This document shows, piece after piece, positions 1 through 64,000 of a DNA stretch of 64,000 nt. Position numbers and translations under genes: made by a program. Numbering within the stretch: the first letter of the stretch is position 1; every line of letters starts with the position of its first letter. Source of the DNA: Typha latifolia (lineage: Eukaryota > Streptophyta > Magnoliopsida > Poales > Typhaceae); the NCBI GenBank assembly GCA_019914945.1, contig CM034101.1, positions 10,799,188 to 10,863,187 of the forward strand, written 5' to 3'. Under the pieces are notes generated by a model that saw only the letters and a list, made by a program, of their open reading frames with translations, made no database searches and had not been told where the DNA came from.

Positions 1-15
1 ATTGACGTGAGATTT

Positions 16-487
16 TGATAGGTTGAGCGTTCCAACAAATTAAGTTTCAGGCGAATCGGATGTCGGGTCTCGAGATATCGTCCGATTAGTGGACAGACGT
101 CGGATAATCTGTCTTAGAATCCGTGGATGGAGGTACGAGATCCTAGATGATGGTGGATGGTGGTAGATCGGCGTTAATGGGGTGGGACCGGTGAGTAAGT
201 TGTGGTGGAAGGGTGATAGGTGATGGAAAGATTAGGGCAAGTGATGGATAGATTGAAAGAAGGGGGAGGAGAGGGTCGCCCCTAAGTGACTAGAGTGATT
301 GGCCGGTCGAGGGAGGTGCGAACATGATGCAGACGTTCACAAGCGCGTTCGAACGCACTCCTCCCGCATTCGAACGCGACATACAAAAAACTATTTTTTT
401 AAGAATTAAACACTAAAATCAGAAACAAAGATATCGCTAAAGTGTATCCATGTTCGAGACGACATCGGTGAAGTCCGAATCGTATCA
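16..487 (-). mobile_element. LTR of family B (Reina-like gypsy), reversed
   Basis: Read on the minus strand this begins TGATACGATTCGGACTTCAC and matches the LTR at 37915-38711, including the stretch of Ser/Pro-like CT-rich DNA and the closing CATATCA-like end (here CCTATCA, at 16-22 on the plus strand). It carries two GCGTTCGAACGC-type palindromes at 346-377. It is shorter than the 38-kb copy, so it appears internally deleted. No target duplication is evident around it (GATTT left, ATCTG right), so it may be one LTR of an element running off the left edge rather than a solo LTR. Confidence 0.7.
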
Positions 488-2318
488 ATCTGTCAATTCT
501 TATTGTTTTCCTTTTCCTTTTCTGTTTAATACTTTAACTAGTAGTAGCAATTAGGAGATTATCAGAAAGCAAAATCAGCGCAATAATTCATCATAGGCAT
601 GCTTTAGTTTCACCTTGTGCCCATTGCAGTTTAAACTAAGTACACCAATTCAATGGAATGCTTAGTAGAATAGACTAAACGAAAAGATTTTCTATGCTAT
701 AGCTGAAGTTCAAGTAGTAGTAGTTTTGAAGAGGAATCAGTTGAAATTTTCTTCTAGGACTGAAGTTCAGTTTTGATTTGTTTTAATCAGAAATCTGATG
801 TGTAAACTTAAAAGAAACTATGCTTGGTAACTCACAAACTACTCTAAAAGCTTAAGCTATTAGAAAACAATAGTTTTTATATTTTATATTCTAACACTCT
901 CCTTATTTCTAGGCTGAGACATTTTAATAGGTCCGAAAAGTAAACTTGACTTATATATGTAGAGGTTTTATATTTTAAATGACAAAATGACAGATGTGTC
1001 TGATAAGATTCGAATTCAAGACATCTACTTTAATATCATGATAACTCACTAGCTACTTTAAAATTTTTAGTTATTAGAGAATAGTAGTTTTTATATTTTA
1101 TATTCTAACAATTTTGAAGAAGGTAGGATTCAAATTTGCATCATAGGAATCTAGGATTTGAATGAATGTGAACATAAAACATAATTTTGATTGTCGGTAA
1201 CTCTGGGAATATGATATTAGGGACCCAGTGAGGCAGTGACATAGTTGCAGAGTAGAAGACAAGAAATTAAGTTTTGAGTAAATAATCAATTCATGAAAAC
1301 AATACCAAAAAGAGACGGCTGGGCTCATTCCAGTCCATATAGGGATAAAGGTTTGTAGGGAGAGTAATACAAAATTCTTTTTATTTCATTTCATCTCAGT
1401 TAAAGTTCTTGTGTCATACAAAAATTGTCCTTCCATTGGTCTTTCATGACATACCTGTACATACCTATTATGAAATACTAGACGGGGTCTTGTTGTGCCT
1501 ATAGCACAGCATTTGTCGCGACACTTGCCAACCATGTTGCAAGAGTATAGGCTCCACTGTCGGCCCCATGCATTAGAGAAATAGAGGAGAAAGAGAGAGG
1601 GAAGCTATTTACAGTATCACCATCACCATTTGCTATTGTCATCGCCCTGCGATCTCTCATCCACCCTTGCCCTAGGTGATTAGAGAAGCTGATGGGATTG
1701 GAGAAAATGGAAATGGGTCGAGAAAGTGGAAAAGAATCCTTCTAATTCTGACCTGTTTGCCATCATCTTCTTCTTCATTGTCACCTAGGCATGTGAGCAA
1801 TGGATAGGAATGCCATGGTAAGGCCAATGATGATGGTGACAACTAAGTCTTTGCAGCAATGCTCTCCGCCATGGAGAGGACTGCGATGATGCTCTCCACA
1901 TGAGAGGAGGGGTACGTGCAGCACTGTCCTGCTGCATGCCGGCACTGCACCGGCGCTGCAATCCTCAGGGTTTTCAGTGGAGTGGACAAGTGGTCCAAGC
2001 AGTGATAGACCCAACAACAATTGTCTTCTCCTCTTTCAGTGTGGTAATGCAATTTTTCGTAAGTAACTGCGAAGGATTAAATAAACTGAAGACCTTTTGC
2101 ACTAAATCTAGAGGTTGACAGTGTGATTTTGTAATATCATTAAATTTATAATCATCTCTCCGATTATCCCATCTTTCCAAGTAGCATGGTACCTATAAAC
2201 CCAACGAACTTTATGCTACTACCTTCCCAAAATGTGAAGCATTCAATAATTTACTGCAAGATATTGCCTGATTCTGTTGAATATTCTACTGAATAACACA
2301 TTGGCCTTTTTTTTGCAG
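488..2318. other. Non-coding stretch upstream of ABCG exons
   Basis: No exon matching an ABCG transporter was recognised here, and the short open frames do not resemble proteins. The stretch is probably intronic or 5' flanking DNA of the ABCG gene; it holds a small TRIM-like element (825-1110). A CT/GA-rich patch and a histidine-rich codon-like run around 1600-1650 look like low complexity only. Confidence 0.4.
825..1110 (-). mobile_element. TRIM-like miniature LTR element
   Basis: Two similar 72-bp direct repeats (825-896 and 1039-1110), each starting TGrTAACTCAC and ending ATTCTAACA, flank about 140 bp of non-coding DNA. On the minus strand the repeats read TGTTAGAATATAAAATATAA onward. A purine-rich tract (rc of 897-905, CTCTCCTTA) lies just before one repeat and a TGRTATYA-like primer-binding remnant lies beside the other. 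This is the layout of a terminal-repeat retrotransposon in miniature. A related tail occurs at about 60600-60633 in the UGT intron. No clear target duplication was found. Confidence 0.55.
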
Positions 2319-3185
2319 ATATATACCCATGAAGAATCAAACCAACACTCAGGGGCAGCAGTTTTCCTACTAGGGCAACTCTTATCCAGCATCCCGTTCC
2401 TATTCCTCATTTCCATCTCATCGACTCTGGTCTTCTATTTCCTAGTTGGGCTCAGGGACGAGTTCAGCTTGTTGATGTACTTTGTTCTGAATATCTTTAT
2501 GTGCCTATTAGCAAACGAAGCACTTATGATGATCGTTGCTTACATCTGGCTTGAAACTTTTAAGTGCACTGTGACATTGATCTTTTTACAGGTAAGTGCC
2601 ACATAATTTATTGGATGTTCTTGCCATGATAGTATGATGTCAGTTTGGTAGCTGGAGACTACTTGGAATAAAAACAACCACCTCATATTAGCACATAGGA
2701 ATGTTAGACTGAGTGAATCCTCATGCTTTGTTCCCAGGTTATGATGATGCTTGTGGCGGGATATTTCAGGATTAGAGTTGGCTTGCCAGAACCAGTGTGG
2801 AAATACCCATTGTCCTATTTTGCATTCCACACTTATTCTATTCAGGCAAGTTTACTCCATTGCTTCCATCAGTGCAGCTTGTGATATCCAGTCGCCAATT
2901 TGAAGGATATGTTTGCTAATTTTGCAGGGCCTGTTGGAAAATGAATATATTGGTACTTCCTTTGCAGTTGGACAGGTTAGGGCCATATCCGGCGTCCAGG
3001 CTGTTCGTGGTTCCTACCAAATTTCTTCTTCGACAAATTCTAAGTGGGCCAATCTACTGGTATTGTTCCTAATGGCAGTTGGATATCGTATCCTCTTGTT
3101 TGTGTTACTTCGGTTTAGCATAAGAAAGCGCATCACTCAGTGTAATTTCTGCTGGTATACAATGTACAATAGAACTGCAAAATAA
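2319..3185 (+). CDS. ABCG (WBC) half-transporter, last three exons (ABCG3-like)
   Basis: The C-terminal transmembrane part of an ABCG half-size ABC transporter, a membrane protein that exports lipophilic compounds. Exons as read: 2319-2591, 2738-2845, 2928-3185 (stop), all joined in phase 0, giving about 212 residues. The first exon has HSGAAVFLLGQLLSSIPFLF and a long hydrophobic stretch, the second the extracellular-loop motif AGYFRIR...P.PVWKYP, and the third GLLENEYIGTSFAVGQV followed by a last membrane span and RKRI. This order matches plant ABCG proteins of the ABCG3 type. Introns are 146 and 82 bp; the second uses a GC donor. All three exons are open. The upstream exons (nucleotide-binding domain and first membrane spans) are not in the 2.3 kb visible to the left, so the gene either continues outside the window through a long intron or is 5'-truncated. 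The tail of about 14 residues after RKRI may be longer than usual. Confidence 0.85.
2846..2927 (+). other. GC-AG intron in the ABCG gene
   Basis: Exon TATTCTATTCAG is followed by GCAAGT instead of GTAAGT, and the intron ends TTTTGCAG before GGCCTGTTGGAA. Reading frame and family similarity (HTYSIQ|GLLENEY) fix both boundaries. AG|GCAAGT is the standard context of the minor GC-AG donor class. Confidence 0.85.
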
Positions 3186-3747
3186 ACCCATCTTTAGATA
3201 CCATTTCTGCAGTCCACAAATTTTTTTTTTATTCTTTTGATATTTTTCAGAGTTGTAAATCTTTCCTTGTAAGGGATCATTTCAATTTGATACACAAAAT
3301 CCATGCTTGTATTCTGAAGACAGTGCAACTGTCAGATATCACATTGTTATAGATTAGGTTGTTCAGCTTCTGCTTTGATCTATGTTGAAATAATCTATTT
3401 GGTTACCCTTTTCTTCTTTAGTGGTGGTCTCTTTCTAAACCATAGCGAGATTTCCACGGTGCAAGCTTTGGGATCTCTCTTCTTAGTCCAATGACTGCGA
3501 TCGGTTCTTCTTCTTGCAAAATTTCCTATTGAGTCATCTACCTCCAAGTCACTTGTGTAATTAGACTTTTGCTAGAACCGTACTAGGTGTTTCAAACTCT
3601 ACTTGTACACCTTAACTTGTGTTAATTTTCAGAGAGCTATGCTTATGATTCAAATTCAAAGTAATCATATTTCACACCTTTTCAAATAAGGTCACTAAAG
3701 CCCATGTCCCTTTATATAAAGCTTCGGGATAGAGGAATCAATCTTGA
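3186..3747 (+). other. 3' flank / 3'UTR of the ABCG gene
   Basis: AT-rich non-coding DNA between the ABCG stop codon and the first base of LTR-A. It probably includes the 3'UTR; no specific polyadenylation signal was assigned and no other feature was recognised. Confidence 0.5.
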
Positions 3748-4560
3748 TGATACATTTAGTTAGGATATTTTCTTATTGCATTTGGTGTTTATTTTTATTA
3801 AAATAAAATTTCTATAGGTCGCGTTCGAACACAGGAGGGGTCGCGTTCGAACGCCCTTGCGAACGCCTGCATCAGGTTCGCAAATACAGAAAACGAATAT
3901 GGTGCGTTCAAACGCGGTTGGGCGAGTTCGAACGCCTACATCGCGTTCGCACATACAGAGAATGTGTTTTGGTGCGTTTGAACGTGATCGACGGGAATCC
4001 TCTAGAATTAGGGTTTCATATTGTTTTAAGACTTGTTGGTTAGTCTCTATATATATGTGGATGATAGCCAAATTTATTATGCTATTGAATTATTGATTTC
4101 TTGCCTCCTATTTTCTCTTTAGACTTCTCCCTCCTTCTTCTTCACTATCCTTCCACTTCTATCGCTAGCAAGGTTTCTCCTAACTTCTAATATCTCTCGA
4201 CTGTTGAGCCACCCCTATTCTTTGAGATCTCGACCACTTCGTTCCTTTCGTCTACATCCTTTAACCATATCCACAATCCATCTTCATCTCCATACCCATC
4301 TATAACTCTAACATCTACTCTACTCGTCACCACCACCATCACCCACGCTATTCTGTGTTTTCGTCCCTATTACTATTCGAATATGTGAAGGGTGTAAATA
4401 TGAAACTTGTAGATCAGAAAGTTACAGATCTTCGTAATTTTTTGACTATCGGAGAATATTTGACGAATATTTTCCTATGGTTGCCCAAACTGATTCTTAT
4501 AATACATCCAGATCTTGAAAGAATCGTTACGTAGCTTATCTTCCGTTCGAAAACATAACA
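3748..4560 (+). mobile_element. LTR of family A with GCGTTCGAACGC-type repeats
   Basis: It begins TGATACATTTAGTTAGGA and ends AAAACATAACA; it is colinear with the reversed copy at 32121-32947 and with the 3' LTR at 13173. The U3 part (3818-3992) contains two degenerate repeats of about 60 bp built from GTTCGAACGC, GCGTTCGCA and ACAGAGAA modules. A CTATATATA box lies at about 4045-4055. The copia gag sequence follows immediately at 4561 without a primer-binding site. Flanking pentamers (CTTGA left, TATGA right) are only partly alike, so solo-LTR status is not proven. Confidence 0.7.
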
Positions 4561-7500
4561 TATGAGATTGAGAAGTTCAATGGGAAGAACAACTTCTCAC
4601 TTTGGTAGAGAAGGATGAAGGATCTGATCTAATGGTCCAACAATAAATCCATAAGGCAGTGAACAGAAAAGATAAAAAATCTTATACATATATTTGTATC
4701 GGTCTCAATCTCACAAATGATGTCATTCACAACGTCATGAATCCTGGATGAAACTTGAAAGCTTGTATTTGAGTAAGAACATTACAAATATGTACGCCAA
4801 GAAACAACTCTGTGGTATGCAGATGAAGGATAACTCAAATCTGTTGCAGCACGATAACTCAAATCTGTTGCAGCATGTAAACGCTCATAGCATGCTTATC
4901 TCACAAGTATTAAGCCTTGGTGGTAATTTAGAGGAGGAAGATAAAGCAATACTATTGTTAGCATCGCTTCCATCATCTTATGACCATTAGGTAGCAACTA
5001 TTTTACGAACTAGATCTAAACATAAGAAAATTATGATATTTATAAAAGGAAGCCTTGGAAGTTAGGTATCTAATGGTTTTAGTTTTATATGATTCTGAGG
5101 TTGGAGTGAAAAGATAAAATTAAAAAAATAGAGGAAGGTTACCATTGGACAGATTGGTAAGCTTTAAGGCAAGTCTAGTTATGTTATGTAAACACTTAAG
5201 GTATGTATAGTTAAGTCATATAAGCTATTAAGATAAGTCCAATTAAGTCATATAAGCCTCTAAGACAAGTTCTAGTTCGAGTTGTATAAGCATTTATGGC
5301 TAATTCGAGTATAACTCATTGTACCTAACTTCTATATATAGGGGCTAGGTACAATGAGTTAATCCAAGCATTTAGAAATTATTTTAGTCTTGAATTTATC
5401 TTAAAAATAAGAATAAGATAATCTAGGAGTAGAAGTAAATTAATTGTAGCCGTTTATTTTCCTAGAAGTAGATCTATTAGAATCCTAATTCTACCTCCAA
5501 ATCATAGCCACCATCACCTCTACGAGCCATCCTATGTTACAGTCGTCCATCACCATCCTTGGCCATCTGCCACCCTCCAATGATCGCCCAACATCGGATA
5601 ATTATTAATATATCCAATTATGACCTTCCTCCATTTTTTAATTTTATCATTTCAGTTCAACCTCAAACCAACATCTCTAGATTTGTTACTTCTGAGGATT
5701 CCTCCTATAAAAATATTATAATTTAATTACGTCTAAATCTTTTCATATTTGGTTCGTAACAAACTCTAATGTATGGGAATGATACATTGAAACTTGAAGA
5801 AGTTACTAATGCACTTATCTCTCATGAAAAAATGAAGAAAGAGGCTAGCATCTTCCAAGCAAATAGACTTGTTGCAAAGGCAGAATCAAGAGGAAGGCGA
5901 AAACCAAATAGAAAGAGAACTCAGTCCAGGCCACAAGCTAGGAAGGATGTAGAGTGTCACTTTTGTCATAAGATGGGTTACTATAGAAATCAGTGTGAGG
6001 AGTTCAAAAAGCTTCTCACGTAGAAGAACGAGGGGAAGAAATCCCAAGATTCGGCTAGTATTGCTGAAGGAAAGTCAGATGAGAGTGATGTAGATGCAGA
6101 CTTGCTTACAGTCAATTCTAGCAGAAACTTCTTAGCAGAATCATAGATCTTAAATTCCGACTCTTCTTATCACGTGTGTCCAAATAAGGAGTTGTTTGAC
6201 TCCTGTAGATCCCATGATGGAGGTACAACTCTAATGGAGAATGATGCAATTTTCAAGGCCATTGGAACTAGGACTATCAAAATCGTTTGATGGGGTTGAA
6301 GGGGTGTTCTTACTGAAGTTAGACACATCCCTAATCTTAGAAAAAATTTAATATCACTTGACACCCTAAATATTTGAGGCTTTGACTATATAGTAAAGGA
6401 TGGAGTGATGAAGATAATCAACGGGGTATGGTGGTGATGAAAGGGCAAAAATTTAGAAACCTGTACAAGTTGATTGGGAACATGATCGTAGGTGGAGTAG
6501 CTGTCTCCACACCTACAAAGTCAAGCATAGATGACACCAAGCTCTGGCATATGCGACTCAGCCACATTGGTGAGTATGGTATATATGTTTGGACTTTATA
6601 TGAAGAACTTGCTTAAGGGTGTCAAGTCTTGCAAGATAAGCTTCTGCAAATTTTGCATGTATAGTGAGTTGCATAGAGTTCATTTTCCAAACAAGGTCTT
6701 ATACTACCACCGGTGTTATTAATTATATCCACTCAAATGTTTGGGGGCCAATGATGGTAGCATCTCATAGTGGCGCCAACTACTTCGTGACTTTCATTGA
6801 TGACTTCTCTAAAAAGGTATTGGTTTTCTTCAAGAAGCACAAATAAGAAGTTTTTAGTATCTTTAGGAAATGGAAGGCATAGGTTGAAAAACTAGACGGG
6901 GAAGAAGATCAGGTACCTAAGGACAGATAGTAGTACTGAATATAAGCAGAAGAAGTTCATAGATTGCAGAAGGTAGTATTTGTCATTTCACGATGAAGGG
7001 CATTTCGCAACAGAACAGAGTTGCGGAAATAATGAACCAAAGCTCATTAGAAAGAGCAAGATGCATGTGGCTCCATGCAAATTTACGAAAGACATTTTGG
7101 ACGAAGGCTATTCACATAGCCAGCTTCATTATATATCAATCTCCATCATCAGCTATTGATTTTAAATTCCAGAGGAGGTTTGGTCAAGTAAAACTATAGA
7201 GTTATCAAATCTTAAAAAAATTTGGTTGTCCTACTTATGTTCATATTCAGAGTGGAAAACTTTCCAAATTGGATACAAAGTAAGGTGGTCAGTAGAGATG
7301 TCACCTTTGATGAAGCCTACATGTTGAATCAGAATAATTCAGATGCACAAAAGAAAGCTCAAAACTGTCAATCAAGGTGGAGCTTGATGATGAGAGGTCA
7401 CCTAGTGAAGAGGTGATATTTTAGCACATCCACAGCAGCAAGAAGACCAACAAATAGTTGCTAGAGGTAGAGAAAACGAAGTCATAAGGCACCAGTTCGG

Positions 7501-8325
7501 TTTGGCTTTGAAGATATGGTGAATTTTGCTTTAGTAACCGACAGTGGAGATCCAATATCTTATAGAGATGCCATAGCCAGTGCTGAAAAGAAAAAATGGC
7601 TAGTGGCAATGATAGAGGAAGTTGAGTCTCCAAGAAGAACAACACCTAGGATTGGTGAAATTGCCCAAGGGCAAGAAGACAATTGGATGTAAGTGGGTTT
7701 ATCAAAAAAAGAGGCATTGTTTGAAAAAGGGGAGAAGTGCAAAGGGCGATTAATGGAAAAGGGTTATTCACAGAAAGAGGGTATCGACTACAATAAAATT
7801 TTATCACCAATTGTGAAACACACCTCTATTCCGATAATCCTTGCCATGGTGACAATGCAGAATAAGGAGTTGGAACAACTAGATGTGAAGACGACATTCC
7901 TTCACAATGATTTGGAAGAGCAAATCTATATGGACCAATGAGAAGGATTCAAGGAACTAGGAAAGGACTATGTTTGTCTAGTGAAGAAATTATTATATGG
8001 TTTAAAGCAATCTCCTAGACAGCGGTACGAGAGATTTGACACTTTCATGGTGACGCATATGTATACTTGCTGTGAGTATGATTATTGTGTCTATTTGGAG
8101 TTCTACCTAATGGTTCACATACCTTGCTTTATCTTGATATGTTAGTCGCTACAAAGAGTAAACAAGAGATTATGAAATTGAAATCAATGTTTAGTAGCTA
8201 GTTTGATATGAAAGATCTTGATGCTGCAAAGAAGATCCTAGGCATAGAAATTCACTGTAACATAAGAGCCAAAAAACTGAGGTTAACTTAGACATGTTAT
8301 CTTGAGAATGTGATAGAAAGGTTTG
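4561..8325 (+). pseudogene. Ty1/copia gag-pol remnant (copia-1)
   Basis: A decayed copia polyprotein in its normal domain order. Gag begins at 4561 with EIEKFNGKNNFSLW, continues through KLESLYLSKNITN and LASLPSSYDH, is broken at 5001 by a solo LTR, and resumes at 5762 with DTLKLEEVTNALISHEKMKK. The zinc knuckle (about 5960-6000) reads C-x2-C-x4-Y-x4-C, so its histidine is lost. Protease-like sequence follows, then the GAG-pre-integrase motif LWHMRLSHI (about 6540), integrase core (SGANYFVTFIDDFSKK, 6770-6820; NRVAEIMNQ, about 7015) and reverse transcriptase (KGYSQKEGIDYNKILSPIVK, 7760-7820; LLYGLKQSPRQRYERFD, about 7990-8040). It stops before RNase H near 8325. Many stops and frameshifts show it is inactive. 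No 3' LTR matching 3748-4560 lies directly downstream. Confidence 0.85.
5001..5761 (+). mobile_element. Solo LTR of family C inside copia-1 gag
   Basis: It starts TTTTACGAACTAGATC (the better-preserved copy at 63543 starts TGTTACGAACTAGATC) and ends GGTTCGTAACA, so the ends form an inverted repeat TGTTACGAAC/GTTCGTAACA. It is flanked by AACTA (4996-5000) and AACTC (5762-5766), a 5-bp target duplication with one change. Removing it restores the gag reading VAT-TLMYGNDTLKLEE. A TATA box (CTATATATAGGGG) lies at about 5333-5344. The middle part resembles 54950-55500. Confidence 0.85.
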
Positions 8326-8483
8326 AAGGCAGCAACAAGTTGCATCTTTTTATTTTACTTAATCATCAACGGTCTTCTTATCATCTCTAGTATTTTAATA
8401 ATTAATTTATTCATACAATCCTTCAAGCATATATTAACTGCTTCACTCATGTTATTTACAATTCTATCACACTTAGTTCTAGA

Positions 8484-8693
8484 ATTTTGTCTACTCCTGG
8501 CCAATAAGCAAGATTCTCCTTCATATAGAGTGTAAATATATACTATATATATTATTGATCCATATTTGATGTTATTAGTTTTGAGAAGATTTTGTCTACT
8601 CCTAGCCAATAAGCAAGATTCTCCTTCATGTGGAGTGTAAATATATACTATATATGTTATTGATCCATATTTGATGTCATTAGTTTTGAGAGG
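8484..8693. repeat. 105-bp tandem duplication
   Basis: The unit starting ATTTTGTCTACTCCT at 8484 is repeated from 8589. It contains CCAATAAGCAAGATTCTCCT, a TATACTATATAT stretch and ATTAGTTTTGAGA. The two copies differ at only a few positions. Confidence 0.9.
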
Positions 8694-9379
8694 ACAATTA
8701 GTGAAACACCCACACTTAAGTATATGTCCTTCATATTGGTGGAACCCATATGTTTCTCACATAATTTGTTGGTCAATTCTACCACAATGCATCCAAATAA
8801 GAAGTTTAAATACCATAAATAATCCAAGCAAAAAATGCAATCCAAATTATGCAGTACCACATATAACAACAAGCCCACGCATAGGCTACAACTCAACTTG
8901 TTCAAAAACAAATAACTAGAAGATTATAAATATAGCTACTCCTTAATATCAGTGTCGTGCTCCCTTAAATCTATGAATATTTTGTTAAAAGGTGGTGAAC
9001 ACACAATACGACAAGTGTAATCCAAGACAATCTAAAAGTAAATATAAATACATGATGAACATTATAATAAAGTATCACAATAATTAGATAAATATAATTG
9101 ATATGATCATCAATAAATTCTTACTTAGTCACTACTTATATCTCAAGTTTAATCAAAAACTCTATCTACATGATATGCTCACATAGAGCCACAAATCTAC
9201 ATGAAGTCATAAATTTAACAACAAAATGAGAAAGAATATACATCTAGTGGTAATGTCGTTGGTATATGTCGTTGGTATATGTCTAGTGATGCTGCATATT
9301 ACCTATTCTCTATGGTCATCAGGCTAAAGACTCCGATTGTAAACTCATACCTCCTATCTCCATCATCACCCTTGTAATA

Positions 9380-9540
9380 GAATTATCGTATATAGTGGAA
9401 TCATTATATATAGTAGAAAAATTGCTATTAGTAAATCATCACACATAGCAGAATCGTTGCTCATAGTAGAGTTATTGCACACAATAAAATCATCACTCAT
9501 AAGAGAACTATCATATACAGTAGAATTATTGCACATCGTG
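9380..9540. repeat. Degenerate 18-bp minisatellite, nine units
   Basis: Nine consecutive 17-18-bp units of the form GAATCATTGCACATAGTA (variants include GAATTATCGTATATAGTG and GAGTTATTGCACACAATA). The period is constant while the sequence is degenerate, suggesting an old array. Confidence 0.75.
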
Positions 9541-11002
9541 GGATCATGAGCACACTACTTAATGGATACCTTAGCTCTTCATCACGCACTACTAGAACTA
9601 TAACATATGCCTCATTATCATCTTTCTACTGTCATTAAGTGTTTATATCTATAAAAGGTAGTGTGAATGCTTAAATACAACACCTGCTATGTGACCTAAG
9701 ATGTGGATCTCTAATAATATAAATTATTAAATAATATGGTATGCCCTTAATTTTGAGTTGAATGAGTAGAGGGCATTGCCTAGATAAGACTCGACTACTT
9801 AACTGTATGCGTAAGTGGTGCAATATCTCCTATCATATTATTTATAACATGGGCATCAAAGTTAACATATACCACAACTATATGCATGCATAAAAACTAT
9901 CATGAATAAAGTGAAACACAATAAATAACAAGCAATTAAAAAAGAAATGCACATGCATGTCATAGTATGACATAATGTAATTATCATCATAATAGTTACA
10001 CTACAGTAGACTAATATAGGGTTTAACTCGCATAAAATATATTCGGATTTACGCAAGCATTTAGAATATCAAACTCGGCGGGAGAATCGGGAGCCCTCGG
10101 CTCATCAACAAGACGCCCTAATCTGCGTCGTCGGGTACCGCTAGAGATATATCCCCGCCTCACAATCATGTTCTTCTATCATCATAATCTAGTCCTAACT
10201 ATGCAGTATAACTACCTGAATGCCACACAGGCTTCCCGACCTCAGGTGTAGGCCGCTAATAGTATAGTCATATAAGATACACTCTACCCTTAATCCTGGG
10301 CTGAGTGAGTAGGGGTACTGCCTAGTCAGAATTCGACTACTAATGATAGGTGGAAGTGGTGCAGTGTTTATGAGTGCATAAAGCATGTTATAGTCATCAT
10401 GATCATTACATTCTACGTTCACAGCAATCATACATCTATGCAATGGTATACCATATCGGACACATATAAAGCATTATCATACTAATGTTGATGTCACATT
10501 AACATTCTCATAATACTATGATGAACATGTTATAAATAACTACATATGCAAAAGATATAATAGGGAGTACCAACTGCATGCATTAATACCGACATTTCCT
10601 ACACAGGTATAATGATTGTAATTATGTTATGCTAGATTTGTATAACTCTACTCGCCTGGGGGGTCTCCACGGTATGGTAAAACTCGTCAGCTAGTCCGGA
10701 ATCCCAAAATCTTCCTCACGCGGTGTCAATCCTATTAATTCACGCAAGTAAAGTCATATGTAAGATTAGCCAACTAATAGAATCAATTATCTTATTAGCG
10801 TAATTATGGTTGGCAATTACATGAGTCAAGGGTCTCCTAGGGCGGGTCTTATGTCATCCTACAATTCACCTGATACTAGATCAGGCTAATTAAATCAGGT
10901 GCAAAAAAGTAAACGGGGTTATAGGGTCCAAATGGTCCCCAAAGGGCTGGGCTAGGGGTATTGGGTTAGGCTCAAACCTAACCTAATAGGCAAGGGGCCA
11001 AG

Positions 11003-11297
11003 GTGGGCTGCAATTGGGCTGCAGCCCACAAGGTTGGCCGAAGTGGGCTGGGTCCAACCACAGCCCACCAGAGGCTTGGTTGGTGGGCTGCGGTCTGCAG
11101 CCCACCCAACCCAAGCCTAGTGGGCTGGGGGTTTGGACCGCAGCCCACCAAGGGTCTCGGTGGGCTGCGTCGGACCGCAGCCCACCAAGGGGCTCGGTGG
11201 GCTGCGTCGGACCGCAGCCCACCCAGCTCGATGGGTCGCGTCGACCCGCAGCCCACCCGGGGCCGGTGGGGGCTGCGGTATGACCGCAGCCCACAAA
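11003..11297. repeat. Array of eight GTGGGCTGC...GCAGCCCAC hairpins
   Basis: Eight short inverted repeats follow one another at about 37-bp spacing, most with stem GTGGGCTGCG/CGCAGCCCAC and a loop of a few bases (for example 11160-11185 and 11197-11222). The open frames in this stretch (G, W, P, S and H-rich) are by-products of the repeat. Confidence 0.85.
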
Positions 11298-11751
11298 AGA
11301 AAAGGGGGAGGGGGATCACGGGGGGTTAAACAACCCCCCCACCCACCCACCCCCCCTCGGTATTCCCCATCTGAGGGAGGAGACGAAGGGAAGGCGGAGA
11401 GGCAGATGGGCTGCGGCGGCGTGGCACGAGGCCGGCGGCGCAGCGCGGGGACGGCGACGGCATGGGTCCAGCACAGCACGAGGCTGAGGAGGGGAAGGAA
11501 GAAGGGAAGAAAGGAAGGAGGGGAAGGAAAGCTTACCAGAGGGGGGGGGGGGTCGGCGAGCTTGGCGGCTTTGGCGGCTGGCGGCAACCACAAGGGAGAG
11601 AGAGGAGAACGGAGAGGTTGCGGTGAGGGAAAGAAGAGATGAGGGAGATGGGTAGCGTGCACGGCAAAGGAAGGGAAGAAGAAGAAGAAAGGGAAGGGCA
11701 GGGTGGCAGGCTGACAGGCTGACGCACGTGCTCGGCACGTGCGTCAGTCAG

Positions 11752-11753
<2 letters not shown>

Positions 11754-11797
<44 letters not shown>
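11754..11797. repeat. 44-base poly-T run
   Basis: An uninterrupted T run lies just inside the GGGGTGTTACA terminus. A shorter T run occupies the equivalent place at 37240-37255 and an A run the mirrored place at 38972-38990. Confidence 0.95.
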
Positions 11798-11802
<5 letters not shown>

Positions 11803-11813
11803 GGGGTGTTACA

Positions 11814-13157
11814 TTGTTACAGGAGGTGTCGAACGATCCAGAGCGTCATCCAGAGTTGGAGAATCGAGGCGATTTGCTGGTGGACCGCGGGTGCATTCGG
11901 GTGCCCGCAAATGATAAATAGCAGTAGAAATTGTTGGAGCATTTCCACCAAACTCTAAAGGCTTGTCATGAGGGTGTCTTGAGGACTTATAGAAGGATAT
12001 CTTAGAGTTGCACATGGCTAGGATTGAGGCGAGATGTGAGGAGTTTTGTTCGTGCTTGCAAAGTCTGTCAAAGGGAGAAGGTAACCAAATTAAAACCGAT
12101 CGGATTATTATAGCCTCTATTGATACCAGACCGTGTTTAGTAAGACTTTTCTATAGATTTCATAGAGGGTCTTCCACTGATATGTGGTTATTCTGTTATT
12201 TCTATGATAGTTGATAGATTGAGCACGTATACACACTTTTCTACATTGTCACATCTATTTTCAGCTAAGTTAGTAGCTGAAATTTTTGTTAGAGATATTG
12301 CTCGGTTACATGTTATGCCATGCACGATTATTTCTGTTCGTGATCGTGTATTTATGAGCAACTTTTGGATGGAGTGTTTTAGATTACAAGGGACTCGATT
12401 GAACTTCAGTTCGGCCTACCATCCACAAACAAACAGCCAAACCGAGGTGGTCAGTCGAGGCATTGAGCAGTACTTGAGGTGCTTTGTTAGAGAGATGCCG
12501 AGATGATGATTGGAGTTCTTACCATGGGCGGAGTGGTCTTACAACACCGCCTACCACAGCAGCATTGACATTACGTGCTTATGATCTAGTGGCATCTGTA
12601 AATCAGACGGAGGTGGACTTAACTTTGATGGATAGAGATGCCACATTGAGGAGGTTGCGTGCTCATCTTAAACTTGCTCAAAACCGTATGAAGCAAGTTT
12701 ATGATCGCAGCCATCGCGAGCAGGAGTTCGACATCGGTAGTTGGGTGTTCATGATGGTGCAACCGTATCGATAGGTGACCTTGCGTCCGATGCGAAACCA
12801 GAAGTTAGCATATCACTACTTCGGTCCGTTTCGGGTATTAGAGTGTATTGGTCCGGTTGCATATTATTTGGAGTTGCCGGAGGGGTCGAAAGTGCATCCT
12901 ATCTTTCATGTTTCATTATTGAGGGAGCGGATTGGAGATCATCAGGTTGTTGGATTAGTTTTACCGGAGCCATTGGAGGAGACAAATATCATAAAGCTAG
13001 TTTGTACACTTGCTAGGTGCCGACGACGTCATGGTACCAGATTAGAGATGGAGGTTCTAGTCGAGTAGCTTGGCAAGCCATTTGATGAGGCAACATGGAA
13101 TTGGAGACGAATATCTTAGAGTGTTTCCCCAACTTTTCACCTTGAGGACAAGGTGGA
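11814..13157 (+). pseudogene. Ty3/gypsy pol remnant: integrase and chromodomain (Reina-like)
   Basis: The translation starts with the segment before the integrase zinc domain (HPELENRGDLLVDRGCIRVPA, about 11848-11912) and continues with GVLRTYRRIS, the catalytic core (IVDRLSTYTHF, about 12206; YHPQTNSQTEVVSRGIEQYL, about 12417-12475) and the C-terminal barrel (FRVLECIGPVAYYLELPEGS and HPIFHVSLL, 12825-12925). A degenerate chromodomain tail (LGKPFDEATWNW, about 13070-13105) and the usual end FHLEDKV follow. Several stops and frameshifts break it. The purine tract GGTGGAGGAAGTGTAGTGAG follows at 13152, then the 3' LTR. Everything upstream of the integrase (gag to RNase H) is missing, replaced by the LTR-like region ending at 11813. 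The clade is inferred from the integrase pattern. Confidence 0.8.
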
Positions 13158-13172
13158 GGAAGTGTAGTGAGC

Positions 13173-13868
13173 TGATACACTTAGTTAGAGTCTTTTCTTA
13201 TTGCATTAGTTATTTGTTTTTATTAAAATAAATTTTCTATAGGTCGTATTCGAACGTAGTTAAGGGCGCATTTGAACGCCTTTGTGAATGCCTGCATTAG
13301 GTTCGTAAAAATAGAGAACGTGAAATACACGTTTGAACACGGTCGGGCGCGTTCAAACACTGCATTCGAATGTCTACATCATGTTTGCATCGACAAAGAA
13401 CGTTTTTTGTTCATTTGAACGCGATCAGCGAGAGTCCACTAGAATTAGAGTTAATAATTATTATTTGGCTTGTTGGCTAGCCTCTATAAAGGTGTGGATG
13501 ACAGCCAAAATCAGAATCCTATTGAAATATTGGTTTCTTGCCTCTCTATCTTCTCTCTACCCTAATCTCTCTCCTCCCTCTTCACCAACCTACCACCTCT
13601 ACCGTTGGCAAGGTCTCTCCTAACTTCTAATTTCCCTCATCTCTCGAGTCCTCCTTCTTCTTTGGGATCTCGACCACTTCTTTCCCTTCGTCTTTATCCC
13701 TTAAACATCATCACCCATCCACCCTCATCTCCATTATCATCCATAACCCAAATATCCACTCCACCTATCACCACCACCATCATCCGCACTATATCATATT
13801 TTCGTCCCAGTTGTAGTTCGAATTTATGAATGGCATAAATAAGAAAACGTAGATCAGAGAGTAAAAGA
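13173..13868 (+). mobile_element. 3' LTR of family A after the Reina-like pol
   Basis: It starts TGATACACTTAGTTAGAG right after a polypurine tract and the chromoviral end FHLEDKV, which ties family A LTRs to gypsy elements. It contains degenerate TTCGAACG and TTTGAACAC repeats (13247-13430) and follows the copy at 3748 up to about 13868 (TAGATCAGAGAG), where its 3' end is lost. Confidence 0.75.
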
Positions 13869-14110
13869 TAAGGTCGATCTAATGACTATATGAAAAGATA
13901 AGGACGAAAAGAATAATTTGGCTAAATTTAGATTCATTTAATGATTATTATTAACACATGTCCACTCCTATTTATAGGAGTAAAATTCCTAGCAAATTAG
14001 ATCTACATGCGAATTATCTAATTTATTTAAAATTCAAAATAATAAGATAAAACTAACTAACTAACTCAATTTGACTTAACTTGACTCAACCAACTCGACT
14101 GACTAAATCC
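13869..14110 (+). mobile_element. LTR-C fragment
   Basis: This matches 63800-64000 in order and orientation, sharing ATTCATTTAATGATTATTA-like DNA, ACACATGTCCACTCCTATTT ATAGGAGT and TTAGATC.ACATG. It directly continues the truncated LTR-A, so the junction is a deletion or insertion breakpoint. Confidence 0.6.
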
Positions 14111-16609
14111 ACGTGATCAGATCATAACACCACCTTAGCTAGCAAACTCTTTAATGGTGTGTACTCCACTTGAACTCCCCTTGATTTTGGCATAGTTCTT
14201 CAATCGATTGCATCCTTTATTCTTTGGCTTTCATCTCCCCTGGCTGTTGAGACTATATTCTCCATGGTGAATCCTCGCTTCACCTTCAATTAGGTTCTTG
14301 CCTCATGCATTATTCCTTGGCCTTTTGTGAGTTTGTCGGCTTGACTAGACTTAGTTGTCGACAATGATGATTGTTAGCAACCATCTTCACCTCCTCCCCC
14401 AGCTTGTCTCGAGTTGAGGGAGAGGAAGGGGGAATGGGTGGGTTGGGTTGGGCTATGTAAATGCAAAATTATATAATGACAAATTTATGGGCACAAAACA
14501 GTTTACAATATGATACATGATTTAGTCTTAATGTTAGATCAAGACATATGTCTTGTAGAAGAATGCTCGTGTGAAGAAGATCAAAGAACGAAAGTAAAAT
14601 CAAGTTAAAACAGCGAGTGTTTAATTTCTGCAGACTAGATGCACTCATAGGTGTCCCTATGTAATTCGGAGATGGGTGCACACCGAGTAAGTCAGGTGCA
14701 GACCCTAAGAGAAAATCAGAAATAGAAAATTCTGAATCTATTTGAAACTTAGTATTTCCTTTTGGCATTTTCCTAGTACGAACTATAGAGGTTTCTATAC
14801 ACTTATTTAACTTATTTAAAGCATTCAAAGATAGAGCAAAGCCCTTCCGTCTTAATCCGCTTTGTCAGAAAGGTATATCCATCCATTTTAGGATCCCTCA
14901 CCTAAAAAAGTTTCAACTTTCCACCATTGTGTGAACAACAATTTGAGTCTTAATGTAGCCAAACATTGTCTATAACTAAGGAATTTCACGCTCATTATCT
15001 AGAGTTATTAGTTCGCTCACGAAGTTAGCATATTTCCTACCAAAGTATGAGGAGAGCTATCTACACATGTTCATATGCTAGACTACATCAAAGTTTATCA
15101 AGCACCAAATGAGTTGAACCAAGTTATCTACATTGACATGTACACCAGAAGATCACTAGCTGACAAATTTAGCTGAGAAAGGCAAACACAAGTGATCTTC
15201 TGGTTAATGGTGAGGTTGGCTTGCTCTAGTGAGGCTTGCGCAAGGTATGGTAAGAATGAAATTAATTAACGGAGAGTGAACGATGACATAACAGCGAAAT
15301 TAATGGTGAGGTTGGCTTGCTCTAGTGAGGCTTAGACAGTGCATGCACCATGTCGAGCATCTTCATATGAGAAGAAATAGTGAGGAGAGATTACAATGAG
15401 AAGGAAATAGAGAGAAAAATATGGAAGCAGGAGGAAAAGGAGGGTCGGTAGATCTTGGTTTGGGCTTGGCTAGTAAAGTTTTTGAAGATAATTTCATCGA
15501 GATCGATAATATGCATCAACCAAGCCGACACAGTAATCGTGGGATGAAAATGAGGGGGATGCATTAGAATTGCTTCTCTAGGAGAGTGTGTGATGTTATA
15601 CTATCTTGAGGCTCTGGAAGAGCATATAATGTTATATTTATCTTGTGACTTTGGAAGAGCATGTGATGTGGTAAATGCATGATTTACTTTTTGTTATTAA
15701 TATATTTGAACAATTGTTATGATTATTATGAGCAAGTTGTACGAGTGTATATTATTTGAGCATGATAAATTCTCTTGTATTCTTCACTATGTTACTTTTA
15801 AGACTATACAAGTAAAGACTTGCTAGTAGACCTTGTTCAAATTTGTAGAGTACATCGAGACGGTTGAGATCCCCCAAAAAATTCAACAAAAAGTTAGAAA
15901 AAGACCCCTTCCCAGGTACACACATAACCTATAGTCTAGCAAAGTTTGGGAGTCAATCAGCAGACTTGTTGAACTCCCAAAAGATGTGGGAGATTCAATC
16001 AGACTTGCATTTGGAGCAGAGAAAGCTACAGTTCGCCAAAAGGACAGATCGGACACGGACGGCTCAAGGCATTCACACGGATCAAGGAGCCAGACTCGAT
16101 GAGGAGGTTGGGGGAATCAAAAATGACAAATGAGGAGAAGGACCTCATGAGTATGGTGATGGCTTCAGCGAAAAGGAGATGATTTTGTATATAAAGTATA
16201 TAAAGACAAAGTTGTTCTCTTCCTAGAGGGACAGAGGATGAGTAGTCCAATAAAGTATATAAAAACAAAGCTGTATATATCCACAACAAATTGCACTATC
16301 ACACGATTGCATTGGTTGAATCTTGTGTGTGTCTTGCACCAGGTAAAAAGAATCTCAAGTGATAATAGACTCAAGTTGCATTATTTGTAACTAGTGGTTG
16401 TGATTATTGAGTGAGGTCCATCTCATGAGAAAATGACCTATTCCAATTTAAATTTGCATGTTTTTATTTTTAAGGAGTTCAACTCTAAGTAGGAGAGACT
16501 GGATGAGTTGTATTCTTATTTGAAAAGATGAAGATTTGGAATCTATATATAACAAATGAGTGGCTGTTAGATAAATGGTCCGGATGCTTGCTTTACAGAT
16601 TTGCGTTAT
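14111..16609. other. Non-coding, partly repetitive DNA
   Basis: No recognisable protein or RNA gene. The longest open frames (14469-14828 minus, 15864-16133 plus) do not resemble known families. A purine-rich end similar to gypsy polypurine tracts lies at about 14390-14450. Two internal duplications are present (15204-15333 and about 15590-15670). The stretch ends at the left target site of the CRM-like element. Confidence 0.4.
15204..15333. repeat. 34-bp exact direct repeat
   Basis: TTAATGGTGAGGTTGGCTTG plus 14 further bases ending GAGGCTT occurs at 15204-15237 and again at 15300-15333, with 62 bp between. Confidence 0.9.
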
Positions 16610-16614
16610 AATTG

Positions 16615-16943
16615 TGATGCAAAATGTGGTGGAGGAAAATGAAGTAGAGAAATTAGAAGGGAAGGAATGGGGTTTCACACCTCCACCCTAAGAAAAGGTT
16701 TCACACCAAAATCCTCGAGAGAACAAATCACATAAACTTTCATTAAGTCCAAAGGAAATATAACGGGTCTATATATAGACCTACAATGGAATTAAGCAAA
16801 AAACACTCTACATAGGAAATAAACAAAAGACACCATAAATAAATAAAAATCAGAACCAAATCCCTATAGGAGGGATCATCAACCGTCGGCGCCTCCTACG
16901 CTGGTACACACGCCATCGCGTCCTATCAGTGATGTCCGCATCA
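16615..16943 (-). repeat. 3' LTR of the CRM-like element
   Basis: 329 bp. It overlaps the last 31 codons of pol (16850-16943). On the minus strand it begins TGATGCGGACATCACTGATA, directly after a purine-rich stretch GGGGAGAA that is itself coding (the PGEN of LPPGENDAD). Confidence 0.95.
16766..16781. promoter_or_regulatory. TATA box inside a perfect 16-bp palindrome
   Basis: GGTCTATATATAGACC is self-complementary and is preserved in both LTRs (here and near 23301-23316). It is the best candidate for the LTR core promoter. Confidence 0.6.
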
Positions 16944-19900
16944 TTCTCCCCGGGTGGGAGAGAAGTCGACTCCGTCGAGTGTGCTGCTCTGCTGCTCTCA
17001 TACTGCTCTAAGGTATCAGGGTGATGCACCTCCAAATTGTGACGATCAAGCCACGTGTCATCAGATGTAGGTCGTCCTTTCCAACGTACTAGATACCGTT
17101 GGGATCCACCTTCTCTAGTTGAAATAATTTCATTATCTAAAATTTTATCAATTTCGTCTGCTGTGTTAGGTGGAATATTGGAAAGTGGAGGTAAAGAGGG
17201 TCTCTCATAAACAGGCTCATAAGTAGGCTCAGTATCTAGTGGGTTATCTGGAGTAAAATCTGGACCTTTATAAGCTACTAGATCCTCAATATTAAAAGTA
17301 GAATTGATGCCGAAATCACTAGGGAGATCTAGAACATAAGCATTATCATTAATTTTCTTGAGAATTTTAAAAGGTCCGGCACTTCGTGCATGCAACTTTT
17401 TGACAGTTCCGGGTGGAAACCGTTCCGGACGTATCCGGACCATCACAAAGTCTCCAACATTAAATTCTTTGAATCTCCTTCTTAGATCAGCTCGAATTTT
17501 ATAATTAGTATTATTTTGAGCAATTCTGTTACTGATTTCTTTATGCAAGTCATGAATATGTGATGCAAATGCAGATGTAGACTTAGACAACCTATGATAA
17601 TGGGACATAGGAATGAGATCTATAGGTTGTCTAGGTTTATAACCATATACTACCTCAGTTGGACTCAGGCCTATGGATCTATTAACAGAATTATTATATG
17701 CAAATTCAGCAGTTGGTAGTTTTTGATCCCAGTCTCTTAGATTCTCGTCGACAAGAGTTCTCAGTAGGTTACCTAAGCTCCTATTGACTACTTCAGTTTG
17801 CCCGTCAGTTTGTGGGTGGAAAGCAGTTGAATACTGAAGCTTAGTTCCCATCTTATGCCATAGGGTTTTCCAAAAATAACTAGTGAATTTTACATCCCTG
17901 TCTGATACAATAGTTTTTGGTAGCCCGTGCAACTTAACGATTTCGTCAAAATAGATTTTAGCAACTTGAGAGGCGTCAAAAGTTCGGGAACAGGGTATAA
18001 AGTGGGCCATCTTAGAAAATTGATCCACCACCACAAGAACGGAATCATGCTTTCGGGTAGTCTTTGGAAGTCCAAGCACGAAGTCCATACTAACATCTTG
18101 CCAAGGGCAATTAGAAACCGGTAAAGGCGTGTACAATCCTGTATTTTGCTTTCGCTGCTTAGTAAGTTGACATGCATGACATCGACTAACAAGTCTCATA
18201 ACATCCCTCTTTAAGCTTGGCCAGAAAAATCGATGTTCCGTAGCTTCGATAGTTTTTGCATGCCCAAAATGTCATGCTAAACCCCTAGCATGCAATTCCC
18301 AAATTAAAAATTCCCTTAACGAGGTGCTAGGAATGCATAACCTTCGGGACTTAAATAGATAGCCATCCTGCAAGATGAAACCATCTATTTCTTGAGTCTC
18401 TCCATTGCTTAATAAATTGTAAACTTCATGAAAATCCGGACATGATTCATATTCAGTTTTGATTTTATCAAATCCTATTACTTCTGCGTTCATCCTTGAA
18501 AGAAGAATCATGCGACGACTTAGTGCATCAGCCGCTTTGTTGTCTGCTCCGGACTTGTGTCGCAAGGTGTACGTATAGTCCTGGAGAAATTCGACCCACC
18601 TACCGTGTCTAGCATTAAGCTTCTTCTGGGAATTAAGGTAGCGAAGAGCTTCATGGTCAGAGAAGATACGAATTCTTGAGGAAGCAAATAATGCCTCTAG
18701 TGGCGAAGAGATTGAACCACAGCATAAAATTCCTTATCGTAAGTGGTATATCGTTGTCTAGTTTCATTCAGCTTTTCACTAAAGTAGGCAATCGGATGGC
18801 CCTCTTGGCTTAGGATTCCCCCTATACCAACTCCAGAAGCATCACAAGTGACCTCAAAAACTTTAGTAAAATCGGGGAGTCGCATGACAGGGGCTTCCAC
18901 CATTTTCCTTTCGATTTCAGTGAAAGCTTTAGTAGCACTTGCTGACCACTTAAATTCACCTTTCTTGAGGCATTCTGTTATTGGAGCCATAATGGTACTA
19001 AACCCTTTGATGAACCGACGATAGAAGGTAGCGAGTCCATGAAAACTTCTCACGTCTCTTATGGTACGGGGTTCAGGCCACTCTTTAATAGCTTTGACCT
19101 TATCAGGGTCAGCAGACACTCCTTCAGATGAGACAATGAAACCCAAGAAAACAACTTTGTTTGTCAGAAACGTACATTTCTTAGGGTTTGCATACAGTTG
19201 CTCTCTCCTCAAGACAGCGCAGACTTAACAAAGATGATCTATATGTTGCTCCCGAGATCGACTATAGATAAGGATGTCATCAAAGTATACGACTAAAAAT
19301 TGTCCCATAAAAGGTCGTAATATTTGAGTTATCACTCTCATGAAAGTACTCGGAGCATTAGTCAAGCCAAAAGGCATAACTGTCCATTCATATAACCCAT
19401 CTTTTGTTTTAAACGCAGTCTTCCATTCATTGCCAGGGCGTATACGAATTTGGTGATAGCCACTTTTTAAATCTATCTTTGAAAAGATCGTGGCCCCTGC
19501 CATCATGTCCAGCATGTCATCCAAACGAGGAATGGGGAAACGGTATTTTACCGTTATTCGATTAATAGCGCGGCTGTCGACGCACATACGCCATGTTCCA
19601 TCTTTCTTTGGCGTTAACAATGCAGGAACTGCGCAAGGGCTTAGGTTCTCCTTCAGAAAACCTTTTCTCAATAACTCGTCAACTTGTCGTTTTAGTTCAG
19701 CGTGTTCAGTTGGGTTAAGTCTATAATGAGGCAAGTTAGGAAGAGATGCACCCGGGACAAAATCGATAGCATGTTGAATATCTCTCATTGGTGGCAATTC
19801 ATCCGGGAGATCCTCTGGAAAGACATCCGAGAATTCCTCAATCACAGCAGTGGCTTCAAAAGGAATCGATTCACTAGGCTCATTCAGAATTTCTCGAGCC

Positions 19901-21678
19901 GCAAGAATCAGAATAGGAGTTCCTTTACTCATCTCACGTTCAATGCCTCTCGCACTAATCAAGCTGACTTTATTGTCGGAGTGGATGGGATCAGACTTCT
20001 TTTCCATCTTACCACCTCTAGGCTGTGATGGAAGAATCTTGATTTTCTTACCCTCATGCTCAAACATGCAGATATTTGAACGGCCATAAATATGCACATC
20101 TTTATCAAATAGCCAAGGCCTTCCAAGGATAATTTGACCCACATCCATGGTCAATACATCGCACCAGATTTTATCCTTATAAGTCGTGAATTCAATTAGA
20201 ACCAAACAGCGCTCTTTTATTTCCAGGGTGGTTGAATTAATCCACGAAACCTTGTAAGGATTAGGATGGGAAACCGCTCTCAGATTTAGTTTTGAAATAA
20301 TGGTGGAGGACACGGCATTTATACAGCTGCCACTATCCACAATTACTTTACAATTTTTACCTCCAATTTTCGTGAATGTGTGAAAAATGGAGTTGCTCCT
20401 CCAATCATCATTGACTTTAGGTTGAGAGAGGGCACATCTAACAACATGTAACCTTGTGGAGGCTATGTGCCTTAGGCATCCTAGGGTATTTTCTTCCTCT
20501 TCATCTTCAAAATCTCCTTCTTCACCGTCTACATGGTGAACATACCCATCAAAGTCTTGCTCGGAGTCTTCTTCGAAGGGTTCCTCAATTAAACTTATTT
20601 TATACGGGCTCGCACAATTTGCAGCAACATGTCCATAGCCTTGACACTTATAGCATTTGACCCGAGGATTAATCTTAGAAAAGTCTTTCTCAATGTTTTT
20701 ACCTTTGTATTCTACCTTGGATTGAGAAGGGCTAGGAGTAGATCGATTAAAAGATTGACTAGTAGATTTGGCTTGATGAGGACTTGTGGAGGATTTATGA
20801 ATTTGAGGTCTTGTTTCATAATTTCTTGGAATGTGGTTAGGTCTAGACTCCTCTAAGTCTTGAACTAAGCTGTAGGCCCTTTCCAAAGTATCAACATTAC
20901 GAGCAAAAAGTTCACTTCTCAATTCTTCACATAGGCCAGCCCTAAATCTGGACAAGATTTGCATAGGGGTTTCTGATTCGATCACGCTACACCGAACAAG
21001 CAATTGATCAAAGGCCGCAACGTAATCCTTAGCGGACTTACTCCCTTGGGTAAGTCGGTTCCATTTGTTTAGAAGCATAGGGTAATAGGAAGGTGGGAGG
21101 TATTTACGTTTTAGTTCATTTTTCATATCAACCCAAATTTCAATTGGAAGCTCACCCCTTATCTCACGAAGAGTCTCAACGTTGGTCCAGTATTGATTTG
21201 CTTTCCCAGTCAATTTCATGGCAGCAAACCTGACTTTACGGATTTCCAACATATCATACCATTTAAAGTAACGGTCCATGTCTTTGATCCAGTCCAAGAA
21301 GTGTTGCGGATCTAGACGACCATCAAACATTGGAGCATCAATTTTAATGCTTCGAAGGTACCGTTCATCAGGATCTCGCTCATTCCCTTGAAAATATTGA
21401 CGAGGTAAAGGAGTGGGAGATTCACCACGTTCAAGGTCAGGGCGGTGATCATTTTGAAGAGCGGTGTGCTCACGGGGTCTTTCTACCCTATATAGTTGTT
21501 CATCGGTCACCCGTTGATACCCAAGCAAAGTATCTTGAGTATCTCTGACTTGTTGAGCTAAGGTACCTAGTTGTCCCATAATGTCGTCGAGCTTTTTACT
21601 AAGTTCAGGATCCATACTGCTACTGCTGGACTCACTAGAATCACTGAGGAGATAAGCCTTACCTCTACGTGTTGGCAT
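16850..21678 (-). pseudogene. Gag-pol polyprotein of the CRM-like element (three stops, one frameshift)
   Basis: One reading frame starts at 21678 (MPTRRGKAYLLSDSSES). Within the first 817 residues: gag core about 110-280, CCHC knuckle CYKCQGYGHVAANC at 342-355, protease DSG at 448-450, and reverse transcriptase with YFDD at 798-801. The frame is interrupted by TAA at 19225 (before [17 protein letters not shown]), a stop after YAVVQSLRH near 18694, a small frameshift in RNase H near 18670 (before FSDHEALRYLNSQ), and TGA near 18270 (in HARGLA-HFGHAKT). Integrase occupies 18199 onward (MDFVLGLPKT, VSDRDVKF, QTDGQTEVVNRS hold the D, D, E residues). It ends in a chromodomain (RYLVRWKGRPTSDDTWLDR) and a basic tail with six consecutive arginines inside the 3' LTR. 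Intact, it would encode virus-like particle and integration proteins. Confidence 0.95.
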
Positions 21679-22489
21679 ACACTAATATGCAATGAATGAG
21701 TTATGTATTGCTTTATATATTTTATTTATATATATATATATATCCTTTTTTTATATTTTTTTTATTTTTTTATATATTTTTTTTATCTTTTTAATTTTAT
21801 GCTTGCTAATTTAAATAAAATTAAATAATGTTCTAACCTAATGGAATGCAGACGTCTCCTATATTTAATCCAAATACAAATATCTTAATCTAAATGATAT
21901 GAGATGATATGCTATGCAATCAAGAAAATCTTAAAAATGAATACTTAATTGAATTTAGATTTTCTGTTCAGGGGATTCAAAGACTAATTTCAAGACTTAA
22001 TGGTTTTTAAACAAAAGTCATATTTAATAAATGCCAAACCCTTTAAATTTCTTTCCAAAAATTAACATAATACTAATATTCTATTTGGCACAGTTCATCT
22101 CTTAATATCAGGACTAAAGCATATAAGGTTTCTATGTAGTCTCTCCCTCACTATATGTGGACAGCAGGAATTGATAACAGTTTAGAGATGATACTAGAAA
22201 AAAAATGACCCAAAAATATTTAATACATTGAAAAGAGCACGTACCTGAAAAGGAATTGAAATTAATTAATTTGTCTTCACCCTTTTCTTCCTCCCCTCAC
22301 AATGTGTCACTGTTCATGTCCTTCTTCGTCAGCACCAGGGAGGGAGTGGTCAGCAACAGTATCGGCGACGTCGGCGGCAAAGTCCGAGACAGTGGTGGTC
22401 GCCGTTGACTACGGCAGGGAACGAGGCACGGGAGATCACGGCGTCAGCGTCGTCAGTGATGGCTGTAGACGTCAAAGGAATGGCGTCGT

Positions 22490-22915
22490 CAGGTGGAGTG
22501 ACGGCGTCAGGTGGAGTGATGGCGTCAGGTGGCGTCGTCGGGGCGGGGCAGAGCCGGGGCGGCGTCGTCGGGGCGGGGCAGAGCCGGGGCGGCATCGTCG
22601 AGTGGAGTGACGGCGTCGTCGGGTGGCGTCGTCGGAGCTGCGCTAAATCGGGGTGGTGTTGGGGCAGCGCCGGGGCAGCGTCGTCGGATGGAGCGATGGC
22701 GTCGGGTGGCGTCGTCGAGGCGGGGCAGAACCGGGGCGGCGTCGTCGGGCGAGGCAGAGCCGGGGCGGCGTCGTCGGGCGAGGCAGAGCCGGGGCGGTGT
22801 CGTCGGTTGGAGCGACGGCGTCAGGTGGCATCGTCGGGGCGGGGCAGAATCGGGGCGGCGTCGTCAAGGCGAGGCAGAGCTGGGGCGGCGTTGGGACAGC
22901 AGCGACGGCGTCGGG
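22490..22915 (-). repeat. GC-rich tandem repeats in the CRM-like leader
   Basis: Repeated blocks of GGCGTCGTCGGGGCGGGGCA, GAGCCGGGGC and GTCAGGTGGAGTGA modules, in units of roughly 27-45 bp, lie between the 5' LTR and gag. Long frames on both strands here (Gly/Arg-rich or Pro-rich) are repeat artefacts. Confidence 0.8.
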
Positions 22916-23149
22916 TGAGGATTTTGGTGTGAGGTGAGGGGAAGGTTAGGGATGAAGTTGGGTAACGGGTTGGGAGGAAATGATTAATGGGTTGTGGGTT
23001 TAGTCTAATAAAGTTTGGGTTTTGGGCTAATGGGTTTTGGGTTTAGGTTTGATGGGTTTAATGGGGTTGGGTTGGTTTTAAGTTAGGGAGGGAATTTGAA
23101 AATTGGAAATATTGGAGGGATGAAAATTAGGATAGATAGGATTTGAAAA

Positions 23150-23478
23150 TGATGCAAAACGTGGTGGAGGAAAATGAAGTAGAGAAATAAGAAGGGAAGG
23201 AATGGGGTTTCACACCTCCACCCTAAGAAAAGGTTTCACACCAAAATCCTCGAGAGAACAAATCACATAAACTTTCATTAAGTCCAAAGGAAATATAACG
23301 GGTCTATATATAGACCTACAATGGAATTAAGCAAAAAACACCCTACATAGGAAATAAACAAAAGACACCATAAATAAATAAAAATCAGAACCAAATCCCT
23401 ATAGGAGGGATCATCAACTGTCGGCGCCTCTGCCGCTGGTACACACGCCATCGCGTCCTATCAGTGATGTCCGCATCA
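23150..23478 (-). repeat. 5' LTR of the CRM-like element
   Basis: 329 bp, nearly identical to 16615-16943. The DNA just inside it (minus strand TTTTCAAATCCTATC) shows no obvious tRNA primer-binding site. Confidence 0.95.
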
Positions 23479-24417
23479 AATTGAGAGTGAGTTGCATTTA
23501 AATTGTAATAGAAGCATCGATTTCACCAATAAATAAATCACAGGATAATTAATATTTTTCTTTGTATTGACCATTCTTTCAGCAACTAGTCACATACCTT
23601 TCAAATTCAAAATTTGAATATCAAATTGTGTATCGAATATGAATGTATCAAGTTAATTGTGCTAGTGAAAAATCATTTGGTTAATTAGTAGCTTAGTGTT
23701 AACCTCACTAAACTTTCATTCCGATCCTAAGGTTGAATATCAATGATAACATAAAAAGATTCTATAATAAATGATGCAACTTTGTCGTTGTAGGAGCTTT
23801 ATGTGTTGAACGATCTGGAGGAACAAAGTATCTTTCATGTTAGGTATTGTGAGATATCTTGTTTCGCACAATTTAAATGATACAACATGGTTCACAAGAC
23901 TATCTCAGCCAACTCGGTGTCCGCTGAAAATTAATTTCGAGTGTATTTTTGAGTTTCAGACTCGGCTCACCTCAACTCGAGCCGAACATGAGCCGAGCTA
24001 GATCGAGTATGAGCCGAGCTCAAGCCTGAATCGAGTCTATTATCAAGCCATACTCAAACCAAGCTGAGCTAAGAACTATTTAGGCTTAATTAAATTTTAA
24101 TAGTTAAACTAAATAAAAATTTACTAAACCTAGAATTTTAAAATTTAACCAGTAAATATAACCAACGTAGGGTTCTTAGGTGAGCTCTAGAGAGTGAAAG
24201 CTTTGCAACACCACCGCCATGGGTTGGCTGGCTCCACCACGACCATTCAAAGAAGCTCGATGACTTGGATAGGTTATGCTAATGATTTTGTTGGCTTGGA
24301 GGAGGAGGAAGCTTATCGGGAAGTAGTCTTGCCAATGGTGGAGAACGAGTTGGAGAAGGGTGCATCGGGTATAGAGATTTGTGAATGTTAGGATAAATAT
24401 TTAGGGTTTAAAATTTT

Positions 24418-24419
<2 letters not shown>

Positions 24420-24481
<62 letters not shown>
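24420..24481. repeat. (TA)n microsatellite
   Basis: About 31 uninterrupted TA units between a TTTAGA and TTATATTTGAGCC. Confidence 0.95.
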
Positions 24482-24486
<5 letters not shown>

Positions 24487-24827
24487 TTGAGCCTATCGAG
24501 CCGAGTCAAGCCAAGTGGCTCGTTTATTTTAACACCAGTACTTAACACCAACGCTTATATACATTTAATAGCTCCATAGCATTTATTATATGCGCACTTT
24601 TGGTTGTAAGCTCGAGATAACTCATTAATAATTTCCAAAATTGATTCCATTAGATGAAGAATTGACATCAAATCAAAAGTTTGCATCGATTCTAATAACA
24701 TTACTATTTTGTTCACAACTCGAGCTATCCTCGTTCACTATTTTGAAAACATTATCATGGATGAAAACATAATAATCAAATTGTCAAAGTATGATCACTA
24801 GCGAGTATCATTGCTAAACGTGATCAA

Positions 24828-25400
24828 ACAGCCCAGCCCGCCTGTGCCCGGCCAGACCCGGCCTGGTTTGGACCAGGCTAAGCCCGGCCCGGACCTGGTT
24901 TAGGCCCGGCCTAGCCCGAGCCCGAACTACCCATGGGTGGCACGGGCCAGCCCTTTGCCCGTCCGACCCAGCCCGGAAGCCCACCAGTTTGGCCCGCAAC
25001 TAGGCCCGCCCGTTCTGCTACAGTAAAAACCAACTAAAATTTTGGTACTGTATCATTTAATATTTTTTTAAGCACACATTTAATTTTTTTTAATTTATTA
25101 TTATTTTTTAAATAGAGGAATATAAATATTTTTTAAAAAATAAGCTACTAATAAAAAAATTCTAAAAATAGCTAAAATGTGGGTTCGGCCGAATGATTGG
25201 TGGGTCGGGCCAGCCTGGCCCGACCGGCTAACCCGATCTCTCACGGGCCGACGGGCGGTAACGGGCTAGACTATTCTATCTCGACCCGAACATGGCCCGA
25301 CCCGAGTGATTGGTGGGTTGGGCCATGAACAAATACTTAAGCCCGGTTGGCCCGAAAAGCCTGGCCCGAACCCGGCCCAGCCCGCCCGATGATCATGTCT
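24828..25400. repeat. GGCCCG-rich dispersed repeat
   Basis: Two blocks of GCCCGGCCC/GCCCGACCCG motifs flank an AT-rich core (25020-25180). Both outer edges contain CAGCCCGCC beside TGATCA, and the right end (TGGGCCATGAACAAATACTT, then CCCGATGATCA) is shared with a decayed copy at 62740-62825. It is probably a non-autonomous transposon; superfamily not determined. Confidence 0.5.
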
Positions 25401-25884
25401 AATCATTGCATAAGGCTAACTTCCCAATTTAAAAAGCTCACTAGTGTTGACCGCTTCCACAACTTCAACAACTTATTTTTCACAAAGAAGATCACAACGG
25501 TTTCACCAGCAATATTAAATACATTGTTGGCTAAATTAAAGGAAACAACAACTTGTAGATAATTTTTAGCAATAACAACTAACGTTAATGCAATCAATCT
25601 ACAAAACAATGAACATAATATTTTGATTTATTTTCTGCTAAAATAAATATGGCAAACCTATTCAGCTCACCTTGTATGTTACTGGCTTAATTATATCCAT
25701 CTCGATAAATCCTTGCAATGTTCAATTAATTCATAATTCGCTAGTATTAATATTATACTGCTTCTTTAGATGTTCGAGCTGATGTATTAGAATATTGTGG
25801 ACCAGATATGGACCGATCTGAATATAAAAAAATAAAAAAATTTAGGTGATGATAGCCTCACGAGATAGAGTTCTAATGACTCTA

Positions 25885-26063
25885 TGATATGATTCGAACT
25901 TCACTGATGTTGTCTTGAGCATAGATATACTTTAGGGGTGTCTTTTATTCTTATTTTAGTGTTTATTTCATAGAAAAATAAATTTTCTGTATGTCATAGC
26001 GGATGGAGTGCGTTCGAACGCGCTTGCGAACGCCTGCATGAGATTCACAAATACAGAGAACGT
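25885..26063 (+). mobile_element. LTR-B fragment (5' end)
   Basis: It begins TGATATGATTCGAACTTCAC and continues TACTTTAGGGGTGTCTTTTA, TTTTCTGTATGTCA and one GCGTTCGAACGCGCTTGCGAAC repeat, as in 37915-38110. It stops at the ACAGAGAACG module where a gag pseudogene begins. Confidence 0.8.
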
Positions 26064-26690
26064 AACGTCCTTGGCTTGGAAGTATCCGAATATGCATGCA
26101 TCGATATTTTAGGTTGGATATCTTCCTCCGCACCCTCCATAATGGCCTCCTCATGGACCTCCTTTAGACACTCTCTAACTTCAACAACCTCATCATCCTC
26201 TTCAAAACCATCTATAAGCATCACACTCCCGATCAATTTAGAACACCGATGACCGGGGGTGAAACGCTCATCACATCGAAAGCAAATGCCCTTCACTCTC
26301 CGCTTCTCCACTTGGGCAGGTGTGAGAGTTTGAACGGGGGGTCTTATGCCTCTTCTAATATCAAAAGGTCTCAAAGGTGGTCGTGGTCTAGTACTCGCAG
26401 TCGCTGTTCTTAAACCTGCAGAATTTTCAACGGGCGTTCTAGGAGCAAACCGCCTATCTCGGTTGCCCCAATTGGTTTTCGCTGCCATCTTTAGAGCCTT
26501 ATACTTTTGCTCCATCGTCACGGCCTTCTCAAAGGCCTCCTCAAGAGTAATATGACAAAGAGCACGAACATCTGCCTGAATCTCATCCCGTAGCCCTAAA
26601 ATAAATGTGCTCATTAATGTCGGTTCGGGCCAAAGTGGCTCACAACGACTACTAACTCTTTCAAACTCAGCTTGGTTCGGGCCAAAGTGG
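26064..26690 (-). pseudogene. Gag fragment of a Reina-like gypsy element
   Basis: An open minus-strand frame with capsid-like sequence (FILGLRDEIQADVRALCHI, LEEAFEKAVTMEQKY), a Pro/Arg-rich linker, and the zinc knuckle CFRCDERFTPGHRC. An acidic region then leads into the start of protease (ISMHAYSDTSKPRTL). The N-terminal part and everything after the start of protease are missing. It is joined on both sides to LTR sequences at TTCGAACG/GAACG motifs: family B on the left, the SIRE-like LTR on the right. The right junction (26620-26700) carries a short duplication of the GGTTCGGGCCAAAGTGG segment. Confidence 0.8.
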
Positions 26691-26841
26691 TTCACAAACG
26701 CGTTCGAACACAACGGCTTTTCTCCAATAATCTTGCAATTTTTCAAACCAAAGACATTCTAGACTTGTGTAAAACTCATATACATGAAAAAATACAGTTA
26801 TAATATTTTGTACACAATTGCCAACAAATAAAAACCTAACA
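26690..26841 (-). repeat. Truncated 3' LTR of the SIRE-like element
   Basis: About 150 bp matching 31430-31580 (CAACGGCTTTTCTCCAATAA through AACCTAACA). It is cut at a GCGTTCGAAC motif and joined to the Reina-like gag. Confidence 0.85.
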
Positions 26842-28559
26842 ATTTCCCCCTTTGGCAATTTGTGACAAAACACCTAGGTTACAAGATATTACACAGACTT
26901 CAAATGAGCAATCAACCAGACTAGAATATTTTGCACATCAATCCCTGCAAATAAACATATACCAATCCAAGATCAAGTGAAAATAACTTGAAATGAATAA
27001 ACAATCCAAACACAAGTTATCAATGTAGCATAAGTTCAAAAGTACTTAAACAGACAAAGTTCACAATTTCTCTAAGCAAAGTTATAAGCAAGATTAGAAA
27101 GACATAAAGACTCTAATAAACTCCCCCTATTGCCATGCTCCCCCTACACACGTAAACTCTAAAACTTTAAACTCACACCACACACGACACACTAGACACT
27201 CTCCCCATTTTTGACACAAATGCCAAAGAATAGAAACTCGGAGAGAACTGACGATGAAGAATCGTCAACACAGAGTCAAGTATGGTTTTTAGAAACCATG
27301 AAGGCCCTAAATGAAACCCATCTTTCACTTGAAAACGCTAAGATATCACATTCAATTGCACAAAAAACATCAAGATATTAACTTTAACGTGATCAAAACT
27401 TGAAACCGCACGAAATCAATCAAGATCAAGAGACTTAATTGAATAAAAAATAAGAAAATTGATGAATGATCATACCTCGCAAAAAGTGAAAAAAATCTTG
27501 AAGTTTCGGCCAAAAGACTTTAAAAGGGTTTGAAGTGAAAATTTTGATGAAAAAGATGAAGATCTAGAGGATTTGGAAATTTTTTTTTAAATTTAAACTA
27601 AAACAAATCAAAAATCTTTTTGGAGATGCACATCTAAAGATTCAAAATACATTCAAGACATAGAATATGATAATCAAATGAAATAAGTCATACACAGATC
27701 AATCAAATCATCAAAAGTATATTATAATCAATTCTAATGCATCACTCAAAATTAAATTAATCTTGATTGATCATAACAATATACATATGCAAGGTGAGCA
27801 TAGATAACATGAACTAATTTTCTTAAACAAACTTTTCTATATAAACAATGATGCAACACAGTAGTCAAACTGACTTAGTATTGAAATTTTGCACTTTTCG
27901 ACTTATTCTCCATAACATAACAGGAATTTTCCTGTATTTTAAAAAAAAAAATAGGTGCAATGATGGCTTTCACACATGAGTAGGTAGCCATTTTCTTGTA
28001 ATACAAATCAAACAAAGTGCAAGAAGAAATTCACATATATTTTTTTGAATTTGCATATAATGTACTGAGTCAAACTGGACTCGAAACAAGACGGCTTTCA
28101 CACTAACTCATTGTAGCCCTTTTCATTGATCTTTTATGAACATATTTTTTATGACTAAGCATGAGGTCAAACTGTGCAAATCAAAGTTAATAGTGAGCTA
28201 TTTAAAAAAAATATTCATGATATCATGCTCACACAAGAATATACATACGTTATGAGTGCATTAAAATTTTTATTATTATAGAAGTCGAGGGAGTGACAAA
28301 ATCAAAATTGAAACAATATACTACAAGATGACAAAATTGACTATAATAACTCATAATCAAGAGAAAAATCATATTTTTATATCAAGAGTATATTATTGAA
28401 TCTAGGAGTGCATAAATTTTTATTTTTTTATTTTTTATTTTTTTTATTATTTGTTTTTAGCAAAAACTCTCGACAAATCTGAAACTAAAACCAAAGAAAA
28501 TTTCAGAGTAAAGAAAACCTAAAAAAAATGAAACAAAATAAGAAACTCGCAAACTAAAA
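26842..28559 (-). other. 3' non-coding region of the SIRE-like element
   Basis: AT-rich, without an open frame that resembles an envelope-like protein. Polypurine-like tracts on the minus strand occur at 26842-26856 (AAAGGGGGAAAT, next to the LTR) and again near 27121, 27139 and 27203, as is usual in Maximus/SIRE elements. Confidence 0.6.
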
Positions 28560-30889
28560 CACAAATCAATCCAAAGCATAAATCCCTAAAGAAGTACGAA
28601 GATACTGAAATCTCTGTAAATCCAAAGATTTTGTAAACAAATCAGCCAACTATTTCTCCGTCTCAACATGTTCTAGTGCTATTGTTTTTCTTGTTACATT
28701 TCAGATTATGTGAAGTTATAACAACATAGCAATTATCAGATGTTCTAGATCCAAAACATATAACATTACCATCATGATCTAGAATAGTACAATTATTTTT
28801 AGAGAATTTTACCTCATAACCTTCATCACAAAATTGAATGATGCTTAATAAATTTGCTTTCAAGCCATTAACATAAAGAACATTTTCGAGACTAGGAATA
28901 CCTGGAGTACTTACCTTTCCTTTACCTATTACCTTGGATGAGTTACCATCTCCAAATGTCACAACTCCCCCTTCATATTGTTCAAGATTAGAAAATAAGG
29001 ATTTGTCGCCTGACATATGTCTTGAACAACCACTGTCTAAATACCACAAGTTAGAATTTAAAGCTTTCAAGGCATTATGTACAACATAACATTTCAAATC
29101 ACTTTTCTTGACCCATATGGTCTTTGTTTTCATCCCATAAATAAAAGCACTTCTAGGTTTTTGCAAAAGTTTGCAATGATGTCGAATATGCCCTAGAATG
29201 CCGCAATGATAGCATGTCGGAACAAACCTTTTTCTACTCACCTTTTGTCGATGAGTATGACTAAAGTTTACCTTTGGTGCCGTTGAAGAGTTACTAGTTT
29301 GTTGATTGAACTTCGGTTTAGAGACATTTATCCAGGATTGTTTTGAAAAAATGGTTGATGACCTCAGGTTTTCTTCCTTTTGTATACCTGCAGAAACAAA
29401 GACAGTTTTATTATTATTTGAATTACCAGTGTATCCAACACCATACCTGTCTTTTCCAGAGATCTGAGCTTTTAGAATTTCGTCCAGTTTGTTCTTCCCT
29501 TTTAGAAATGTCACTTCCTTATTCAGTCGCTCTAGTTCAATTTCATCAGTCTTCATTTTATTTTTCGCATTGTCAAGTTATTCAGAAAGGTCTTTGACAC
29601 GTTCAAGTTCCAATTTGTACTTCTCCTCAAATTGAATTCTTTCTTGTTCAATTACCTTGAGTCGTTGATGTAGTCTAAGATTATTTTTCTTGAGTTTAAA
29701 TGACTCCAGGTACAGGTCATTATATGCCTTTTGAATTTCAGATTCATCTTCTTCAGCTGGTAACATATCCTAATCATATGTACTATCAATATCAATAACA
29801 GAGTCAGTATTAAGTAGAGAAGAGGTAAAAGCTACAAAATTTTCTTCATCGTTTTCAGAATCAACATTAGATTCATCTGAGTCATCCCAAATAACTTTCA
29901 TAGCTTTGCCCTTCCTCTTAAGACGATTAGGGCATTCTTGTGCGATGTGTCCAAAACTAGAACATTCAAAACATTGAACTTTATTCTCAGAACTCTTATT
30001 TTTCTGTTTGGCATTGTTGTTGGTACCACCTGTATTTGAACTCACAGTATTCTTCTTTTTCACAAAGGCTTTACTTTTTTCAAATTTTTCAGCATTCAAC
30101 TTGTTTGGCTTCCGAAAGAATTTATTGAACTTTTTGACAAACATAGTCAACATCTCAACATCTAAATCACCTTCATCATCAGACTCCTCTAAATTTTGTT
30201 CAACTGTGGATAGGGCCATCCCTTTGGACTTCCTCGGTTTTGAAAGGCTGGACTCAAATGTTTGTAAATTTCCTACCAATTGTTCAACTTTTATAGAATC
30301 GATGTCCTTACTTTCCTCAATAGCTGTAACTTTCGCCTGAAACCTCTTTGGAAGAGACCTAAGGATCTTACGGACAGTTCTATTTTCAGGAATTTTCTCT
30401 CCTAGGTTGAAACTGGAGTTGGCTATATCACTCAGTTTTTCATAAAACTCATCAAATGTCTCATTCTCCTCCATACGTAGAGTTTCAAAACTAGTAGTTA
30501 ACCTCTGAAGTTTCGAAAGTTTTACAGCCATAGTTCCTTCATGAGTTGTTTCTAAGATTGTCCAGGCTTCGTTTGCTATCTCACAAGTAGAAATTCTTCG
30601 AAATTCTTCTAAATTCTTCCGAGGAAACACAACTAAAAATTACATTTGTTGCTTTGCTATTCCAGCCAACTTTTTTATAATCTGTCTTATCCTATGACTC
30701 AATCAGTTTCTCAATAAACTTATCATTCACCATGTACATTGGTGGACTCCAACCGTTCACAATGGCCATCCATACTCGCTCATCTATAGACTTAAAATAA
30801 GCTCTCATCCTAGCTTTCCAATATCCATAATTTGATCCATCTAGAATAGGAGGTCTAATAGATGATGGTCCATCTCTATGAAAATCCAT
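28560..30889 (-). pseudogene. Gag-protease with fused RNase H tail (SIRE-like copia)
   Basis: Gag starts at 30889 (MDFHRDGPSSIRPPILDGSN...YWKARM), has a stop near 30695, and resumes from about 30630 (KNLEEFRRISTCEIANEAW). The first zinc knuckle is CFECSSFGHIAQEC (about 29930-29970). An acidic stretch and coiled coil follow (29766-29580, leucine/lysine/glutamate heptads), then a stop and the frame 29556-28663 with a second knuckle CYHCGILGHIRHHC and protease WYLDSGCSRHM. Around 28685 the reading passes to LADLFTKSLDLQRF, the usual C-terminal end of copia RNase H, in another frame. So about 3 kb of pol (integrase to RNase H) was deleted. Capsid production might once have been possible, but stops now break it. 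Confidence 0.85.
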
Positions 30890-30924
30890 GCCTATCTGAT
30901 CTCTCTCAAAGGGTGAGAGAACCT

Positions 30925-30936
30925 GCTCTCATACCA
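30925..30936 (-). other. Primer-binding site (initiator tRNA-Met type)
   Basis: Minus-strand TGGTATGAGAGC, one base from the usual TGGTATCAGAGC, two bases inside the 5' LTR. Confidence 0.85.
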
Positions 30937-31036
30937 ATTGAAAAAACCCCTAGACACAAGTATGTATCTAAATACTAGGCAATGATATCACTCGTTCTCT
31001 TAAGTAAAAGTCCGTAGAAATATTAAGAACGAAAGT

Positions 31037-31200
31037 CTTATCCGTACTCACGAAAGTACAAGATAGAGCCAAATCCTAATCTTATCCGTACTCACGAAAG
31101 TACAAGATAGAGCCAAATCCAAATCTTATCTGCACTCATGAAAGTACAAGATAGAGCCAAATCCTAATCTTATCCATACTCACGAAAGTACAATATTCTT
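31037..31200. repeat. 44-bp tandem repeat, four units
   Basis: Units starting CTTATCCGTACTCACGAAAG at 31037, 31081, 31125 and 31169, each containing TACAAGATAGAGCCAAATCC (the last incomplete). Confidence 0.9.
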
Positions 31201-31267
31201 AAACTTTGTTGGTGCGTTCGAACGGGCTCGATTGCGTTCGAACGCGACAACTTGAATTCTTCAGGTT

Positions 31268-31441
31268 GCGTTCGAACGCGTTTGTGAACGCAGCTCTCGG
31301 TCTGTGTGAACGCAATATCCGCGTTCGAACGCGTTTGTGAACGCGGCTCTCGGTCTGTGTGAACGCAGTACCCGCGTTCGAACGCGGCTCTCTGTCTGTG
31401 TGAACGCAGATTCCGCGTTCAAACGCATTTGTTAACGCGGT
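31268..31441. repeat. 53-bp GCGTTCGAACGC tandem array
   Basis: Units start at 31268, 31321, 31374 and 31415, each opening with GCGTTCGAACGC or a one-base variant, followed by TTTGTGAACGC and CTCTCGGTCTGTGTGAACGC; the third and fourth are shortened. Further single copies lie at 31211-31246. Confidence 0.9.
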
Positions 31442-31582
31442 GTGAACTCAACGGCTTTTCTCCAATAATCTTGCAATTCTTCAAACCAAAGATATTATAG
31501 ACTTGTGTAAAACTCATATACATGAAAAAAATACACTTATAATATTTTGTACACAATTGCCAACAAATAAAAACCTAACAAA

Positions 31583-33196
31583 TATACTTTAGGGGTGTCT
31601 TTTATTCTTGTTTTAGTGTTTATTTTATAGAAAAATAAATTTTCTGTATGTCGTGTTCGAACGCGAATGGAGTGCATTCGAACGCGCTTGCGAACGCCTG
31701 CATTAGGTTCACAAATACAGAGAACGCAAAATGTGCGTTCGAACGTGCTTGTGAATGCCTGCATTAGGTTCACAAATATAGAGAACGCAAAATGTGCGTT
31801 CGAATGTGATCGGGCGCGTTCGAATGCAGTCGGCAAAAATCCACTATTTCTAGGATTAATAATTGCCATTTTTGAATCATTTTGGTTAGCCTCTAAAGGT
31901 GTGGATGGCAACCAAGGAATAATTATTGAATGAATTGAGTTTTGCCCTAGTCTCCTTCATCTTCTTCTCTCTCGTTATCTCGTTCCCTAGCGACACCGCT
32001 TCTAGCCTCCCTCGACCGGCCACTCACCCTAGTCCCTTAGGGGCAGCCCACTCCTCCCCCTTCTTCCAATCTATCTATCTAATAAGCTCTGATACAAATT
32101 GATAAGCTCTGATACCAAATTGTTGGGTTCTTGTACCAAAAGGTCGACTACGGAACAATTCCTTAAGATATGAATTTATTATAGGAATCAGTCCGCGCAA
32201 CTGAGGGAAAATATTCTTCAAATATTCTATAGTAGTCAGCCAATTATGAAATTGAGTGGATTCGATTTTTAACTTCCTGATCTATAACTTTTGTATTTAT
32301 ACCCTTCATAGATCCGATCTTCAACTGGGACGAAAACATGGAATAACGTGGGTGATGGTGGTGATGAATGGTGGAGTGGATATTAGGATTATGGATGGAT
32401 ATGGAGATTAAGGTGGATGGTGAACGTGATTAAGGGATATAGACGAAGGGAACGAAGTGGTCGAGATCCCAAAGAAGAGTGGTGGCGCGACAGTCGAGGG
32501 AGATTAGAAGTTAGAAAAAACCTTGCCAATGGTAGAGGTAGAAGGATGGTGAAGAGGGAGGAGGGAGATTAGGGTAGATAGATGATAGAGAAGCAAGAAA
32601 TTAATATTCCAACAGCATAATGAAGTTGCTTGCCATCCACATATTTATAGAGGCTAGCCAACAAGTCCTAAAATAATATGTAACTCTAATTCTAGAAGAT
32701 TCCCGCCGATCGGGTTCGAACATGCCCGATCGTGTTCGAACGCACCAAAAGACATTATCTGTATGTGCGAACGCGATGCAGGCGTTCAAACTCGCCCGAC
32801 TGTGTTCGAATGTACAATATGCGTTCTCTGTATTTGTGAACCTAATGCAGGTGTTCCCAAGGGCGTTCGAATGCGACTTATAGGAATTTTATTTTAATAA
32901 AAATAAATAACTAATGTTGTAAGAAAAGATCCTAACTAAACATATCACTATCACCTTGCCCTAACCTCTTCTATCATCCGTAACCCTTCCACCTCCACTT
33001 ACTCACCAGTGCCACCCCATTATCGCCAGTCCACCACCCTTCACCACCATCAAGGATCTCGTGCATCCATCTACTGATCCAAAGACGGACTCCCTAACGT
33101 GCGTCTACTAATTGGATGATATCTCGAGATCCCACCGCCCGATTCGCCTAAAACTAGGTTTGTTGGAAATATCTTTTCTGAGGCTACAACATATCA
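31583..33196 (+). mobile_element. 5' LTR-B, split by a reversed LTR-A
   Basis: The two parts 31583-32079 and 32953-33196 are colinear with 37972-38711. The first about 55 bases of the LTR are missing where the SIRE-like LTR ends. It carries two tandem 61-bp repeats of GCGTTCGAACG...GAACGCCTGCATTAGG...ACAGAGAACGCAAAATGT (31670-31800). It ends near CATATCA at 33190-33196; the exact LTR boundary is uncertain because AAAT follows in all three copies. Confidence 0.75.
32080..32947 (-). mobile_element. Reversed LTR-A with primer-binding remnant, TSD CTATC
   Basis: The LTR runs 32121-32947 (minus strand TGATATGTTTAGTTAGG to CCCAACA). Beside it, at 32106-32117, is a perfect minus-strand primer-binding site TGGTATCAGAGC. 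A near-copy of the same 20 bp sits at 32083-32100. The whole is flanked by CTATC (32075-32079 and 32948-32952), and the uninterrupted LTR-B at about 38448-38480 has a single CTATC followed by ATCTTGCTC, supporting a real insertion. The internal region and second LTR are gone. Confidence 0.8.
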
Positions 33197-34563
33197 AAAT
33201 GATGACAACCAGAGCCATGGCTACATGGCAAAATGAGGAAGATGAGATTTCCCCAATAGAGGAGGGGGAAATGGCTACAGGAACTTCCACCCGAGGAACC
33301 GCCCGACCGAATCTGAAGAATGAAGAGTCTAGTGTTCAAGCAATGATTGGGTCTCTTTTCGAGCAAATAGCCATCAATACTCAGATAATGATGGAAATGA
33401 TGCGGGAAATATGGGCTTGGCCGAAACCTTCTTCAATAAGAAATGGGGAGCACTCCGCAGCATACCTAACATCCTCCACGGCCTCCCCATTCCCCCACAA
33501 AAATAGGGGAGAGTTAGGCTATCCAGCAAAATCAAGCTTCTGCACCCCAACCCATGGTCAGCTGCAATGAACCGCCACCGGTTACAATGGGATCCTCAAC
33601 CATTGTAGCATCCCTCGAAAACTCCACATCTTCCCATGCACCGGAGACCTCGCTGACAAACCGCGAAAGGCTAGCCGCACCCTTCTCGATCCATGCAGAA
33701 ACGGTGAAGAGTCCAGCTTCAAGGTAGCAGTTTCTTCCGGTGAGCTCGACGGTTGGAAAGGTTCTTTCGACGTCAGAATGGAGTTCTTTGACAAGTTGAC
33801 AACCGTGCGAAGAATTATTGAATGGAGGAAGACAACGCATGGTCGCTGGATATCCCTCATCAGGAATCTTCATCAGTGATGAGGGAGATGATTCAAAACC
33901 GCGAGTTCCGACACTTGGGTCGCCTTATACCATCTCCCTATGCAATCACGACGAATCGGCAACCAAGAAGAAATCACGTGTGGCCTTCCCAACAACGACA
34001 ACGACGACACCACGCATGGCCGAGAATCAAACTAAGGAAGGTGATCAGCATCTAGCCTCCGACGACCTTCCACCATTCTCCTCGGTCGATCGACGGTCAA
34101 CCGCGACAGCGTCATCACCAGCGATGACGTTGCAGCTCCCCAACAAGCTACAATGCGAAGGAGAAGGCAGCAGTCTTCCACCCCATGATAGCACCGACCA
34201 CTGACAGGCTCGTAAAGACTTTGTGGGCTGCTGCTTTTCTCACCCAAACGGCTGAAAGCTTCCTACTATGGCTGCTACTAAACGTAGAAGAAGGAGATGA
34301 AGATTTTGTTTTTGCTAAACTCAGCCTTCCATAGCGGTCGACCGCCGCCACCCCAAGAGGGACCTTGTAGGCAACTATTTTCCTATTCCAGACGGGCGAA
34401 GGCCCCTTGTTGTGGCTGCGACGGGATAGAGAAGAAGGGGATGAAGATTTCATTTTTTGGCCAAACTTCAGCCTTCCATCGCTGTTGACTGTTGCCACAC
34501 CGCCGAGAACCCTACCAGAGCAACTACCGGAGGTGGTCACTACTAAGCAATGGCTGCCACATG
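33197..34563 (+). pseudogene. Gag-like start of a Reina-like element and decayed leader
   Basis: Directly after LTR-B an open frame reads MMTTRAMATWQNEEDE..., then SSVQAMIGSLFEQIA and MMEMMREI (to 33570), resembling the N-terminal end of chromoviral gag. A degenerate primer-binding site (CAACCAGAGCC) may overlap its start. From 33570 on, frames are short and not recognisable. The block continues across the solo LTR at 37272. Confidence 0.5.
34288..34495. repeat. 145-bp diverged duplication
   Basis: GAAGGAGATGAAGATTT...CAGCCTTCCATAGCGGT at 34288 recurs at 34433 as GAAGGGGATGAAGATTTC...CAGCCTTCCATCGCTGT. Confidence 0.7.
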
Positions 34564-37061
34564 TGTAACACCCAAACCCTAAACACGTGCATGATACGAA
34601 CCCGCACAACACGTGCGTAGCACCTGACTATTTGGTTAGTTACTGACAATCAAGTAAACCTATAGCAACATCATAATTTTATCCACAATATCTAAACTAA
34701 GAATAACTCAAGTCTAACTGTCAACAGCATACAGATAACCCTACTTGGGCCCCACACAGGCCACAACACATCATCAAGAGCATTTCACAACTACATATAC
34801 ACAACGGAGGTATATACATAATTATACAAGTACAAAGTCACTTGCTAAAATATAAGACAAGGATATAGATACACTTTGGAGGATGTCTACTGATACATCA
34901 GATAAGATAACTCATCTGGCATATAACACTAACCACACTCTACTCCTCACTCACTGGCAAGACCTCTAAGGGAGAATCCTACTCTTCTTATTCACCTAGG
35001 TTTTTGGAAAGGAGAAAACAAAGAGAGACATGAGCTAAAGACTCAGTGAATAGACCTTACCCCGAATCAGTGATGCCAAACAGAGAGTAAATTAAGTACT
35101 GGATAATATGAGTCAGAAAGAGTATCATGTCATGAATGAGTAAATGAATGTGTCCTCAATAATACATACATGAAATATATATAACATGTCATAACTAATA
35201 AGAATACATAATTCTTGACAATGAATAAACAGGTCACCACGTCATATGATCATCATAACTCTCTCTCAATTATGATATATGATGTATGCCGACTATGACA
35301 ATGCTATGATATCCAATGCAATCATATATGATGTATATTGACCACTCAATAAGTATATCAGATAATAGTAAAATCATATGCATTTCTCAACATCACGATC
35401 ATCATCGACATCTCGGTATAATATCATCATACTAGACCACTATGCACAGTCAACGCCCAATACTCAGTCTCAACATCATGCCCGAAGGCTCCGAGCATAG
35501 AATGCCATCCGCAATGAGTATCTTAAATATAACCATACCCTGCCATCCGCTAAGGGTATCAACATCCATCCAGACCAGGCACCCCACATAGTTGATAGAA
35601 ATCTTGTGAGGATAACTCGCCACATATGCCCTAGCGAATGGCATGTGTCCAATTGTCTGTGCGCACAGACTCAACTGACATCGAACATGGGCCACGAGAT
35701 ATCGCATATCAGCGACCATAATCATCACTCTAGGCACCCCTAACCCTGGCGCCTACTCGGGTATCCCCACGCTTTCTATCAACTATCCTATCAATCACAT
35801 TTCATGTTTTCCTTCTAAATGACAGATCATATCATATATCCAGTACATTAACAAGTCAATGCATAACAGGAATTTAGGTGGAATAGGAATCAAGAGAAAA
35901 ATGATGCAATGTAGACTCCAACCATGTATCTAACACATGCATACTCCTGCTAGTCTATCATATGCACACTCATACTAGAAATCACTCTGATATAAAGTCA
36001 TAATAGTATAATCATCTCTGATCATCTCTATTTATCATTGTCATACTCATATCTAAGATTAGCCTAATTCTATGCATGATAAAAATATGCTCGACTGTAA
36101 TCATCTTTAGATAAAGTCATATAATCATGCTGGAGGCCAAAACATGCATGTACATAATATATAATATAACCTAATTTGAGAAAGGCGTCTAGGGGATAAG
36201 ACTACTCACACCACTATAAATATCAAACCACTACTCATTCACGCTGCTACGATAATGATCAAGCCTTGATAGCTAGGTCAACAGGGTCTTGAACAGGGGG
36301 GTCGGGATCTGAAATTATTTATAACAAATATGTCAGTCTTTCGATTAATTAAAATTAACTCGACAAAAGGATAGTTTCTTATTGTAATTATGTACTCTTC
36401 ATTTCTATATTTTTTTTATTATTTATTAATCATAATTATATTATTTAATAGTGTATTTAAAATATATTTTATCTATCTATTATTCTTTTTGATAATTAAG
36501 AAAATAAGAATTAAGTTACTGCAATTAATTACGTAAGAATATACGTACATAACCCTAATAATTACTATTACCTACTTAGGATTAAAATAGTAATTTATAT
36601 TGTAGGTATTTTGCTAAACATGATATAATTAGAACTATATACCAACTATGATATAATTATATTTAATTTGTATAACGTAAATACATTAAATTAACTAAGC
36701 TAAAATAATTGTGTATATATATATATATAATTATATATAATTATATATAGTGCTGGGCTCAGCCCAGCGCTTGACGCTGTAAGGGCGCTGGGCCAAGCCC
36801 AGCACCCCTTGCAGGGTGCAGCCAGAGGAGAGAAAGGAAGAAGAAGGAGGAGAGGAAGAAGAAAAAGAAGAAGAAGAAGAAGAAGAAGAAGAAGAAGAAG
36901 AAGAAGAAGAAGAAGAAGAAGAAGAAGAAGAAAAGAAGAGGGTTGGGCCATGGGGGACGGGTGCGGCCGCTGGTGGCCACTCAGCGGCTGGCCTCTCGCC
37001 GACAGCTCAATTCTCCGGCGGTCTCGAGAGGAAGCCGACAAAGAGAGAAAGAGAGAGAGAG

Positions 37062-37094
<33 letters not shown>

Positions 37095-37271
37095 CGGTGG
37101 GGAGGGGGGCTGCGGCGGCAGCGGCAGGGGCCCACCGCGCCAGCTGGCCCGGCCAGGTTGGCCGGGACGGCGCTTGGAGCGCGTGGCGCCCATCTCCGCT
37201 GCCAGTGCATGGCATGAGCTGTCGTGCCATGCAGTGCAGAATTTTTTTTTTTTTAACCTTGGGTTATTACA
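34564..37271. mobile_element. 2.7-kb solo LTR (gypsy type), TSD ACATG
   Basis: It begins TGTAACACCCAAACCC and ends TTGGGTTATTACA, inverted termini of the common TGTAACACCC class. Perfect 5-bp flanks ACATG lie at 34559-34563 and 37272-37276. It contains no protein and no second copy of itself, so it is most simply a solo LTR of a large gypsy element, or a non-autonomous LARD. Inside are an AT-rich body, GGGCTCAGCCC hairpins (36751-36805), (GAA)n, (GA)n, GC-rich DNA and a T run just before the end. Orientation relative to the parent element is unknown. Confidence 0.85.
36857..37091. repeat. (GAA)n and (GA)n microsatellites
   Basis: GAA repeats at 36857-36933 and GA repeats at about 37040-37091, separated by GC-rich DNA. 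The long poly-Leu, poly-Phe, poly-Glu and poly-Arg frames seen here are artefacts. Confidence 0.95.
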
Positions 37272-37914
37272 ACATGCCAAGGCAACTGCTATGGCAACGG
37301 CTGACGGAGAGGGAATTATGGGAGAAATATTAGGGATTTCAAATTTTCTTGAAAATCCTAAGTGGTTAGAACTTCAAGATGGTACTTGGTTTGGCTTGAC
37401 TAGGTTGAATTGCTAGATATGAGCTCGATCAAACCTAAGAGCCAAACGGGTCAAGTCAAGTGTGAGTCATCTCCGGACTTGCGAACTCAATTAAGTCAAA
37501 TAAGGGACCTGATCAAAAACCTTCTACTTGACTTGAGTCGAGTTTACTTATACCTGGACACATTTGACTTGGATCCTAATCCATGGAGTGGGCAGTACAA
37601 TTATGAGCACAACCAACAGTCAGTTCGACTGATTGAACCTGACTCGAGTCATTGGGTGGACATGATCAAAATCCACCAACTACACCTAACTCGACCCCCC
37701 GAGCGCAATTGGATGCACTAGATTACTATAGCTGAACTGACATTGAGTCAATTGGTTCGGCCATCCGAGATCGAGTGGACTCAATGTAGACGAACCCGAA
37801 TACCACCTTGGTTATTGGAGTACAAGTATTCAAGCTCGACTAAGGATGATCCACTGAACACAACAAGCTTGACCTGAGTCACCTTGAGGACAATGTTGCG
37901 GAAGCGTGGTGGAT
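37272..37914 (+). pseudogene. 3' internal end of the family-B element
   Basis: The last internal DNA before the 3' LTR. Most of it is unrecognisable, but it ends with HLEDNVAEAW and a purine tract (GTTGCGGAAGCGTGGTGGAT), the usual chromoviral end before a 3' LTR. Confidence 0.6.
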
Positions 37915-38711
37915 TGATATGATTCGGACTTCACCGATGCCGTCTCGAGCATGGATACACTTTAGGGGTGTATTTTATTCTTGTTTTAGTGTTTATTTCA
38001 TAGAAAAACAAATTTTCTGTATGTCACATTTGAACGTGGATGGAGTGCATTTGAATGCGCTTGCGAATGCCTACATCAGGTTCACAAATACAAAGAAGGC
38101 AAAATGTGCGTTCGAACGCGATATGGGCGCATTCGAACGTGCTTGTGAATGCCTGCATCAGGTTCGCAAATATAGAGAACGCAGAACGTGCGTTCAAATG
38201 CAATCGGGCGCGTTCGAACGTGGTCGGAGAAAATCCACTATAGGGTTAATAATTACCATTTTTGAATTGTATGGTTAGCCTCTAAAAGTGTAGATGGCAA
38301 CCAAGGAGTCATTATTGAATGAATTGAATTTTTCCCTAGTCTTCTTCATCTTCTTCTCTCTCGTTCTCTCGTTCCCCGATGACGCTGCTTCTAGCCTCCC
38401 TCGACCGGCCACTCACCTTAGTCCCTTAGGGGCGGCCCACTGCCCCCCTTCTTCCAATCTATCTATCATCTTGCTCTAACCCCTTCCATCATCTGTAACT
38501 CTTCCACCTCCAATTACTCACCGGTGCCACCCCATTATTGCTGGTCCACCACCCTTCACCACCATCAAAGATCTTGTGCATCCATCTACGGATCCAAAGA
38601 TGAACTCCCTGACATGCATCTACTAATCAGATGATATCTCGAGATCCCACCGTCCAATTCACCTAAAACTAGATTTGTTAGAAAGCACATTTCCAAGGCT
38701 ACAACATATCA
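37915..38711 (+). mobile_element. 3' LTR-B of the Reina-like shell
   Basis: About 797 bp, from TGATATGATTCGGACTTCAC to about CATATCA. It carries three TTCGAACG/TTTGAACG repeat modules (38025-38225), a CT-rich stretch and CACCACC repeats. It is the reference copy for 16-487, 25885-26063 and 31583-33196. The 3' limit is uncertain by some tens of bases. Confidence 0.75.
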
Positions 38712-38952
38712 AAATTTCATATCGATCCAACTGCTACATCTGTGGAGATCTATTGGCAAATTTTGTGTCAGATCCTATCCAAATATAAAAATTGGGATAG
38801 ATCGAGCCTTGGTCTAAGGGGAGATCGTATCAATCTAGTTTTACGTTAATCGGATATCTGGATAAAAATATATAATTAAAATAATGGAGCGAGGTTAGAA
38901 TGAAGCAAAACGATAAATATCTGACGTTGCAGCAATCGTTGGAGGGTTGTGG
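38712..38952 (+). mobile_element. LTR-C-like fragment
   Basis: The part from about 38830 (ATCTGGATAAAAATATATAA, AAAACGATAAATATCTGACG, TTGCAGCAATCGTTGGAGGG) parallels 63650-63740 of the LTR-C copy at the right end of the window. The first hundred bases are unassigned. Confidence 0.5.
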
Positions 38953-39309
38953 TGTAATAACTCAAGTACTGTAAAAAAAAAAAAAAAAAAATTGCTGGGC
39001 ACGATGCGACCAGCCACGCTGTGGCCGGCCTCATGCGTAGCATGCTGTACATGCCATGGCAGTGGTGGAGGTGCCACGCACCTCCACCGAGCCATTGTTC
39101 TCCACGTCGCGGCGACGTGTGGAGGTGGGACCCGGCCCACTGGCCACTCTGCCGCTGCCGCGTGACCCTCTCTCTCTCTCTAATTTTTTCTCCTTCTCTT
39201 CCCCTCATTCTCTCGACCTCTCTCTCTCTCTCTCTCCCTCTAGTTTCCCAATAGTCACCGACTGTCGAGAAGAGCCGTTGTCGGTCCATCTATCCACCGA
39301 TGAGCATTC

Positions 39310-39342
<33 letters not shown>

Positions 39343-39530
39343 GGGACCGCCGAAAGTTTGAGCCGCCGGTGAGAGGCCGGCCGTTGAATGTCCACCAGCG
39401 GTCATACCCCTCCCCTGTGGCCCAGCCCTCTTCCCCTTTTCTTCCTCCTCTTCTTCTTCTTCTTCTTCTTCTTCTTCTTCTTCTTCTTCTCCTCCTCCTC
39501 CTCCTTCCCTTCTTTTCTCCTCTCGGGTAG
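38953..39530. mobile_element. Truncated LTR related to 34564-37271, opposite orientation
   Basis: It begins TGTAATAACTCAAGT, then an A run, GC-rich DNA with CCACGTCGCGGCGACGTG, (CT)n and (TTC)n: the mirror order of 37271 back to about 36800. It ends without a terminus against the copia-2 RNase H (near 39530). Confidence 0.7.
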
Positions 39531-42296
39531 CACCCTTCATTAAGCCATACACCATGTGAAGTAGCCTCAAAATAAAAAATGAATTCGGCTTCCATTGTAG
39601 AACTGTCAGTCAAAGTCTGCTTGACACTTCTCCATGATAAAGCTTCATTGGTTATCATAAAAAATATATCCAGATGTTAATTTACATGAATCAACACAAC
39701 TAGTGAAATCAAAATCTGAGTATCTAATCACTTCCAAATTATTTGTTCATCTATACATAAGCATATAGTCTTTAGTTCATCTAATCACTTCCAAATTATT
39801 TGTTCGTCTATATATTACTCCCATTAACCTTCCAGTATATGTATTAATCCATGAGATTTTCAACAAATCGAAATGAAGAAGTCACCTTATGAAATTTAAA
39901 ATATCATTGATAGGATACTTGTTTTACATTGTATATGGATTTCTTTAGCTTACAAATCAAATTCTCACCATCACTAGAGAGGAATCCTTTAGCTAGGACA
40001 TTTTCACATCCATTTGTTGCAACTCAAGGTCAAAATGGGATTCTAATGTCAATATAATTCATAATGAATCTTTCTTAAATACATTTAAAAAAGTCTTTGT
40101 ATAATCGATTTTTTCTTTCTGAGTGAATCCCTTAGCAATGAGTATCCCCTTGTATCTCTTAATATTTCCTAATGAGTCATTCTTAGTCTTAAAGACCCAT
40201 TTATAGCTTATGAATTTTGGACCATTAGGCAACTCAATAAGATCCCAAACTCCATTACTCTTTATGGAACTCATCTCATCTTTCATGGCATTGTATTATA
40301 ATTCAGATTATTTGCAACTTATGGCTTGTCAAAAAGACTCGGTATAAATTTTGGCTCCAATATTATAGTTAGATTCTTGCAAATACACTACATAATTACT
40401 ATGAATTGTTGACCTCTTAATTCTAGTAGATCTTCCTAATGTCATGCTAAATATGAGATTCAATTTGTTGTTCAGAAGTTTCATGCATCTCCTAAATAAC
40501 TTGATATAATAGGATGTGTCAACAACTTGAGGAATTTCAATGATTGATTGTTCAAACCGATTTGTACTTAAGAGGCACTATAAACAATTAACAATCTATC
40601 ACTTGAAGTGGACGGTTGAGACTTTGAATGATAAATATCAGAAACTATATTCCAAATTTGATCACTCTCACTCATCAAGTCATATTCAAAAAACTTTGCA
40701 TTTCTTGATTTGACAATCCTAGTGTTTTGAGATAGATAATAAAATTTGTAACATTTAGACCTTTCGATATATCCAACGATATACTACTAATCATCCTTGG
40801 GTCTAGCTTTTTTTTCTCTAGTGGATTATAGGTCCTTACTTCGGACGGATATCCTCAAATGTAGATATATCGCAAACTCACTTTTCAACCTTTCAATAAT
40901 TCAAATGATGTCTTTGAGATAGCCTTGGTTAGAATTTGATTTAATTTATACATTACCATCTTTAGTGCTTCAGTCCATAAAAATTTAGAAAGATTAGAGC
41001 TGCTAAGCATACTGCGCACCATGTCTAACAATGCTTAATTTCATTTTTTTGCTGATTCGATCAACTAGGCATAGTGTACTAGGCAACTATCTCATGATCT
41101 TGAAGAAACTTAGCAAACAGACTAGGTGCTTATCCATCCTTAGTGTATCTATCATAGTACTTTTCACATCTATCTGATCTCGCAATCTTAATTTGCTTTC
41201 GGCATTGGTTCTCCACGTTAGTCTTAAATATATGTATATATCATGAGTAATCATTAATGGAGATGATGAAGTATCTTTGATCATATGAGGCCATATCTGG
41301 ACTACATATATTAATATGTATGATTTCGAACAAGCTTGAATTTCTATTGGCATCTCTTTTGGACTTGTTAGTATGCTTTCCCTTAATGCAGCCCACATAT
41401 GCCTCAAAATCTAAAATATTAAATATTAAATGCTCATTGATGCACTAATCTCTTAATTCTTTCTATGGAGATGTGTTGTAATCTCTAGTGCCAGAACATA
41501 GAGGAGTCATCATTAATATTACACCATTTAGTGCTAGTATGAACATGAAATGAATTATATGTGACATTATCTTGCAAATCATACTATAAAGACTATTAGA
41601 CAAAATATCATTCTCAACACACAATTAGAATTGTAAAATAAACTAAATGACGTGTTTGAAAAATTAAAGGAATATCTCAACGGTATAAGTCTGGAAATTT
41701 AAATCAAATTTTATAAAAAACGTGAAACATAAAAGGTCATACTTAATTACACAATAAAGTTAACTACTGAAAGTTAATAAACATGTTCCTATAGCCTCCA
41801 CATGTGAGCTCATTTTATTTCTAGATAAGACATTTTGCTCGCTTCCCACTTCCTACTAGCTTTCGTAGGTTTTACAAAATTTTACCTAACCTGCAAAGAG
41901 TTCGCAATATGGATTGTAGATCCAGGGTCAATCCATCAGGTATTAATTTTAATATTAATCATATTAGATTCATAACAAACAAATAAGGTTAGATTACCTT
42001 TATCCTCAAGCTATTTCTGAAATTTGACATATTCTTTTTTCATGTGTCCTTTTTGTTTACATAAGAAACACTTGGCATTTTTTTTAATATCAACTTAGGG
42101 TGGTGTTTTACCCTTCCCCTTTTGATTGTGTTGAGTCTTCCCCTTCCTACAGAATGTAGTCAGCATTGCACTTTCACTTAGCTCCATCACCAACCTACCT
42201 TCTTCTTGAAGTGTACACACATGATCATTAACTTATTGATTGACCATTTGTCCTTATGTGTGTTGTATGAGATCTTGAAAGGCTCGTATTATTGTA
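39531..42296 (-). pseudogene. Copia-2 remnant: gag end to RNase H
   Basis: This continues the copia gag that starts at 55770, resuming at 42296 just beyond the 12.3-kb insertion with FKISYNTHKDKWSIN. Then come a zinc knuckle CFLCKQKGHMKKEY (about 42030-42075, last cysteine lost), protease and integrase remnants with many stops (YNPLEKKKLDPR, about 40830), reverse transcriptase start (SYKWVFKTKND and KGFTQKEKIDYTKTF, 40059-40286) and an RNase H piece (LSWRSVKQTLTDSSTMEAEF, 39570-39640). The catalytic part of reverse transcriptase is largely missing. The 3' end is cut by a reversed gypsy LTR fragment. Confidence 0.8.
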
Positions 42297-42645
42297 TGGT
42301 GGGGACACCACTTTTTGTCACGTTTATTCTCATAAGCACAAAAGGGCTACACCCATGGCCTTTTGGCTTAACGAGGGTTGTGACTAGTCACCTTCTAGGG
42401 CTATTTTTGTCTTTTATCTTTTACTTTATTTGGCCTATATAAAGGCTTGTAATCATCTTTTATGAGTTAATGAATATTTTTGAGAGCTTTTGCCTATTGA
42501 GTGTTTGTTGGTAGATTCCAACGTCGGTGGATTCCGACACCCCGATTGGTGGATTCCGACACTCCGATTGGTGGATTCCATGGGTTTGATTATTTCTCCC
42601 TACATTTTCTTTTCAACTCTACAATCAAGACATTGTTTTACATCA
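42297..42645 (+). repeat. 5' LTR (family D) of the composite
   Basis: 349 bp, TGGTGGGGACACC... to ...TTTTACATCA. It carries a short repeat GATTGGTGGATTCCGACA (about 42517-42580), one copy of which is deleted in the 3' LTR (22 bp). Confidence 0.9.
42436..42442 (+). promoter_or_regulatory. LTR TATA box
   Basis: GGCCTATATAAAGGC, identical in the 3' LTR (54397-54403) and in the inverted LTR. A transcript start some 30 bases downstream is inferred. Confidence 0.65.
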
Positions 42646-42649
42646 ACTT

Positions 42650-42661
42650 TGGTATTAGAGC
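42650..42661 (+). other. Primer-binding site
   Basis: TGGTATTAGAGC four bases after the LTR end, one change from the initiator tRNA-Met type TGGTATCAGAGC. The mirrored copy (about 51295-51304) reads TTTGATACCAAAG on the plus strand. Confidence 0.85.
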
Positions 42662-42910
42662 AGATCGTTTCCTAGTTTATGGACGCTCCACTGCCTGGAT
42701 TTTATGCAGCGCCTCATCTTTTCTTCGTTAGATCAATCACTCCATGAACACCAGATCGCTATGAGATCTGTCGCTCGATAACGTTAGGATCCGGATCCGA
42801 GTTATGCGAGAAGATCACCCTCAACGAGGAAAACAATAAACCATTACCATCATCAAATCTCCACACAAGGAGATAATCACAAGTAAGCTTTATTCAATAG
42901 ATTTTCTTTC

Positions 42911-43430
42911 CCAGTTTTAGATTAAAAAAAGCCTCTCTAAAAAAAACAGAGAGAGAGAAAAAAAAAAAGAAAGAGCTCTCTGAAAAAAAAAAAGAAGAGA
43001 GAAAAAAGAAAGAAAGAAAGAGCTCTCTGAAAAAAAAAAAGAAAAAAAAAGAAAGAAAGAGCTCTCTGAAAAAAAAAGAGAAAAAAAATTCTGAAATTTA
43101 GTTTATTTGTTTCATCTTTATCTTTAATTTTAAATTTCAAAAATTTCAAAATTAATTTTAGAAGATATTTTTTTCTTCTTTTCTTATTTACCTTTCCTTA
43201 ATTTTAGGAAATTAGTTTCTATAATTTTGGAATTAATTTCCATAATTTTGGGGATTAGTTTCCAAAATTTTAGAGATTAGTTTCCATAATTTTAGGGATT
43301 AGTTTCCAAACTTTTAAGGATTAGTTTCCATAATTTTAGGGATTAGTTTCCATAATTTTAGGGATTAGTTTCCACAATTTTAGGGATTAGTTTCCACAAT
43401 TTTTGAAAATTAGTTCCCCTAATTTTTGGA
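42911..43430 (+). repeat. Leader repeats: GAGCTCTCTGAAAA array and 22-bp minisatellite
   Basis: Three to four A-rich units containing AAAGAGCTCTCTGAAAAAA (42911-43090) are followed by about eleven 22-bp units of ATTTTAGGGATTAGTTTCCA (43190-43430). Both arrays are mirrored in the inverted arm. Confidence 0.85.
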
Positions 43431-44585
43431 TAAATACCTATCTTATCTACTTTCCTAACTTAATCCCAACCAACCCAAAACCTAAACACATAACCCACTA
43501 GGCTAAACCTCTCATCATTCCAAAACCCAAAGACCACTAACCAACTAAGCTCACCAGCCTAACCTAGCCCATCTTTTAGCCTTAGTGAATCGGTAGAAAC
43601 CTACCGAAAAATCGACCTGTTTACCTACAATCCAATCCAAACCCATCGTCATCTTCCTCCTCTTTAGCCCCAACCATCACTCACATCCATCATCCCATCT
43701 TCCTATCTTCGTCGATGTTGCCGCCGACCTCCACGGACGATACCACCACCGATTTCCACGGCCCTTGCTCTGCCGTGCCACCATCTTAACCACCACCGCG
43801 CCTCCTGCAACCCTTGCCGCGACCGCCACTACCGCAGCCACCTGCTGCTGCAATTTCTAGCCGCATCCGCCCATCCGCAGCCATCTTTGATGCTATGACC
43901 ACTGCTGCCACTTCCACCTCCCCTACTGTAGCCCATCGTCACCGCCACCGTCGCTCTACTACTGCCGTCGCTGCAGCCCCTACGCGATCCTGCCACTGCA
44001 TCGTCGCAGTCGCAGTCGTCGCTGCCATTCTTGCAGCTCGCTGTCACCATAGCCGCCGCCGCTGTCCCTACCACTATAGCCGTCTTCACCATCACTGTTG
44101 TCGGATTCCGACCACCGTTATCACGACCACCATTTATAGTGGACGTGCGACATTCGGTAACATCCGTCATTTCTTTACTGTTATTTGTTAGTCTTAAAAT
44201 AGCAGATGTCTTTCTGTTGGTGTGGATCATAACCATATTGAGCCTGTTATTGCCTGCTATTGCCTACCGATTTACATTGCTTAATTCATTTGTTTTATTT
44301 CAACAAGCGCTTGAGCCTGATATTGCTTACCTACTTCTTTTTGTTTGTTACAAAAAAAAATTAATATTAACGGTAGAACTAGCTAGGTTAGAGGGAACGT
44401 CTTGACATATCTGCAGTCCCCGACTCAATCTTGGGAGCTTGTACTATTGGTTTGCAATTTTTCTACTGAGTTTGACTAGCTCTTACTAAAAACTTCATAA
44501 GTGGCTGTAGGTTATTCTAGTTATCACTCCCTTATTGTTCGCTGTAATCTCTTAGCTTGCATATCATCATTCATTTATTTCTTCA
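43431..44585 (+). other. Leader of the composite, left arm
   Basis: ACCCAAAACCTAAAC-type DNA, then a C-rich segment (43720-44130) whose frames are low complexity, then a unique leader up to gag. It is mirrored at 49345-50500. No gene recognised. Confidence 0.6.
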
Positions 44586-46815
44586 GTGGTAGAGACACTT
44601 TATATAAACCTTCGTAGTGGTAGGAGAGTCTCTCACTCTTCATCCCAGTCTGTTATGGAACTCAATACCATGAAAGATTTTTATCGATTTTTACAAAAGT
44701 CCATTGAAACCATTACTACTAGATTGGACGACTTCAATGCTCGTCTTGAGGCTATTGAGATGGGTCGTGACCCACATGAGACTAGGAGTGATGTCGGTGC
44801 GTCCAACACGGGTGTCACGCATGCCGCTCCTAATGTCGAGACCTATCGACAGGCTCCATACTACCCTCACCATGAGAGAGGTCCTAAGAGAGAACCCCAT
44901 AGGCAAAATTATTGTGAAGATACATTTGATTTTCATAATAATAGGGGGTTTAGAGGCAATATCGCCTTTAGAGAATCTCAAAACCATGACAATCAAATTA
45001 TAAACAATATTAAGGTGGATGCCCCAACTTTTGACGGTCGCTTAGATCCTGCTGTATTTACTGACTGGCTCCGTGAGATGGACCATTTCTTTGAGTGGTA
45101 TTGATCTACCAGAAAATCGACGCATTAGATTTGCCCAAATAAAACTAGTCGGCCGAGCCAAACTATTTTGGCAAAGTATAGAACAATTATCAGTGCAATG
45201 AAACCAACCTCCCATAATTCATTGGCATGAAATAAAAGAAAAATTAAAAGAAAAATATTTGCCACATTCTCATCTTGGTGACCTTTTGGATCAATGGAAT
45301 AATTTTAAACAAGAAAATAGGCCTGTGAGCGATTATGTCTCTCAATTTGAGGAATATATGCTGATGTGTAGAAGGGGTCCCTCCATGAAACTGCACCGAT
45401 TAATGACCCCCGTCGATGTTACAAATGCAGACAAGTTGGTCATGTAGCCTCAAATTGTCTTAAAAAGGCCCTTTATCTTGGGGAACAGGATGATATTATC
45501 GGGGAAAATGAGCTCGATGAACAAGTTTATGAACCTGACCCTGATGATGTCCAAGATAGTGACGAAAATCGTGATTATGGAGACCATACTGTTGGTGTCA
45601 TTCGTTGCGCTTTGACGCAACCCTAGGAGATCGATGATTGGCGAAGGAATGCAATATTCCACACTTACATTAAATGTGGGACTAAAGATTGCAAAGTAAT
45701 CATCGACAGTGGGAGTTGTATTAACACCGTCTCTTCTAACGTTATATCTCGCCTGGCATTATAGTCTACACCTCATCCGAATCCTTATAAGGTATCTTGG
45801 GTAAATGATTCTTCCATTGCTATAAATGAGAGAAGCCTCGTTCCTATCACTTTCCTTTCTTATAAGAAAAATGTGTGGTGTGACATTGTGCTGATGGATG
45901 TAGGGCATATCATTTTAGGCCGCCTTGGTTATTTGATCATGATGTAACTATTTTTGGGCGTTCCAACTCGTGCTCTTTCAATTTTGAAGGTAAAAAGATT
46001 AAGATAAATCCTATGCACTGTAAAATAATTAATAAAGATAACAAGAAAATTGCTCCAAGTAAAAAGGGTTTGCACATAATAAATTCTAAAGAATTTGAAA
46101 AGGAAGCAAACCAAGGCTCTATTGTGTTTGCCTTGGTGGCTCGTGAAGTTGGGAGCACTACCCTCACTCGATCATCCGACGAATCTGCTCCTATACTAAA
46201 TGAGTTTCAAGATGTGTTTCTGAATGATCTGCCGAACCAATTGCCTCCTTTACGCGATATCCAACATGCAATTGACTTTGTCCCTAGAGCGTCTCTCCCA
46301 AACTTGCCACACTATCGAATGAGCCCCAAAGAACATGCTGAACTGCAACATTAGGTAAATGAACTTCTTATGAAGGGTTTCATCCGTGAGAGCCTAAGTC
46401 CATGTGCTGTGCCTGCCTTGCTCACGCCAAAGAAGGATGGGTCCTAGCGTATGTGTGTCGATAGTCGAGCCATCAATAGAATAACAGTCAAATATCATTT
46501 TCCCATTCCAAAACGTGATGACATGCTTGATATGATGGCGGGAGCTTCAATTTTCTCTAAGATCGATCTTAAAAGTGGTTATCACCAAATCCAAATTCGC
46601 CCAAGCGATGAATGGAAAACTGCTTTTAAGACGAAAGACGGATTGTATAAATGGTTAGTAATGTCTTTCGGTTTATCAAATGCCCTAAGCACTTTCATGC
46701 GTGTTATGACACAAGTGCTTCACCCATTTATGGGCAAATTTCTTGTGGTGTATTTTGACAACATTTTGATTTATAGTCGATCAAAACAACTTCATTTGGA
46801 CCATTTGCGTCAAGT
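44586..46815 (+). pseudogene. Gag-protease-RT of the left palindrome arm
   Basis: Gag starts at 44586 (MVETLYINLRSGRRV) with the capsid motif IINNIKVDAPTFDGRLDP. A frameshift lies near 45104, and a deletion of about 230 bp after EEYMLMC removes the linker; the CCHC knuckle (CYKCRQVGHVASNC) follows in another frame. Protease DSGSCIN lies at about 45705. Reverse transcriptase runs from [15 protein letters not shown] (46230) through [15 protein letters not shown] and [11 protein letters not shown] to [11 protein letters not shown] (46752-46785). The catalytic motif is YFDN instead of YFDD. Several stops (for example TAG at 46447) are present. It ends at LDHLRQ where the palindrome turns. Confidence 0.85.
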
Positions 46816-46841
46816 CTGTCTTCTGTTACCTGTGCCTGATC
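46816..46841 (+). other. Spacer at the palindrome centre, copied from integrase DNA
   Basis: 26 bp between the arms (CAAGT 46811-46815 pairs with ACTTG 46842-46846). The run TCTGTTACCTGTGCCTGATC, plus AC beyond, matches the integrase-coding stretch at 53133-53154 with one change and in the same orientation. Confidence 0.85.
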
Positions 46842-49344
46842 ACTTGATGCAAATGGTCCAAATGAAGCTCTTTTGATCGACTATAAATCAAAATGTCATC
46901 AAAATACACTATAAGAAATTTGCCCATGAATGGGCGAAGCACTTGTGTCATAACACGCATGAAAGTGTTTGGGGGCATTTGATAAACCGAAAGCTATTAC
47001 CAACCATTCATACAACCTGTCTTTCGTCTTAAAAGTAGTTTCCAATCATCGCCTAGGCAAATTCGGATTTGATGATAACAACTTTTAAAATCTATCTTAG
47101 AGAAAATTGAAGCTCCCGCCATCATATCAAGCATGTCATCAAGTTTTGGAATAGGAAAATGATATTTGACTGTTATTCTATTAATGGCTCGACTATCGAC
47201 ACACATACGCCAGGACCCATTCTTCTTTAGCGTGAGCAAGGCAGGCACGGCACAAGGACTTAGGCTCTCGCAGATGAAACCCTTCATAAGAAGTTCATTT
47301 ACCTAATGTTGCAGTTCAACATACTTTTTAGGACTCATTCGATAGTTTGGCAAGTTTGGGATAGACGCTCTAGGGACAAAGTCAATTGCATGTTGGATAT
47401 CGCGTAAAGGAGGCAATTGGTCCAGCAGATCATCCGGAAACACATCTTGAAACTCATTTAGTATAGGAGCAGATTCGTCGGATGATGGAGTGAGGGTACT
47501 GCTCCCAACTTCACGAGCCACTAAGGCAAACACAATAGAGCCTTGGTTTGCTTCCTTTTCAAATTTTCTAGAATTTATTATGTGCAAACCCTTTTTACTT
47601 GGAGCAATTTTCTTGTTATCTTTATTAATTATTTTAGGGCGCATAAGATTTATCTTAATCTTTTTACCTTCAAAATTGAAAGAGCACGAGTTGGAATGCC
47701 CAAAAATAGTTACATCATGATCAAATAACCAAGAGCGGCCTAAAATGATATGCCCTACATCTATCGGCACAATATCACACCACACATTTTCCTCATAAGA
47801 AAGGAAAGTGATAGGAACGAGGCATCTCTCATTTATAGCAATGGAAGAATCAGTTACCCAAGATATCTTATAAGGTTTCGGATGAGGTGTAGACTTTAAC
47901 ACCAGGCGAGATATAACGTTAGAAGAGACGACGTTAATACAACTCCCACTGTCGATGATTACTTTGCAATCTTTAGTCCCACATTTAATGTAAGTGTGGA
48001 ATATTGCATTCCTTCGCCAATCATCGATCTCCCGGGGTTGCGTCAAAGCGCAACGAACGACACCAACAGTATGGTCTCCATAATCACGATCTTCATCACT
48101 ATCTTGGACATCGTTAGGGTCAGGTTCATAAACTTGTTCATCGAGCTCATATTTTTCGATAATGTCATCCTATTCCCCAAGATAAAGGGCCTTTCGAGGA
48201 CAATTTGAGGCTACATGACCAACTTGTTTGCATTTGTAACATCGAGGGGGGTCATTAACAAGTGCAGTTTCATGGAGGGGCCCCTTCCCTTTGTCAGGTT
48301 GGGCAGGTGCGGCAGTTTGGGTAGTTCTGGTAGGTACCAATGGTGGTGGAGCTTTTACGCCAGTAGGTGTGTAACTAGGAGGGGTGCGCCCAATTGGTCG
48401 CCTAGGCAATTGTTGCCTATTAACCATCTCGTAGTTCAACGCAAGAGTGTAAGCTTAGTCCAAGGAGGTAACTTCCCGGAAAACTAACTCTCTTTGAATG
48501 TCGTCGTTAAGGCCATGCCTAAAATGACTCAGTGTCATCCTCTCATCCTCCACAACATTACACCTCAGCATATATTCCTCAAATTGGGAGACATAATCGC
48601 TCACAGGCCTATTTCCTTGTTTAAAATTATTCCATTGATCCAAAAGGTCACCAAGATAAGAATGTGGCAAATATTTTTCTTTCAATTTTTCTTTTATTTC
48701 ATGCCAATGAATTATGGGAGGTTGGTTTCGTCGCACTAATAGTTGTTCTATACTTTGCCAAAACAGTTTGGCTTGGCCGACTAGTTTCATTTGGGCAAAT
48801 CTAACGCATCGGTTTTCTGCTAGATCATACCACTCAAAGAAATGGTCCATCTCACGGAGCCAGTCAGTAAATACAGTAGGATCTAAGCGACCGTCAATAG
48901 TTGGGGCATCCACCTTAATATTTTTTATAATTTGATTGTCATGGTTTTGAGATTCTCTAAAGGCGACATTGCCTCTAAACCCCCTGTTATTATGAAAATC
49001 AAATGTATCTTCACGATAATTTTGCCTATGGGGTTCTCTCTTAGGACCTCTCTCATGGTGAGGGTAGTATGGAGCTTGTCGATGGGTATCGACATTAGGA
49101 GTGATACGCGTGGCACCCGTGTTGGATGCACCGACATCACTCCTGGTCTCATGTTGGTCACGACCCATCTCAATAGCCTCAAGACGAGCATTGAAGTCGT
49201 CCAATCTGGTAGTAATGGTTTCAATGGACTCTTGTAAAAATCGACAAAAAAATCTTCCATGGTATTGGGTTCCATAATAGATTGGGATGAAAGGTGAAAG
49301 ACTCTCCAACCACTACGAAGGTTCATATAAAGTGTCTCTACCAC
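46842..49344 (-). pseudogene. Gag-protease-RT of the inverted palindrome arm
   Basis: A reversed copy of the left arm with independent damage. Gag (49344 down to about 48170) is longer and better preserved: capsid, an RTTQTAAPAQPDKGKGP linker and knuckle CYKCKQVGHVASNC, with one stop near 48455 (after EVTSLD). Protease DSGSCIN lies in 47303-48046. Reverse transcriptase follows to about 46850 and keeps YFDD (about 46880-46895), although [15 protein letters not shown] and a frameshift near 47000 show decay. The gag/PR region reads almost continuously, so this arm is closer to the ancestral state than the left arm. Confidence 0.85.
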
Positions 49345-50514
49345 TAAAGAAATAAATGCAATAAATAAATGATGATATGCAAGCTAAGAGATCACAGCGA
49401 ATAATAAGGGAGTAATAACTAGAATAACCTACAGCCACTTATGAAGTTTTCAGTAAGAGCCAGTCAGACTCAGCAGAAAAATTGCAAACCAATAGTATAA
49501 GCTCCTGAGATCGAGACGGGGACTGTAGATATGTCAAGACTTTCCCTCTAACCTAACTAGGTCTACCGTTAATATTAATTGTTTTTTTGTAACAAACAAA
49601 AAGAAGTAGGTAGGCAATATCAGGCTCAAGCGCTTGTTAAATAAAATAAATGAATTAAGCAATGTAAATCGGTTGGCAATAGCAGGTAAGAACAGGCTCA
49701 ATATAATTATGATCCACACCAACAGAAAGACAGTTGCTATTTTAAGACTAACAAATAATAGTAAAGAAATGATAGATTTTACCGAATGCCGCACGTCCAC
49801 TGTAGATGGTGGTCATGATAACGGTGGCCGGAATCTGAGAATAGCGACGGTGGCGAAGCTGCGGTGGTAGGGACAGCGACGGCGGCTGCGGTGGCAGGGA
49901 GCTGCAAGAATGGCAGCGACGACTGTGACGAAGCAGTGGCAGGACCGCGTAGGGGCTGCAACGACGATAGTAGTAGAGCGACGGCCGCGGTGAAGATGGG
50001 CTGCGGTAGGGGCGGTGGAAGTGGCAGCAGTGGTCGTAGCAGCAAAGATGGTTGCGGATGGGCGGCTACGGCTGGAAATTGCAACAGCGGGTGGCTGCGG
50101 TAGTGGCGGCCCCGGCAAGGGCTGTAGGGGCAGCGGTGGTGGTGAAGATGGTGGCAGAGCAAGGGCTGTGGAAATCGGCGGTGGCGTCGTCCGTGGAGGT
50201 CGGCGGCAGCATCGGCGAACAGAGGAAGATGAGATGATAGATGTGAGTGACGACTGGGACTAAAGAGGAGGAAGATGATGATGGGTTTGGATTGGGTTGT
50301 AGGTAAATAGGTCGATTTTTGGGTTGGTTTCTACTGATTCACTAAGGCTAAAACATGGGCTAGGTTAGGCTGATGGGCTTAGTTGGTTAGTGGTGTTTGG
50401 GTTTTGGAATGACGAGAGGTTTAGGCTAGTGGGTTAATGGGTTTAGGTTTTGGGTTGGTTGGGATTAAGTTAGGAAAGTAGATAAGATAGGTATTTATCC
50501 TAAAATTAGGGGAA

Positions 50515-51030
50515 CTAATTTTTAAAAATTATGGAAACTAATCCCGAAAATTGTGGAAACTAAACCCTAAAATTATGAAAAATCCCTAAAATTTTGGAAA
50601 CTAATCTCTAAAATTTTGGAAACTAATCATTAAAATTTTAGAAACCAATCCCTAAAATTATGGAAACTAATCCCTAAAATTATGGATACTAATCCCTAAA
50701 ATTATGGAAACTAATCTCTAAAATTTTGGAAACTAAGCCCCAAAATTATGGAAATTAATTCCAAAATTATAGAAACTAATTTCCTAAAATTAAGGAAAGG
50801 TAAATAAGAAAAGAAGACAAAAATATCTTCTAAACTTAATTTCGAAATTTTCAAAATTTAAAATTAAAGTTAAAGATGAAACAAATAAACTGAATTTCAG
50901 AATTTTTTTTTTTCTCTCTTTTTTTTCAGAGAGCCCTTTCTTTCTTTTTCTTTTTTTTTCTCTCTTTTTTTTTTTCAGAGAGCTCTTTCTATTTTTTTTT
51001 CTCTCTCTCTTTTTTAGAGAGCTTCTTTTT
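50515..51030 (-). repeat. Mirrored leader arrays in the inverted arm
   Basis: 22-bp units TGGAAACTAATCCCTAAAAT (50515-50790) and TTTTTCAGAGAGCTCTTTCT units (50900-51030), the reverse complements of 43190-43430 and 42911-43090. Confidence 0.85.
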
Positions 51031-51307
51031 TTTTAATCTAAAACGGGGAAAGAAAATCTATTGAATAAAGCTTACTTGTTATTATCTCCTTGTGTGGAGA
51101 TTTGATGATGGTAATGGTTTATTGTTTTCCTCCTTGAGAGTGATCTCCTCGCATAAATCGGATCCGGATCCTAATCGGGTGATGGATCTCGTAGCGATTT
51201 GGTGTTCGTGGAGCGATTGATCTGACGAAGAAAAGATGAGGCGCTGCGTAGAATCCAGGTGGTGGAGCATCCATAAACTAGGAAACGATCTGCTTTGATA
51301 CCAAAGC

Positions 51308-51620
51308 TGATGTAAAACAACGTCTTGATTGTAGAGTTGAGAAGAAAAAGTAGGGAGAAATAATCAAACACGTGGAATCCACCAATCGGAGTGTCGGAAT
51401 CCACCGTCGTTAGAATCCACCAACAAATATTCAATAGGCAAAAGCTCTCAAAATATTCATTAACACATAAAAGATGATTATGAGCCTTTATATAGGCCAA
51501 ATAAAGTAAAAGACAAAAGACGAAAATAGCCCTAGAAGGTGACTAGTCAGAACCCTCGTTAAGCCAAAGGGCCATGGGTGCAGCCCTCCTGTGCTTATGA
51601 GAATAAATGTGACAAAAAGT
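51308..51620 (-). repeat. Inverted family-D LTR, cut about 13 bp short of its U3 end
   Basis: Plus strand TGATGTAAAACAACG... to ...GTGACAAAAAGT. It matches the outer LTRs in reverse but lacks the terminal TGGTGGGGACACC. rRNA-gene DNA follows at once. Confidence 0.9.
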
Positions 51621-51761
51621 CAAAATCCACTAAGGAGTGTGTAACAAGTCACCTACTGAATCAACTAGCCCCGAAAATGAATGGCGCTAAAGCGCGCGAC
51701 CCACACCCGGCCATCGGGGCGAGCGCCATGCCCCGATGAGTAGGAGGGTGCGGCGGCCGCC
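51621..51761 (+). rRNA. 26S rRNA gene fragment (partial)
   Basis: CACTAAGGAGTGTGTAACAA, CTGAATCAACTAGCCCCGAA and GCGCGACCCACACCCGGCC are signature stretches of plant large-subunit rRNA, here about 140 bp with a few substitutions. Its last 50 bp (CATCGGGGCGAGCGCCATG...) are repeated at 52367. Confidence 0.85.
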
Positions 51762-51974
51762 AGGAGAAAACTAGCCAATGGGGCTAATTTTTGGTTGGAC
51801 ATACGTTGCAGCAATGCAGCGGGCGCCCGTCGCATGCCCGACGGGCGCCCGTCGTGCAGACAGCGCCTGGGCTCGGCCTGTGGGGGGAAAAACTAGCCAG
51901 CAGGCCTATTTTTTGGGCTCATGGCCGAGGCCCTCAAAACGTAACGCCCCACAGACCCTTTGAACCCCCCGGCC
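51762..51974. other. Unassigned GC-rich filler within the rDNA insert
   Basis: It contains AACTAGCC...TTTTTGG twice (51777 and 51889) and GGGCGCCCGTCG...CGACGGGCGCCCGTCG, a strong inverted repeat. It could be rDNA spacer; not recognised. Confidence 0.4.
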
Positions 51975-52038
51975 CGTCAGAGAGCGCGACCACGCGCGAG
52001 CTCCGAAAGGGAATTGGGTTAAGATCCCCGAGCCGGGA
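51975..52038 (+). rRNA. Second 26S rRNA fragment
   Basis: GAGCTCCGAAAGGGAATTGG and GTTAAGATCCCCGAGCCGGG match the large-subunit segment around the GAATCGGGTTAA motif. About 60 bp. Confidence 0.7.
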
Positions 52039-52039
52039 G

Positions 52040-52148
52040 TGATTTAATGAGCCATTTGTAGTTTCACAGTCTGAATTAGTTCATACTTACACATGCATGG
52101 CTTAATCTTTGAGACAAGCATATGACTACTGGCAGGATCAACCAGGTA
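52040..52148 (-). rRNA. 18S rRNA gene 5' end (reversed)
   Basis: The minus strand reads TACCTGGTTGATCCTGCCAG through CATATGCTTGTCTC to GGCTCATTAAATCA, the first 109 bases of plant 18S rRNA with few changes (for example TACAAATGG instead of TGCGAATGG). Confidence 0.95.
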
Positions 52149-52184
52149 GATGTCCTCTCCGACGTCGAAATCGCGAGGCGCCCT

Positions 52185-52366
52185 TCCCCCGCTAGGAGGG
52201 GAGGGACCGTTGACAGCCCGACAGTCGTCGGCCGGCACGCGGCGACCCGCTCTCGCCGTGCGAGGCAGCTCGAGTAGTCTGCCGATAGCTGACGGGTTCA
52301 GGGTCGGGACCTCGAGCCCAGCCATCAGAGCCAATCCTTTTCTTGAAGTTACGGATCCATTTTGCC
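52185..52366 (-). rRNA. Third 26S rRNA fragment (reversed)
   Basis: The minus strand reads GGCAAAATGGATCCGTAACT, AAAAGGATTGGCTCTGA, CTGGGCTCGAGG and CGGCGAGAGCGGGTCGC, a large-subunit segment 3' of the other pieces. The 36 bp between this and the 18S piece (52149-52184) could be either 26S or the spacer upstream of 18S. Confidence 0.8.
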
Positions 52367-52491
52367 GGGGCGAGCGCCATGCCTCGATGAGTAGGAGGGC
52401 GTGGCGGCCGCCGCAAAACTCGGGGCGCGAGCCGGCGGAGCGGCCGTCGGTGCGGATCTTGGTGGTAGTAGCAAATATTCAAATGAGAACT
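52367..52491 (+). rRNA. Fourth 26S rRNA fragment
   Basis: GGGGCGAGCGCCATGCCTCG to AAATATTCAAATGAGAACT. It overlaps the same 26S interval as 51714-51761 and extends it by about 75 bp (GCAAAACTCGGGGCGCGAGC, ATCTTGGTGGTAGTAGCAAA). Confidence 0.9.
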
Positions 52492-52499
52492 AAATTAGG

Positions 52500-54347
52500 C
52501 TAAGAAAAAGTACTCCACTTACGATAAGGAATTTTATGCGGTTATTTAAGCTTTACGCTATTGGCACCATTATTTACTTCCGCATGAATTCGTGCTTTTT
52601 TCCGACCACGAAGCTCTTCGATTCCTAAATTCTCAGAAGAAACTAAATTTGAGACATGCTCGTTGGATCGAGTTCTTACAGGAGTATACCTTTGTACTCA
52701 AACATAGAGCTGAGGTTGAGAATAAGACGGCTGATGCGCTTAACCGAAGGGTTAACCTTCTGTCTACCATTAGCATCAAAGTCACTGGGTTTGACAAAAT
52801 GAAGGAAGATTATACAACTTGTCCGAACTTTGGCAAAATCGCTCTCACTTTGCTGACTGATCTGAACTTAGCTTTGGACAGTTATTCCCTCCAAGACGGT
52901 TACCTGTTTAAGGCTAACAAGCTTTGTGTCCCCCATACGTCCGTGTGTGACTTCCTTGTTTGTGAGATCCATGCCGGTGGCCTATCGGGTCATTTTGGAC
53001 GTGATAAAACCATTGAGGAATTGGAGCGCAATTCTACTGGCCAAGTCTCAAACGTGACGTCGCAAAATTAGTTGGTCAATGTAGGGCTTGTCAGTTAGCA
53101 AAACACAGAAAACAAAACACTGGACTTTACACTCTGTTACCCGTGCCTGATCACCCGTGGCAGGATCTTAATATGGATTTTGTCCTGGGCTTGCCTCGCA
53201 CATTTAAAAAACATGATTCAATCCTCGTGGTTGTGGATCGCTTCTCTAAGATTGCCCATTTTATTCCTTGTGCTAAGACCTTTGATGTGTCACAAGTGGC
53301 CAAATTGTACTTTGCCCATATCGTCAAGTTATATGGTCTTCCAAAAAACTATTGTTTCCGACCGGGATGTTCGCTTTATGAGCTATTTTTGGAAAACCTT
53401 ATGGCACATGGCTGGCACAAAATTAAGATTTTCTACTGCCTATCATCCTCAAACCGATGGTCAAACTGAGGTTGTTAATCGTAGTCATGGAAATCTTTTG
53501 TGCTGTCTCGTGAGTAATCATAACAAAAACTGGGATGCCATTCTTCCCTTAGCCCAATTTGCATATAATAGCTCCATTAATAAGTCTATTGGCATGAGCC
53601 CATTTGAAGTTGTTCATAGTTTTAAAGCACGCAAACCTCTAGATTTGTTGCCTATGTCATCTCATTCTAAAGTCTCTGAGTCTGCTGAAACATTTGCACA
53701 TCATGTTCATTCTTTGCATTAAGAGATCACTAAGTGAATTGAGGCGAGTAATCACTAGTATAAAATACATGCCGACTTGCACAAACGTGCGAAGGAGTTC
53801 GATGTTGGAGATCATGTTATGATTCGTCTCAGACCCGAACGATTCCCTTCGGGAGCTGTTTGGAAGTTGTATGCTCGTAGTGCAGGATCTTTCCATGTTC
53901 TGAAACGTGTCGGTGCTACTGCTTATGTCATTGAGGATCTAGTAGCCTACCATCCCACCTATGCACATCCCCACCGAACCCTGCTACATCTACTACCCTT
54001 CCAGACATCCCTGTTGTGCCACCTACCACTTCTCCTTTTCCATCCACATCACAAGAAAAGATAGACGCTATTTTAGATGATCAAATAATATCTACTGCAG
54101 AAGGAGAGGTTCACCGTTTTCTCATTCAATGGCACAGGCGACCAGAGTCTGAATGTACGTGGATCACTCGTGAGGAGTTACAGCAGCTTGACCCTGACAT
54201 TTTGGAATACTATCAGAGCCATTCAACTGGGTCGAGTTTCTTCCACCTCGAGAGAGTTGGTGGGGACACCACTTTTTGTCACGTTTATTCTCGTAAGCAC
54301 AAAAGGGCTGCACCCATGGCCCTTTGGCTTAACGAGTGTTGTGACTA
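52500..54347 (+). pseudogene. RNase H, integrase and chromodomain of the composite
   Basis: It resumes in RNase H (KKKYSTYDKEFY in shifted frame, then FSDHEALRFLNSQKKLNLRH at about 52600). Integrase carries PDHPWQDLNMDFVLGLPRT (53146), VVVDRFSKIAHFIPC, VSDRDVRF and QTDGQTEVVNRSHGNLL with two frameshifts near 53350-53460. A chromodomain follows (KIDAILDDQIISTAEGEVHR, FLIQWHRRPESECTW, 54058-54180). The frame runs through STGSSFFHLERVGGDTTF into the 3' LTR and stops at about 54348. Damaged, but domain order is normal. Confidence 0.85.
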
Positions 54348-54584
54348 GTCACCTTCTAGGGCTATTTTTATTTTTTATCTTTTACTTTATTTGGCCTATA
54401 TAAAGGCTTGTAATCATCTTTTATGAGTTAATGAATATTTTTGAGAGCTTTTGCCTATTGAGTATTTGTTGGTGGATTCAAACGTCGATGGATTCCAACA
54501 CCCCGATTGGTGGATTCTACGGGTTTGATTATTTCTCCCTACTTTTTCTTCTCAACTCTACAATCAAGAAATTATTCTACATCA
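54258..54584 (+). repeat. 3' LTR (family D) of the composite
   Basis: 327 bp; about 6% different from the 5' LTR by hand count, plus the loss of one 22-bp internal repeat. It overlaps the last 30 codons of pol. Confidence 0.9.
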
Positions 54585-55775
54585 TTGTAGAAGTGTGTTC
54601 AGGATATAGTACACTAGAAATATTTTGGACATCTCAATCTCTACCTTCTTGAGTTAAGCGGCAATGTCTCCATTTGCATGATGTGCTCATGCACACTTTT
54701 AACATTGGTGAGCCTTAGAGAAGAGAACTTCATAATTAGAGTACTTGCGAAAGCCTTTTCAGAAGTGACGAACTAGTCATCTATGGCCTTAAACAAGTCT
54801 TAGACATTTTCATGTTTGATCCACTAAACCACGAATACTAGTAGAGATTTTGGTCTTCAATCCGAATCAAGTTAGGTCGGATCGCATCATGAGGACATTG
54901 GGCTCGATGATCAAGTTTATTATCTTTTAATTGATTCATATTTATCTTTTGTGTAAGCCCTTAAGACAAGTCTAATTAAGTCATATAAGTCACTAAGAGA
55001 AGTCTAATTAAGTAATGTAAGCTACTAAGGCAAGTCCTAGTTTGAGTCGTATAAACCTTTAAGGCTAGACTAAGTAGAACTTATTGTACTCAACCTCTAT
55101 ATATAGAGGGGTTGGGCTTCATTATTTAAGCATCCAAGCATCTAATAAAGAATTAAGAATTATATTTTAGTCTTGAGTTTAACTTAAGAGTAAGAGTAAA
55201 ATAATCTAGGAGTCGAAGTAAATTAATCATAGCCATTTATTTTGCTAGGAGTAGATCTAACTTAGAACCCTAATTTTATCTCCAAGGCATAGCGACCGTC
55301 ATCTCCACGAGTCGCCCTACTTTACAGTCGTCCACCACCATTTCTCGACAACCGCCGCAACGTTGAATAATTACCGATATATCCAATTATGACTTATCCA
55401 TTATTTTATTTATATTTTTTTATCCTGACCTCCGATTTACGTAAAACTAAAACCATTAGAACCCTAACTTCCGAGTCTACCATCATGTAAATTTTCATTT
55501 TTTTGTGTCTAAATTGATCATTCATAACAATTTTAATAAACATTGCGCTTAGACAATTGGATCACTTCCACGTTCATAAAACGCAATGTCTTCTAAAGAG
55601 CTAGTAGTAGTGATTGCATGTGGTGTATTCTTCTTAATGAAATTATCAATGTCCATCCACCCTAGGTGAAGGAGAACTCTCTCCTTCCATATTTTATAGT
55701 TATCCCCTTTCAATTCAGGAATATCACAATAGATATCAGATAAATTCTCAGATTGTGAAGCTGCATTCAATATTA
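54585..55775 (-). pseudogene. Copia-2 gag, 5' part
   Basis: Gag starts at 55770 with IPELKGDNYKIWKERVLLHL and GWMDID, loses frame near 55600, is interrupted by an LTR (54852-55529), then resumes (LFKAID, STLIMKFSSLRLTNVKSVHE HIMQME, about 54650-54800). It runs to YFLVHYILNT-like sequence at the insertion site of the composite and continues at 42296 on the other side. Confidence 0.8.
54852..55529 (+). mobile_element. Solo LTR of family C-type inside copia-2 gag
   Basis: It shares AAGTCATATAAG repeats, CTATATATAGAGGGGTTGGG, CTAGGAGT.GAAGTAAATTAA and CGTCCACCACCAT with the solo LTR at 5001-5761 and ends CATTCATAACA. ATTTT flanks it on both sides (54847-54851 and 55530-55534), and gag (MFIKT...) continues across. 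The first base pair of the LTR (expected TG) looks altered. Confidence 0.75.
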
Positions 55776-55924
55776 CATGCTTATGTTAAATTGAGGCCTA
55801 AATGACATTATAATATAGCAATGTAAATCATGCTTGAAAATAATGAATCAAATCCCATAAAATTTGTGTATGGGATAAATTTTATTTAAATAAGCTTAGT
55901 ATTCCTTATGATAGCTAGAGTTTT

Positions 55925-57876
55925 TCAAACTATCATAAGTGCTAAATTCTGAAGAATAGGAGCAGAAGCACCATGAGCAACCTACCACATGTTTGAATCA
56001 AACTCATTTCTATCTGCTATTGAATCATACTCAGCAAAACTTTTGGTTGATGTGGAGAAACTAGTATACTCTTGGTATGCCATTTTTCGTTCTTCTGCAT
56101 TTGGAAATAACCTTTTTAAGCATTTGTTTCTCATATTAGAAATTTCCAAATCCTTATGCGGTGGTAGACGATTTGGATCTTCTTGAATCCATGATGAGCT
56201 ATAATACCTATTAACATAATCATATAATTAGTAAACAATAGCAATGAAAGAACAATAAAATTTTTAATCATAAGAAAGAGGACTATAGAAATTAAATTAA
56301 CCTTGGATTCAAAGAATGTGCTAAGCAATGTAACGGTGTATTGCTTTCATCCCATCTATCCACTAGGATCTTGTGCACCACTGAATAAAAAATAGATTCC
56401 TCGCCTTCTTTCTTGTTTTCATGCATAAATATGACTGTCTTCACCATTTCAATCATTGTATCCCACATTTCATATATCAAATATAAGCATGTTTTATCTG
56501 TGTCTGCAACCCGTTGCATACTGTATATAGGCTCCGTGAAAGCAAGTATATATTCAATTTTATCCCACCAAACGTCATCAAGGACTTTATCTTTGACAAA
56601 CTGTGCTTTGCCAATATCATCTTCCCTATAAGAACTCCATTTATCATTGATTACCATTGATTGAAGACCCTTCTTGATCTTTCTAAATTTTTTCAACATT
56701 ATAATCACCGAAGCAAAGCAAGTCTACACAATAGCAAGCAATTTTAAGTTGACAAATTCATTAAAAATAGCCAACCTCATTGAATGCTGCATGATGAAAT
56801 TTTTTATGCACATTACATCCCCTGCAATTACTGAAATCCAGCTACACTCATCAAACACAATCTCATTTGCCTCAGTGTTTTTTGCTGCACATATGTTCTT
56901 CAAAGCTAGGTTGAGAGTGTGAACTACACATTGAGTCCAAAAAATGTGAGAAAATCTTGCTTCAAGAAGCATCCCTGCTGCCTTACAAACAGGTGCATTA
57001 TCTATAACCACTTGGACTACATTATGAGGTCCAACCTCTTCAATGATTTTAATGATCAAATTAGAGATAAAAAATCTGTCTTTATATTCTCCTTCACAAT
57101 TCATAGCTCTCAAGAACATAGGCCCACTCTTAGTCACCACTAAAAAATTTATAAACGGTCTCCTCTGTGCATTAGTCCAACCATCACATACAATACTCAG
57201 CCCTTTCTCTCCCCATGTGCTTCTAATAGGGTTTAGCAATATTTCAATATTTGCTCTCTCTTGTTGAAGTAGTGTAGTTTTCAACATATTGTAGCCTAGG
57301 GACACAAATCCAGAAATATTATTATTTGCTGCAAATGGAAAGGCTCTAACATAGTAAGGGTTTCTTGTCAGATAAAAAGGCAACCCAGTAGAATAAAACA
57401 TTCTTGCAATCTCACAATATAATTGATTACGAGCACCATAATTAAATGACTTCTCAATAGGTGTCATTCTTGTTGCTCTTTTTTTTTCTTGATGTCCCTC
57501 CCATATCAAAACCTACACCTCCTACTAAGCTACTAGAAGATGCCGCTTGTCCAAATTTTAGCAAAGGAATTTGTTTAGGCATAGAATTTTTAATTCTCAA
57601 CTCGGCAATATCAACAACCCTTTTCATTTCCATAACATGTTCACTACTCACTTTTGGACAACCTCTAATTTCATGCCCACTAATTTTCAGCAAATGAGCC
57701 TTTACTCTATAATATGATCCCTTGTAGACTTGTTGACAATAATTGCATCTAAAATTATGATTTCCTCCACCTTCTCCCAATTTCTCAATCTTAGTAATAT
57801 ATCTCCACAAGGGAGCATTATCATCCATAGAAGATGCAAAATTTTGACTAGAATCAGGATTATTTTCAGTATTCAT
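55925..57876 (-). pseudogene. hAT-superfamily transposase (BED finger, DUF659)
   Basis: A cut-and-paste DNA transposase of the plant BED/DUF659 type, read 57876 to 55925. It starts MNTENNPDSSQ and has a BED-like finger (CNYCQQVYKGSYYRVKAHLL...GC). A one-base frameshift in an A9 run at about 57480 separates residues up to MGGTSRKKK from ATRMTPIEKSFNY. DUF659 (GLSIVCDGWTNAQRRPFINF, VVIDNAPVCKAAG, CVVHTLNLALK) follows, then a stop near 56724 in a place where relatives have Glu. The frame goes on with FASVIIMLKKFRKI and AQFVKDKVLDDVWW to HSLNPR, a 94-bp intron (56208-56301, GT-AG), and YYSSSWIQEDPNRLPPHKD to WWVAHGASAPILQ. The C-terminal dimerisation region is missing. Terminal inverted repeats were not found. 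Confidence 0.85.
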
Positions 57877-57989
57877 TTTTCTTCAACCGCAATAAAACTA
57901 CATTAGTAAAGAGATATGTATTAGCATATTAACAATTTAACAAACAGAGATTAAAGAAGCTTTAATGTAATTTAATAATTTAATAACAG

Positions 57990-58224
57990 AGACAGCGGGA
58001 GAGAATGAGAGAGAGAGAGAGACAGTGAGAGAGAGAGAGAGAATGAGAGAAAGAGAGGGAGGAAGAGATAGAGACAGAGAAAGATAATGAGAGAGAGGGA
58101 GGGAGGGAGGGAGGAAGAGACAAAGAGAGAGAGACAGCGTGAGAGTGAGACAGCGAGAGAGAGAGAGTGACATATTGGGAGAGAAGGAGGAAGAGACAGA
58201 GAGAGAGATAAAGAGAGTGAGACG

Positions 58225-58267
<43 letters not shown>

Positions 58268-58420
58268 AGAAAAGGAGAGGGGGAGGAAGAGACAAAGAAT
58301 GTGAGAGAGAGAGAAAGAGAGGGAGGAAGATACAGGGAGAGAGAGACAGAGATAGGGAGAGCATGGAGGGAGGGAGGTAGGAAGAGACGGAGAGAGAGAC
58401 AGAGACAGAGACAGGGAGAG
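57990..58420. repeat. (GA)n-rich low-complexity tract
   Basis: GAGAGA blocks interspersed with GACAG and GGGAGGGAGG. The long Leu/Ser- or Arg/Glu-rich frames across it are artefacts. Confidence 0.95.
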
Positions 58421-58430
58421 AGAAGAACCT

Positions 58431-59112
58431 GCATCCTCGTCGTGCTTAGCTCACCGCACTCACTCCGTCGGCCGTTGCACTCGCTTAGCAGCCCGCCGCG
58501 CCTCGGATCATCGCTCGGCAGTTGCTCGAGGGTTTTAGGGCTTCGATCGAATCGAACGAGTCCATCGCTCAACAATGAAGGTAAGGTTTTATTATCGGGT
58601 TTGGATGCGGGTTAATAACATTTAATCAAACCCGACCCGACCTGTTAAACAATATCTAAAATACCGCCCGTGTCCCAACAATGTCCGATTTTCTTTTTCT
58701 TTTTTTAGGAAACTCTGGACACGTGTCCGACGCGTGTCCGTGTCCGACATGTGTTGAACATGGACACCTCTCCGTGAACCAACCCCAACCCATTTGTCTC
58801 CTTTCCTCTTATCTCCATCTAACTCATCTTTCCTCCCATTTCTTTTATTCCCCTTTAATTAAATACTTATTTACTAAATATATTATATATATATATATAT
58901 ATATATAATTATAAAAAACCATACGACACCTAAGTGTCGCAGAAAATGGTAGATAAGATCCATCTCTTTGTTATCCACCACACCTTTCATCGTTAATTTG
59001 CTGCATAGCTAAGGGACCGAGTTAGATATAGATGCCGTTCTATTTATATAACTAAAGCATTTCATTCATATTGATACACACATGATTAATTACATAATGT
59101 CTTTACCTTCAC
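58431..59112. other. Non-coding DNA between hAT and UGT
   Basis: It includes a GC-rich stretch with CTCGAGGGTTTTAGGGCTTC, then AACAATGAAG followed by GTAAGG (a possible but unsupported first exon), AAACCCGACCCGACC repeats, a (TA)n tract at about 58880-58907 and the 3' flank of the UGT gene. No gene supported. Confidence 0.4.
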
Positions 59113-60715
59113 TTAATGACTTCCTCTTTTATGACTATGCTTCATTATGTCCACAACGAATTGATCAAAATTCTTCTGTGAAGACCCATCCGGAGTGAGT
59201 GCACTCTCCATGACTCGCCTCACCTCTTCCACTTCCTTCCTCGCCTCGTCTCCTTCTACTCCTCTCATCAGACTAACTATCTTCTCTGATACTTTTTCTC
59301 TGCTGAGGCTGTTGATCTCTCCGATGGCGACCCCGATCCTCCAGTCCCGGACTAACAACTTCTGGTTCGTGAACTGATCGGTGAGCAGCGGGAAGCACAG
59401 CATCGGGACTCCGCACCACACGCTCTCCAGTATCGAGTTCCACCCGCAGTGCGTCAAGAACCCTCCGGCCGACGGGTGCGATAAAACCTCTATTTGGCAA
59501 CACCACGGCACGACCATCCCCCTCCCCCGACTTTCCTCTAAGAATCCCCTGGGCAACGGCTCGGCCTCGTCGGAACTCACGACGTCCGGACGTAGCACCC
59601 AAATAAAGTTCACCTCGCTTTTTAACACACCGTAAGCTATCTCCTTTAAATCTCTCTTGCTGACATGAGCATAGCTACCGAAAGAAATGTACAAGACTGA
59701 GGTAGCTGGCTTTGAGTCGAGCCACTGCGAGCAGTCGGACTCGGCCCAGAGGCTCGTCGCCACGGTGCTGCGGGCGAAGCCGCGGGGGAATATCGGGCCG
59801 ACGGCGTAGAACGGCTTCGTGGATTGGAGGATGGAGATGGTGTCGGACTCGAGCTCTTGGACGGTGTTGCATAGGATGTAGTCGGCTTCCTTGGCCTCTT
59901 CGAATGCCTTGAAAATTATCTGATGAACCACGGAGGATGTGTTCGTTTCTTGGAGGTATGACATGAGCTCGGTTGATTCGATTGCAGGGACTCCAGGTAT
60001 GTAGGTTATGGTGTCTTTCCGGTTCTCTACGACGCACGGAAGTTAATTGATCATGTAAAAATTCAATCCAATATATATGAATATATGATGGAAAGTTAAT
60101 TGTGTACACTTCTTTACAAGAAAAGAATATCATATTTCTACTTCAGTAACAATTAATGACGGATAGTTTCCTCTTTCCATCTCACGAGCTATCGACAGAA
60201 AACAAAAACGAAAAAAAGGAAAAAAAGCTATCAACGGAGCAATACGTGCCTAGAAGTGGCGAAGCCACGTACGTGTAGACAAGAAAGGACTGGCCCCAGG
60301 GCTTGAAAAGTAATTCAATTCTTCATTAAATTATGGAAATATTTTGTAGAATTATTTGTTGTATCACATATTTATTAAGTAACACAACAACTCCCTCGCT
60401 GATTGGTTGGCCAATTTTGAAATTATGTTTTTTAAACACGAGGAAGAGGAATTTAATGAGCTCCCAGTACTACTATAAGTTCTCTTCTGCTCTTCTTTAA
60501 GATTTATATATAAAGCACTAACTACCTTCTAAAAATAAAATCCATCTCCAATTTATTTACTCACCCGCAGCTCTAAAAACATCAATATTTATATTCACGA
60601 TAGTTTTTATATTTTTTTTATATTCTAACATAATCTTAGTGGCTAAAGCTCCCTAAATTATATATGTACGTAGCTAGATATCAACATGTGTTTATGTTGA
60701 ATTCTCAAAAAAATA

Positions 60716-60760
<45 letters not shown>

Positions 60761-61632
60761 AGGTGCAGTCTATATATTGTTGTTAGAGTGGGAATCGGGT
60801 CCGACTAATCGGATTAGGGTCGAGTGATCATGATAATACAAAAAAGAATACGTAATGTTTATTAATCAGATTACACAAGTTAACTCATTTACAATCTGAC
60901 CTCATTAAACTAAACTCAAACTTATTTAAAAATTATGTTAACTCATCCATATATCGGGTCACATCAATTTTTACCACTCCCGATTGATTGACAGTTCTTT
61001 AAAACATTTTCTCAAAGTTTTACAGTCTAACTGATCATATAAACGTACGTGCATATCTGTGTACGCGTATGAGCATGTATGTAGATGCAAGAAACTTGAT
61101 CAACCATACCTTCGGAAGCGAAGTGGCCATTCTTGATGAGGAGATCCATATGATAGTAAAGCGTGAAGATAAGCGCTGGCTCGGTCCAAAATGACACATA
61201 TGGTACCCCAACCTTCTTGGCAATCGTCGACGGCCAAACAAAGAACGTATCGGCTACGAGGCAGGTCACCGGCGGGTCAGCTTTCGCCACTATCCGGCGC
61301 ACGAGCTCGTCGACATGCGCCGATAGCACGTGGAGCAATGCGAACATGAACTGGTCATGGTTGAGGGAGCGGTCGAAGGCGACTGGCAGGCCGTCGCTGA
61401 CGAGCTCGTAGCGGATGTCGAGGCCCGACTCGCGTGCGCCGGAGAATATATCGTCGCGAGAGGAGCCGCTGGCGAGCGAGGTCTGATGGTGGATGGTTTC
61501 GGTGTTCACGAAGGTGACGGCAAAGCCACGGCCGGCGAGATTCACGGCTAGGTGGACGGCGGGGATGATGTGGCCTTGGAGTGGGTAGGGGATGACCACG
61601 GCGTGGGGCTTCATGTGACCTTCTTGCACCAC
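59113..61632 (-). CDS. UGT86A: UDP-glycosyltransferase, UGT86A-like, two exons
   Basis: A family-1 glycosyltransferase of the cytosol that moves a sugar, usually glucose, from UDP-sugar to small molecules; the acceptor cannot be read from sequence. Exon 1 61632-61110 (523 nt) and exon 2 60026-59113 (914 nt) join in phase 1 (GAAG|GTATGG ... GTAG|AGAACC) to give 478 residues, a normal family length. N-terminal HAVVIPYPLQGHIIPAVHLA has catalytic His21, and LVADTFF has the partner Asp128. The C-terminal PSPG signature covers 349-392 (WCCQIEVLSHPSAGGFLTHC to LLTDQ) with Trp at position 22 and final Gln, as in UDP-glucose users. FVNTETIHHQ, SLNHDQF and IPGVPAI are typical of UGT86A1/A2. Start: Met1 and Met7 are both possible; Met1 is the first in frame. 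No stop or frameshift. Exon 1 is GC-rich at third positions. It appears functional despite its repeat-filled surroundings. Confidence 0.92.
60027..61109 (-). other. Intron of the UGT gene
   Basis: 1083 bp, GT-AG. It contains (TA)n at about 60722-60758, an ATATTCTAACA tail like the TRIM at 825-1110 (about 60600-60633), and GGGTCCGACTAATCGG-type repeat DNA around 60790. Confidence 0.85.
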
Positions 61633-62379
61633 CTCTAGCTAGCTTTTGTTTATTTCCTTTGTTTAGAGAGAGATCTAGAACGGAGAGAGAATTGTGGGCT
61701 GCCAAAAGATTTGGATAGTCTTGGTCCGTTGGTCGTCGTCGATAGGGGTAGGGAAATGACCAAATGACCCTTATGTTGTCTTGGTTATAATTGAAGGTAA
61801 GAAGGAAGTGGGGAAGTCGTTATCTGGATGGTATTGCAACCTTGTAGGCCGTCAATAATGGCACGGTAACGTGTTACGTTTCTTGGTTGTCTCTAGACAT
61901 CAGCTTCAATGGTTTACATGGTTAGAAAAACGACAAAGCTAAAAATATCGTGCATCAAGTAGAACTAATATGATCTACAGAATCGCGAATACGTAGTAGT
62001 ACTGGACTGGTAACAAATCTTTGTAAAGGTTTAATTAATATACCGGTTCCATGTTATGAGCATGACATCATGTGATAATTACTTGGAGGAAGCTAGAAAA
62101 GACAAAGAAAGGGAGAATTGTTTTTTAATTTAATGATTCTTACAAAAGAAAGAATGGGTGATTTGCAACACAACTCAATTGATTTTTTATTATTTTGAGT
62201 CAAGCCCTTCTAGTTTTCCTATATGTTAGGTGTGTCCTTTCTTTTTTCTTTGAAATTTTCAGTTCTGCTATTTGAATGCCTCATTAAAGATTAATGCGAT
62301 ATTATAAGAATGGAGGGAAATGCTATTGATCATTTTCTTCTATCTCTCACTTTATTCATTCCTTTTCTAGAGCTGATTA
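61633..62379 (-). other. Upstream region of the UGT gene
   Basis: 5' flank; the immediate 5'UTR has CTCTCTCTAAACAAAGG on the minus strand. A TTATAA at about 61783-61790 could serve as a TATA box, about 150 bases before the start codon. No other feature seen. Confidence 0.4.
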
Positions 62380-63031
62380 TTGTACCCAACCCGCCCAAGC
62401 GCAGCGCGAGCCTAGTTTGCCCCCCCCAATCTTGCCTAGAAAACTCGACCCATTATGCCTACCCATAGCTTGTCTTATTACGTCTGTCTATTCCTATGTT
62501 TTTATGTTTTTTTAGTCAGATATCGGATATTAAGTAAATTAGATATCACTATATAAGTATGTTCCTATGATAGCTAACTAAAATATTTTCATAGAGGCCC
62601 CATTACGATCGGCGTGATAAGATATAATATCTTTTAAATCCAGCATATTATGCTTAGGCCGAGCCCGATATCTCAGGTGCTACTGGACAGTAACAAGCTA
62701 TAAAATTATAGCTTGAGTCAAACTCAACCCAGCCTAAATGATTAGTTAGTCGGGCTATGAACAAATATTGAAGCCCCGTTTAACCTAAAAAGCCCAGCCT
62801 AAACATAGCTTAGCCCACTTGATGATCACCTCTGCCTTTCATAGCCATTTATTGTCTTTATTCTTTCTTATTCATCTTCTTTCGTCATTGTTCATTATAA
62901 ATTTAAGAATGTAACAGCCATCTAACTATTATGTGAGGATTTTCTCTAATCTTAGTGGCATTCTTTTGGATGAGAAAAACGTATTCTAGCAATATGAGAG
63001 CGGTAGTATATTATGCAGATGCATAAGCAAA
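62380..63031. repeat. Decayed copy of the GGCCCG-rich repeat, then unassigned DNA
   Basis: 62740-62825 (GTCGGGCTATGAACAAATATTG, AAAAAGCCCAGCCT, CACTTGATGATCA) parallels the right end of 24828-25400, and CCCAACCCGCCC at 62389 resembles its left end. Bases 62835-63031 show nothing recognisable. Confidence 0.5.
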
Positions 63032-63542
63032 TGATATGATTCAACTTTAGATTATTTTAAAGTTGTTTGAGAAGAAATAAGGGATCTAGCAGTTGGAAGT
63101 ATCACTCTCAGAATTTGGCGTTTGAATGACTTTCTAAGCGTTTGAATGCAAATCCCCAAGAGCAAAAAGTGATTTAAGGCATTCGACCGACCATCTATAT
63201 TTGAATATATATTTAGAATTATATAAGGCGTTCGAATGGCCTTCCAAGCGTTTGAATGCAAATCCCCAAGATCCAAAAGGGGTTAAAGGCATTCAAATGC
63301 CCAAAGGCAAGGATCTCAAGTCTAAGTGTTCTTTTAAGTGTTTTTGCTTATGTTGGGCAGTAGGACTCGAGTCGATCCAAATGCCAAGTCTAGTCAAAAT
63401 ATGGAGCCAGCTATAAATATATGTGGTGCATATTTGGTTAGTCATGTCGGAATGGTTGGATCGTCTTCTCTCTTCAAATCTTCTTCTTCCTTGTTCTTTC
63501 CTTCCACCCTAGGCCGACCTAGGTCCCTTCCCCTTCGACTGG
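63032..63542 (+). mobile_element. LTR-like sequence with TTTGAATGC repeats
   Basis: It begins TGATATGATTCAAC, like family B, then carries two copies, 110 bp apart, of GGCGTTYGAATG...AAGCGTTTGAATGCAAATCC (63117 and 63227). CT-rich DNA follows, ending against LTR-C. Confidence 0.5.
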
Positions 63543-64000
63543 TGTTACGAACTAGATCTAGACCAATTTGGATGTAAGAAAATTATGATATTTTATGTGG
63601 TGGTAGTGAGTTAGGGTTCCAATGGTTCTAGTTTCATGAGAATTCGACATCTGGAGAAAAGATATTAATAAAATAGTGAAGCAAGGTCAAATAGGGCATG
63701 ACGATAAATAACCGGCATTGCAGCGGTCATCGGAGGGTGGCTGCTGGTGGAGGAAGATAGTTAGGGTTTGGATGATCAAAATATTTCTACGACAATGATC
63801 TACTCCTAGAAAGATAAAGGCGATTTAACGGTTACGATAAAAGATAAACATGAAAAATAATGATTTAGTTAAACTAAGATTCATTCATGGATAATTATCA
63901 ACACATGTCCACTTCTATTTATAGGAGTGAAAAATCTCTAGCAAGTTAGATCCACATGAGGATTATCTGATTGATTAAAAATTTAAAACAAGAAGATAAA
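63543..64000 (+). mobile_element. LTR-C, 5' part, running off the window
   Basis: It starts TGTTACGAACTAGATC, the intact version of the terminus at 5001. It includes ACACATGTCCACTTCTATTT ATAGGAGT (TATA region) and is cut by the window end. Confidence 0.75.

Follow-up and report, generated by a model that had tools for sequence, protein, structure and literature searches.

A palindromic Ty3/gypsy copy with an rDNA block, bounded by a single target-site duplication, in Typha latifolia

Positions 42297-54584 of the window (the whole 64,000-nucleotide stretch of Typha latifolia DNA analysed here) are occupied by a 12.3-kb Ty3/gypsy unit whose outer LTRs run in the same direction and are bounded by a perfect TTGTA duplication. 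Internally the unit consists of arm 1, a scrap of integrase sequence, an inverted arm 2, a block of rDNA and then the region from RNase H to the 3' LTR. The evidence suggests that the copy is an aberrant, dead member of its family that was assembled before or during integration. Tentatively, we favour a single event on unintegrated cDNA, comprising inverted copying that ran off the end of the cDNA and an rDNA patch, that preceded insertion by integrase. The features of the unit are as follows.

42292-42296 (+): left target-site duplication TTGTA, from sequence comparison and empty paralogous sites
42297-42645 (+): 5' LTR (outer)
42650-42661: PBS-like TGGTATTAGAGC after the 5' LTR
42646-46821 (+): arm 1, comprising the leader with 22-bp tandem repeats, gag, PR and RT (RVT_1)
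46822-46843 (+): sense scrap of the integrase region at the palindrome centre, 22 nt, like 53133-53154
46842-51307 (-): arm 2, comprising inverted RT, PR, gag (Retrotrans_gag) and leader
51308-51620 (-): inner inverted LTR without the final 13 nt of the U3 tip
51621-51761 (+): 25S rDNA piece (RF02543, 87.7 bits)
51763-51972 (+): rDNA spacer (IGS) sub-repeat, 94% to contig C52
51973-52039 (strand not assigned): piece, probably rDNA, for which no separate match was found
52040-52223 (-): 18S 5' end (52040-52148) with the adjoining 5' ETS
52224-52366 (-): 25S rDNA piece, LSU model 1915-2060 (37.8 bits, below the gathering score of 50)
52366-52491 (+): 25S rDNA piece, LSU model ~1360-1490 (34.1 bits, below the gathering score)
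52488-54257 (+): 3' half, comprising RNase H and integrase up to the 3' LTR
54258-54584 (+): 3' LTR (outer)
54585-54589 (+): right target-site duplication TTGTA

The outer LTRs (42297-42645 and 54258-54584) are direct repeats with a K2P distance of 0.061. The left flank of the unit has 18 other matches, and at every one of them the right flank is matched on the same strand within about 75 nt. At 10 of the 18 places the two flank alignments overlap by 4-5 nt, the pattern expected of a single copy of the duplication; at the remaining eight, one of the alignments does not reach the join or some piece is absent. These host-element paralogues without the insertion support a clean target at TTGTA. 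The direct outer LTRs with TTGTA on both sides, reported in a preliminary description of this DNA, are thus borne out by the LTR coordinates and the empty paralogous sites. The gag flanking the unit resembles a copia gag on the minus strand, as judged by eye only.

The LTR ends (TG..CA), the 5-bp target duplication and the pol order PR-RT-RNase H-INT, as deduced from other family copies, are those of Ty3/gypsy elements; the PBS-like TGGTATTAGAGC at 42650-42661 is of the tRNA-Met type. Against Pfam, RVT_1 scored 84.9 bits, above the cut-off, and RT_RNaseH 24.0 bits, just below its cut-off of 24.8; PR and INT, which gave no Pfam match in the pieces tested, were named by eye. The longest frame within 42297-54584 is 284 aa, short of the intact coding of an autonomous copy, and about 443-445 nt of RT-RNase H that are present in intact copies are missing from the unit.

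The arms of the palindrome (42297-46821 and 46842-51620) are complementary at 88-96% in most blocks, with a single purine-rich block at 78%. A gag segment of about 271 bp, deleted from arm 1 at 45370/45371, is retained in arm 2 (48288-48558). The preliminary description rightly saw two copies of the 5' half but called them head to head; they stand tail-to-tail, with the RT ends facing and the LTRs outward. Their centre is not a bare turn, as it holds the 22-nt integrase scrap, whose last two bases (AC) are common to arm 2. Arm 2 begins 6 nt before the point at which arm 1 stops, making the turn nearly symmetrical, and ends 13 nt from the tip of its LTR. Calculated after the data had been seen, the chance of so symmetrical a turn from an independent fragment is roughly 0.2%, and that of such an end under a uniform end position roughly 0.2-0.3%. 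Since copying from a chromosomal locus should have run on into the host element, the stop near the LTR tip counts in favour of a cDNA template.

Under the favoured reading, DNA of the 5' half would have halted in RT at 46821, gained 22 nt of the integrase region and, turning 6 nt back, been extended by inverted copying of that half. Copying would have followed a linear, unintegrated cDNA from the same source, either this very molecule or a sibling packaged in the same particle; on such a template it would have stopped where the molecule ends, 13 nt short of the tip of U3. About six rDNA pieces may then have bridged the free end to RNase H in the 3' half, with about 445 nt skipped, and integrase would have acted on the two normal outer LTR ends to give the TTGTA duplication. 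The anatomy, the target duplication, three of the junction overlaps, the divergences and the tree positions are observed directly; the order of these steps and their precedence over integration are our inference. The perfect TTGTA, the clean empty sites and the sister relationship of the arms, found also in a second family palindrome (C11, below), speak for assembly before integration. Against it stand the rDNA pieces, which lie on both strands, include one of spacer and resemble the repair of a nuclear break more closely than the product of copying in a particle.

This rDNA occupies about 0.87 kb (51621-52491), with LSU, SSU and spacer (IGS) matches on both strands. The rDNA pieces noted in the preliminary description are therefore genuine, with the qualification that one is spacer and not rRNA gene. 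No Pol I start motif was found in L050. The last 25S piece and the RNase H side have AACT in common. Overlaps at the three readable joins are 0, 2 and 4 nt; the LTR/25S boundary and the boundaries within the rDNA block fall outside this count, the coding rDNA of the fetched contig being masked. Several templated pieces, overlaps within 0-5 nt at the three joins read and a loss of about 445 nt are what is found in the filler of repaired breaks. Accordingly, a possible but less probable history is that a normal copy at TTGTA was broken soon after insertion between RT and RNase H, and that end joining captured an inverted sibling cDNA, from LTR to RT, together with rDNA. The several pieces on both strands, the 0-4 nt shared at the three read joins and an arm 2 end that suits a captured cDNA end all fit such a patch. 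In two yeast studies, break inserts include Ty cDNA and rDNA, sometimes as several pieces (PMC10802722), and break ends form inverted foldback inserts of 2 to ~150 bp (PMC11724301). However, a near-symmetrical turn at the break is unexpected from an independently broken cDNA, and the dating allows such an event only at an early stage of the copy's existence. A chimeric cDNA and early ectopic repair, the two mechanisms offered in the preliminary description, are still the best two, and they are not fully separable.

The relationship of the arms was assessed within the family, whose copies number in the dozens (of 86 first-look gag candidates, 40 places were scored). In a gag-RT tree of 2100 columns and 28 rows, for which the bootstrap was unsettled, the arms are sisters with support of 97/93, and in a second tree of 3539 columns and 23 rows with 95/93. 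This support is relative to 26 other rows, four of them the arms of two other palindromes, as against the 86 first-look candidate places. In the 28-row tree the branch common to the arms is 0.0045 and the terminal branches are 0.032 and 0.034. When states found in only a few rows are counted, PR, RT and gag favour the arm pair, which ranks 1 of 253, 3 of 210 and 6 of 231 respectively; the mid-leader, where it ranks 11 of 21, and the LTRs do not. The leader alone groups the arms at only 75/19. One LTR tree joins the 5' and 3' LTRs and the LTR of a duplicate described below at 92/79, with the inner LTR outside, and another places the three LTRs together at 91/89. The evidence of the LTRs and leader for sister arms is weaker than that of gag-RT. 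By raw distance in gag, PR and RT, at least one other copy is nearer to each arm than the opposite arm is (a tie for arm 1 gag).

These trees bear on the idea that a reversed family member inserted between RT and RNase H and later lost its 3' half and both junctions, with the integrase scrap and rDNA as filler, which we consider unlikely. The family appears to nest in reverse within itself (C6, below), a loop deletion between inverted repeats could produce a near-symmetrical centre, and the inner LTR lies outside the outer pair in one LTR tree. Yet the arms are sisters in the gag-RT trees and, as neither junction of the proposed insertion is left, this history needs two or more subsequent events. 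A nested LTR element would be complete and carry a target duplication of its own; here there is one inner LTR only, tipless and adjoining rDNA.

The tail-to-tail arrangement occurs at three of 37 scored family loci, namely the window copy, C6 and C11. In C11 the arms are sisters (99/99) and inverted LTRs stand at both ends. In C6, tail-to-tail like the window copy and of the same family, the U3 tip of the inverted copy meets INT directly and exactly (CACCA|GGAGA), and neither an rDNA match nor an outer target duplication was found there. An arm clade for C6 is rejected in the leader (AU p 5.8e-6) and in the combined data (p 1.3e-4), and is not rejected in gag+PR+RT alone (p 0.277); the C6 arms group in PR alone. 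C6 therefore looks most simply like a nested insertion followed by a deletion, though the gag+PR+RT tree did not reject sister arms. A further locus considered as a composite, C3:8724.9-8729.4k, was set aside: its RT-RNase H gap is without family sequence and gave only other-repeat matches, so that a long gap there is not by itself a palindrome.

Divergence is 0.064 (K) between the arms and 0.061 between the outer LTRs, a ratio of 1.07 with a 95% interval of 0.69-1.83. The suggestion made beforehand that duplication and insertion are of about the same age agrees with these values. With an interval reaching down to 0.69, the dating cannot separate an event before integration from one soon after. 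The inner LTR differs from the 5' and the 3' LTR by K of 0.071 and 0.085, and odd-one-out sites among the three LTRs number 11, 13 and 7, with no pair strongly preferred. The family is star-like, any two copies being about 5-7% apart, so a nested sibling is still compatible with equal divergence alone. The match between arms and outer LTRs argues against both a late self-copy and a misassembly. The former, by fold-back or break-induced replication in place long after insertion, would account for sister arms, but is disfavoured on age: the inner LTR is no closer to the 5' LTR (0.071) than is the 3' LTR (0.061), and the branch shared by the arms is short beside their ends. We regard it as very improbable, and hold the same view of an assembly artefact, the structure being known here from the assembly. 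The arms differ at 6%, the spacer piece and its closest counterpart in the fetched contig are 94% identical, and the 3' half and its target junction recur in a duplicate.

This duplicate, which shares the right flank as well as the 3' half, runs from C3:10870346 to beyond 10872683. It starts at the homologue of 52525, where it is joined to an apparent RT of another gypsy element, and hence does not reach the composite junctions. Over 53382-54584 it differs from the window copy at 49 of 1184 sites (4.1%), compared with 128 of 2098 (6.1%) between the arms (Fisher p 0.019, or 0.007 without three gap-adjacent changes), and therefore looks younger than the palindrome. Looking younger and lacking the junctions, it was rejected as an older, uninterrupted version. 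Its flank has only 4 differences in 317, for which we have no explanation.

The preliminary description had also raised the possibility of a composite that moves as one unit. The outer LTRs, the PBS-like site and the target duplication that it would need are all present. However, the centre junction occurs at a single place in the genome, with none elsewhere at up to 3 mismatches, and among 40 scored of 257 candidate matches the rDNA junctions are spanned by the window copy alone. With its junctions found once and not at two or more sites, a mobile composite is unsupported, and we give it almost no credence.

Olsen and Swanstrom reportedly described, in 1985, defective retroviral DNA with large inverted duplications arising from strand switching. 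The likeness lies in an inverted duplicate of part of an element joined within one DNA; the window copy differs in being an old, fossil copy of a gypsy element in a plant genome that contains a patch of rDNA and is flanked by a clean target duplication.

Double-strand breaks in yeast capture Ty1 cDNA and rDNA, the same two classes of donor as here and likewise with several pieces joined (PMC10802722); in Typha the insert lies within an element of the same family, includes a 4.8-kb inverted half and belongs to a unit with a target duplication at its borders. Foldback templated insertions (PMC11724301) also carry an inverted copy of the flank with short overlaps at the joins, whereas the inverted copy here is of ~4.8 kb, against 2 to ~150 bp in yeast, and ends near a cDNA tip. 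A chromosome fusion with two inverted Ty1 copies was attributed to breakage-fusion-bridge cycles (PMC3102749). There too, two LTR copies of the same element stand in opposite orientation at a junction, but the event is of chromosome scale, unlike the clean insertion with target duplication seen here. Our search, which left most subscription literature outside so that absence is unproven, found no paper on a palindromic LTR copy bounded by a target duplication and containing rDNA.

One locus thus records inverted cDNA copying, rDNA capture and a precise insertion of the integrase type, and is roughly datable. If assembly did precede integration, a grossly rearranged cDNA can still insert cleanly and be inherited, and the long inverted repeats left behind could plausibly give rise to hairpin RNA and to fragile sites. 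A broader proposal, which we consider doubtful, is that the family repeatedly makes tail-to-tail cDNA. A nascent plus strand would switch to a plus strand of the same source and run to the U3 end, so that the resulting molecule has a U3 tip at either side. C11 would then represent the simple outcome, the window copy a form rescued by rDNA rejoining to the 3' half and inserted by integrase, and palindromic cDNA a regular, heritable side product of LTR-element replication. Three further candidate composites, flagged by coordinates only, lie at C1:13763-13766k, C3:7198-7204k and C8:6272-6280k.

The composite is a single dead copy of its gypsy family, without any sign of movement as a unit. It is real and old, and its combination of features is unusual, the processes being known ones. 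Repeat analysis of the window placed the outer LTRs in the same orientation and the TTGTA target duplication around them is perfect, with no mismatch, in agreement with the preliminary description on both points. In the genome searched (214 Mb in 62 contigs, the window being C3:10799188-10863187), sequence matching the left flank turns up 18 more times and sequence matching the right flank 20 more times, two of the latter being pieces of one place on contig C12. A right-flank match lies within ~75 nt at all 18 left-flank places, and 10 of these places show an overlap of 4-5 nt between the left and right alignments, as expected for a single copy of the duplication. Since the flanks pair up and overlap in this way at paralogous places, the insertion is clean, in the order host, duplication, composite, duplication, host.

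Features inside the composite (window positions)
42297-46821, plus strand: arm 1 of the palindrome (repeat analysis)
46842-51620, inverted: arm 2 of the palindrome (repeat analysis)
51621-51761, plus strand: 25S piece, 87.7 bits
51763-51972, plus strand: rDNA spacer sub-repeat, 94% to contig C52
52040-52223, minus strand: 18S 5' end with 5' ETS (sequence matches), separated from the spacer sub-repeat by one further piece, probably rDNA
52224-52366, minus strand: 25S piece, 37.8 bits, below the gathering score of 50
52366-52491, plus strand: 25S piece, 34.1 bits, below the gathering score of 50

The junctions were placed by comparison with intact family copies. Arm 1 follows RT as far as 46821 and is joined, with an overlap of 0 at 46821/46822, to a 22-nt scrap (46822-46843) that matches the integrase region in the sense orientation. 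Arm 2 starts at the homologue of 46815, has AC in common with the scrap, is inverted throughout and ends at 51620, 13 nt before the LTR tip. Beyond the rDNA block, RNase H picks up with an AACT overlap at 52488-52491, and, relative to the normal element, ~443-445 nt are missing from the homologue of 46821 up to that of 52488. The two 25S segments that fall short of the family's gathering score (50) are still recognisable; a scan of the whole window at gathering thresholds gave no hit. Tandem 22-bp repeats occur in the element leader of both arms (43171-43447 and 50474-50818). It had been raised as a possibility that the composite itself moves, in which case the same junctions would recur at other loci. 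This was not borne out: a 40-nt pattern from the palindrome centre, with up to 3 mismatches allowed, was found once in the whole genome, and among the 40 of 257 candidates scored no other locus matches across any rDNA-block junction, a test that masking weakens for the 25S pieces.

The 3' half and right flank are duplicated from C3:10870346 onwards (L059/L058, C3:10870050-10872700), ~18.6 kb downstream of the composite's 3' target junction, and this duplication appears to be a later event at the locus. Its element part is sister to the window 3' half (100/100 for the integrase piece, 95/80 for the LTR), TTGTA is retained at the element/flank junction, and its left end is the homologue of 52525, which puts it 37 nt away from the join of rDNA and RNase H. 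Divergence from the window is 4.1% in the element part but just 1.3% in the flank (Fisher p 0.01).

The K2P divergence is 0.061 between the outer LTRs and 0.064 between the arms (gag, PR and RT; 128 differences in 2098 sites), a ratio of arms to LTRs of 1.07 (bootstrap interval 0.69-1.83), which upholds the earlier proposal that the palindrome is about as old as the insertion. The inner LTR stands at 0.071 from the 5' LTR and 0.085 from the 3' LTR, and odd-one-out counts among the three (11, 13 and 7) are near a star. These divergences count against late copying from the element once integrated. Among the other copies, mean pairwise differences are 5.4-7.5% for coding pieces and 7.0% for the LTR, so that the family is star-like; equally diverged arms and LTRs are therefore, alone, no proof of one event.

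The sister placement of the arms is the more telling, with PR and RT as its main support. In the gag+PR+RT tree (28 rows) the arms are sisters at 97/93 (bootstrap not settled), their common branch measuring 0.0045 and their separate ends 0.032 and 0.034. They remain so at 95/93 with the leader added (23 rows, 3539 columns), the leader-only tree giving 75/19. By states shared among few rows, the arm pair ranks 1/253 in PR, 3/210 in RT and 6/231 in gag, but 11/21 in the mid-leader, and its rank in the LTR is low. By raw distance in gag, PR and RT, each arm has at least one other copy nearer to it than its partner arm (a tie for arm 1 in gag). Trees of the LTRs conflict. When the duplicate and the aberrant L037 row are left out, the three window LTRs group together (91/89) and none of the pairings among them is rejected; with both included, the 5' LTR falls with the 3' LTR and the duplicate (92/79), leaving the inner LTR outside.

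In a gag search, 40 of 86 candidates were scored, the 40 places representing 37 loci, and gag was found on both strands within ~6 kb at 3 of these 37 (the window, C6:9535-9541k and C11:3552-3558k). The C6 locus (L051+L041, C6:9531800-9544000) has a complete inverted LTR whose exact U3 tip abuts integrase, and no matching target duplication was found at its outer LTRs. Its arms as a clade are rejected by the leader (AU p 5.8e-6) and the combined data (AU p 1.3e-4), and unrejected by gag+PR+RT alone (p 0.277). Most simply, it is apparently a nested insertion with a deletion, one family copy lying inverted inside the integrase of another. The C11 locus (L038+L052, C11:3549300-3563000) is palindromic, with an inverted LTR at each outer end, the last two bases changed or missing in each. 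Its turn carries a 32-nt LTR scrap, and a search of the outer ends found no target duplication. Its arms are sisters (100/99 for gag+PR+RT, 85/89 for the leader, 99/99 combined), with K of 0.040 for the arms and 0.049 for the LTR pair. Sister arms are thus found at two of the three tail-to-tail loci, the window and C11.

As to how the composite arose, the duplication bounding the whole unit and the end of arm 2 so close to the LTR tip point to cDNA as the template, and the near-symmetrical turn suggests that copying switched direction rather than that an unrelated fragment was captured. Nuclear end joining is suggested by the rDNA patch. On these grounds, together with the divergences, we prefer, tentatively and with less than even confidence, a reading in which the inverted copying and patching would have taken place on cDNA not yet integrated, either beforehand or in the course of integration. 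We favour this over early patching of a copy that had just integrated, which we regard as somewhat less likely, and that in turn over a trimmed nested insertion, which is more doubtful still. In a yeast break-repair study (PMC10802722) the donors include Ty cDNA and rDNA, with Ty in 3 and rDNA in 2 of 8 unique inserts from growing wild-type cells, so the combination of cDNA and rDNA would be natural with either unintegrated cDNA or an early patch.

Family pieces (LTR, gag, RT or RNase H) in mixed orientations also occur, by search coordinates only, at C1:13759102-13766391 and C3:7198736-7204158. At L033 (C7:8451100-8459800) one family copy has LTRs of two length classes, 326 and 364 bp, and the flanks resemble a duplication with one mismatch (CATAT/CCTAT), which suggests a recombinant between two RNAs. 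Elsewhere in the window, all on the minus strand, are another gypsy-like element with long open frames of 817 and 449 aa (16850-21678) and, by eye, frames like a hAT-type transposase with a BED-like finger (56292-57876) and pieces of a plant UDP-glycosyltransferase gene (59113-61632).
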